This document shows positions 1 through 64,000 of a stretch of DNA of 64,000 nt, piece by piece. A program made the position numbers and the translations under genes. The stretch spans positions 62,114,216 through 62,178,215 of the forward strand of contig NC_088171.1 in the NCBI RefSeq assembly GCF_028769735.1. Reading direction: 5' to 3'. Source of the DNA: Zonotrichia leucophrys gambelii (lineage: Eukaryota; Chordata; Aves; Passeriformes; Passerellidae). Each line of letters opens with the position of its first letter. Position 1 is the first letter of the stretch. The notes beneath the pieces are model-generated. The model did no database searches and was not told where the DNA came from. It worked only from the letters and a program-made list of their open reading frames with translations.

Positions 1-1201
1 TCCTGCAATTCATTCCCAGAGAGCACACTGCCTAAAAGTCCAGTTATCCCACCTTACTGCATATTTTCTTTCACTCCAGCTCTTTGACTTTCTCTACCTG
101 TGCTACACTTTGCCACTCCAGTCCCACAAAACCATGAGACTCAGAGTGAAACACAAACAAGAGGAGGATGTGAACAGATGGCCAATGAGGAAGTCTACTG
201 AAAGGAGAAGAGTAAGTTGTCAAAACTCACAAAAAGGGTGGCCAGAATAATTTCCTTTAGATCTCATCAGCAGGGCAGGTTTTTCTTTGTTTTAACATAG
301 AAATGCAGCATTTTTATCTATTTGGCAACATCTCTCTGTCATACATTTACCTTCTACTTTCTCTTCATTCCCACTCAGAAATGGACAAAATTTCTCATTA
401 TAGTATGTTGTAGGTAAGCAATTGACCACAAGAGAATCTAGGATCCCTGTTGTATTAAGTCAACATGCCACCAGTGCACATGCAAAATCAAAACTTCCAA
501 TGGGACCAGCTGCTGAGTATTCTACCCAGTGACCATTTTCAAATCGATCATGTTCATTATTTGTGTTGCTTGAAAACAAATTCATGAAGAAAAATTCAGG
601 TGAAGAGCATAATTATTCACCATATGATCACAGTGAAAACCTGTGCCTAAAGGGGAATTTTAAGTGCCTAAATTTGGTCTTATAGATTTGAAAACCTGGC
701 TTCTAGAGAACTGTATTTCTACAGTTTGTAGGCTATCATTACAGAGAAGGCAGGTGACAAAAGAAAAGATCTTTCAGATTACTTCCATAAACATGGTTTT
801 TGTCTTTCCTTCCCAGTGGTCAGCTGAATGAGTTATTACACTAAGATCCACCAAGCAACACCGATGAGATGAAGAGAGGACATAGGTGGAACAGGAAGGA
901 ATGCATTTCTTGACCAAAAGCAATTCTGGCTTGCAAAATGGGAGGATGACCAACAGATCAATGGTCAGCTCACATGTCCAGCTGTGCAGGGATGGGTCAT
1001 TTCTGGATGCATTTGCATGTACACAAGGCAGAAACAGTCAAGCAAAAACCTTAAAATCAGTTCAAAAAGAAGCTGCTCTTCTTATCTGGAAGTTTGTCTG
1101 AAGCTCTAGCTGGAGGTCCTGCAAAGTGCTAGAAGTGCTAGTGAAGAAAAAAAGCACAGTAACCATAATAATTTAAAATTAATAAAATTGTTTGCAATGT
1201 A
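1..1201. other. Intronic sequence, nothing recognised
   Basis: AT-rich unique sequence. Short open frames occur on both strands but have no splice context or recognisable domain. No repeat family was identified. Confidence 0.6.
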
Positions 1202-1560
1202 AATCAGAGAACAACAGAATGGTTTGGAAGTGATCTTAATGATCCCAACCCCTCTGCCATGGGCAGGGACACCTTCCACTAGCCCAGGTTGCTCAGGGCC
1301 CCATCCGCATGGCCTGGAACACTTGCAAGGATGGGCCATCCACAGCTTCTCTGGGCAACCTGTGCCAGTGCTTCAACTCCCTCACAGTGAAGAATTCACA
1401 GTGAAGAATTCAACTCCTTCACAGTGAAGAATTTCTTTCTAATGTGTAATCCAAACCTACTCTATCTCTGTTTGAAGCCATTTTTCCCCTTGTCCTGTCA
1501 CTACATGTTCTTGCAAGTAGTCTCACTCCATCTTTGTTGTGGGCTCCCTTCTGGGAGCTG
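1202..1560 (-). mobile_element. CR1 LINE fragment, 3' end (minus orientation)
   Basis: Starting with a degraded tail (cagaatggtttggaag), the sequence follows the inverted CR1 3' region: gggcagggacaccttccact, then gggcaacctgtgccagtgct, then a segment ending near the words for 'ccccttgtcctgtcactaca'. It is 5'-truncated, as most CR1 copies are. It holds a local triplication of a 14-bp unit at 1382-1432. The right edge is approximate. Confidence 0.9.
1382..1432. repeat. 14-bp direct repeat, three copies, inside the CR1
   Basis: The unit tcacagtgaagaat occurs at 1382-1395, 1396-1409 and 1419-1432. The first two abut; the third follows a short copy of the sequence that precedes the first. An intact CR1 has this stretch once, so this is a local duplication after insertion or a subfamily variant. 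Confidence 0.9.
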
Positions 1561-4500
1561 CATTTTCACCAGATCTACCCACACACAGAGAACACACATA
1601 GCTAATTTTGATACAAAAATCCTCACTTTCTCTGCCCTGTTTGATAGTTCAGCATTAGAGAATACAGCCATACTAATGGAAGCTATGAACTTTTTATTTT
1701 GGAAGTTAAAAAATTCAAATTTGAACAGTGGGACAGATGGGGAAACTGCTAAGCTTACATAAAATTGCATATTTCAAAGGCTGTTTTCTGGCATGATAAT
1801 AAAAAAAGATAAATCTGCTAGAAACCATGCCAGAGGCAAGTGGTAATATAATCAAATCAGTGCCTCTAAAACCCACCTTCTGAAGACAATTTGCTCTGTT
1901 CCCAAGCAAAAGACTGTAATTATCTTCTCAAATACCTACAGCAGGATGTTAAGTTTAATGAATTTCACTGTTTGCAAAAGAGTTAACTGCATCACAGTAA
2001 GAGTTAATACATTCCCTGTTATAAATAAATAACCATCCCTTGAAATATCCCTTAAAAAGTTGCAATGTCTAGAAATAACCTGGTAGCCCTCTGGCTCACT
2101 AAGACCCCTACCAAAAGGCTCAACCTGGATACCACTATCAATACATGGAAGCTTGCTTTGCAACCATACATAGCAGACAGATATTTCAGCATGTCATGAT
2201 ATGCTAGAGCTAACTATCCCATTGCATAGTAGCATAATCTTGGTTTTTTTTAAAAAAAAAAACAAACCAACAGCTCAGAATGGTGCTGCTTTGCATTTTA
2301 TGTATCAGCTTTCATCCGAGGATCATAAATCCTTTCTTTGTCCAAGAACCATTTTTCCAGCCTCATATCCATAAGGTGGATATCCTTTCTTTATCACAAT
2401 TTTACAACCCTGAAAAGTAAAGAGTGACTTGTTCAAAGTCACTCAAGCAGTAAAACCAAAACCATTTTCCAAAATCCAGACCATCATCCTGTTGACAAAA
2501 TTAAGCCAGCCTGGGTTGGTGCGAAACAAGAGACAGACTGGCTGCTACTTTTTCCACTTCAGTGGACAAAGCTTTCCCTTTAAGTGCATTACAACATCGG
2601 AGCCAGCGGAGCCAAAAAACTGCCTAACACAAAGTGAACCACATTCAGACTTTCACTGCCCAAGTGTTGCACAAAGGCTCCATCTCAGAAAGACGACTGG
2701 CACACGTTCAGAGTGATGAGTAAACCTATCTCCTTCAATGTGCCATTTCTGATATGGCGTGAGGGACAAACAAAACCCTTTGTGCTCACCAGGGAGTGAG
2801 TTTGGTTTGAGTAACTCACACTTCAGTTAACTACCTCCCATGGCTGATTTAACTCTACAAGGTTAACTCAAAGAAACCTTTTAGGAAATAAGACAGGGTC
2901 AGGGGCATTCTCTTTTCCAGAAAAATTACCAAAAAATGCATAAGAGGCCAAATAAGGAGTTGTTAGTTGCCTGGCTCCAGCCAGCTGGTTAACTTGTAAC
3001 CCCAAGGCCAGACCTCAGGCTCAACCCACTGGGTCTGAGATGAAGAATTTACAGCAACCTGAGAAATAACTCAGGGATGCATCCAAAAAACACAGGCAGG
3101 CACTCCTTCCCAAGCCCATGCTTGGCAACAACTCCATGGAGCTTATTCACCATGTTTACACACCAAAACAGTTTAGCTGAGCCCAGTCACATTTTCTGTG
3201 CTCTTCCATGTATTTTAGATAAATTGACAATGGGCTCTCAATGGCAAACTGCCTTGAGAGACAATCAGGACACATCAAGCATCCAGGCTTCCTACATACA
3301 TGTCTCCAGTGAAGACTCTGGATTTAACTGCACACAAGCATTTCCATGATGTCAATATCAATCAAAAGGAAGAGTTTTCAATATTGTTTCTTTTTACTCA
3401 AAATAATCAGCATGACATTTTTAAACTAGAGATACAGTTCAGCACTAGAGAACCATGGTATGGGCCTTTTCGTTATCAAATTGTTAGCAATTTTTGTGTT
3501 ACCAAAAATTGGTATTTCACTTGTAGTGAAGGTAAAGCACCATTTATCACATCCATCCCAATGTACTCCAAGTGCATTTGGACAGATTTCTCCAACAAAA
3601 TAATGGCCAGCAGACAGGGGTTCTTTTTCAACAAGTAATTTAAGGAAATTATCAATTTTTCTGCCAACAGAAATGTAAGCTGCCCACATCTTAAAATGTC
3701 AGTATCTTATCCCTCCTATGCTTCTACTGTAATCAACCATACTCATGGTTTATAAAAACAAAACAAAGCTACTATCAAACAGTTTTTTTCTCTTGCTTTA
3801 ACATTTTCTCAGTTTTCTCTTGAAAGAAACCTGACGTGCTCAGGCTATGAGAAAGGAAGTTCAGCTGGTATTTATTTCCACAACAATCTTGAGCTGCCTT
3901 TGGAACTCAAGTTCCTGTTGTGAAACTCCTCGTCCTTCAAAGCCCAGAGGCTGCAGAGGCCATGCTGTCTGACTGGCTGGGAAAAGCAAGGTGGTGTGGC
4001 TGTGAAGGGGCTGCAGCAGGTACTGGAAGCAGCCCCGCAGCCACCCCATCAATACACTCCACATATGATGAATTATTTTGAGGATAATTGAAGCAGGATT
4101 TTGCTGCAGCTGACTGCTTCCAGTTTGCCAGTCTATTCCCTCTGAAAGAAGGTGAGATACCTCAAAAATGTAGCTCCAAAAAATGGCCCTACAGAGTGCA
4201 GAGTTAGCAGGTGATAAGCTGTTATGATTCAAGGTACAGTACTTCTACCAGAGAAACAGCTGTAACACTGCCAGCACTGAAGCTTCCCAAAGCTAGGAAG
4301 TGGGGTTCACAGCAGGCACACAGCAAAGGGACAAAATCAGGAACACAGGAAAGGGACAAAATCTCATCTAACTAACAAATGTGATAGTTTTAAACTTCTA
4401 ACTTCTAAACAAGGCAATTTATGAAATGCCTTGACATCCCATCCAAGCCTAAAACATTGTTTGTTTATATAATCCATATCCACATGAGAGCTGAAAGCTA

Positions 4501-4714
4501 TTTAAATGCCTACCAGTTTGGTGCAGACAGAACTGACTCAAATTAAGCAGCTTCCAGGATGTGTCAAATAATGTTGGAAACAAGAATACAAGAGGCCAGC
4601 ATTTGTCAGTTAGCAAACTGACACAGGAATGCATTTGTGATAGTTACTCAACACATGATTGTTTAATTTGTTTTTTGTAAGCATCTAATTTGGGTCTCTG
4701 TAAGCAAGAACTTT

Positions 4715-4797
4715 CAAAAAAACAACAAGAAAAAACCCACAAAAACCCAAACCAAAACCCCAAAACAAGAGGAAAAAAAACCCAAACAAACTGCACC
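4715..4797. repeat. A-rich (CAAA)n-like low-complexity tract
   Basis: Runs of A interrupted by C and occasional G (aaaacccaaaccaaaacccc and similar) over about 80 bp. Not a uniform microsatellite and not next to a recognised retrotransposon. Confidence 0.85.
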
Positions 4798-5252
4798 AAA
4801 AAGCACACTACACTAGCTTTCTGCTGATATTAAAATTACAGACATCTGCAAATAATGCTCCTTTAAAATCACAACAGGCAATGGCAAAGAAGTTTTCAAA
4901 TAGCAACAGGAGTATGTGTTGTACTGTCTTTCTCCTTGTTTCTGACTGCACTTCCTACAAAAAGAATATTAGCCTTCATAATCCAAAATCACATTTTTCT
5001 GTAGCCTAAAGAAACAAGTGCATGAAGATAACTCATTTACAATTATCAGGATGTAAGTACAGGCTACAAAGTACTGCCAATTTATTTCAAAACAAAAACA
5101 ATTGTATTATTTATTGTATTGAAAATATTTCAGGTGTCTATGCTTTTCCTTTAGAACTTATTTTAGAGTAAACATTTTCTCCATTCTTATACAAATTTAA
5201 ATGCAACACAGTAAAAACCTAATATACATGTGGTGCTTTATGGTACAGTTTT

Positions 5253-5294
5253 CAGCAAATTACAAACAAAAAATTACAAACAGCAAATTAGAAA
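5253..5294. repeat. 14-bp tandem repeat, three copies
   Basis: Three abutting 14-mers: cagcaaattacaaa, caaaaaattacaaa and cagcaaattagaaa. Unit 2 differs from unit 1 at two positions and unit 3 at one. Confidence 0.85.
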
Positions 5295-5586
5295 CAGGTG
5301 TTTCTAGCCTTATAGCTTCCTAATTAGTATCTAAACTCAAAAAGTCATCAGAATGTAATGATATGAAAAATACACACCTATTAGTGTTTAAATAATTCCC
5401 ACATTCATTTCCCACATTACTGGGAGCACCAAAACATCCCTGTGAAAGAATCCAATGAGAGGAAGCTGAGGCCTACACCAGCAGACCACAGCTGCCAAAT
5501 CTGGGCTGGGGGTATTTATCCAAATGGTTTGATGGTGAACAGTGTTATGTGCTTTCTCTGAAGGACAGATCATAAATACTCAAGCT

Positions 5587-5646
5587 GAAAAAAAAAAAAA
5601 CAAAACAAAACCAAAAAACAAACTAAACCAAAGAAACAAAAAAAGC
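5587..5646. repeat. A-rich (CAAA)n-like low-complexity tract
   Basis: A 13-base A run is followed by caaaa, ccaaa and similar units. Of the same type as the tract near 4.7 kb and with A/C on the same strand. Confidence 0.85.
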
Positions 5647-6439
5647 CTTGACTAATAAAAAACAAGCCTCATGGCAAGAGCTGTGTCTTGCTTTGAGCTG
5701 AGCCCACTCCCAAAAGAAGCCAACTACTCCAGCACCTCCCTGGTTCCATGAGGGCATAAGCAGCAGGTGTTGCAACAGCACTGGGAATTCTGTTACCTGA
5801 GAGTAGTGCATTCCTTTTATTTTAATGATTACCAAAAGGAAACAAGTTACCCTATGATGACATTATAGTTCACCTGTATGTGACAGAAACACAGTTTCTG
5901 CATTTTGTGATCACTGAAAGAAACCTTAGCAGTTTGGGGTTCTGTTTGTGTTCAAGGGGCCATTGGCCAAGCAGTCTCCCAGGCTGTGCCAGCCCAGGCA
6001 GTCTGCAGCTCCCCTGGACGAATCCTAACATACCTGACAAATAAAAGCACCAAAATAGTGCAGCCACTTGCCAGATTGCCACAAGAACAGAAGTACAGCA
6101 GGTGGCCATCCACAACTCCAAATTAAATCACATGCTGCTCAGAACTTTATACCAATGCCTGTGTAGTGTTGTATCTGTTTAATGTTATTCTTCATCCTCA
6201 ATTTTTAAAATTAAAAGAAAATGGGGCTTAGTGACACACGAACCATGGCAGGAGACAATGATCCAAATGGTCTCATTCAGCACTCAATAAAACAGAGAAC
6301 AACTATGGCATCTTTCCTCCCTCTATTCTCTATTTTTTTTCCCTTTCAATATTTATTAAGTAAACCAGTGCTTATCTGGGCTAAATCCCCAGGCTCAGTG
6401 AAACACCAGGTGGTAGGCTGGGGTAGTTTTCCTAGCAAC

Positions 6440-6720
6440 AGATGGCTCAAACATTTTATGACAAACGGACACGGGACTATTGCCGGCCGGCCCATCTTTC
6501 AGTTGCTCCTTTATGTAACAGCAGCGACTCAGGCGGGGAGCTCCAGCAGCTGCTCACCTGCACCAGGGCCCCTGGAAGCAGCCAGGAATGTGGGAGCCTC
6601 CTGCTGCTCCCTGCCTGCTGCTCAGGTGACACAGGGCAAGGCAGAGAACCCTGTGCTTGCCATCTCAGACAACAAACCTGCACAACACTGCTCCTAGGGA
6701 AAAGCCACGAAGAGCAGCCT
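6440..6720. other. GC-rich patch with E-boxes and a GGCCGGCC palindrome
   Basis: Against AT-rich surroundings this stretch is visibly GC-rich. It has the 8-bp palindrome GGCCGGCC at 6485-6492 and two E-box sequences close together, CAGCTG (6547-6552) and CACCTG (6555-6560). Overlapping open frames in several frames on both strands are an expected by-product of GC-rich DNA with few stops. No splice-bounded exon was recognised. A regulatory element is possible but unproven. Confidence 0.4.
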
Positions 6721-7364
6721 GTGACTCTCATGTTAAATGTATTATTTCTCAATAATTTTTGCTTGCTCATTGTCTTATCTGCCTGTGCCCAAAGAAATTG
6801 CAAGCAGTTACTTTCAGCCTTAAATAGGAAAGGAATTTACTGCCTTCCACACTTTGCTGTGCACCATAAAGGAAGGTTACTTAGGTCACCTGAAGTGAAG
6901 AAAAACATTCTGTCATTACAACCGTGCTGGTCTGAATAAACAGAAGGAGAGAACAGACCATAAAGGGAGCACTGAATACTCCACTAATTCAATTCATTTC
7001 TCACTGGTAATTTAATTGCAATAGGTTTGTACCTGAAATGCATACTGCAATGCTCCCTCTCTAGTCATTCAAGGAGGATGGAGACAGCACAGAAGCTACC
7101 CCTCTGGGCACTACTGCACTTCACATGCCCCTTCTCCCTCCAGGATGGCTCAGACAGGGACACGGGAAAAACATCTGCCAGTCTCATGCTGGCATTATCT
7201 CAAAATCTGAAATACCATTTGCATTTATTTGGCAAAGGTTAATAGTATGCTTGTAATATTTTTAGTGATATAACATTGCTAAACTGATGTGACAGAAGTG
7301 AGATATGCCTAAAAATAATCTCAACACCCAGTACTGTCTGCTCTGGGATTTTGTTTTCTTGATT

Positions 7365-7398
7365 GCATTTATTTATTTACTTATTTATTTTTAAATAA
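7365..7398. repeat. (ATTT)n imperfect microsatellite
   Basis: About eight near-copies of a TTTA/ATTT unit with one C interruption. Confidence 0.75.
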
Positions 7399-9958
7399 AG
7401 GACATCACTACTTGCAGAAGTGAAAAGGCTATGAACTAAAAAGTTTATAGCCTAGGAGAAAGGGCTAAAGGATAGAAAATCAGAGGCAGAAGCCTAAAGA
7501 CTTTTTACACCCCTAAAAACACATTGAGGGTTTGTTGGTGATTCTTTTCCTAAAATAAATTTAGTAAGCTGAGACTGAAAAAAACTTATGTTGCATGCAG
7601 AAGCGCTAAAATTACATAGAACTACATGCCATGTGAAAAAGAACATTGCTACCCAAATTTTGTGTTAGTTTTGATGTCTTCAGTCTGTGGCTTTCCTCTT
7701 GCAATAGTATTAAATTCCATTCTGCTTACTGCAGTAGTTACCCCTTCTCAGTCGAGGAGGCATCAGCTCAGAAGGAGAACTAAGAAGAGTTGAATAATCT
7801 ACTCGATATTTAGCAAACATTAGTGTATAATACATAAATACTGTTGGAATAATGAATCAGCCTCCTAACCAGATTATATTCTTCAATTCCTTGCTGGTTC
7901 AAGATAAAATATTTATTGATGTTTCAACTGTTATTAAAATAAGAAATTTGGACGCCAGCTCTGGTATCCAGGCCCACAGCATTTTTAACACTGCAGTATA
8001 ATAAAATGGAATCTTATAAAATGTTTCTTACATTAAGACACTACCACACTACTCTGATCTGATACACAAGCCGAGTCCAAATAAGACCATTCAATTCAAA
8101 TAGCACTCCTCTTTCTTCAAGAAAAAACCCCAAGCCCAGAAAATACCCACTTGTTTCTTCTTGTCAAGAAATAAATATCTCCACGTTGCATGAGTACATA
8201 CAGGTTATCCAGGAACTTCCTGGCAAACAGGAGAAATTGTATAAAACAGCCTATGAAACTAGGGTTGTAATAGGATTGTGGGAACTAAATGATCCTATTT
8301 CTGCAGCCCTAACTATGCACCCAACAGAAGTCCTAGTCCAACCTCCACAACCCCCAGTCTGGGTAAAGCAAGGAGGACCTAACACCAATGAAAGGAAGAT
8401 GCTCTGAGGGCACATTGCCTTCCTGAACTTTTAGGGCCCACCATTAAATGAATGCTGAGGTGGTAGGAGGGAGGAAACAATCATATGCTCACACCTTCCA
8501 GTAATAACTAGCTCATCCCAACTTCACTGCTTTCACAAACTTGACAAAAACCAGAAAGGTACCACCCCTGTGAAGCAACATGAGCACTCAGCTGCGATGT
8601 ATTTACACACTGGCCAGGGATAGCACACAGCATTTATCAAACCTTAGCTGCAGCAGGCCAATGATGCAATTCTTGCACTTCTTAAGCCACAGCGGGAGTC
8701 ATTCTTCCCCAGGGCCCCTAGTCAAAGTATTGAAAGCAAGAAAAAATTCCAGTGGAAACTGCATATGCATCAGTGCTTATTCCTTGTAGGTTTTTTCAGT
8801 CCCATATTGAGGTGGGGTGGTTTTGCAGTTCCTTAGCTAGATCGTCTCCCTCACTAAAAAAATCAGTCCTTTTGCTCCCAGTGACCTACCTATTATATGT
8901 TATTTAATGTGGTGTTATACATGCTACACTACAATGGAGTTTTCCAAGGAAAACAAATACTTGGAGTAGTGAAGGACTCAGATTGCAGCAAACAGAGTAA
9001 GCAAACATTGTGTTTGCACACCTGGGCAGCTTCAGCCCAACGTTGCCTTTTATCACCTGCAGCTGTTGGGCCAGACAAGCACTGGTTCCACAAAAAGCAG
9101 GAGGACACTTGCTTACGAGACACAGGGCTTAAAACAGCTCATCTAGATTGCACTTTGAGGTGCATGCCAATATCCTTCTTTGATACTTCAGAGTCACTTT
9201 TAACTGGACACTGCAGCTATATTTTAGTAAGTGGTACAAAGGCCCAGGGACTGTACCAAAGCATTGTCATGTGCAAAGACATGGAGAGGAGAAAAGTGAG
9301 AATTATGGTCCTACCTTTAATAGTATTAGTCCAAACAGAAAAAGCAAGAGCCTCTCTTACATGCTCTCTACTCTTATCAAGTGACTCATATCCCTGCACC
9401 TCTCAGAGAGGCATCCATGTAGCTAATTAAATACCTGCTCACTCCAAAGTGGGCCTGGGGCACAGCTGCAGGCTGATGGTGCTTACAAGGAAATGGAGGT
9501 GGGAGCCCAGCTTTTAGTTCTGAGCCACAGGTCAAGGCTCACAGGATTTTTAAATCATTAAATGCATGTCACATCAGATCAGCCACCTGTCCTTGTGGGC
9601 TGGATACACAAATACACTCCAACTTTTTTCTGTTTGAGACATATTTTTAAGCACCAAAAATGGCAAAGGAACAGACAAAAATCTAAGCTGTTCTTAAGTC
9701 CCTACTCAGACATCAATCCATAATAAAGGATTCAAGATCAGTAGCTGACTGTATTCCAGGCACACAGGAGCTTCCCTTGAGACAAAAGAGAGGATGCCAC
9801 AGTCCTTGACTCGGAAAAGAGAAGCAAATGGCTATCATAACATGCACCAACTTCATGGACTGTGAGGATTCATTTCTGCTAACATTTCAGGAAACAAATT
9901 CACTAGCCACAGAGGCAGAAACAAGCTTATAAAAAGTTAAAGATATGTTGAGTATTTT

Positions 9959-10028
9959 AGAATAGTTCAGGTGGAAGGAACCTGCAATGTCCAACTTGTC
10001 ATCTAGTCCAACTGCCCACCTCTGGACC
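9959..10028 (-). mobile_element. CR1 LINE 3' tail fragment (minus orientation)
   Basis: The inverted CR1 3' terminus is recognisable: a gaatagttcaggtggaagga start and catctagtccaactgccc further on. Only about 70 bp remain. Confidence 0.75.
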
Positions 10029-10730
10029 TATTGTTATCTCTTCCCAAAATCAAGATGGCAAGAACTACACATTCAAGGTACAAAATTCCTATATCAGTAA
10101 ATTGAAAAATTATTCTCTGAAATTCCTGCTTTAAGGATTAAGCAATTTCATTTTAGAAACTGTACTTTTAGGAAGACAATGCCGGTAAACAGTTAACAAT
10201 TATCTTGTTTACTCTTCTACATTTTTCCATTGTGACTCCTAGCCAACATTACAGGCATGGTACTCTGCCCTTACTCAATAATGAGGCCATTTGAAAGTGT
10301 ATATGCCCCTATCTTGCTACCCCCTCCTTTCTTAGGAAAATTGTAAAGACTATATTTACAAATATCTGGACTTTTGAACAAAACAAGGGAACAGCAGTGT
10401 TGCAGACTAGCTGTGTAAGCAAACAACTAGTTTGTCACTGGGAGAATTTTATTTGTAAGAATATTGTTTTGCAGCTCTTTTTGGCTCTGCTCTTTGACAC
10501 TAATGTTGTTTTCTGAAGATGCCAAAAGAAAACACCCCCACTCCCAGTCAACTAAGCTCTTTCCAAACAAAACAAAACAAAAAAATCACTTGAAATGACA
10601 TATACATACACACACTCCAGAGCTAAACTGGCCCAGTCTCCAGGCCTCAAAAACCAAGGTTGTGTTACATGTGCCTTGATGTAACAATATAGCAAGTTGT
10701 CTTTGAAAACCTTCATCAGCAAGAGAGCTG
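10029..10730. other. Intronic sequence, nothing recognised
   Basis: AT-rich unique sequence between two CR1 pieces, with a short AAAAC run at about 10566-10582. No exon or transposon was seen. Confidence 0.55.
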
Positions 10731-11760
10731 TATAGGACCATAGGAAAACTATGGTTAGGTGGGACCTCTAGAGTCTCCTTTAACTTCCCATCTAGTTCCA
10801 ACACCTGCTTAAAACTGGGCTAATTCCAGAGTTCAATAATGAAACCCAAAATTGTCCAGTTGAGCTTTGAGCAGATTGATGTGACAGATCAACAGCTCCA
10901 TGCGTGTCCCTCCTGAAGCTGTGTGCCTGTCAAACAGGACAACCTGCCTGATAGAGATGATCCCATTCTCTGGTCTCAGGATGGAGACTCCCAAAGGCCT
11001 CTCCAGGAAACCTGTTCCTTCTACTTTATTCCCTCTTGCCATGAACATTTTTTGCTTTGTAACCAGCCAGAATTAAAATAAAATCATTACTCCTGTTGTT
11101 CCCATTACTACAACAAGGTCTTGCTGCTAAGAGCACTGCTTCCAGTCCTGTCACTGGCCTCCTCTGAGAAAATTCAGATTCTACTTTCTCTGTAGCTACA
11201 AATCAAGCAGTTGAAAACAGCAATGATATCTTATCTCCAGGTCATTGATACCCATTTTATCTTCAGAAGTCCTGTGCTGGGCAGTTTTCCAGCCCCATTC
11301 TCCCAAGTAGTAAACAAGAGTAATCCTTTTCACCAGTTTGCTGGCTACATTCTTGCTGATGCAGCCAAGACCTTGGCCTTTAGCATTACAAGGGCACAGA
11401 GTTGACTCAGCCTAGCGTCCACAAGTTTACTTTTCTTTAAAAAACCAAAACACACACAAACCACCCACCTCAAAAAAACCAAATCAAGCACAAACACCAC
11501 CCACACATGAAGCTGCTCCCAGCCCACACTGATATGTAGAGGCTGCTCTAATCGAGGCACACTTCTCTGAACCTCAGGAGTTCTGTTTGCCCATTCCTCC
11601 TGCTTGCTGAGGTCCCACCCAATCACAGGCTGCTGTGCCATCAAACACTCTTTGTGTCTGATGTCCCTTTCATGTCATCCACAGACCTGGTACGGATGAG
11701 CTTCATCCCATCATCCACATCAATGAAAAGAGCCCTGAGTGAGATGAACACCCAATAAGC
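10731..11760 (-). mobile_element. Old, degraded CR1 LINE copy (minus orientation)
   Basis: Scattered blocks in the expected order fit an inverted CR1 3' kilobase. They are a degraded tail near 10731, 'caggatggagactccc...ggaaacctgttcc' near 10978-11015, the aaaatcattactcctgttgt block near 11080, the gcctttagcattacaagggc block near 11378, and the cacagacctggtacggatga block near 11681. Divergence is much higher than in the other copies, and an A/C-rich tract interrupts it. Some stretches between blocks could be unrelated sequence. Confidence 0.65.
11438..11510. repeat. A/C-rich low-complexity tract within old CR1
   Basis: Alternating aaaacc, cacacac, ccaccc and caaaaaaacc units. It separates recognisable CR1 blocks and probably expanded after insertion. 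Confidence 0.7.
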
Positions 11761-14700
11761 CCCAGTGATACATGCATTATTGCTATGCACCTGCAAAGAG
11801 TCACTTAGAGGGCCCAGGCTGTCACTATTAAGTAAAAAATGAGCAAACAGAATACACCTTAACACATGGTATATCTTTGTTTCAGCACACAGAGTTGGAA
11901 GGTCCTACACTTTAAAGGTATGAAACATTAAGACCAGTTGACTATTATGGTAAATTTTCTGTGTGTAAAACAAGTAGGAAACAGCCAAACATGAAGTGCT
12001 CAATATTATACATTCCAAATTAATAACCAACTGCTATTTTTTATCTGTATAACCAAAAATTGTGAGTTGGTGCACTGAACTGGCCAGTGTAGAAGCAAGG
12101 TTGCCTATTACTACTATAACACAAAAATGGTGCACACAGGCCACACAGTCCTAAGACAAGGAATGAGGAGAGAAAAAAGCATCACCCATAACTAATGAAA
12201 GTACGGTCCTAGATCCAGATAAACCTGGCACTAAAATACTAAAGCTTTGGAAAAGGGGCACAATTTTAGCCCACCTTTGAGTTCTTTAACACAACAATTG
12301 TAAAAGTCAACCAAGAATGATGAGATTAGGAGGGATGGGCTTTACACCTCACTTCATTGCACTGAAGCACTGAGCAACAGCAGCAATGCAGATGACTGCA
12401 GCATCCTTGAATTGCATGAACATACTGAAACACAGCATCCCCATCCTACATGTAAAGAAAAGACAGTAATCTGACTTAGAACAGCAAGAAGAAACAGAGG
12501 ATATAAGTGCCAGCAGCCACAGAGGCTGCACAGAACAGCAGGAGCACAAGCTTCTGTGCTCCTCTCTAAGTGTACACAGAGCTTTTTGTATCTCTTCAGC
12601 TCCCAGTTTAACAAGATTAGCACAAAAACAAACACTAGGCAAGCAAGCCTTTATTTTACCTGTGGTAAAAAGACACTGGCTTTTTGTTAGCATGAAGCAA
12701 ATTCAAGATCCTTCAACATAAGTTAGCAGAGACAAAGAAATTTCTCATGTGTTTCTGTTTTTCTTTTAAAATGAGAATAAACAATACAATTCAGTCTCAA
12801 AAACATGACTGGATTTGGCTGTAAGCTCTGGCATATAGAGAACAGAAAAACCTTGATGTTACTGGAATTGCAGTGGGACTCTAGTAAACCAGTTTGGTTT
12901 TCTACCTCTGCTACCAATGTCCTATGAGAACCTTGTCAGATCTTCTAATGCCTTCATTCTCTTAAAACAAACCTGATTATACTTTCCTTCCTCACATAGC
13001 AGATTAATTTCATTAATATTTGTTAGATGCTGATTATACAAAATGCAATTAAGTACATAATTAGTACATAACACAGTTTTCTTTCTTGAGATCTCATGTA
13101 GCTCTCTCAGTGTCCTCATTCCTAAAATTCACACTAGCTTCACCTACTCCATGGAAGATACTCCAAGATGCCTATCAAGCAAAGCTATAGCCAGGCATCA
13201 CAGTCTTGAACATTTCCCTTGCTCCCAAATAACCTATAGTTGAGTCAGTTGCCTAAAAACCCTTTAGAGATTACAGCTGCCCTTTTTCTCACCTCCTGAC
13301 ACAAAAGCTGTCCCAGTTTCCTTTTCCTTGTCCATCCTAGAAGTTAAGCTTTACAAGATACAGCAAGAAACTTGACATGGAGAGCCAATATTTATTGGGC
13401 CATTTTGCTTTAGGGATCCAGGTGTTCTCAGAGTGCATAAATAAATCATGTTTCATTGCTTACCAAAGTACTGTAATTTTACATAGGAAGGAAAGAAAGA
13501 AAAGCCCTGTGGAGGAAGGGGGACCAACAGCTTATTTCCATGCTAAACCTTGATGCAGGTTACTACTGCCTTGTTTAGTATAAGCAAGTAGAACAGATTT
13601 ATCAGACAATTTCCCTTTTTTGTTTCCTTAAACAATGAAAACTACAAGCATCCTCCAATTACCTCCTTACCAAGGAAATTAGTTACGCAAGAAGCTTAAT
13701 ATCAAATTCAATTAGGATAAAGCTAAAGCTGCTGCAAACACATGCCTTAACTAAGGAATCCTGGAGGTAATTCAACTTTCATTCCCTCACCTGTAAATTA
13801 TTACCAGTCCCACCACTGTAAGTCTTACATTTTCTCTCAGTACTAATAGGTTATTCCAACTGACAAAGAAAAGTCTGGACACTACAAAAAAACCACCTTT
13901 CTATCTTTAAAAACCTCATCAATTAGGGCTGAGTTAAGCCATGAGCAGCATTCAAATTCCAGTATCTGCACCTTTTTTATCCCCTCCAGATTTTGAAGTG
14001 CTCAATAATGGATTTCTAGTAATAGAAGAGCCACACGGCTCATTAATTTCAGCAAAACAAAGGTACCAATGGAAGCCTACAAAGAAGTGTTGGGGTGTAA
14101 TTCTCTCTTTCCTGTTACATGGCAGTGGAGAAAACCTTTCCTAACGTGACTCCCAAGTGTGGAGAGTGGCTACACCTCTGACCTGAAGACACAACCAAGG
14201 GAGGCTCCACAAGGGGAGAGGTTTCCTGCCTGTTTCAAGACGGTTGGAAAAACACTTTGAGGCATACTGAACTCAAGTTACAGCCAGGCCTTCCCTGCCT
14301 CCCACCCGAGTGCAAACTCCCTTCCTGACTACTCAGGCTCTTCTCTCCTGTGCAAACACCACACCTGTACCCATGGTTTCCACACAACAAAACACATCTC
14401 AACTGCATGCACCAAAAGCTCTGCTTCCTCAACCTGCTTAGCCCAGGTACCTGCATGTACCCACACTCTGGGCTTGGCAGCTGCTGTGCAGCTTGTGTTT
14501 AGGGTTTTTTGCTTCAGAACAGCAATTATTTCCAGCATTTGACAGGTGCAAAGCTAAAAAAAGGCCTTTGTTTCACCTGGTCTGTAGATAGTTAGCCCCC
14601 ACTGTTTAAACTTTAACTCGTGAAAGGTGAGACAGATTTTTCTTTCATTGTTCAAGCTCAGTGAGCCTTCCAACACCGACATGCAACTGAAGCAGAAAAA

Positions 14701-17700
14701 GCCCAAAACATATTAAATGTTGTCCTTACAACTACTGAGGTCAGTGTACCAAGTAGTAGTTATTTTTCTGATTAAAGCTAGGCCATTACTATCCTCTCCA
14801 TTTGCTAAGTGGCAGTGATGAATGACTGGGGGTGTTTCTCAATTTCATCCTTAAAAATAATGTGACTGTTTTCAAAGTTCAAGGAACACCCAGAATCCAT
14901 GGCACTTTCTTTAATTATTTTAAAATCTTCAAGGACCAAAAAAAAAACTAGCTTTACAGACACACTTCAAGCCACTGTGGCTATAGCTGTTCCTGAGCAA
15001 TATCAGTTGGCCAGCCTATTCATTAGTTATAATGAAACACCATTTTAAAATGCCATTTGTAGAGCTTTAACTATTCTACTCAGTTATGAAACTGCCCCAG
15101 AAGGCACAGAGTTATTTCCTCAAGAAACCATTACCATTTGGTAAACAAAGTGTACCTGTTAACTACACCTCCATCTGCAAAAACATGTACAACCCCCACT
15201 ATCTCCCTCCACCACCTGTCAAACCTTTGGGTTCACAGGTCACTGGGGTGTGGATGCAAAGCAGGAGAGGCCAGAGAGGCTCTGACATCTCTGCACCTCT
15301 TGGCTTTCTTCCTTGTAAAAATATAATTATTCTATTAGTGGTCATTTTAGAACAATTTTAGGATTACCAAACTCAAATCAAGCACTACTCAGCTGCTGTG
15401 TTCTTTAGATTGCTTACAAACAGTTGGCCAATACCTTCTTTTTCAGCTCAAAACCCCTCCCCTCCAGCAGACTGTAATTTCTAAACTATCTAATTAGTTC
15501 TGGAAACTCCAGCAGAATATCCTAACTCTCCGAACTGTGAAATCACAGCTGTCTTTCAAGAGTAAGACTGAAGACCCAGCAGAGGGGAGTCTGACTGCCC
15601 TGAGCACAGCCAGGTAGGACAGCCTTCCCTCCAAACACAGCTCCAGGATGCAGCAGCCTGAGCCCCAACCACCCATCAGCAAGCAGGGAGCCTCTGCTGC
15701 CTCTGCTTTCGGGGACTCAGGTCTGTTCAAGCAACAGCTCAAGTGCACAGCACAAATTCAGAACAGAGGTGAACCAGAGAGTGCTACTGGGGGGAGCAGT
15801 GACCAACTTGGCAGCCTGGAAAAGACATTCCAGAGACGCATGGAGCACAGCATTATGTAACAAATTGCTGTTGGGATTTTTTCTGACTTAGGAAACAATG
15901 CACACAAAACTGTGGGCAAAACACACTATTTAGGTTGCAAGGTCAAAGACTTAAAATGCAAAAGTGTCAGAAGTGAGGCTGCTCCCACACATTAATACTT
16001 CCTTCTGGTGCACTTGTAACACAATTATTTACACAGGATCATAAATTTCCCCAGGACTCACATCTCACCCCTTGCTGGATAAGATCAATTTCCACTGTTT
16101 GTGTAATGAGGGCAACTGTACTTTCTATGATCTTTCTAACAGTCATGGAAAATATGATTTAGTGGTCTCCAGAAGGAGAAAATGTGGTGTCCTAATGGAG
16201 AGCCCTGATTATCCTCAAAAAAAACCCCTACCCCCAAAAAACAACCAAACAACAACAAAACCCAGTCACAACCCAGTTCTGAAGGGCGCTCCTGCTCCAG
16301 AATTCATTTGTACTTGCAAATTGTACCTATATTCCTTTTAGAACACACTGCCCTGGGTGGAGCCTGTCTGACTTGCACAAGCAGCTTTCACTAAGAGGCA
16401 CCAGGCATGGAAAGTCACAGCTACAGCTTAAGGCTCAGAAGCATGAAACCTGTGGGAGTCATATATCAGATGACTAAGCCTGGGGATACATTTGACCCTA
16501 TTCCCGCTTGCTGAGTTTCCAAACACTAAGAAACAAGGAATACCATGAAGCTCTGACCACAGAGAATAGTGTGAAAACAAATTAAACCATTTGTGTAAAG
16601 CACTTGCATATTACAGGGATGGAAAGTAAGGAAAAAAATGTTAAAAATCATGCCCTCTGCAAGAGTTTTCAAGTCTTAAGAAGAATTAAATACCAGTAAA
16701 TAGCACCTGAGAATGTGCCATGGAAGTTGCAGTACAGCACTGAAACTGCAAGTAACCTTTAGCAAACATCAGCAAGTAATCTCCAAGTAAGAATTGTCAC
16801 GGGGTACAAACACAAGGCTGCATAGCTGTTCTTCATCCTGATCTTCATTTCTGCCTGCTTGATTCTGGAAAATGAGTAATACACCTTATAGCTGTACATC
16901 TGCTGCTATGAGAAAAAGGAATTGTCAGCAATAGAGACTGAAGGCTGCAGAGATAGCTACTGACCAAAGCTTTGGGTCTCAAATTATAAAACAGATTTCT
17001 GGTCATCACACCTACAGAGTGACCTCAGTCCTTCGCTTTACACGCCTTCATTCCCTTCAGTGGGCATTATAGAAGTCTAAAGAACTGCTTGAAAGAATGG
17101 AAGAAAATTGACTACAGATTTTTCCTCTGCTAAGTCGATGTAGGTGCAGTAACAGGTCTTAAACTACCAGAAATGTTTTTGCTGAGCCAGGGGCAGGGTA
17201 GTTTTCAGCTCAACAGACTCCAGGCAAAAGGGTGGTGCCACAGTAAAACACTTCAAGAGTAAAACACAATTACTTTGGTTTGGGTTTTTTCTCTCCCCCT
17301 AAATCAATCTGTGTCTAACAAAGCAGCCATTCACATTCCTATTTCAAATTTACTCCCTTGTTTTTCTGTAGTTTTACATGCTGAGTTTTATGTCAGCATA
17401 GCTCCCCTATGATGTAACAGAAGACATGAAACACTTTTATTAAAATGTTTGTCCACACCTGATTTTCTAAAATTGTTAGATATTTAGATACTAGATAAAT
17501 TACATATTAGAGATCTAGTAAAAACCTGTCTCAATGCATTTTATGGGAAGAGTTACAAGGAGAATCACCTATTCCCAACTAGAAGCATTTGTGGTCACAC
17601 CCACACACAAAAAAAATCTTTTACCAATACATCAAAAGTAAAAACCAGTTATTATTCTGACATCCATCATGTTTGAAGAAACTTACCCTCAAAGAATGCA

Positions 17701-19257
17701 TAGAAATTTACAGATTTACCATTTTCCATGTAAAGCAAAAGCCATTCTTCTCTAAGCCCACCATATACAAAAAATTTAAGAAAATTGTGCAATTACTAAC
17801 AAGACAGAAAAAACAACATGAGATTTCTAAGAAAATCTAAAACTTTCCTAAATAATTGGTACCATAGAAGAAATTAACACAATTTCCTTAGCATTTCTGT
17901 TAAAACACATGTTTCACGGTTGTCATTTACAAAAAATAATTCAGTGCCAGTAATGAACATGGCAGACAATGGAGACCTGACATTTTTCACATAAATCCTG
18001 GAATCACCTGACATCCATCACCTTGGCATGAGATAAACACTGATGAACCAGGGTGCCTGCCTCACCTTCCATAAACCAATGAAAAAATTCTGCTTTTAAT
18101 TTGACAATTTAAGGCTAATTTTGGCTGTGATTCTGAATTACTAACAGTCACGGGAACTTAGATGTTAAGGAGCAGAAGGTTTGTTAAGTCTGCATCTTTT
18201 GAGGAAATTTTACCTTGAGACCAGCAATGGAGTTGTTAAGTACATCAGCAATTTACCCCGAGATCACTTTATGTCACAAATAAGGTTGTATCAAACATGC
18301 CAGGCCTCTCTAGAAGTGACTGACTGGGGATTTTTCAGTGTCTTGCTTCCAGTCTTTACTAAGGAACACCTGTAAGCTATCTGGGATTCCTTTGCATAAG
18401 TGAGCAAACAGGATGGAACAGCTCAGTGCCAGGAAGCTTCATTAGCAGTTTTTAAGTACTAACATCAAACATTAGATCAACACAGAGTAACAACTTCAAT
18501 TCAACATTAGGGCATAGATGTAGTACTTCCTAGTGGACTTTGTATACACCTTATTAGTATTCCTTCCCCTCCATATTCTGAATATATTTTCAATTGAGAG
18601 TTAAACAAGGATGCAAATTTCATAATGACTCCCAAGGCAGTAACCCCTAACAACAAAAAAATCATGTTTCTGTTTATGGGAAAATATTTTGAGTATGAAT
18701 TTGACCTGCAATTTATATTTCACACATGACTTCCCTGGAAATTGCCGTAACAAAGTGCTAATTGTAACTGCTGACACAGCTACCCATGTTTCCTACCGCT
18801 GTGGCTCTTATCACCCCAGTATCTCCTTTTGCAAGGCCACCAGGGAAGTCTGGAAGGAGCAGTGGGAAGGTCCTTGGTTTCTTCAGTAGTAACTCCTTAG
18901 AGTCAGTTAGTCACATAACTTCCACAGAATAAAGACTGCTCTACATCCATAAGGAAGTGGAAGCCAGACACAATCACACTCTGCTTAAGAATGCAATGCC
19001 TTAATCCTTCCCAACAATACCACTTTTTATTAAAAAAGTAAAATTTTGCTCTCAAAGAGATGCATAACAATATCCTTAGGTGATACAAAGCTAGCACATG
19101 ACCAGGAACCTTTACTGAGATGTATATAAACACACAGAGACATACTTTTTTTTTATATTACATATAAAAGCATGTTTAAGTAATATACAAGCCTACAGTG
19201 CTTGATGTAGCAGTGTTTATTCTAATTGCAGTATTACAAGTACAGAAGAATTTGGAG
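11761..19257. other. Intronic sequence with no recognised gene or transposon
   Basis: About 7.5 kb of mostly unique AT-rich sequence. An A/C-rich tract lies at 16215-16262. Somewhat GC-richer stretches around 14.2-14.5 and 15.6-15.8 kb hold short open frames without exon features. Confidence 0.55.
16215..16262. repeat. A/C-rich low-complexity tract
   Basis: Runs of A with ccccta, ccccc and caacaacaa interruptions over about 48 bp. Confidence 0.8.
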
Positions 19258-19318
19258 ATTGGAACTTCAAGGTGATCTTGAAGGTCCCTTCCTACCCAGG
19301 CCATTCATGATTCATTCT
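19258..19318 (+). mobile_element. CR1 LINE 3' tail fragment (plus orientation)
   Basis: The terminal CR1 sequence in sense orientation is visible: ggtgatcttgaaggtccctt, then cctacccaggccattcatga. About 60 bp remain, ending in the degenerate 8-bp-type tail. Confidence 0.85.
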
Positions 19319-19321
19319 AAG

Positions 19322-19390
19322 AAGGGGGTGGTTGTTTGTTGTTTGGGTTTGTTTGTCCTGGTTTGTTTGGGTTTGGGATTTTTTGGGTTC
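19322..19390. repeat. G/T-rich low-complexity tract
   Basis: Repeated gtttgtttg and gggttt units following directly on the CR1 tail. It is the only sizeable tract of this type with T/G rather than A/C on the plus strand. Confidence 0.8.
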
Positions 19391-22008
19391 TCCACCCCAC
19401 AACTGCCAAACGCTGTATTTCTCTGCAGACAGCTATGGATGGATGTTATGAATGCACAGATCAGACATGCTTATGTGCAGAGAGAGTAAAGCAACAAATA
19501 AAGTCCACTTAAATTACATGAGGAACTATTATTTTTTGCACACACAGTAGCAACAGGCAAGTTGGATAACCTACAGCAGTGAAGAGGGACTATTTGCGTT
19601 AGTCACTGCTTGGCTGTGGAGGACTGCTCTGAACACAACCAACTGATAAGGAAAACAGACAAGAGACCTTAGGAATTACTGATCCATGCTTATATGTTCC
19701 AGTTGTACTTAGTTAACTTCTCAACCTGCATGGATGCTGATATCCCTGTACAAAATAATTCAACATAATTATATCAGATATCAAAAAGTATAAACAAACA
19801 TTTTTGGCTTAAGTTAATTTAAAAGAAATATTTAAACAGTTTCAGGAATTTAATTAAAGCAGTTTGTTTACACACAGTAGAGAAAGCAATGGTCCTATGC
19901 TATTTTTGAGTATTTTCTTGCTCTCCATCTATGATACAAACTCCTTACAATCCAGATTTAACATAAGCCTTCCTTATACCTGGGTTCATCTTGTAAAGCC
20001 TTGGATTCCTAGGAGACAAAGTACCAGAAACAATGCTAAGGTATGGAATAAGGCACAGCTGCCTTTGAACTACTTCTGTTCTCAGCTCTCCTTTCCATCC
20101 TAAGGACAGGTTATAGAGGAGGACAGAGAGCAATGGCCCTGTAGAACAGCTCAGTAAGAGAGGTCCAGAAGCAGAGCTGCTCATCTCTGGGCATGGAGAG
20201 CTGTTCTAACTGAAGGTGGCTGCTTTATTTCCACACCTGTCTCAGAGTTCTCGGAGAGTTAACTGAGATACATAAATACAAGCAAAATAATTTTTACTGC
20301 TGGTGTAACTCAAATTCACCAACCCCAGCTAATAATATATCTTTTCCCCCCTCACCTGCAGGGATATCTGGAAAACAACCCTACTTGTGAGTATGCAGCT
20401 ATGAAACAGTAAGAGTTTTTCCAAAATATAATCACTTCCCCCAGATCTTTCATCAGGTTTTGTTGCACTATTATTACAGCACTCTGCCACTAATTCTTAT
20501 GTGGGATCCAATGTATTAGTCAAAGTGAAATCACTTGTCTAATAAAAGGTTCTGCAAATAGACTCAACTTCGATTTCAGGTTCCAATTCAGAGTCTTCCC
20601 TGTCTCTTAAAAGCAAACACCAAGAAACACATGCTACAACTCTAACAAATCAGCTTGTAATAGCTACTAGCCATGCTCACTTCTTGCATGCATTCACATA
20701 GCAATACATATTTTTCCTCAGAAATGCAAACTGAATCGCTGTGCAGTTGAATAAATGATGGTTGGGGTAATGGTTCAGTGTGTCCACATCACTGCTATAG
20801 AAAAGTGTCCTTATAAAAAAATTAAGCTAACCAAAGGAAAAACAACAATAACACATTCCAAATTTACTGTGGGTCAGTAACAAAACCTCTAATTACACAA
20901 CTTTAGATCTCAATGCTGAGAAAAAGGTAACCCTGGGAAAACATACTTTAAGCATCTCATTATCATTCAAGTCAAAGTAACAAATAGTATTCTTCTTGAA
21001 AAGGTTTACCTCTTCCTATTACAGACATATCAAAATTAATAACCAAGAAAAAGAGCATTTCAAATCAGCACGGGGGAAGTGGAAAAAACCCCTCAAGCAG
21101 TGATGTAATGATTTCTTTGAAACTCTATTTCAAACTCAAATCCTCAGGATAGTAAGTAAAGATTAACAAAAGAGCACCCAGGCTGTGAACAGTTGCGTGT
21201 CCCTGTCAGGAAAGACAAAGGTGGGAAAGGAAAATGTAGCATCACCATCACTAAGTTACTTGAAGCATATTTTGAGAAGACAAAATAAAGCTGCTCCCTC
21301 TCTCCATCCTGCTACCTGCCATCTGTCCACGAGGCCACAAAGCAAAGCCACATCTTTGGCCAGGGGTGAAGCTGGTAGCAGCTGTGTCACCACAACAGCT
21401 CCAGCAGGGAGCAGGGGAAAGAGAAAGAAATGGGGCAACTCTGTGCTCTCTTCACATGGAAATACTGCACCAAGCAGTGATTCCCAGCTGGAAACCTCGT
21501 TACATAAGCAATATCATTTAGGACATTAGAGGAAGTCAGTTAGAGCCCATTCTCCTCAATCCAAACATACTCCCTGACCATTTTCTTAGAATATGACAAT
21601 GTCATCTGAGCATGTGGCTTCTGAGCAATAGTCACAAGAAATTCAAGATCAGCTCACTGCATCTCAACCACAGCATCAGTAAAGAATCATAACAACAGAG
21701 TGCGCAATACCTGGCTTGTTCTCATTAAATGTCCTTCCTGCAATAATTGTAATATGTTAAGCAGCATTTCACAATAGCTTAACTTAAAAATTTTGCAACA
21801 AGCATGCTTAACTGGTGTCTTTTGTGAAATACAAATGGAAACCACAAAACCAAGAGCATGCACTGCTTGATGTAAAAACTGTGAACTGTTGACTTTAAAA
21901 ACATGTTGCTCAAGAGATATTTTAACACTGCATTATGCCATTAACACTGAAAACCAGTGTATTTCAAATGTGAAGCAAATAATCCCTTGCCTCGTGAGAG
22001 GAAGCCAA
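19391..22008. other. Intronic sequence, nothing recognised
   Basis: Unique sequence. Short open frames near 21.2-21.5 kb have no splice context or known domain. Confidence 0.55.
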
Positions 22009-22604
22009 GAGGGACTTGGGGGTGCTGTGGGATGAAATACTGAATTTCAGCCTACAATGTGCTCTTGCAGCCCAGAAAGCCAATTGTGTCCTGGGCTGCA
22101 TCCAAAGCAGCGTGGCCAGCAGGGTGAGGGAGGGGATTCTGCCCCTCTGCTCTGCTCTGGTGAGAGCCCACCTGCAGGGCTGCATCCAGCTCTGGGGTCC
22201 CAGCACAGGGAGGTCCCTGACCTTTTGGAGCAAGTTTAGAGAAGGCAACAAAGATGATCAGAGGTCTGGAGCACCTCTCCTATGAGGAAAGGCTGAGAGA
22301 GTTGGGGCTATTCAGCCTGGAGAGAAGAAGGCTCCAAAGAGCACTTCCAAAATGTAATGAGGGCTTATAGGAAAGATGGAGACAGACTCTGTAACAGGAC
22401 CTGTTGCAATAGGACACAGGGTAATGGTTTTAAACTAAAGAGGTTGTCTAGAGAGGTGGTGGATGGTCCATCCCTGGAAACACTCAAGGCCAGGCTGGAC
22501 AGGACTCTGATGTAGTTTAAGATGTTCCTGTTCATTGCAGAAGGTGAGACAAGGTGACTTTTAAAGGTCCTTTCCAACCCAGACCATTCTGTGACTCTGT
22601 GATA
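22009..22604 (+). mobile_element. CR1 LINE fragment, ORF2 end plus 3' UTR (plus orientation)
   Basis: Clear CR1 from gggacttgggggtgctgtgg to the terminal block cctttccaacccagaccatt followed by a degenerate ctgtgactctgtgata tail. It is 5'-truncated. The transition near 22440, from 'ggttttaaactaaag' straight to a garbled version of the gaggtggt block, suggests an internal deletion of several tens of bases relative to other CR1 copies. Confidence 0.95.
22016..22335 (+). pseudogene. CR1 ORF2 C-terminal remnant, frameshifted
   Basis: The translation in one frame gives CALAAQKANCVLGCIQSSVA and CSALVRAHLQGCIQLWGP. The matching continuation, [23 protein letters not shown], appears about 60 bp later in another frame. 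This is the C-terminal part of the CR1 endonuclease/reverse transcriptase protein. At least one frameshift near 22200-22260 breaks it. It is antisense to CDKAL1. Confidence 0.9.
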
Positions 22605-25600
22605 GTGAATCCTACAGTTACCACATCCTGAAGCTCCAAGTTTACCATACATTGAATCTATATTAGTTCAGGACTAAATTAAAAGCAAATCTGCTGAGCC
22701 ATAGAGGGAAGGTCAAAACAAAGCCTGTGCAAAACCACATTTGACCTGTTTTCTATAATGCTTGAGTATATATGTGTTACATCCATGTATACATAAACAG
22801 TCAAATTTACAGGTTATAAATGCAATTACAAGCTACAGGACCAAAAGAGGCCACATAAATTTCATATGTATAAAAGCAAAAGAACCACAACTTCCACTTC
22901 TTGTGTAAAAGTTCATCTATTTCAAAAATCCTTCTATTTTTGGTCTTTTCCTTTGAACAGCTTAAATCTTTTTGCTGGTTCAGTCCAGCACAGTTCACAT
23001 TACCAAGATAGCAAATGTGGCCAACACTGGCTAAACAAGAGAGCTCCTACTAATAGCAAGAAAAACAATATTTTGCTAATATGAAAAAAAAATAAATACC
23101 TGAAAGACTAATTTCAAGTTCAGATATGTATTTTAAAAGCAGTATTTAAAGCTAAGAGCAATTTGAAGTAAAAATCACATTTCCTGCAGCTTTCCTTGGA
23201 TAAGAAGTTTTACAGTCTGGATTCAGGATTCTAATTAAACATGGTTTTCCTTTCTGAAAGAATGTGAAAGAAAATTCTTCATTGTATTTAGGATATATTC
23301 ATCATTACATATTTTCTGTCTCTAAAGAACATTTTTCACTCATCTTCATTTTTTGGAGTTGTAGGTATCAATTTGACAGCTCCACAAAGTAAATGTTCCT
23401 ATTTAATGACTGGTACAAGGAAAAGCATACAAACTAGACATCTATTATGGAAATGGGCTACATTAAAAAAGCACAGGGAGAGACAAAACAAAAACTGGAA
23501 ACGTATGAAGTATTTAGGGGGAAAAAAAAATCCATGCTACCCCACTGGATTGGGGTAATCACAGATTGCTTCTACAATGAGTTTTGCTGCATTTTAGACA
23601 ATTTTATTTAACACTGTACTTTTGTAAAAAAAGAGCTTCTGCCTCTTGACTACTGAGTTTCCCTTGAGGTTATGCTAATAAAATATAATAGATCCAAGCA
23701 AAACAATAGGTTTTTTCCTACTTGGAGTAAACACATATAAATTTTCTTGGTGAATATTTGTGTTATGTTGGTAGCTGGAGCCACTAACAAGCATCAGTCT
23801 CCATTGTGCTTGGAGCTGTAAAACCAATACATGAAAAAAGTTGACTGTTTATCCTGTTAAAAGTAGTTACGAGATATTATCTCTTAGCAAAGTTTGAAAT
23901 TCAAGCACATACTTGGAATGAAACAATTCTGTGGTCAACTGTGTCTTGGTGTTAGCCTGTGTTTCTGCCTTTTATTTCATTGAAAGCTAAAAAGAAAACT
24001 TTACAAGTAAAGAAAAAAATTTGGATAAAACATTAAATTCAAGAGGAACAGTTGTCTGATCATGTCCCTCCCAAGAGTGGTGCACCAAGGGTCAAGTCAG
24101 CAGCTGAGGTGTACAATGCCAAACATGAACTGCTGTACTGCACTGGTAGTATCCCAAATTGCCTTGACTAAATATGCCACAATAAAACCTTAACAGACTT
24201 AGGAATTACAGTGGAACTTAGAGTAAAAAACAAGAGCTTTGTTGAATACAGACAAACAAAATCACCAACATTATTTTTGCTCTTTGTGGGTTAGCATCTA
24301 ACAACCATGAGAAAAATGCTTTCAGAAGTATGAGAGAAAATGGTTTTGATTCTCAAGCTTACCTGAACAAGCAAGCATTCTCTATTTTAGGACAAACACC
24401 CATAAAGCATTAGTAGATAATCTTTTGAATCAAAAACAAATAAAAACATACTTGTCAGTAAGAACAAGTTTAGATCACGTTGATTTTTGCATTAGTCCTG
24501 CTACAGCAAGTTTCTGCATGTTTTCCTATGTTCCCTCCCTAGGAAAAGTCAGGCCTGCTAGGACAACAGCCAACCTGCAGCTAATTAGATTAATAGTCAA
24601 AGCTACCAACCACCTGCTTCCAGCACTCAAATCATTAACCTTTTCTGCTCAATTCATCTATCTGAAATAGTAAAACAAAACACCTGTTAAGATAGGGGGA
24701 CACATAATATACCAAACATTAATTCTGCAAAGCTCATATAACCCATTTAAAGTACAGCTAACAATTAGTATTGCTGAAGAACCCTTTCATCATTCTGCTG
24801 TATTTCACATATTCTGGTCTACTAGTTAAAAGTTCAGAAGAGCAAGGGGAAAAAGGAAAACAAACAAAGGAAATGAAATATTCCGTTCTTTTTCACTTCT
24901 TATGACTGTACTTTCTGTATGCAAGCAAACCATCCCAAGCAGAGCTCTGTCCTCATCCTGTCCCACGTTATTCCAATGGACATTAATACTACATTCTCTC
25001 TCAGTAATGCTATTGCTTATTTGAGGCAAATGTAAAATCTCTTAGTATCTCCTGCCCTTTTTAGTGCTGGAGAAAGTAATTTGGTTACCTCTCAATAAGA
25101 GAAAGAGACAAGAAATTCCCCAACAGATGGGAGATGAATGTCACAGGGCAGAAGCAGAAAGGATTTTGACTGCAGATCCCCAAATTAATTGCAACACAAA
25201 GTTCAGCTTCAGTAGTCCACTACTGGGCACAGTCTGCTTGAATAAGTCATAAATATTGTTCCAAGGACAAGAAAACACACACAGCCTACTGTTTGAGGTA
25301 ATAAAAAAGCACACTACCATGTCTCAGATTGCTGCTGTTTCCAGCAGTTGCCCGCTATCTCACCACTGCTTGAATCACAAGCTCCTCAGGAGTTGTCACC
25401 AGCTCTCTGCTTTGGCAAACTCCACAGGGGCATTTTCTACCTGAGGGCATGCTGACTTACAAACTGTTAACGTTCTGATTCCATTCACATTCCTCAAATT
25501 CACACACACAGTGGTGGATTTTATTCTTTCGCACACCACAACCGAAATGAGACTTTTGAAGTGTTTATTTTGTAGCCTATTTTTTGAACAGTGAACAGAA

Positions 25601-26116
25601 AACCCTCCAATCCAGCAAGGACTAACTAGAGGTTAAGGTGCTAATCTGAAGTGTGAGTTAAATCAAGGAAGGAACTTGGTCACAAGAAATCAATGTCCCC
25701 ATCCTTTTAAAACAGACAAGACATTTAAAAGAGATTTCAACATGTTTTTATGTACATGCTCATAATAGGAAACCAAGCACAGTTTTGCTCAAATGTCTCC
25801 AATCCCTCAAAAAGCTTCTTCTTTAAAGCCCTTGATTAAGCAACAAAACAAACCCGAAACTCCTGACCCAAAACAGTGCCTGACAGTTTCTGCTGTATCT
25901 GTGCCTGGCCTGGGCAAAGAGGGGGTCACCAGCCTTAAGAGCCCAAGAGAACATCCCATCCCCAAGGCAAGCATAGGGCAGAACAGCATGAGAAACACTA
26001 AGAAAGCCCAATTCTTTCCTTTTGCTAATTTCATTAACTCTGCCAGGAGAGGTTTCCTAAAATTATACATTTTGACCAAGTCTGAGAGGAGGGGGAAGAG
26101 CTGTTCTGGTTTTTAA
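22605..26116. other. Intronic sequence, nothing recognised
   Basis: AT-rich unique sequence between two CR1 copies. No exon, RNA gene or further transposon was identified. Confidence 0.55.
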
Positions 26117-26336
26117 CTAGAGATGGATATTAGTAAAAGGTTCTTCACTCAGGGTGGCTGGGCACTGGAACAGGCTCCCCAGGGCAGTGGTCACAGCACC
26201 AAGCCTGGCAGAGTTCAAGAAGCCTTTGGACAAAGCTCTCAGACACATGGTGTGACTCTTGGTGTGGCCTGTGCAGGCCAGGACTTGATGATCCTTATGG
26301 GTCCATTCAAGCTCTGGATCTTCTACAGTTCTATGA
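26117..26336 (+). mobile_element. CR1 LINE 3' fragment (plus orientation)
   Basis: Follows a familiar avian CR1 3' end: ggttcttcactcagggtggc, actggaacaggctccccagg, then gatgatccttatgggtccat, ending ttctacagttctatga. About 220 bp, 5'-truncated. The subfamily differs from the copy at 22009-22604. Confidence 0.93.
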
Positions 26337-29300
26337 CACCTGTGTCCCCATTTTTGGTTGACAAGGAGAAAGGTGAAAGCATTAGTCCATGAACTATCAG
26401 GAGAGCTATACTTTTTAAATCAGAAGTCTTCCTTGCTTACCCACATCACTGAAGTGTAATGGTTGATTGCATTTGTTTACAAAGGAAAGTGTTTCTTGTA
26501 TGTTTAGCAATGAACTTAACTGATTTTCAATGTCTGTAAACACTGCCTGTAAAGCACCAGGGCTCCTGGAGCCTAAATAGCTGGGGACCTGTAACTACAG
26601 CCTCAACAAAAAGTTCAAATACAGATATATGAAGTCAGGAAATAGAGCTTCAACTCTATTGTCCGGGCCAAGTCTCACATCCTGGCCATATTTTCTTCTA
26701 CAAAATTGCAATCAAACATACATTTGTCCTCAGTTATCTGGCTCAAGACATAAAGAGTATCTAAGGCTAATCAGTCCACTGAAGCATCTGAGGCTTAATC
26801 AGCACTGCAGTAACACCTCAAAGCATCAATATCATGTCATACTTAAAGGAGTCCCAAATGTTTTCCTATCAGAATAGAAAAGATTTCTAGAATCACATTT
26901 AGAAGTTGATTTCAACAGGTTCTGTTCCTGTACTTTTTTAAAAACCTTTTAAAATATTAAACTAAAGTGCACGCAAGTTTATAAGCCAGGCTTTTGCAAA
27001 TCTCTGCAAAATGTGGCCGTGTAACACATGCATTCACAAACAGTCCATAATGCTTTTATCTTCTATATACTATGCAATGGAAAGCACTCAGTTCTATATG
27101 GTGTGCTTTTTCTGTGTTTTATAGGATCACATCAACCAGCTTTTAACATTTTTTTTACCTGAGTGCAAGGAAAAGAACATACTCGAATGCAGCTAAAAAT
27201 CTTCCACAAAAAACATCATTTAAATCACAGAATTCTTCATCAACAGCTGTGTCTTCCATCAGCTTAAGGCACTAGAAGCATGGTTGGCAATATTCAGTAA
27301 GTGTAAAAAGAAGAAAAAAATACTTACTAGATAGGTAAGGTTTTAAATAAAGACTTCAGTTTAACAATATTTTTGTTCTAAGCCTATCAAATCCTTCTGC
27401 AGCATTTGGAAGCCACAGAGCATTTGGAGTCAGATATGATCCTTGGTAAAGCTTAATCAAATATATAAATGTGAAACTGGCATTGCTTAAGCTGAGGAAG
27501 GTTAACTAGTACAATATACAATTTAAAAAATCATTGTTTTGTAATATAGATGGGCACCGCTGAACAAAAAACCCTCTCAAATGCTAAAGTAAAAAATCCA
27601 TCTTGAAATTTTTGCCACGGAAACCCAGAAGCTAAATTAAAAAAAAAAAAAAATCTGGTGAACAAAAGAGAAATTTTCAGTGTTTTCAAATAATTAATTT
27701 GTACACATTACATCAAATATTAGAGCACTTCCTAAAAATATTATTTCTTTACAAAACAGAATGAGGTCTAAAACTAATTTAAAACTTAACTTTGGTTAAT
27801 GGTGTGCGATTGCTGAGATCTTAATAGATCTCTTACATCTGTAAACATAAAAATATTGTGCCTAAATCTATTCTAATAAAGGTTTTTATGAAGCAACTTA
27901 AGCAGTCACATAAGCTCCTCAGGTTGTTCTCAGAAAAGAAATATGATTTTAAATTCTAGCTAATTGATTTACAGCCTCCACTCCAAACCAAGTAACTCCT
28001 ATTGGCTGGGGAAGGAGTTCCTCTCACTGTCAATATGGCATGAATCTTGAATACAAGCACTTTGCCAATCTGTAGGTGTGTGAGCCTGTCATCCTGGCAA
28101 AGGCAAGGTTTTCACCAACATGATGTAGGCTAGTTTAGAGAGTCTGAGCAAGGAGTATTATTGGCAACAGTCTTAGGGGAAAAAAATCGAGTGTCTAACT
28201 TCCTCCCACCCAATGAAGTTTGTTTTGCAGGCATTTTTACTTCAGAGAACCCAGGCCTTCCTCAGATTTCTTCAGTACAAGTGGGGAACTGAAGTACCCC
28301 TACCTCAATTCTCAGTACTGCCCTGGTACCTTAGGCATTCCAACACAAACACCCCAACTCATGGCAACACCCTATTTCTGTAAATGCAACAAACAGCCAG
28401 GCTATGACACTCAGCTCAGAAACTTCCACCTGGGGAAAGTGATCTTCTCATGCTAACAGGATGTATAAAATAAAGAGCTTTGAAATACTTATGTTTCCTC
28501 TCCTGGAAGTACATCACAGCTTAGATTGTATTGCATGAACAGTATAAACAACTCTAAATCACAGTCTGCTTCTACACTGGAAATGTATTACGAACTGCAA
28601 AAGGACTAACGCTGCATTAAACAAAGTGATAACCCTGCATAGTGTGCAATTTTTCATTTTGCTCCATTTCAAAATGCATCATATAAATTACATTCATAAA
28701 TGTTGGGGAAAAAGAAAACAAAAACCAACAAAAAACCTTCCTCCAGGGTTATTTTCATTTGCAAAGATTTCAAGCAGCAGAAAATTATTCTTATCTCTGA
28801 ACAAGTTTTTGTATTTCTTAAATAACCTCCTTCTGTACTTAACACCAACACAGTTGCATTTGGTTTACAGAAACCCTGTAGCATCCAAAGGCAGTCATGC
28901 CTTTTACTCCTCAATTTAATCCACTGAGAGCTTTAAACAACTCGCAATGTCTACAATCACAGTCCTCTTAAACAAACGTTTCCACAAATTCTACGGGTTT
29001 TGATGCTCCTTCTAGCATGAAAGTGAGATCCCCCACGCAGTGTTTATTCATGAATTGGTGAAAACTGTAGCAAGGACAGAACTGGAAGCCACATGGTGCT
29101 ACTTCAGTGCTAAAAGCCCTCGCATCTCTGTCACAACTCATAGCTATCAGAGAGAAAAAGTTTGAACACACACTGGAGCGTGCCTTAAAGTGAATGCAGC
29201 AACAGATATATCAGAGAATGTGTGTTAATGCTACATGCTCATTGTATATAGTAACAAAGATGATTATTTATAGTGGTCAGGCTTATTCTATAGCATGAGA

Positions 29301-29866
29301 CAAGCCATGGACACCTCAACAGCATAGCCACATCTTTCCTGCCAGACAACATCATTCTGGCTGTTTTGCTAAGCAAGCCACCAAATTCCTCTCCACAATA
29401 CTTCAACCAGCAGGAGAACTCCTTAAGGACAAGCCAAAGTCCCCAAACACATGAGTAACTTATACCAGCACTCAGGAAAGGATTAAGCAAGGGAAAAGAC
29501 AGCTAGCTAGAAACACTCAAAAGCTTCTGAATCTTCAGAGGGCATCAGGAAAACTGGGTTATGTATCTGAGATGTAACAGTCAAGAGTATCAGAGCATAT
29601 AGAAATTAATGGAGCATGAAAGTGAAGAGCAAAATAGCTTTATTTTAAAGGAAGCAAGCTCCTCTAGCACACACTCTTGAGCTTAATTCTCTTCATCAAT
29701 CTTACCAGATTTACTGTGGTTTACACAGTAAATCTATTTAGTAACTTACTTCCTGAGTGTTTATTCTTGCTATTACCAACAACTAAGTTTTAAGAAAACT
29801 ACTTTTACTTATTTTGACTAAAATCAATGACAGCAGAAAATGTTACCTGATAACCTTCTGCAAATG

Positions 29867-29912
29867 AGAAAAAAACCAAACAAACAAACAAACCAACCAC
29901 AAACACAATAAG
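29867..29912. repeat. (CAAA)n microsatellite-like tract
   Basis: About seven units of caaa/ccaa after an A run. Confidence 0.85.
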
Positions 29913-30020
29913 CAGAAGCACATAAATGAACCACAAAAAAACTAACCAATACAAATAAATAGTGACATCTCTCTGGAAGAAATTTAATGATATTTTACTT
30001 ACTTTTTGTTATTTATACTT

Positions 30021-30097
30021 ATTTATAATATGTTACATATGTTACATATTTATAATATGTTATTGTTGTTTTTATATGTGTTTATAAAACACATATA
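30021..30097. repeat. AT-rich block with direct repeat and hairpin
   Basis: A 15-bp direct repeat (atttataatatgtta) lies at 30021-30035 and 30048-30062, with gttacat twice between. It is followed by an inverted repeat: 30073-30083 pairs perfectly with 30087-30097 (11 bp) around a 3-base loop. Confidence 0.8.
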
Positions 30098-31661
30098 TAC
30101 ATATACATTTAACTCATCCAAATTGGTCCCACTGGCAGATGATCAAGTCCAAAACAAAGATATCTTACTGAAACATTATCAGCAAAAAAAATGTGACTGA
30201 CTTGTAAATAAACAGACAATTTTTAAGTATTATTTCATTTTAAGGCAAAATAAAGTCAATTTCAAAAAATAAAACTTTCCAAAACCCATTAATTTCCTGC
30301 AATGCCCAGGAACTACTCTATTAAAGCACAAGAGGTAGATCCATCACTAATCAAAACATAAGCCTTAATTTTATTTTTTTTAACTCCACCCGCTTAATTA
30401 TAGTGGGAATTCTTTATTGTTATTGCCTAACTCTACTTTAATCTTAAAATTAACCAAGTGAGAATAAAATCTGCCCAAGAAACTCTCTCAATTCCCATCC
30501 ATAAGCTCCAATGCCTTCCATACCACTACTCTGGTTCAGCAAATTCAACTTTATTGATACTGAAGAACAGGAGACTACTCCTAAGAGCAACAAGAAAAAA
30601 AAAAAAAAAACAAGCATAAAGATTATACTGTCAGTTATCTTGTATCAGCTGTATGCACATCTGCAAAGGTTCAGAGAGTCTAGGAATGGTTTTGGTTCTT
30701 TTTTAGAAGAAAATCAGACGAGAAAAAAGTTGTACCTACAGGACTTGATGGGTTCTGGCACATTCTTTGGCCCATGTTACTAGTGAGTGATCAGCTTTTC
30801 ACAGCCATTCTCTAACCACCAGTGGGAACACACACCACTGGTTTGGATCAGTGCATTTTAAAGTCATATATGCAAGCAATGTAGGAACTATTGCAGTGGA
30901 CACAGAATACATAAATACTTTTCTCAATAACATGCATAATACAATGTAACACTTTGAAGCTGATTTTCTTTTTAAGAAGAATTTTACAGGGCTGGGTATT
31001 AATTTTTCTGCGCCAAGCATGTTTGCTTTGACAACACACACGCACACTACATGTTTATTTTGTTAGTCAATTGAGAAAAACAAAGATTTCCATAGTTACC
31101 AACAAGCTGCTGTGACAGGATATAATGGCAGTTCATTTTCCTTCACCCAAACTTCATGCATTGCATTTTTGCTGTAACAAATTAAGAACTATTTGGGAGA
31201 AGTTGTGTTCTTTAGAGAGACAATGTGCTTCCCTTGTGTTTAATGAGAAATTAAAAATGCTTATGAAAAATCAGAAACAACTACAGAAGATGTCATTCTC
31301 CATGGCTGGGAACTGCCAGGATCTGAGACTAGAGCATGAATGCTACAGGAAAAGAACAAGTATAGGGAGATGTAAGGATAAAAAAGAATAAATCCAGGCT
31401 GCAAGTAACATCAGGCTCATGAACAGAGCAGCAACAGAAACATGTTCTTCAAAGAAATATTTTTGGTCACTTGCTTTCAGTTAGGCCCTCTTTCTTAACC
31501 AACTCTATTCTCCTGGCTGGGACACGCACCATACCACATCATTTCTGGCACAGGATTAGTAAAGTAGAAGGATGGCCACAGCTGAGCTGGAAAGTATCTT
31601 GTCATCAGTTCTGTTGGCCAACACACACTAACTGCTGGAAGTATTCTGGGAATAGTTTGCC

Positions 31662-31690
31662 TTTTTTTTTTCCTTTTTTTTTTTTTTTTT
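31662..31690. repeat. Interrupted poly-T tract
   Basis: Two T runs of about 10 and 17 separated by CC. No recognisable retrotransposon body is attached. Confidence 0.85.
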
Positions 31691-32290
31691 GGCAACAGAG
31701 AAGAAAAGGCCTAAGCCATCCTGGTCACCAAGTGTAACACCAGCAGCCAAGAAAGTAAAGCACTCTCAGGGGTGGAGGAAATTTCTGCTGTGCCACCTAC
31801 AGCAGGCAAGTGGTTTCTGTTCCAGGTTACAGCCCTGAAAGCCTGTTAGTAACTCCAGCATTGCAAGCAGGTAGCTTATATCCAGCTTCTCTCTCTTCTC
31901 TTTCCATTCCCAAGAACTGTGTGTTTCAAACCAAAATGGATTTCAACAGCCAGTCCATCCCCAGAGCACCACACTAAATAAATGGCTGCACAAATAGCCA
32001 GAACTGTTTACTAAAGGTAAAATGTACAAGACACACACCACAATATTTCTTTATACTGGGCAGTGACAGCTGTATGTGTACAGGTTTTCTAGTTATTCTC
32101 ACCATAACTACACTTCTGCAGAAATTGGAGGCAAAAATCACTACCATGTCATTTTGTTTGACATCAATGGAATGGTACTGAGTAATAAAATATTCTTCAC
32201 AAGGCTTCTATTATAAGCTAATGAGCTAATCTTTCAAGAAAACACACAGTGAAATAGCTGGTTTTAAGTATATACCAGATACCCTTTACA

Positions 32291-32560
32291 AAGAATCACA
32301 GAATTGGTTGGAAATTGTTTCTGGACCATCCCCTTGTCCAAGCCCCTACCAAGGCAGGGTAACCAGAGCAGGTGACACAGGAACACATCCAGGTGGTTTT
32401 GAAAGTCTCCAGAGAGGGAGACTCCATGACCTCCTTGGGCAGCCTGTTCCAGTGCTCTGCCGCCCTCAACACGAAGAACTTCTTTCTCATGTTAAGGTGC
32501 TTCTTGTCATTTAATTTATGGCCATTGCTGCACACAACTGAAAAGCAGGTCCCAGTTAGG
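32291..32560 (-). mobile_element. CR1 LINE 3' fragment (minus orientation)
   Basis: Starts with an intact-looking inverted tail, aagaatcacagaattggttg. It continues through gggagactccatgacctcct and gggcagcctgttccagtgct to the words for the ORF2 end. It is 5'-truncated. It lies in the same orientation as CDKAL1, about 380 bp downstream of the exon. Confidence 0.94.
32370..32545 (-). pseudogene. CR1 ORF2 C-terminal tail remnant
   Basis: The minus-strand translation reads NGHKLNDKKHLNMRKKFFVL and AEHWNRLPKEVMESPSLETF, the end of the CR1 ORF2 protein. Only this C-terminal stretch is present; the catalytic reverse-transcriptase part is missing through 5' truncation. Confidence 0.88.
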
Positions 32561-32938
32561 CCATATTTAGGTAGATGAAAAATGAAACAACCTAACATTT
32601 TATATATTAAAAAGCAAAAAACAAAACCAAAAGCACAGTCAACTCTTCAGAAGACTATTACAACATTGCCTTGAAAAGTGATATAAAAGTCCCTATCTAA
32701 ATGGGTCAAGAGTTCTCCTAAATAAGTGTAATGATAATCACTTGCAAGTTATTGCTATTTTTTAAAAATCCATTCTACCTTACAAACCCATTCTAGAGAA
32801 TTCATCATTGTAACATAAACTCAGCACATTTATTCCTCTAGAACACAAAATTACTTCTAGATTGAAAACACAGAGCTTTAAGACATGCAATACTCACTGA
32901 TAGTTAAAAATCAAAATATTTGTAAGGAAACAACTTAC
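32561..32938. other. Intronic sequence between CR1 and exon
   Basis: AT-rich unique sequence immediately downstream of the CDKAL1 donor. No motif was recognised beyond the donor itself. Confidence 0.6.
32931..32938 (-). other. CDKAL1: 5' splice site of the CDKAL1 exon
   Basis: The exon ends in CAATCAA and is followed on the minus strand by gtaagttg, which matches the vertebrate donor consensus GTAAGT perfectly. The intron begins in phase 2, splitting a lysine codon, as in the human gene. Confidence 0.93.
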
Positions 32939-33023
32939 TTGATTGAGTTTCTGAAGTGGTCTTCAGCAGGATTTTTTACTGTACAACTGTTCAGCAACCA
33001 TAAATCTGCTTCATCAGAGTTAT
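32939..33023 (-). CDS. CDKAL1: CDKAL1 internal coding exon (threonylcarbamoyladenosine tRNA methylthiotransferase)
   Basis: On the minus strand this 85-bp segment encodes 27 whole codons plus split codons at both ends, including the stretches [20 protein letters not shown] and NSI. As I recall human CDKAL1, this matches about residues 96-124 and the human exon is also 85 bp. The boundaries agree: a phase-1 intron before and a phase-2 intron after. CDKAL1 is a radical-SAM enzyme, tail-anchored in the ER membrane, that methylthiolates t6A37 of lysine tRNA(UUU). The segment lies in the N-terminal methylthiotransferase (UPF0004) domain. Its TGT codon at 32983-32985 corresponds to human Cys109, one of three cysteines expected to bind the auxiliary 4Fe-4S cluster. 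The first residues (D-N-S-D-E) differ from the human ones, while the rest is nearly identical. No stop or frameshift is present. The radical-SAM and TRAM domains lie in exons outside the window. Exon number (probably 5) is inference. Confidence 0.97.
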
Positions 33024-33060
33024 CTACAAAACAGAAAAAAAACAACTTGCGTTAAGAATT
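33024..33060 (-). other. CDKAL1: 3' splice site of the CDKAL1 exon
   Basis: Read on the minus strand, the exon is preceded by a pyrimidine-rich run containing eight consecutive T and ending in TTTTGTAG. A cttaac motif at 33051-33056 offers a branch-point adenosine about 29 nt upstream of the exon, a normal distance. The tract and AG are seen directly; the branch point is inferred from position and consensus. Confidence 0.9.
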
Positions 33061-36000
33061 ATTTAACCTGTCAACTCCTAACTTATATAATATTTAAAAA
33101 AAAAACCAACTGAGCCATTAATAATAAGTTGGCTATTTGCAAGATTACTTTATATTCAATTACATTCTTGGAAGGGGTTTATTGTTTTTCTTTGTTTTGT
33201 GTTTTAGAATAAAAAGAGGCACATGAGCATTTCCACTGTAATTTCATTTAATTTTTTTTGCCAATGGGGAACGAGTTCTTATCTCATTTACCAGCTGAGA
33301 TGCCACTAGATTGCACATCACAGAAAACAAAGTTAAAAAAAATGGTCACAACTACCAGAAAAGTCTTGCCTAGACAAAGGCAAAATTAGGTGGTCAACAA
33401 AAGCAGGTTTCACTAAGAAAATAAAATCCCTGCTTCATCTCCACTGTGAATTAATACTACAAAAGAAACAAATCATAATTCATAACATGTAAAGCTCTAC
33501 CAAAGAGAAAAGTCAATGTAGCGGGTTTGGAAAGAAACAGACATATTTCTAGTTTTGGTTATATCTTAGTTATAGTATAATTATAGCTCAGCAATTTTCA
33601 GACAAAAGATATTCAAGCAACCAATATCTGTTTCCATTCAGATAAGAATACTTTTTTTTTCAGGATCCAAACCTTTCTGTATGTTCAGAGCCTATTGATA
33701 TCTAAATTCATTAACTGAACTGAATCCCAGAATTATCTGCAGAAGCACATATATGAACTGTAATCCTGTAAAACATGGCCTATACTACACAATTACTAGC
33801 ATAGTCATTATCCTTGTGAAGTTAGAGTTTCTTTTTTTGAACAAAAGAATAATCTATCTCAAATAGTTTAGTGCTTTAGCATTCATCAGAATAGCTTGTA
33901 TCAGTTTGGATAAGAAAATTCATGTCACTTGCTACTATTCAGTACATGGAGCAGTGAAGTATTGACTGATGTATCTTTAAATAACATAAGCCAGTGAGCA
34001 ATGAACACAGGTAAAACTTAATTTTTAGGATGCCTTACTTGAACTGATGTCCTGCTAAAGCAGGAGGAAGCCTGCCATGACTTAGGCATATTTATACATG
34101 CACCCATCATGAATGTATCTATACAGGCATGAATATCCTTTTTCTCCATGCACACACACTTATGACAAAATGCTAAAATTGAAAAAGCTTTCTGTCTCAT
34201 GACATTTTCTTCAAAGAAATCATCGTTTACAATTAATTATCAGTCGCTTAACCTAGGAAGCAGGTAAATTGAAAATAATACATAAAAGGCAACTAATGCT
34301 AAATAAGAGAAAACATTCAGGGAGAGTTCTAATCATTGTTGACCAAGATTACACTATTAATTTGGCTAAAACACAACTTCCTTTCACAACAGGGAAAGAC
34401 CACAAAACAGTCACCTAAGTAACATTCAAACCTTTAGCTACTTAAAACAAATATCTGACCCTGTCAGGTTGGGAAAGGGCACTCAGTTTTTCAGCCTACA
34501 TAGAAGTCAAAATAAAAATGGAACAACACAAAGAACCTCTCCTGCATGTAAACTACATTTTTAGACTAATGAGCAGACCCCTATACCATTACAAATATAA
34601 TCAGAGGTTAAAATAATTGATCAGGAATTATGTACAGACAAGGAAAGAAACAGTTTCAATGTCAGAAAAAGAGTGATCTCTTGGCCTAGTCAGATGTACT
34701 AGGTATGAAAACAAACACATTTTAAAAGTAGTTTTCCAATCACACAGCCAAACCCTTGCATTTCTTATTCTTTTCAGCAGCATAAAATGTTTATAAATTC
34801 AGCCCCACACCCATAACACACCCACCTGAGAATTAGGGGTGGGACACACACACACACTAAATAGCAAGAGGCCAACATTTAAGTGAGACATTACATTTAA
34901 CAGACAACAGTTGCAGTAGCACTCATCCACCACTGTAAAGCACAACCATTTTCGAGAGATGCCTTTATTCAGAGGAGAGAGACAGAGAACACCAGTTCTG
35001 GGCTTGGTCTCAGCTCCTCCTTGTGCCATGGTTTCCAGGTGTGCAGGAAGAGACAACACCACGGCAATGCTTCTCCCCTAAAGCCAAAATCAACCATCTC
35101 TTCAAAACAGCCTTGGAAAAAGTAACACATTTAGGTTTAGAAAGCCCTTACATAGTAACCCAACAGGACTCATTTCATACAGCAGTTGGTTTCCAGGCTA
35201 TTAATATATTGACTCCTTGACTGAGGGACAACTGCAACACTTTATATATATATCACACATATTAAAAAGTCTTCCAAATACATATAAATTCATTCCTTAA
35301 CAGGTTTCAGCCTCTGCAGAACAGAAGATAAAAAGCAAAGGCTTTTACAGAATAAAATCTCCTCAGCAGTTTTGGGAAAAGGAGTCTCATTCATGTACAT
35401 ATCTAAAAATCATTTATGGAACATAAAAGTGCAGCTGAGGTTTGTCCTCCTCTTAAAACAACAGTAGGGTTTTATCATATTCAGTTGTTCTACTTCTGCC
35501 TTTATTTTTAAATCTTTTTTTTCTAATTAATTCTCATGATCTCTCATATGAATATATGTACATACAAGTTTTGATTATGCATATATATAAACATACAGAC
35601 ACACACTCATGAGTTATATTCATTCATTAAGTGTCCATATCACAACTCTTCAAAATGATAGCTGATTTTTCTTGGTACTTTACTGCCCTATTCATACTTA
35701 AAATAATTGCATGCACTGGTGTAAACTCACCACAGTCTACTGCATTTTTTCAATAAAATTTCAGTTAAAAAGGAAAAATATTGCCAACGGGGTCCTTTTG
35801 TATCAGGTTGCAGGAAGATGTGAACATTTGCAACATTGTGGGAATAACTTGTCAGCGGTCACATTTAGCTTTGCAAGGCCTTGATGGATGTGTGGAAACA
35901 AACATGGACCAAAAGAGGAGACTGGGCTTGGCATGTATAAACAACATCTTCTGGCTTCATAATTACTAAATATTAAGCAACACTGGGGTAATAATCCTTT

Positions 36001-39000
36001 ATTCAGGGCATGGAAACTGGAGCAACTGGCTACCTATATATATATATATATATATATATGCATAGGTATATGCATGTGTAGATGTGTGTATATATATATA
36101 TGTGTATGTACACCTATAAGTGTTCTGACATGAGTAGGTGCTACTGTTCAGCTATGTGCTCAAATAAAGAGTCAAAAAACTCTGACAAATAAGCTCAGGC
36201 TTCTAAACACATGCCTAGAGGGGCAGGGGCAGACAGCCCTGAGGATTCCCTGTTTATACTCCAGGCAGACAGATGAAGAGTTTAGGTCTGGATGGGAAGC
36301 CCCACATGAATGTGGTGCTGCACCCACTGCATCCATGCACCCTTCCTTGGAAGCTCTCCACCTGCCACCTTCTCCAACTCCATAGGTGACGTTTTTGGGA
36401 AACCTCCAGCATTTCAGTGAAGAACAGAGGCCTGTGTTTGGGAGCTCACACAGATCTGAGCGAACAGGACGACTTAAAATTGACAGAAGGTTTTCCATCA
36501 AGTCATGGAGACCAACAGGCAAAACTGAAGCAAGAACCATAAGTACAGTGAACATCAGTTACAGCAGTGAACATGGTATAGGTGCATATATCCTGCAACA
36601 ATCTTCTCTATTTTTGCCATATATTCAGCCTAATGATACTTTTTTCATTATGATATTTTGATGCCAATATTTATTTTTATGAGCTACTTAAACAGTTTCC
36701 TCTTTGATAAGATATTTTTAGAAAGAAAAAAGGAAGATATGTCAAATCAGCTTTGTATTACATGCTCAAAAACACAACTCAAAACCATGGACTTCTTGCA
36801 TTGTGACATCTTTTCCATAAAAAAAGGCTACACTGGAAGTAAACCACAAAGTCTCTCATACTCTCTGAAAAACAACATAGAGTACAAAGGAACCTAAAGG
36901 TCATGGAAACTTCTGAGCACTTAAGTTAATTGGGAAACTCTGGAAAACATGAATTGGCTGCATTATGCAATACTAAGATGATAAAATGGTGAGAGTCTGT
37001 AACATTAGTATATCTACAGAGGAAAATAATATTTACAATTCTTTTCTAACTAGCAGTGTCAGTTTTCTTATCATTTCAGAAATCATAAATCAGCAGAATT
37101 TCTTAAGACTGTAGTAATACTATCAGCTGAAAATAAACAACTGACTTGGGTTTGCCTGGTCTCTTGACTTTTAGTCTTTCTTCTTTCAATTTTTTCCAAA
37201 ACTTTGTTTTCTTCCAAGCCCCCCCAAACCACATCTCCTTGAAAATCAAAACACTCACAAAGCAAAAAAGTAGAAGAAACAGTTAGTAAAGGCCTAAAAG
37301 AAAAGCCTTTCTTTACTTTCTTCAGCACATCACTCCTCTCTCTGCACTGAAATCTCTACCAGATTTGCTCAGCATAGTTTGCTTAAAAAAACATGACTCA
37401 TAACTATTATGACATACTTTTAAATACTGTACATCAATCTGAGAAGTCCAATCTGAAAGCAGATCTTTCTCTATAATCACTGAAGGCTCTTCCAGGGTGT
37501 TTCCCTCCAGCTGTCCTTATCCTGTTCCTAACCACTCTGCGAGTCTTCCTTCTCACCTTTTCTGATTTTGTTTCTTCTAACTCTCTTACACAACAAATAT
37601 ACGTCCAGTTTCTCTGTTTCCATGTGCTGTATTCTAGCGTCTCTTCCCATTTATGGACCTCTCCATTAAAGCTTTGTCCTGTGTGTTCTTCCTTCCAAAA
37701 CAGCTCTGCTCCCTCCCTTGATACCCTGGTTGCCACTTCATGCTCTGGAATAGCATGAAACGTAGTAGATCCAGTAACATCCAAGGTATCTGGAATGTGT
37801 TCCTGCAACTGTACCCCATGGGAATCATCTGCCCCCAAAAGACACAAATATCTAAGCATGAGGACACCTCACAGCCAGTTACAGAAGTCATGGAGCATCC
37901 TGACTGGAACAAAGTTGCCAAACTAATTCTTTTCTTTCGACATCCCTGTGTCACAGAAACCCACTGTCACTCAAATTAGGTTCCTGAAATTAGGCGCTGG
38001 TTAATTTAATGATTTCTTGGACCACCGGGCATTAAGAGACCTCAACAAGTATTGGGAAAGAATCTCCTCATAAATACGACTTCAGAAATGCTGTGACTCA
38101 TCAGTGCAGGAGGAAGGTACATCTTCCTCTGGGGACAGGGAGTTTAGTTGTTTGTTTGCAGACAATAGGCTTTGCTTGGAAGAAGAAAAAAACTCAATAA
38201 AGTTGAGAGTGACAAGAAAAAGTTTGGTGTTTTATTTGTGTGCCTTTCCTCGGCACACAAAATTCTTGGCTACCATTTGCTAGTTCCCAATATTGTATCA
38301 GATATAGTTAGCTATCAACTTTGATGTAACTTGTCCTACAGATTCCAAGCAAACAAGCTCTTTCCGTGTGTCTGCACCCCTGACAGCAACTACAAATCAA
38401 AACCACAAGTTATCATGAGTTTCCAGATGGTACTTGTTTGGAATCTCAGGGACACATTATCAGTTCCCACCTCTGAAGACGTACCATGCATTTGCCAATG
38501 ATACAAAACACTCAAAGGCACGCTGAAAATACCAACTTTGCAGATTGCAAATGTCTTTCAAAACAATCCCACTCATGCCTTATCAACACTATCAGGATGT
38601 AAAATGTAAAAGGATCGGCTTGGTTGCAACATGACTTCTGTTTTCTCATTAAACTTCTGAGATACTCTGGACATAACAAGTTACTTCATTCACAATTAAT
38701 GAAATACAACTATTTGGTTCACCCTGCATATATGTTATTTAAAGTTCCAAAAGGAAGGCCAGGCTGCTTATCAGGAATGCAGACAAGCCTTCATGAAAAA
38801 ATAATTTCTCCCATCATGCCTCTTGCCATGATTTAAACTACAAATATGCAAATTTGCCATTTTCATTCTCCATTAACATTTTCATTACCAAGCTAATAGC
38901 GTAAGTAGCCTTTCTTGGGTTTTCTGGTATTTTTTCTGGTATATTTCTGAGTATTTTTTGGAAATTTTCTTGAGCAGGCAGATATCTTAACAGCAGCTAC

Positions 39001-42000
39001 TGCTGGACTATAAACAGATTTTATAAAGCTTCCAGATCAGGATGCTGTGCCTGTTATCAAAGGATATTTCTCAGTGTCCAGCACCAAAACAGAGGCGCAC
39101 AGGGACTTGTCCACTGAACACATCAAATAAGTAGGAACTGAGCACATTTAAACATGCAAGATGTAGCAGATTACAATTGAGTAATTCACTACTGGATTGA
39201 AAATATGAATGTTAAATCATTGCCTTTCCTCATTTCAGTACAACAGACAAATAATTCAATTTTATGTACTCATGCCTACTTTCAGGACTGAAAGTTTTCT
39301 AAAAAAATATTAGTTTATTTCCAGTCACCTTTGAAAATCCATTTTGAAAAAAGAAGCACATACACCTCTCTTTTCAGCTGTTTAGGGGGTATCATGCAGT
39401 TACTGGGACAAACTACTATCAGTTGATGTCCATTCAATCTGTTCATGACCTGGAACTTTGCCTTACCACTCTTTCCCAAAAACAAATTCCTCCAAGATAT
39501 ATTTAGCTTGCTAAAGTCTACAAAGGCCAGCAGAACAGCTTATGGCTTCTGCCACCATCACTAAAACTAAAGAGTGACTGTGAGATCACTGAGAATATGA
39601 AACTGGAACTTGAAAAATTACAATAGGTGAACACCTGAACTAACATTAATTTTTTATAAATAGTGCAGACAAACCAATCTGTATTTCAGAGCATATCCAT
39701 TAAAGAATACTTCAGGCCTGGTATGGAGGAACTGAACACTAGACAACACAGAAGAAAAAGTACATAAAAGAATAAATTTAGCTTCAAAATATCAACAATG
39801 ATAAACTTTACTTCCCACTTCCACTCTGCAACCATCAGTAGAACTTACAAGAGTAATCCCAATTTATATTGGGATTTTGAAGTGAGTAATCTGTTCTCTA
39901 AGTACTTTTCATCTCTGCTCCAGACACAGCACAGGCTGCAGTCTGGGTCTGAGGTGATCCTTGTGAGCCACCTTTTTCTCCCAGTTTGTACACTTGTGAC
40001 TTGTGTCTACACTTCAGACTTGTGTCAGACCAGCAGGACATCCCAGCTACACAGCTTGCTGCAGCCCAGGGTCTGCTCTGCAGCACCCACACACACAGAG
40101 CTGTGTACGGAGGCTTCAGCCCATCCACCCTCAGCAACACCTCAGCTCCACAAAGCAAAGAACAGGAGAGTTAAATCTACTAGAAAGGTTTATCTTTTAG
40201 CAATGTAAAAAAAATCCAATTAGGTTATAACTTGTATTTTCATTCCTTCTGCGATGTCCTGCTGATTTTTCTGCCTTTGCACACAGCACAGACAACATGA
40301 ATTGACAAATTACTTTGGTATTTTTGTTCATTTTACTTTAATTCACTAGATTTTCCATGCATTAAGGCACCTGAGGGTAGCTTGAAGTTGCAAAATGATT
40401 TATGTTTAAAAATGCTAAACCTAGAAATGTTTTTGAAAAACAGCAGGTTTCCTTTTGGAACTCCAACACTCTAAAACTGCAGTACTTGTAAGACATTTCA
40501 ATAATTCCCCCACATGAATGAGAACTTTACCAAGCCCATAGCCATTGAACTCATGCTTGTTCCAATCAAGAAAGGGACTGACCATTTCTACATCTTACCT
40601 GCTTGCTGTCTTTGTTGATCATGGAAAAAAACTGTATACTTCAGTCCAGCTCTGGGTACAGCTCAGCTTCCTGTGCCATAATCTGCTGCATTTTAGTCTG
40701 CATTCCACACTTGTCTTGTCAAACAGCTCCCAGAAATACACTTAAAAGGAAAGGCACCCCTCTTACAAGTAAGTGACCATGGCCATGTTCCAAAGGAAGC
40801 TTATTCCAACATGACATGACCTTAATGAGCTACTCTTTTCTCATGGCTCTTTTTTGATATAAAATAGTCAAAGCTTACTCTGCACATGGTACTATATACC
40901 AAGGGTGGAAAATATAGGCTCCATTTTTAGCTCATTCCTTCAAAATAAAGACTTCACTACTTTGAGAAAAGTGGATCATGCAACTATTTCTAGAACAAAA
41001 CAAGACCTTAAAACAAGAGAAGATAAATCTCACGGCTAGCTAAGAGGTGTGTTGGCAGGAAGCCTAAGCCTTGCCAAGGGCTGTTCAGCACAATAAGACC
41101 TGATATTAAGGAACCCAAATTAACCTGGGCAGCAGCAGATGCAGGCACCAGAGCATGGTGCTCTAAAGTGGGCATTTCACCCTGCTCTTGAGCACAGACA
41201 TATTTTTGAGGCATTCCAAGGGTCAACTGCTCCATTCACTTCACTGAAGACTTAATGATCAGTGTGAATAATTTCAATATGCAAAGCAGTGATGAGTGAT
41301 TTATCAGTCTTTTGGGAAAAGTCCCATTACATTAGGAACAAGGTCAAGTAGCCTGTTTCAGCCAGGCTATGCTACAACAACACACAAATAACTCCAACTC
41401 ATTCTGATGATTAATGCGGATAGAATTTGTTTTGTTGACAGAATTTGGAAAAATCCCAGAAACTCCTCCTCCTTTGAGTCTTAAGCCGGCTTGATATTCC
41501 AGAAATAGCAGGCACAGTACGACTCAGTGCTTTTCTGTCCCTACATACAGCTTCATACGCAAAACATGAGTTATTCAAATGAGCAAATACAGACTGATTG
41601 CTTCTGTCTTAGTCACTCAAAATTCAAAGCCAGCCATGAACAAAACATCTTGCACAACACCGTGCAACCGAAGTTTCAAAGCATGCTGCAAATATTAACT
41701 GATTTACCTTCAGCAGCCACATATTAAATATGCACCCTTCCCTACACCAATTCTTTTCATCTTATAAATGTAGACAAGTAGTTTCAGAATTTCCATAACT
41801 CGACCAAGCCACACAGGATGCCTATGCAAACAAGCCAAGATCCTAGCCAAGTTGTCCCTGCCTTCAGGCCTGTCCCTGAACACAAAGCCATTGCCTAGAT
41901 TCATATGCACTATTGCAGTCTACATCCTTTAGAGGCCAGATAGGTGATATAAATTTTTGACAAGTTTAAAGGCAATCATAAAACCCAACTTTTCAGTAAT

Positions 42001-45000
42001 TTGGGTTGCACAGCAAATGAACAGAAAAGACTGAACAGTAGAACAAATTAACTCCTTTCTATGGGACAAGGTTAAAAGAAAAATTAAAATCCTTCCTCCC
42101 CCCTCCCCTCAAAAAACTAACTCAAATAGATATAATAGCTCTAACTCCCCATGTGTGCTCAAACACAGCTCTTGCAGATGTGCTACCAGCTGTCTCAGAA
42201 CATCTATTGAAGTCTAACCACGGCCTTAGAAGGATGACAGCTGATGGGTGAGCTCCAAGAGAATCTCCAGATTTCACAGGACTCACTGAAAAACAACTGC
42301 ATTCTCATTTTGACACAACACTTCAGAAATCTCCACTTGCTTTATCTGTAGTCTCAGAATTAGCCTGACCTGGTAAAAATTGTTAAAGAGGATTCAGTTG
42401 CAGATCGGAGTTTCTAAAAAATGGCTGAAATGTAAGTGAAACTGCTGATGTTGAGATTGGCAAGACACAAACTGCCAGTCTGAAAAGTCATCTAAACTAT
42501 TGATTTGAAAATATCACATACTGTGAAGTAAAAAACACATGCTTCAGGTAAAAAGCTACTGCAGTCAAGCATAAGCAGGTATTTCATATGATGATAGCAA
42601 AGGCATGGGTAAATGAAAAATGAAAAGCCTATGTTTTCCACTATACATTATATGATTCCATATGAATTTGTTGTAAACAGCAATAAGTAGTTCAGAATCA
42701 AGAAGGATTGACTGGAACCTGCCCCAGGAATGTAATTTTAATCTCTTTGAGGTGTAACATTATGACAAATCTCACATATATAAATGCTTCTATCTACAGA
42801 GCTAATGGAATGTTAATGGCTCTTCCTCACCATGTCTACAGGATAGAACAAGGAAAATATACATTGATGCTTATTTAGTCCCATCATACACACAAGTACA
42901 ACCTGTTGGGCTAAGGAACAGAAAAGAGAAACCAAGGGCACTCATAAAATGCAGTTGCATCACTTGAATTACCTACCCAGAGGAGCCTCTTGCACTTCTA
43001 GGCCCTGTAAACCACACGTAAATCCAGCAACATGAAACTCAAAGCAGAGAAGTAGAAGATTCTCAAGCATAACACAATCCCCAAGCAAATGGGGAAAAAA
43101 TATCTTTGCTTTATTTCCAGCATAATATAAAATGGATCTTGGGTAATTAACATTATTTCATTTATTATTTAAGGCATAAAGTGAGCAGCTTTACTCCACA
43201 AATTTCTTACTTTTTCAGTACATCTAATTCTGTACAAGTTGGCCCATGGCAGTGAACTTTCACATTTCCACAACTTTCTAATCTCCATTCATTTTCACAA
43301 CAGCCAGGATTAGAACTTTGCTATAGTCTGCAAAAGAAACCTAAATTTTATTCCTGTATCTGTTTCACGATCTTTTTCCTCCAAGTTCCATCTGCATTAA
43401 GTTGTACCTAGAAGCCATTTATTGATTTCAAATGCCTTGCTTCCACTTATTTCTCCTGATACCTAATGCCACAGGGAATATAGATTTAGGTTTTAGCTAT
43501 CACTTTTAAAAGAGTTAAAATTATAAGCTATTTGAGCCAGATATGTCTAAACACTTATTAAATTGTAGCTTCCGGCTACTTATTGACTTTTTCAGAACTA
43601 CCTTCACACCTCATCTATTTTCTACTTTATCAGTTTTCTGAAAAGAAGGAGATATGGGCTTAAGGTATCATACCCAGTAGCCAGATAAGCCTCTGCTGAG
43701 GTTAATTCCCAACCATCATCCCCAGTTCAGACTATCAGCAAAATTTAGTGCTTGTGAAAACTCCAGACTAAGCACAGCAGAAATGAAAGCTCACTCTTTA
43801 CACACACAACCGGTAAATGCAGCACAGCAATCAGCAGCACAAGCTGCTTCACAAAATCCCACCAACAAGTTAGGAAAAAGCTTCATCTGGAAACATTTAG
43901 GACAAAGTAGCAGATCTACTTCTATGCCCAGCAGAGTAAGGAAGCCTGTTCATGGCAGAGGAGTAAAGATGAGCTGGGACAGAAAAGCAAAGACAGCATG
44001 GGCAGGTGTGCAAAGGTGTATCCCAGCCCCTTTCTCCATGCCCTGACTCATGCAGAGCAGACACACCAGCCCATGCAGCTGCTACAGAGCTATGCCTGGA
44101 GAGGCTGAATAGCTCTGTACCAACGCTGAGATACCCATTTTAGCCTCACACATTATTTCTGTACAGTGTCTCCTGTCAATCCTGAGTGCAGGTTTGGTAC
44201 CCTTGTTAGAGGCAGTTTTGTTAAATTACCATCATTTGCACAAAAAAAGCACCAGAAAATATTCTTCCAGTACAGTATTGCATGCAATAAGACAAGCCTA
44301 TTTTGAAACTTTCAGCAGCACTTACAAGTGCTGAAGTTAAAACATGCCAGTTTTGCGTAGGAAAATTTAGCTTTATGGCCTCAGAGTGCTTTCATCAAGC
44401 ACAAACCAGTTCGAACATTAGTTTGAGACATGTATTATTTGATGTAACAGCAGCTCCCAAAAATAAAAAGAACATTTTGACAAACAAGAGAAGGTGGGTG
44501 AGGATCCATTTTCTCATCTTATTTGGCAGCCACATCTCAGGATTTCAAGGACTGTCACAAGGAGTGATGCTGGTGTATTACAGCAGGCAGAGCTGCACTT
44601 TAAATGTGCACAGTGCTGTCTAGCAGTTCTCAATTTCCTTCAAGGAAAAGGCAGAAGATTTGCTGGAAGAGCTCCATAGGTCAGAAGGAGTCAATTTTTT
44701 TGGGTTGTTACCTTCTTCCTACCCCAGGCTCCACACTGGGAGTATCTTCCTTTGGCTGGACTTACCTATGTCTTTCCTACTTTGAAGGCAACGTAAAGAG
44801 CAACAACACAAAACCTACATTTCATTACACAGCTCAAGGTATTGAAAAAGCCATTTTGATCTATCTCCTTTCTGAACTTCCTTACTTTTAAGACTTCAAG
44901 GCCCATAGTTATCCACAATTTATGTTTTGTGATGTGAGAGGGATCTTTATACAAAGTTCTCTTTTTTGTTTGTCAGTGACAGGAGTTTAATCTGGTGTCT

Positions 45001-47094
45001 CCCATGATCACTAGCCTTTCTTTATATATTTATATCTTATGATTTCACCTTTTTCTTGCTTTCAAAGATGAATTTTTAAAAATAGCATATCAAGTTCCTA
45101 CAAGTCACATAACGCATTCCACTCTGGCACATTATCTGCCCAAATGTTTGATACTGACATTATTTTTTTAGAAAGCTTTTGGTGAACTCTAGAGGTAAAT
45201 TTTTTTAAAAAGTCAAAAACCAAAAGTAAACTACTTTTTTATTTAATATATATTTTGCAGAAGTAAAAATGCTTATGGTTGTAAACGCCCCTGGCTAAAG
45301 GTTTATGGTCACTTCCAGTAGGAAAAGACATTATTACCTTTAGTATTTTAAACATTTTAGAAGAGAAAAATCCAACAGTAATTAATGAGAAGCTGATAGA
45401 TACAAAGGGAAGGGTGGCAGACAGAGGACATCAGGAGGCCAATGTCTACATGGAAAGCCTAGACTACCTAGCTTCAGTCCATAAAGTTACTGATTTGTAA
45501 CCAAGGGCATTGGTTTGTAATTAGTCTTTATTTATTTCAACTGGCCTTGAAACCATGACCCTGAAAAACAGTACCACCTCTAAGTACATTAACAGACTCC
45601 TTTAGGTAAGGAAAGTTTAAAAAAGTCATCTCTGAGTGCCATCCTGTCTGGATGCATCCAGCCAGATAGAGGAAGACAAGTATTAATTCAGCTTTAGGGT
45701 CATCAGCACAGCTGGGCAGGATCTAAGCTGAAATACAGCTGGTAATCCAGGCTATGAACACAGCATGGCTCACACAGTAAAAGATAACCTGGAATCATCA
45801 AGGTCTCCAAAGTGCAGGTAGAGCAGATGGCTTCCTGTCTTTGAAATCACTGCATTTCAGGTTCATCCACACATTCAGCCTTTATAAAGTACAGAAGTTA
45901 GCTGCCACAAAGTGCCTAACCCTTTACTAAAGATCCCACTCTAAGGTCTTCCAACTAAAATACTAAAATTGAACTCAGATAAAAGTATTTACAACTGTTC
46001 TAAAACTGGGAAAATAAAGACAGCCTGAGACTACCATGTTAGGTTCACATTTTCACGTTGTCCTCTTCCTCAGTCTCACCAGCTCTGTCTCTGCTAGCAT
46101 TCCTTTAAAATTCTGTCAACACAGATATTTAGCCAGCAAAGCTGCAATTTAGATTGAATTTAAGCTCTATAAAGCTAAGTTTAATGTTTAGCACATAAGA
46201 CAATATACAGCACCATGCCTACTGCTCCAGTGGCCCTTCCCTTACTAAAAATCAATTATTACCATAAAGTAACAAGTACTCGACAGCACCTACTTGCAAC
46301 TGTGGAGGAGAAAAGGTATTACATTCTTTCAAAGGTTAAGTGCAGAGAACAAAATGTGTGGTCTTGATGTAAATAAAAATTAAAAGTCTTCCAAATGCAA
46401 GAGAAGAGAATACAACATCCTTTAGTTGAATTTAAATCAGATTCATAAGAATTCTGTCATGTGAAAATCCTTTACAGTTACTGTCACATTCCATCTGACT
46501 CCAGGAAACTCTGTGATGCTTTCCAACAGATCCAGAGGACACGTTAAGAGAACATTTCTCCTCTCCTGGATGAGGAATCACAGGGGCCAGAATGAGCTAC
46601 ATGCAGTGTATGGACAATTGACAAATACCCACATAAAAAGAAGTGGTCTAATAGTAGCTAGATATTGTCAACCACAGTCTTACATCAAAAGATCATTACA
46701 GTAATTTTTAATAATTTATTTCACAAACCAAACACCCATGACAGGGAGAGAGGGTTTATACATGTAATGGTAGTGGTGAAGAGGCAACTGTAATGGAGAG
46801 GGAACAAAGGCAGTATACAGACTGACAGGAAAAAAATCAGGAAATAAAAACCACTACCAATCCAGGCCAATTTCCAACTGTATTTTTTCACATTTGAAAG
46901 CAAAGTATTTGTTAGGTCCAGGATATAATCTGCCAATTTGCTTCTTTAAAATGACAGACATTTTATCACAAAAAAAAAGGAAATAAATCAAAAGAAAAGT
47001 TTGTTTATTGTTTCCACCAAGTCTGGATTTAAAAAAGGAAAAAAAAATAAAATATCTGTACTCAAACTTACAATAATATATTCAGAAAACAAAC
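33061..47094. other. Intronic sequence with microsatellites, no recognised gene
   Basis: About 14 kb with no exon, RNA gene or clear transposon seen by eye. It contains the TA microsatellite near 36.05 kb. Open frames at 37434-37859 (minus, 141 codons) and 39798-40208 (plus, 136 codons) have no splice or domain support. Confidence 0.5.
36034..36101. repeat. Two-block (TA)n microsatellite
   Basis: A perfect run of about 13 TA units at 36035-36059 is followed by a degenerate TATG/TGTG spacer and a second TA run at about 36088-36101. Probably polymorphic in length. Confidence 0.93.
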
Positions 47095-48500
47095 ATCGAG
47101 TCATTCAGGTTGGAAAAGACCTCTAAAATCTTAGAGGTCTTAGTACTGCCAAATCCATCACTAAACCATGTCACTTAGTGCCACACCTATGAGCCTTTTA
47201 AATGCCTCCAGGGATGGTGACTCAATCACTTCCCTGGGTTGCCTGGTCTGGTCCTTGACAGCCCTTTCTGTGAAGAAACTTTTCCTAATATCTAATTTAA
47301 TCCTCCCCCGGTAAAACTTGAGACCATTTTGTCTTGTCCTGTTGCTGCTTGCCTGGCAGAAGAGACCGGCCCCCACCTGGCTACAGTCTCCTTTCAGCAG
47401 TCATAGTGAGGGACAAGGTCCCTTCTGATCCTCCCTTTCCCCAGGCTAAACACCCCCAGCTCCCTCAGCTGCTCCTCATCACACTTGTGCTCCAGACCCC
47501 TCCCCAGCCTTGCTGCCTTTCTTTGGACGCACTCCAGCCACTCAATGTCTTTGTTGAGGTGAGGGACCCAAACCTGGATACAGGACTTGAAGCACAGCCT
47601 CACCAGTGCCAAGTACAGGGGACAATCCCTGCCCTGCTCCTGCTGGCCACACCATTGCTGACACAGGCCAGGATGCCATTGGCCTTTTGGCCACTGGGGC
47701 ACTGCTGGCTCCTGTTTGGCTACTGTTGACCAGCACCCCCAGGTCCTCTTTTCCTGGGCAGCTTTCCAGCCATACTGCCCCCAGCCTGGAGCACTGCCTG
47801 GGGTTGCTGTGGCTGAAGTTAAGTTCAACTTCGTACAACTGGCCTCAGCCCATCCATCCAGCCTGTCCAGATGCCTCACCAGAGCCCTGCTACCCTCCAG
47901 CAGATTGACACTCCCACACAGCTTGGCCCTCAAACTGACTGAGGATGCACTTGATCCTCTTGTTCAGATCACTGATAAAGGTTTTTATCAGGACTGGCCC
48001 CAATCCAGCCCTGGGGAACAGCGATTGTGATCAGCCACCAGCAGGACCAAACTCCCTTTGTTACCAACTCTCTGGGCAGAGAGCTTCTAATCCAGCACAG
48101 AGTGCATTCATCTAAAGCATGAGCAGGCAGCTTCTCCCGGAGAATGCTATGGGAGTCTTTACTGCAGCCTAGAAAGACAACATCCACAGCCTTTCCCTCA
48201 CCCTCTAAAGGGGTCACTTGCTCAGAGAAGGGGAGTGCCTCTGACAGCTCCTTCAGCACCCTCAGACGGATCCCACCCAACCCAACAGACTTATGTCCAC
48301 ATGGCACAGCAGGCCACTGACCATTTCCCCTTGGATTATGGGAGCTTCATTCTGCTCTCTGTCCCTATTTTCTCTCTCAGGAGTCTGGGTACACTGAGCT
48401 TAACTGGTCTGACTGTTAAAGACTAAGCAAAGAAAGCATTAAGGACCTCAGCCTTCTCCTCACCCTTTATTTGTTTACAGGCTTTATTTGTTACAAGCTT
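47095..48500 (-). mobile_element. Long CR1 LINE copy with internal deletion (minus orientation)
   Basis: The best preserved CR1 here, about 1.4 kb. The 3' end at low coordinates reads tcattcaggttggaaaagac, followed in order by the actaaaccatgtcacttagt, gggatggtgactcaatcact, ctccctcagctgctcctcat, gaccagcacccccaggtcct, acaacatccacagcctttcc and ggtctgactgttaaagacta blocks. At about 48232 the text jumps from the 'gggtcactt...' block to the 'agctccttcagcaccctcag' block. From memory of other CR1 copies this skips a few hundred bases, so an internal deletion is inferred. The left end of the element body, near 48500, is approximate. Confidence 0.96.
47394..47933 (-). pseudogene. CR1 ORF2 remnant with two frame shifts
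   Basis: The minus strand encodes recognisable CR1 ORF2 segments in alternating frames. SRALVRHLDRLDGWAEASCT is in one frame. NPRQCSRLGAVWLESCPGKE then DLGVLV are in a second. LYLALVRLCFKSCIQVWVPH and RELGVFSLGKGRIRRDLVPH are back in the first. At least two compensating frameshifts therefore exist, although one frame stays open for 179 codons. The product would be non-functional: it lacks the catalytic reverse-transcriptase motifs, which lie further upstream. Confidence 0.9.
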
Positions 48501-51500
48501 TTAGGAGCTATTAATCATCACTGGGTCCTGCAAGCACACACAGTGTATTTTCCATTAATCATCTGGCACTTAATACACAATGTTGCAAGTGGCTTTGAAC
48601 CAATACATTTTGCCAATACTTCCAAGTTGTAAAACCAACAAAGCCTGTACTTCATTGCAGAGTTTCTTGCACTTGCCACACCTGAAGCTCCTTTATCAGG
48701 CCCCCCACCTGCAGCCCAGGTGTTTTCAGTGTCCACACCCCCAACAACCCATCCATGCCAGGACTCCCATCATCTCTCAGTACAAAACCAACTTTCAGCT
48801 CCAAGAACATCAGCAGACTTTGTCAACTTTTGTCCAAGCTCCACAAGAGCCCTGAGATAAGCCCCAAACCTTTGTAGCTCTCAGACTGCCCCACAGAGGG
48901 TGACTTCACTTCTCCTGGACTCTCCAGCCCACTGCACCCTGCCCTGCCTGTACCCCCAGGCAGCAGGTAAAATCTCCAGCTATACTCAAATCCAGAAGGC
49001 CTGCACAGCCTGGTCTTCCTGATGCTAAGTAATGTATTTTTGTCCCATTTTGTGCAATCCTTAAATTGACAATTGATATGGGATCATCAAAATCATTATT
49101 ACAATTGCTGTATTTGATTTTAAACTGCACACATAGTCCAAACTCCCCAACAAATGTGAACTCTTACACACAGAGCACAATTACATCTTCAGATCAAAGC
49201 AAACACTCAAGATAACAGGTGTAATTTCTTCAAAAATGTCCTGCACAAAAGGACATTAATTATTCACAACTTAGCCAGTGTTATTAAGCAGAAACAAGAT
49301 TGATCTACAGCAGATGGATTGAAGAAACTATTTTTTGAACACTGTTTAAAAAAACACAAACTTAAATGTTTGAAGCTCCTAATACCTCATTTTTTGCTGA
49401 GGTTACTCGAGATCCTGCATTACATTTACTTTCAAAAGCAATATTCAGCACTTATGGCAAATAGATTATTAGCCCCTTTTCAAAACTTTGAATGACTTCT
49501 TATCTTTCTGTCCCCTACTATCTTTTCACAGAATCAATATACAGTTACCTTCTTTCCTTAAAAATAAAAGTTAATATTAAAGGTAAAGCTTTACTTTAGT
49601 GTCATAAAAGAAACAGCCGCTTCACTTTTCTTACACTTTCTGATTTGTTGAAGTCCTAGCTAAGGACATTTCATGAAGATCTCTATTCTTTCAAACAGGG
49701 CGTAACTTCAAGAAATTCTTGCAAGGCTTAAACTATTCAAAAGGTTAAGGCACGCACTAAAAAGGTACAGATCAGTCATCATTAAGCTCAGGCTGAAGAT
49801 TTAAATTAAGTAGGGGCAAAAAATGTCCATCACAAATACATGAAAGATGACACCAACAGCTCCTGAATTTTCACAAGGTCTCTGAGATTAGGGAGGAAGC
49901 AGACTCAGGTTAAGACCATGTTTAGGAAGCACACAGTAAAATCACAGAAGGGTACATTTTTTCAACAGATCCACAACAAAACCCATACAAAATTAACAAC
50001 TGGAAACAAGTGCCAGTAGCATATATAAACAGGTATGTTTACTGACCCATCCATTTGAAACAAATTGTTAGTGAAATAAACAATTAAGTGGTAGAATTTA
50101 ATTGCTTAAAACCATTTACAAAAGCAGTAAAAGCCACACATAACATCCCATTCCACTGGCACACAGAAGTATTCTGAGAAGTATGAAGAATGGAGTATTT
50201 ACTAGAAAATAAACTTGTAAAATCTCTGTCAAATGCAGATATTCTACATATTCCACCCTTGATTTCACAGGAAGATTCCAGTTTCAACATAGGCATTTAA
50301 GGGGGTCTCCACTGTACTACAGAAGCAAATTTTATATATACTGTTAGGATGACTGTCTCAAAGAGGAAAACTTATTACATCTGTTTCAAGGTACTGTATA
50401 TTAAACACCAGTACCTCTGAAAAAGTGGGCATTATTCCTTTAAAAAGTCACTGTTCATAGATGTTTATGATTTAATTTTAACAGTACACTGCAAATAATA
50501 TGGTAATGAAGTTTTCAAGTTGCTTTTGTTTCCTTATTTGCTAATTGTACATCTAGTGTCCTTTTTACCACGCATGAAAATATTAAAGGAATCTTACAAG
50601 CAGAAGTAATCCTAGCTGGTAATTATATTTGTTGCCCACACATATAAAAAAAATCTCAAGATATGTACAAGTAATCAACATATGCCAGTCTAGAGATTAA
50701 GTACAATATGAGCTATAAGGCTGTTTTGTTTTTTTAATCCCTTCAAAGAAACTGCCATTGCATTTGAAAGAAAAATTCTATATGACCCTTAAATCCTTTA
50801 TTTTTACACATTTATTACCACAAGAGACAGTCATTAGCCAGAATATTATCTTCAGTGCATTTTGTATTATTATCTGATGGCTTAAATAAAGTCTGAATAC
50901 ACATGTATCTTCTGTTTTTTCAATACACTGGTCTTGTTTAATGTGTATACAAATATGCCATGTCATGGTCAGTGTCCTCAGCCTCACAACACAAAGCACT
51001 ACCAGAAATACTTTGTAAAGCTACACTACAAGTATACAGGCAACTAAAGTAGCCTTGCAAGAAATGTATTCTCACTGTGATTAAGAAATAATGATGAAAA
51101 ATTGAAACTGTTAGAATTTTAATTATACCAGACTAGTATAGTGAATTTAACCTGAAAGATAAATAAATGTTTATTTGCAAAAATGGTCATGCCATTCAGG
51201 GTATAGTAAGGTCTATAAGCATATGGGAAACTGATTTTTTGCCTACCAGACTTCTCAGGAAATTGAATTAACACAAATTAATATAAAGCATATGGGTTTC
51301 AGAAATATAAGTACCACCTTACTAGGGGGAAGATTTCATAGAGCAATGACATAGTATGAATTACTTCCCTCAGGAAGAAAGCAGGTTTCTGATCAATCTT
51401 TGAGAACTGAGGACTCTTAGCAACGCAAAGGACTAGAAGACTCGTCCAATAATGCCTACGACTTTATTTCATCAGCACCCTGAGCTACCTAGCATACAGC

Positions 51501-53061
51501 AGTATTTGCAGACATTTAACATAGAGGCACTGACCAGCAATGCCTACCTGACAAAAGCCAAAACAGCCACCATGCCACACCCTGCAATCACCCAAGTGAG
51601 ACACCTCATCAGCTTTGGAAGCCACATCAGCTACCACACATCCCACAGAGAAGCAAGCCTCTGTGCCTCTCCACAAGAGAAGATCAAATCTGCATTTATG
51701 AGACATAAGCTAAACTTTCTTCTTCCCCCAAACAGAAGCCTTTTATCATCCCTTATCATTGGCCCCACCATAAATTCCACTGTCCCTTTTTTTCAGGGAT
51801 ATGTGACTAAGCAGCCATTCTCAACCTTTATTTACCTTTGAAGTCAGCTGGTTTTATTTCAGACCTTATGTCTGTGTATGCAAAAGCACATCTGCTACTT
51901 CAATTCTTATGCAATAAAACCGAATCAGCCTTACCCATAAATGTTGCACAGATTATAGTCTTTTCTGAGGTGTATGTTCCAAATCTTGTGTTAGCACTTT
52001 CAAAGGTAATTAACCACCTTGGAATGAAAATAAAAACAGCAACAGCCACCAAGACTCCTCACAAAAGATATGGTCCAATCTGGAGGGGCACTCACCAAAT
52101 CATACAGCATCCCAGAAAGACACAGTGGCCTTTAAAAATTTACAAAATATGATTAGATTAAAACTAGTGTTTAGCTACTATTACATGAAAACAGCAATTT
52201 CTCTCAGACCCAATGTTAAAACCATATTCCTATCCTCCTATGTCTTTTCTGTCATATGAAATTAGTATTATGAAATCCTAGAATGTTGCTGAGCTTTGAG
52301 TATGTAGTTCTGATAATTAATGAACCAGTTCACAAATGTCAAGAACAGGTTGGTATTTGCTCCAGATAATCTGTCTCCTGCCTTCCAAAGATCTGACATT
52401 ACATCAGTTTATAACACATCGTGGAATATTATGTCACAAGTCAAGCTGTGAAACACATTACAATTCAACAGGATATTGCTTCTGACAATGTAAATTGATT
52501 CTTGAATGCTAAAACAATCCCATTCTGCCCCCAACAAACTCAAGAGCTGATGGACACAAGACAATGAATGTATTTTTGGATTTAAGTGGAAAGAGTCTAA
52601 GTCACATATGCTGACCTTGTGTCATGTAAATGCACACCAACTCTACAGTAAATGGCAAAAATTGATTTGGAGCAAAAATATATTGAATACTAAACTTCAA
52701 GTTGCCTTTCACCAGATAAATATTCATCAGTTTTCTTTCTTTCTCTCCCATACTAATAATACACACATAGTGCATTCCTGCTTTAGACTCTTACAAAAAA
52801 AAAAAAACCAGGATAGACTTATTACACTAAAAATACATCAAAACATATAGTAGGTAGTTAAGAGCCTCCCTGCTGACTGTTTGTTTTGGTTGGGGTCTTT
52901 TTTTGTGGGAAAAGTACAAAAATACACACAATACTTTTGCAGGGTAAAGGTTGTTACCTTGATGCAGCAGAAACACATCTTCCAATCTGAATTCTATATA
53001 AAGAAAACAATGCATGGAAGACACAGAACAAGAGTTTCCCCCATAGCTAAAAATCAACAGA
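48501..53061. other. Intronic sequence, nothing recognised
   Basis: A C-rich, relatively GC-rich stretch at about 48.65-48.97 kb follows the CR1, then AT-rich unique sequence. No exon or transposon could be named. The C-rich part has no splice-bounded coding frame. Confidence 0.5.
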
Positions 53062-53580
53062 CAGTTGGGTAGGAAAAGGACCTCTGGAAGCCATCTGGTC
53101 CAAATCCTTTGATCCAGAAGGAGCACCCACAGCCAACTGCCCAGGACCATGTCCTGATGTCTTTTAAATATCTGCAGGCATGGAGACTCCACCACCACCC
53201 TGGGCAACCTGTGCACCTTCACAGTAAAAGAAGTGGCTTCTGGTGCTCAGAAGGAACCTGCTGTGTCACTGTGGGCCCATGGGCTCCTGGCCTGTCACTG
53301 GGCATCACTGAAGAGAGTCTGGCTCCAGTCCCATTGCACCCTTCCTTAAGGTACTTCATACACATTGATGAGATTCCTCTGAACCTTCTCTTTGCCATGT
53401 TGAATAATCCCAGATTTCTCAGCTTCTCCTCATAGGAGAGATGCCCCAGTCCCTTAATTGTCTTCATGGTCCTTCATTGGAGTGTCTCCATCATGTCCAT
53501 GTCTCTCTGCTGGGCAGCCCAAACTGGACACAGCCCTCCAGGTGTGCCCTCACCAGTGCTGGGGAGGGCAGAGGATCCAC
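53062..53580 (-). mobile_element. CR1 LINE fragment (minus orientation)
   Basis: Inverted CR1 3' region beginning agttgggtaggaaaaggacc, with gcatggagactccaccacca, ctgtcactgggcatcactga, cttctcctcataggagagat and tgtccatgtctctctgctgg in order. 5'-truncated at about 53580. Confidence 0.95.
53219..53467 (-). pseudogene. CR1 ORF2 C-terminal remnant
   Basis: The minus-strand frame reads MKTIKGLGHLSYEEKLRNLG, then LFNMAKRRFRGISSMCM and RLSSVMPSD, typical CR1 ORF2 C-terminal text. Further C-terminal words (LPRVVVESPCLQIFK) occur in another frame below 53222, so it is frameshifted. Confidence 0.9.
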
Positions 53581-56500
53581 TTAAGAAGCTACACATTCTG
53601 AAATCATGGTTCATTACCTACACAATTCTTTTAATTACATATCTACAGTGTAAAAAAGCCTTAAAAGCTATAGCAATAATTAAAATGCATTCGCAATCAT
53701 ATAACTGTAATGAAGAATGGAACTGCTACTTAGTATCAAGAAGCAGATGCTAAACACCACAGAAAAACTAATCTCCATTACAGTGTTCTGATTGAAAGAG
53801 GTGACTTCTACTGAGACAGCTTTCAAAGCTACTGTTACTCTCTTCCTACAGTCTGGATATCCAAGTTGCTTGTAAAACAGATCCCAGGCAGCCCAATGTT
53901 TTAAAAGAAACTAGCCACAAGCTAAACAAAATGCAATGTAAGTTGTCCCACCTCTGGCACCAGAGTACCCAGCAAAAAAACAGATACTCTTAAGTGGACC
54001 AAGGTGCTTGCAATGCTCACAAAGCCACTTTCAGCAGGTAATGGGAGATTATTATTTTTACCTTTCTCACTCTCCAGGAGAGATAAGTTATAGAGCTAAA
54101 ATACACAATACAGGTTTGGTCTATGTGGTGATAAATTCAAAAGCCCTGCTCAGCTTCTCTTCCAGAAGATTTAAAATTTTACACAGTGCAGAGGATAAAG
54201 GCAAGCAGTAACACCTTTTAAAAAGCCAGATAATGATTTTTAATTTGTAGAACAGTATTCAGACAAGAAATATGAGACAGACTGGAACAGGGTCATTATC
54301 CATGACCTTCTGTGGACACTTTGCACCACTGGAGAATGAGTTCAAAAACACCAAGGAGACAACACATGTAAGGAAGCACAAACCAGCTCCCAAAACACTG
54401 CCTAACTACAGGTGTGATGTCCACAGGCTTTAAACACAAAGTGCTTAGGCATCTGAGGAGAAGGAATTTAAACCAAGGTCTATCCCAAAGAATAGCCTCC
54501 CTATAAAAAACAGAGTTTTGTGCTTACCCTAATCCTACTGTTACCAAATTTTGCCTCCTATGACACCATTCTATATGTCTCCATTTAAATACACTGTGTA
54601 AATGTAACTGACACAAATGACACAAATAATTCAATGAAGTGCCTGGAATCCAGCACTTTTGGTTGTGACACTTCTCCTATGCACACAGAATGACAAGCCA
54701 AGGAGCCTGGTCACAGTTAGTAAAAGGAGTCAGTTGAGGAAATCAGCAGAAAAATAACGAAATAAGGCTCTGAGGATTTTTGGTCAGCTTTCTCATTCAC
54801 TGCTGCTATTATTTTTAGTACAACCAAGATAATGAAACATTTTTAAACCTCCTTTTCAATAACATCTTTTACACATACTGTGCTCATGTGCCCAGAAACG
54901 CTGCTACCTGATCACTAAAAAAGACTATCAATCTGTACAAGAACAATTCTCAAATCTCAGTAGTTAAAAAAAGTGTTTTTACTACAGATATGAAAATTAT
55001 TTCTGGAATCACTAACAATGACTTTCAGATACAGAAGTTAAAGAACATCTCTTAGAGAAAATGCATATTTATCTGTTTTGTAATAAGTTTCAAAACACAT
55101 TTCCCCTTCAAGGTACACCAATAGACTACATAATATGCTTTCTCCTGCATAATCAGATCTACTTTGAATTTCTGATGTTCATACAGTGTTGACATCAACC
55201 AATGTAATGAAAAAGTTATTTTTTCCTGATAATCACTTAAATAGGGAAAATAATATTTCAAGATCAGCATGAGCATGTGAAAAAAGGAAAGTTACTTTCT
55301 TTGAACTTAGTCATATGAACTCCAAGTATGTATTCAAAGACAAAATATGCAAACCACAGGCAAAGCTCAGGCTTTCAAACAGAGCTTATTGTTCTGCCTA
55401 GTGCAGTGTGTAAAGCTAAAGAAACATGCAGCCATCAGCAACAGCAGTAAATCATTGTGTAAAACCAACCACTTCATTCCATACAGAAATTCCTTGGTCC
55501 TGTCTCCTACTCACAGGCCAGTTCTGGCCCACACACACAATTTACATTTTATTTACACACTGAACAGACTTGGGGCACAGCTTTACAAAGCTTCCCTCAA
55601 GTAGCAGCTTCCCTCTTTCTCATACCACCCTTTCACAGGAATGATAGCACTATAAAGATTAGCCAGATATTTGTCCTGGGATAAAAAAAAAATGCACCAG
55701 GCCAAAGGACTGCCTGTGTTGGTGCAGCACATCTGCACTGGCCCAGCTGGGCAGGCAGGGGAGCACAACAGCAGCTGCTCACACTGGCATTGCTGCCTAC
55801 AGCAAGAGACACGCAGCCAAAGCAGGGGAAATCACTTTCCAACGCCGTGAAGATGCTGGGATGGGCACTGGAAACTACAAAAATGTTTTTTAAAGTTACC
55901 TGTCCAACATTAATATGCTACTAGGCAAATTAGTTACTCTTTAGGAAGCACACAAGTACATTACGAAAGTAATAAATTTAACATAATTTAGAATTTACTG
56001 AAAGCAAATCAAGCTCAAAAAGAACTAGTCACATGGAAGTGGCTGGATTATTTTGACATGCAGAGGTAGGATTTTTACACACATTGTGGAACTACAGAGC
56101 ACCACACACTGAAATTTGTTAGTGACTTGATAGTCAGACTTCAACTGCAATTATTTTCCACCAGTCTTTGAAAAAGTGTAGGATTTTAGTAAGTTTTCAA
56201 AGATTTGAGTAACATCAATTCAAGCTTGTAGATTTGGAAGAACAAAGAATATTGATTATGCTTCAAAAGGAAGCCAAAATTAACTAGGAAATATTCTGAA
56301 CACAAATGGCAATTTACTGTCAAGAACACAACACATCGACAGCTCACGCTATCAGTCATGAACATGGCAATGAATCAGTGCTTCTGCAGCAAATGAATGG
56401 AAGAACCCAGGGAGAAAAAAAGAAAACTACAACAAAACTCACACACACCAACAACACAAACTATCACCTATATCTATTTTCCTGCATCTTTGATGAAGAA

Positions 56501-56755
56501 CAAGCTTCAAATTTGAGTCCTTGGTAAGGTACAAATACAATTAAATTTGGAAACATGCCACCCAGCACACACATGAAAGGTATTACTGATAGAAACACTT
56601 CATACTCAGGTTGCCCTTTTAAATCTTGTGTTTGTTACAAAATGCTAAGCAGATTTTTTTCAAGTGCCTTCCACCCAGTAATAGGTCATGCATAAAAAGA
56701 GTTAATGCCCTGAATTCTGTGTAAAGCTTATTTCACTCAACAGAAAGCAAATCAT

Positions 56756-56913
56756 ATGCAAATTTCTTAACTGCAAGTATAGTGTGGGGCTAATAAGCAC
56801 ATGAATGCTTGACTATGCAAAATCCATGCAAATACCTGCAAAAGTTTTTAACCTGGGAATATTCAATATTCAAAATGCATGCAAATACCTATGAAAGATT
56901 TTAACCTGGGAAC
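56756..56913. promoter_or_regulatory. Octamer-motif cluster with a 40-bp near-tandem duplication
   Basis: Exact ATGCAAAT octamers lie at 56756-56763, 56826-56833 and 56879-56886, with a near match ATGCAAAA at 56815-56822. The last two exact ones sit in a duplicated 40-bp unit (56821-56860 and 56874-56913; 34 of 40 bases identical) that also repeats tttaacctggga. ATGCAAAT is the classical POU/Oct binding site. Regulatory activity is inferred from clustering only, and AT-rich DNA produces such words by chance. Confidence 0.45.
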
Positions 56914-59610
56914 ACTGCCTGCCACACTACCTTTCTGTGTTTTGTGCACACTGTAATATTTTTCATAACTATAACATCCGCACTCCTGATAATACAAAAT
57001 ACCAAGTCAAGTGATTAGGCAAATTCCAAAATAAACCACTTTGAGAAACATCAAACAATAAAGGAGGTCATATTTATATAACACACAGACTGTTTGCATA
57101 TGAACACAAGTTTGCACACAGGTTGGGTCAAACTGAAACATTCAGAAGGGATGCTTCCTCCATGAGGACATACTAATGCTGCATTAAGAGAGGTTTGTTA
57201 GATTGTTTTCAATGAACACAATTTTTCTCCAAATGAAGCACATGTAGCACAGCCTCCTAAACTCCTCCTAAACAATGCAACTTGGGTACACAGTGCAGTA
57301 AGAAATAAATCAGTACAAAACAGTGCAAGAATAAAAATATTCCTAAAATGCCATGCAAACCTCAAATTAGGACACTTTAGGTAGCACTGCAGATTTACTG
57401 AGATACCATAATGACTAATTTTCTCAAATGTCATGATTTTTTTAGGTAAATTAATGCTATTTATAGGGGGGTTTTTTTATCAGGCAGTAGCATCAAAGTC
57501 CCCATATGTTAACAAATGTGAAAAAAATGTTTCTCTTTTAGGCAATTACAAATTTGTAACTGAGACTTCTTCAGCAAATACTGAAAAAGAAGTCTGGAAT
57601 GATACTGAAGCAGAAGTGTTTCATGAATCTCAACACACAGTAATATAGTCTAACAAAACCAAAAATAATCACCATAAGACTAAGAAAGTGGTGGACTTTA
57701 AAAATTATAGACTTCTATTAACCAGCTTTCAATAAAAGAAAAAAGGAATTAGAATTACAGACTTGGATTTTACTATTTTTTCCATAGACTTGCTGTTCCC
57801 ATTTTCATCCTCTACTTTAGAGGAATAATTGGCTACCAGTCTTAATAAAGAGTCAGACGGCAAATGCATGTTTAACATCTAATAGAACAAATCAAATAGA
57901 CTGAATAAAACTTAAAATGTGTGAAGTGATGAAAACTTCAAAATCAAAACAGTTTGCATATGAATCATTTAGACCAGTTTTTACAGATTAATACTGAAGT
58001 CATGCATTTTCTATTAAGTGTTTCTTACACATTTCATATCCCCTTCACATTTGGCTTCTTCCATTACATGCCTGCCATTGGTGACTTCTGTTTTGCCACA
58101 ATGTGCTATACAGGCAATATGACACAGTGATAATGTGGGCTGCAAGTGTATCATTGTTCTTAAAATCATGACCTTCTTTTAGTCACTGGTGTAAAGATCA
58201 TGAAAGCCAGGGTCAGCTACAGCACTGTGAAGTTTCAGTGCTCAGGCTAATATCAGCCCTGCAAAAGTGCACTGGACTGTAAGGTTTGAGATAAAAGCTG
58301 CTATTTATCTGTCCTGTAACTAGTGGCTCAAAACTCTCCTGCTTTCTGTGCCGGTCTTCTCTGAATTTTGCTAAAGTGCTATTGTTAGAACGCTGTATCT
58401 GAATGCTTTTTTGACTGGGGAACAGACATGAGATGCATAAAGCAGAACAGTTTTGAAGAACATCTACATGTCTGCCTGCTATTCACATCGTAGCCACAGA
58501 TCTGCATCTCCATCAACACTGCAACGCACTGAGGTGATGCATCAAGCAAGCTTCAAGAGGTGATGAACCAAGCCCTCAGAGGGCTTTCCTCTGAAAAACA
58601 GACATACACAATTAAATTTTTTTTTTGGTCCATAATTCTGTTTTTGCTTAAAAGAACAGTATGTCTTGCTCTTCTAAGCATTCCAGTAACCTGGCCTCCT
58701 TGCACAAACTGAGCAGCCAGAAGCCAAACACCAGCACAAAAGCCATTCCTGCTGGCCAAGTACAGCAAGTGATGCCACAAGATTAAGCCACTGCTCCTCC
58801 TTGAAGGACAAATGAGTCACTAAGCCCACTACCAGACTTCTCTTCAGCTCCTTTTACTTTAAAGATGGTACAAGTCAAGCCTCAAAGGAGGCTTTCTCAC
58901 TATTGTACAGATCTGCCTGTATTGCCCAAGACCTCTGAAACAGCAACAAACCAGCCTAGCTCTGAATAACCAGGAGACTGAAATCTATGAATATGAGGAG
59001 ATATTTTTATCCACTAAATGAGCTGCATTTGTGGAAGACTAAGGTAAAGAGAATAGTTTCCATTATAACAGCATGAATAGAAGCCTTTTTCTTTAGGCTG
59101 GTAACTTGCCAAGTGGAAACTATAACCCGCATCTCTTATTAAGGATTTGGAATAAATCCAACATCTGTTGTAACTTAACGTCAAAAGGCAATCTCAAACC
59201 TGCACTTGAAACTTTTCAAACTTACTGCACACCCTCTCCCATGATAACTGATTTACTGAAGGTGCCATCTCACCCCCAATGCTATTTACAAAGAAGAGCT
59301 TATATACAGAAGTAGATGACTGGCAGGAAAGCTGTACATCATCAGCAACACAGACACATTCCCCAGCCAGTGAGCCATTACAGTTCAAGGCAGTGTTTTA
59401 AATGTTTGCTGCAGGAGAATCTGCAAGCACATTTCTGTAATCAGCTCTCCCTGCCCCATCGCCAATTCCTGGTAACTCCAGCAGACTTTCTAGCACAAGA
59501 ACCACCTTGTCGATGGGCTGGCAGGATAAGCCACTCAAATTAATTTCAATCAAGTGTGTACCAGCAAATTGTTTACCTCATGGCACTGTAAGTTTAATTT
59601 CCCCTCTACT

Positions 59611-59627
59611 TAAAAAAAAAAAAAAAA
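59611..59627. repeat. Poly-A tract
   Basis: About 15 consecutive A, with no retrotransposed body attached. Confidence 0.8.
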
Positions 59628-62600
59628 TCTATTTAGGTTTCAAATTATTTGACTTTCAAAATCAGTGGTAACGCGTGTCAAACACAACAATACTGAAGTT
59701 CAACAGAAAACCTATCTTCCATTTGAAAAAATACAGGAAGTGAAACACTTAAAATTTCATTAAATATCAATTCACAAAAAAAGTGGAAAAGATCCTTACA
59801 CTGTTACAAACTATACTTTTAATGGTTTTCAAATACAACTTTTTTCCCCTTTTATAGATGAATCAATATTAAATGTTTAGAAAATTCTCATTAAATGTCG
59901 TTGAAAATGTTTCAAGCTACTATTATTTTGGAGAAAAATATAATTTTTCTGCATCATTCTTAACTGGAACTATGAAGCCCACTATCTCTCATTTCAACCT
60001 TAGTTTTCTTGTCATTTAGACTAGCAGCTTGTTGAAGCTAAAAAATGGCCCAAAACACATTAAAAACTTAAATTAACACTTCATTGAGAAGAACAGATAT
60101 TTCCCTCCTCTGTCAAAAGCCTGCCTTTTTCTTCCAACCAAATTGTAACATTTGACACAATGGAACATTTCAGTCAGAACAAAAAATGCTAAAAATTAAA
60201 TCCGTTTTTCTTTAAACAACTTTAATCATTAACAGTAGCTTCTGACAAAGTAATATAAAGTAACATGCTGAAGTTTATGCCAACACATGAATAGTAGCAA
60301 ATTCTTAACCATTCCAGTCTTTCAACAACGCTAGCCACAAAACATGTCACCACTTCAACACTTGCAAAGATTAAACGTTATCTTTAGGATGACTTTGCTG
60401 CTTTGAAGCAGCTTTGAATATCAGCTTGGTTTGAAAAGTAAGACAGCAAGGCTTCAAGGTTAAGCATAGTTATGTAAAGCTACTTGCTTTCTATTTTACT
60501 GTAGTCAAGATGCACAACTTTAACTTCAAACTCATGTAATAAAATAATAGCCTGCTCTGAATTCCAGTCTCTAAGTAAGTTATAACTTCTACCAAAACCC
60601 TTCTTTGCTAACCACAAAATACACTTCTTTCTATACTTAAGAAGTTGTGCAACTTCAAGACAGACTTTTGCAGATTCTAAAACTTCACATTTTCACATAT
60701 TAAGAATAATCACTAAGTGTTTTTCTTTACCAACTAATTAATGGTTAACTTTTCCTTTATCATTTATGTAAATCTGTAGTTTGGATGGAAATCAAAGGAC
60801 TCAAAACCTCAGTAGCATGCATGGAAAAGCCTCCACTTCCTCATCCCTTCACCTGAGCAGTTCTAGGAGAAAAATATGCTCAGGTGGTATCACTGTATTT
60901 TACTCCTTAAGCTTTTGGCCCGCTGTTAAGAACTTACCTATTAAAACATTTAGAAACTGTACACAACGTGAGGGGTTTTGTGCAAGATAGCACCATCCCA
61001 TTTCTCTGCACAAGACTACGTGTCATTTTGAAATCACTTCATACTAAATGGAGACTGCACTTAGGAGAACAGTACTTAAAATTTTATTCTGTAATATTAT
61101 CATTCAAAGATGTTTAGGCACAGATACAAAGAAGAGAGATATGTAAATCCCTTTCTCTGGCAGGCTTTGGGATAAGGCAGTGGCAATATACATTTCTATT
61201 TCATACACAGTCACATGTTTTAGGAATACAAAAGCCAAGAAGTTTAGTCCAACACTCATGTGATGAATGAAGACAGAAAAAGCAGTACAGTATGAAACAA
61301 AGGTTTGTGTACAGGTTATAAATGTTAAATATTATGAAGAGCTTTAACATCTTCCTGACAGACAAATGCCAGCTACATTTATAAAAGTTGAAAAGAATCT
61401 TTCTGACACTGTGCAAGAAGTGCTAACTCTTCATGAAGAAAATAAATTTTCTTAAGAATTTTCACACTTACTTAATATTTTTGTGTTTGTTAAAACCCAG
61501 AGATTTCATAAAATAGGCACATTTTTATTCTCTGCACTGAAAGCTGCACAAATTACAAGAATATTATCTGAATAACAAATAATCCTTACAACTTCTTCCA
61601 CACACTCTTTGGACAGTTAGCTGGTGCAAAATAACAGTAGTACAGGATAAGTGCTTTTTGCTTAGCAATTTCCTCACTGCTGACATGCTGACCAGTCTCT
61701 CTTTGTCTAACACTCTGGCAGAAGGGCACACAGGCTCTTTCACAAGAAGGTGTCAAAAACATAAGAGCAAGTGAGTTATGAAAGAAGCTGCTTCTTGGCC
61801 CATAGGTAATGACACTTCACCTACTATATGAGGTATGAATTCATTCCTCAGTGTTTGGCCCTGAAGATACTTCCAGTAATGAATTTCAGGAGCTAAGCTT
61901 ACAGCACATCCAAAAGCACTGTATTTTAAAATTTAGCTTTTTGTGGTTTTAGCTTAGCTGCCTGTCACAACAGTAGCAACACAGTAATGTAACAAGTCAT
62001 ATCCCTTCCAATGTTTCTCACCTAGTATGAGCTGAAACTCTCAGTTTTCAGCATTTTCTCACTGATCACTCTCTGCACCAAACCTCATTTTCACAGCTCC
62101 TTTAATTATCTGTGTCTGTCCAGTAACTCAGAAATCGCTGCTCATACCACTTTAATCATAGGCACCACTTTAAATCAAGGAAAAAAGCATTCACAGAACC
62201 ACAAAAGCAACACAAAAGAATTGGTCATTTCTCACCAAGAGTGAACCACATGCTGTAACAGAGAAAAACAAAGTGCAATCAAACTGTAAATTAAAATGAC
62301 TACATACAAATCACCATACCTGACAGATCTGGTTTTTTTTTCTTACTATTATCCTTTTAAAGAAAAGGAAAAACTAGCTTGTTAGCTTTAGCAATCCTGC
62401 TCCTTTTGACACTAGTAGGAAAAATAACCCCCAACTTTCAAGACAGTTTTGCTCTTTTTTCTTCACCATCTTTCAAATCAGTCACTTTCAACACAAAACC
62501 AAGCATTTTCAGACTCTTGATCGTCAAGCTTCAACTTGCTCCTCCTGTCTCTCTTCCCTCTGTGTCTCACCAACAACTTTCTATGCCTCCCTATAAGTTT

Positions 62601-62683
62601 CTTCGAAGCAAGCCCTAACGTGTTGCAGATGCAACTTCTGTCTAAATAAGTTAAAGAAATTTTCCACTGAGACAAAGAGTAGT

Positions 62684-62722
62684 TTAAAAAAAAAAAAACC
62701 CAAACAAAAAACCAAACCAAAA
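62684..62722. repeat. A-rich (CAAA)n-like tract
   Basis: A 12-base A run followed by cccaaac, aaaaaacc and aaaccaaaacc units. Confidence 0.85.
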
Positions 62723-62968
62723 CCAGAACTTCAATCTCCTGAGAATTTATCTAGAATAAATTTAATAACAGTACTGCATACTACTACTCCTTCCTGAATC
62801 TCTGCAGCAAATCTCAGTGTTCACAGAAAGCCAATGGATCACATGTGATTATTTATTTTTCCCCTCTCTTCTTTCCTTTTTCCTCCACACCCTGGGAAGT
62901 AATGACATCTAAGCTGCATTTGGTGGACGAGTATTTCAGTGCCCTGACAGGGACAGAGAGACTCTGCT

Positions 62969-63350
62969 TGTGTCGCAGATGTATTTTATGAAAAATACTT
63001 TTGCCAGGATCTTTTCTCCTGAGAAGCTGAAAAGCTTCAGCTTCTCCATGTTTTTCTGCTTTAGAATGTGATCTGAAGAATTGCTTACCCAGTATGTGAA
63101 ACTGTTTTTATTTGACGACCAATGACAGCCACCTGTGTGGAGACTATGAGCGGTCACAATATTTTATGATCATTCCTTTTCATTCCTTGCTACCCTTCTG
63201 ATGAAATCCTTTCTTCTTTTCGTATAGTTTTACTATATATATTATGTTAAAAGAAAATGATATCATAAAGTAATAAATCAGCCTTCTGAAACATGGAGTC
63301 AAGATTCTCATCTCTTCCCTCGTCCTGGGACCCCTGAGAACACCACCACG
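62969..63350 (+). mobile_element. Solo endogenous retroviral LTR (ERVL-like, songbird family)
   Basis: The sequence opens TGTCGCAGATGTATTTTATG and contains aaaaatacttttgccaggat, ttctcctgagaagctgaaaa and gccttctgaaacatggagtc. I recognise these as a common songbird LTR. A polyadenylation signal AATAAA lies at 63272-63277 and a TATA-like run just before it, giving plus orientation, antisense to CDKAL1. The 7-mer ctgcttg abuts both edges (62964-62970 and 63351-63357 if the LTR starts at 62971). If it starts at 62969, ctgct is a clean 5-bp target-site duplication, as ERVL elements make. No retroviral coding sequence adjoins it, so it is a solo LTR. The family assignment is from memory. Confidence 0.88.
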
Positions 63351-64000
63351 CTGCTTGGGCAAGACAGCAGCTCAGCTGGATGGTCCTGAAGGCCACCTTG
63401 CCCAAAGAAGGGAGAATCCAAGCTGGTCTACACAGGCCAACACACACAGAAAGCCTTAACACGTGCAGAGTGCCAGGCACTTACCTGCTCTGAGCACAGA
63501 GCCAAGGGAATACAAGTGGGAAGTGCTGTTTCCCTACTGCCCTCTCTGGGGGCAGCCTACCCCCTCCCTCTGTGCTGCACACCACGTCTGTAACTGAGAG
63601 CACAAGTAACACAAGTGTTCTGTGCATTAAGAGTGTCAGGGATTAAGGGATACCTGCCCCCAGAAGTAGCCCAGGGCAGGCTGCCTGTTCCTGGGAGCAG
63701 CGTTCCCAACGCCAGCTTTTCATCTCGCAGCCACTCCGGCGTGTGCCTCTCCTCCAACACAACACAGTGCAATCCAGCAGCTGGCCATCACAGATGGCAG
63801 GCAGGGGGGCCAACTAGCCTCTTGTTGTTAATACTTTGCATTTGGATGCCTTAACTATGAAGAGAAGACATATTTTACTCTGTTACCTCAGGGCTTATCA
63901 ATCCAAAAGAAAAAACATCAAGTAAAACTCAGTTGCGCTTAGGAGAACTTTCAGGAGAAATCCTGCAGATTTAAAATAACAGTTCTGTCTAATAACAAAA
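63351..64000. other. Intronic sequence, moderately GC-rich
   Basis: Unique sequence with a modest GC and CpG rise at about 63.50-63.78 kb, then AT-rich to the edge. No exon or repeat was recognised. Confidence 0.5.

Follow-up and report, generated by a model that had tools for sequence, protein, structure and literature searches.

The 85-nt feature on the minus strand at positions 33023..32939 of the window (the whole 64,000-nt stretch of Zonotrichia leucophrys gambelii DNA analyzed here) is, with near certainty, the third coding exon of CDKAL1, a gene that is intact in this songbird. It covers residues 94 (part) to 122 (part), including Cys107, and corresponds to exon 5 of the mouse gene; the exon is an ordinary, conserved and intact part of a known gene whose biology is already known. 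A preliminary description had placed an 85-bp exon with GT-AG ends at 32939-33023, and these borders proved correct to the base, with a full match in the gene model that we built from the bird's own genome.

Read on the minus strand, the upstream intron ends in TTTTTTTTCTGTTTTGTAG, the exon runs from ATAACTCTG to CAATCAA, and the downstream intron opens with GTAAGTTG, or in short form AG / ATAACTCTGATGAAGC...CAATCAA / GTAAGT. The acceptor side (33024..33083, minus strand) has the AG at 33024-33025, a long pyrimidine-rich tract and a branch-point-like TTAAC word, and the 5′ splice site directly 3′ of the exon (32931..32938, minus strand) contains an exact GTAAGT; branch point, tract and donor were all judged by eye, using what we take to be the donor and branch-point consensus sequences. 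The flanking introns are in phase 1 on entry and phase 2 on exit, and the 85 nt consist of 27 whole codons plus two split-codon bases at each end, with one frame open and stops in the other two. With G as the last base of exon 2 and also as the first base of exon 4, the split codons are GAT (Asp) and AAG (Lys), both as anticipated in the preliminary description. We found no sign of a structured RNA in the exon (z -0.95), as 30 of 200 shuffles folded equally well or better.

Similarity to CDKAL1 is strong and confined to this exon within the window. The translated search against vertebrate CDKAL1 that the preliminary description had called for, run as tblastn with proteins of three birds (chicken, Calonectris borealis and Colius striatus) and the shark Stegostoma tigrinum, returned the exon at 62.8-63.5 bits with GT-AG ends, and the next match had an E-value of at least 1.7. 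The exon's translation was identical at 28 of 29 positions to CDKAL1 of the three birds tested and at 25 of 29 to that of human, for which the isoform compared was identical overall at 447 of 561 aligned residues. A human CDKAL1 sequence likewise found the exon (E 8e-12, 25/29; runner-up E 0.31), and neither it nor the four fetched proteins revealed further CDKAL1 exons above noise in the window. While the open piece is short, at 27 whole codons, and might for that reason be suspected of being a chance open frame, the exon scored at least 62.8 bits against a maximum of 27.3 bits for the same four-protein search over 40 shuffled windows (drawn from first-order Markov base transitions, which keep dinucleotide content on average only), and the probability of such a coincidence is vanishingly small. 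Among NCBIfam models, the 29-residue peptide matched best to TIGR01578 (30.8 bits), a t6A methylthiotransferase model that human CDKAL1 also meets, with lower scores for TIGR00089 (20.2), bacterial MtaB (14.8) and NF010916, a MiaB model (13.7); the MiaB equivalog TIGR01574 was absent from its matches. Taken alone, the peptide scored 24.6 bits against Pfam UPF0004, below the cut-off of 27, and a PDB sequence search with it gave no match at E up to 10.

For comparison across species, we collected 206 CDKAL1-type proteins, all cluster representatives, from the best 120 of 6402 matches and 86 new entries among the best 120 of 865. The exon peptide was present with 24-28 of 29 identities in 205 of these, the exception being a 547-aa UniRef entry of Macaca nemestrina without it (3/29), which is perhaps an annotation or isoform matter. 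The exact 29-residue peptide of the window occurred in none of the 206. The form beginning DNSAEADLW, one residue apart from the window's DNSDEADLW, was found in 59, and all eight such entries with visible identifiers are birds by name; residue 97 is thus Asp in the window versus Ala in these 59 (birds where named), and this position is variable, with Ser in Colius and Met in Rhinopomastus. The commonest form (97/206), shared by human and mouse, begins ENASDADLW and differs from the window at four positions, and these four substitutions relative to the window all lie at the exon's N-terminal end, in agreement with the preliminary description's remark that the N-terminal residues differ from human.

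Within the bird's own genome (1.12 Gb in 3789 contigs, with the window at C3:62114216-62178215), chicken CDKAL1 aligned to 13 minus-strand places on contig C3, from 62.211 to 61.836 Mb with protein order kept, and weakly elsewhere, on C21 and C19 (E 1.89 and 2.04). Five of the 13 raw matches, that of exon 3 included, contained one stop codon where the alignment overruns the exon into the intron, and a 14th, short exon was located in stretches fetched for a gap in the gene. The resulting model has 14 collinear minus-strand coding exons with GT-AG ends at 13 of 13 introns, and the joined exons give an open frame of 582 amino acids plus stop that is identical to chicken at 535 of 582 residues. 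Junctions were picked from genomic DNA with the chicken protein as guide, by a joining script with hand-set anchors that used GT donors (GC penalized) and AG acceptors and scored agreement with that protein, so residues beside the junctions lean towards chicken. Coding exon 3 of this model has the same coordinates as the feature at 32939..33023. Exon 2 falls at window-equivalent positions 93336-93448 and exon 4 at -19818 to -19722, giving introns of 60,312 nt before and 52,660 nt after exon 3. Since exons 2 and 4 lie outside the window and exon 3 within it, the whole 64 kb is inside CDKAL1: the intron separating coding exons 2 and 3 contributes its final 30,977 nt, at positions 33024..64000 (minus strand), and the one separating coding exons 3 and 4 its opening 32,938 nt, at positions 1..32938 (minus strand). 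The strand and the intron context that had been proposed for all 64 kb were therefore borne out, and the flanking exons, whose absence from the scaffold had been named as a possible objection, are present and collinear on C3. Ranked by bit score, the closest proteins to the joined sequence were those of Polioptila caerulea (567/582 identical), Sylvietta virens (565), Acrocephalus arundinaceus (564) and Cisticola juncidis (563), all of which we take to be oscine songbirds, with Colius striatus (550) and parrots next; compared with the first two, the window's exon has Asp97 in place of their Ala97. Protein identity by itself would thus also point to a songbird.

The same genome search bears on whether the exon could be a stray copy or a pseudogene piece of CDKAL1 and not a working exon, which we consider extremely improbable. 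With all 17 candidates scored and 15 matches at an E-value of 10 or below, the parts of CDKAL1 were each found once, in order and on one contig; the exon was the sole match in the genome for the core at residues 98-115, and its splice sites and frame are intact. An origin from CDK5RAP1, the mitochondrial MiaB-type paralogue, is an idea that deserves next to no credence. The two genes belong to the same superfamily, and all three CDK5RAP1 proteins tried aligned weakly at the exon's position (E 0.26-1.4), yet the exon peptide had only 6-11 of 29 identities in each of 120 CDK5RAP1 proteins (the best 120 of 7995), as opposed to 24-28 in 205 of the 206 CDKAL1 proteins, and the CDK5RAP1 exons lie on a different contig, C21, with 84.8-100% identity to songbird CDK5RAP1 protein. 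On these low identities and its own exons on C21, CDK5RAP1 was ruled out as the source; the better match to it that would have told against the preliminary description did not occur, and CDKAL1 had been named correctly. Over its full length, the joined protein was identical at 567 of 582 positions to the best CDKAL1, versus 138 of 560 to the best-scoring of the 120 CDK5RAP1 proteins, and the whole protein scored 232.3 bits against the MiaB model TIGR01574, below its cut-off of 355.3.

The domain content of the gene model is that of CDKAL1 as well. The 582-aa protein matched Pfam UPF0004 (63-144), Radical_SAM (206-379) and TRAM (431-490), all above cut-offs, and reached 514.6 bits with TIGR01578 (cut-off 314.7), the MtaB family of archaeal/eukaryotic type, which ranked first among NCBIfam models for the exon peptide and for the whole protein alike. 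It was above the cut-off of TIGR00089 (MiaB/RimO subfamily) and below those for MiaB, RimO and bacterial MtaB. Unlike TIGR01578, which ends at residue 490 of 582, the bird protein continues into a C-terminal tail with a hydrophobic end visible by eye; a C-terminal hydrophobic anchor is, we assume, a feature of CDKAL1. Three N-terminal cysteines, Cys71, Cys107 and Cys136, are encoded by exons 2, 3 and 4, respectively, and the radical-SAM CX3CX2C motif is at Cys212/216/219. Human CDKAL1 matched 13 distinct PDB sequences, RimO and MiaB foremost, and in its alignment to RimO (4jc0) and MiaB (7mjz) their cysteine stands opposite that of the exon. According to section 3.5 of PMC5372739, MiaB binds one cluster on CX3CX2C and a second on three N-terminal cysteines, and the human counterpart homologous to MtaB is CDKAL1. 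By analogy, Cys107 would be the second of three cysteines holding an auxiliary [4Fe-4S] cluster, consistent with the placing of the second cluster-binding cysteine in this exon by the preliminary description, which we share on sequence grounds. Chicken CDKAL1 modeled with AlphaFold on an alignment of 12 rows reached a mean pLDDT of 50.6, and this model was not used.

Correspondence with mammalian exon numbering comes from a mouse Cdkal1 knockout in which, as the accessible part of PMC13144697 describes, exon 5 was loxP-flanked and a guide RNA was aimed at exon 5. The first guide printed there fits the 3′ end of the bird exon, matching on the other strand its last 18 bases and the first two of the intron with one mismatch of 20; the mismatch is a synonymous TTT/TTC difference, and 0.03 matches would be expected by chance at three or fewer mismatches. 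As the mouse protein continues Lys-Lys-Ala, the T after AAG should be noncoding and intronic, which would make the 3′ junction the same, and the guide match together with this junction equates bird coding exon 3 with mouse exon 5. Because its 85 nt are not divisible by three, losing the exon would shift the frame, and this would fit the choice of this exon for floxing in the knockout mice. We found no paper pairing CDKAL1 'exon 5' with '85 bp', and the available portion of a goose paper (PMC11340016) has nothing on CDKAL1 exon 3. In the reagent table of PMC13144697, within the part available, sgCdkal1 #2 is printed identical to sgControl #1, which looks like a copying slip.

Beyond the window, 16.4 kb upstream of the start codon of CDKAL1 and in the same orientation, C3:62227100-62227288 contains an E2F-family DNA-binding exon, probably part of E2F3; E2F3 presumably adjoins CDKAL1 in the human genome, and we would expect SOX4 on the other side of CDKAL1. 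Two reviews (PMC9002814, PMC6906185), in the parts available, describe enhancers, or SNPs, in CDKAL1 introns that act on SOX4, and a table in the accessible part of PMC10888615 places gestational-diabetes SNPs in CDKAL1 intron 5. By position, window positions 1-32938 would be the start of the bird equivalent of mammalian intron 5. By mammalian analogy, the partial introns of the window may bear SOX4 enhancers; that a songbird regulatory element lies in them, such as the small ATGCAAAT cluster at 56756-56886, seems to us very unlikely. At 56756-56912, three ATGCAAAT octamers occur within about 130 bp, and a 51-nt tandem near-duplication with 84% identity accounts for two of these. The octamer was not enriched across the window (7 found, 6.53 expected), and a promoter and terminator scan of 56700-57000, of a design meant for bacteria, gave nothing beyond chance. 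The window contained no Rfam family at gathering scores and no tRNA genes, and Pfam found nothing above cut-off in the 9 scanned of its 28 long open frames, so that a gene nested in the introns may still exist.

The introns also hold several stretches that resemble repetitive elements. A minus-strand open frame at 32289-32646, some 0.3 kb downstream from the exon, resembles the final part of a CR1 reverse transcriptase and had no Pfam match above cut-off; after it comes a tail repeat of ATTCTRTG type that has one mismatch. A second minus-strand frame (47394-47963), also with CR1-like wording and no Pfam match above cut-off, may be CR1 debris; we presume that both frames can be read as CR1-like. 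Other possible CR1-like debris, at 22251-22601 and 52827-53464, includes an inverted 84-nt pair (22251-22334 and 53381-53464, 74%) and a tail-like repeat at 22586. The window matched doubled ATTCTRTG, which we take to be the tail of CR1 elements, at two places, each with a single mismatch; a count of two was reached in 0 of 100 shuffles, and these two matches fit bird DNA.

Taken together, the exon settles which gene and strand the window belongs to and that its remainder is intron of that gene, and anything else observed there should be treated as intronic unless shown otherwise. As read from exon joining in DNA, the minus-strand transcript would be spliced so that exon 3 supplies residues 94-122 with Cys107; by homology, Cys71, Cys107 and Cys136 would be the ligands of the auxiliary [4Fe-4S] cluster in a radical-SAM methylthiotransferase, and the predicted enzyme would turn t6A37 into ms2t6A37 in tRNA-Lys(UUU). 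This tRNA is the CDKAL1 substrate given in the available text of PMC13144697, and a table in the accessible part of PMC5372739 gives a wider tRNA set. For the family, human variants in CDKAL1 introns are tied to diabetes in the available portion of PMC10888615, and the CDKAL1 enzyme, according to that of PMC13144697, bears on the translation of lysine codons.
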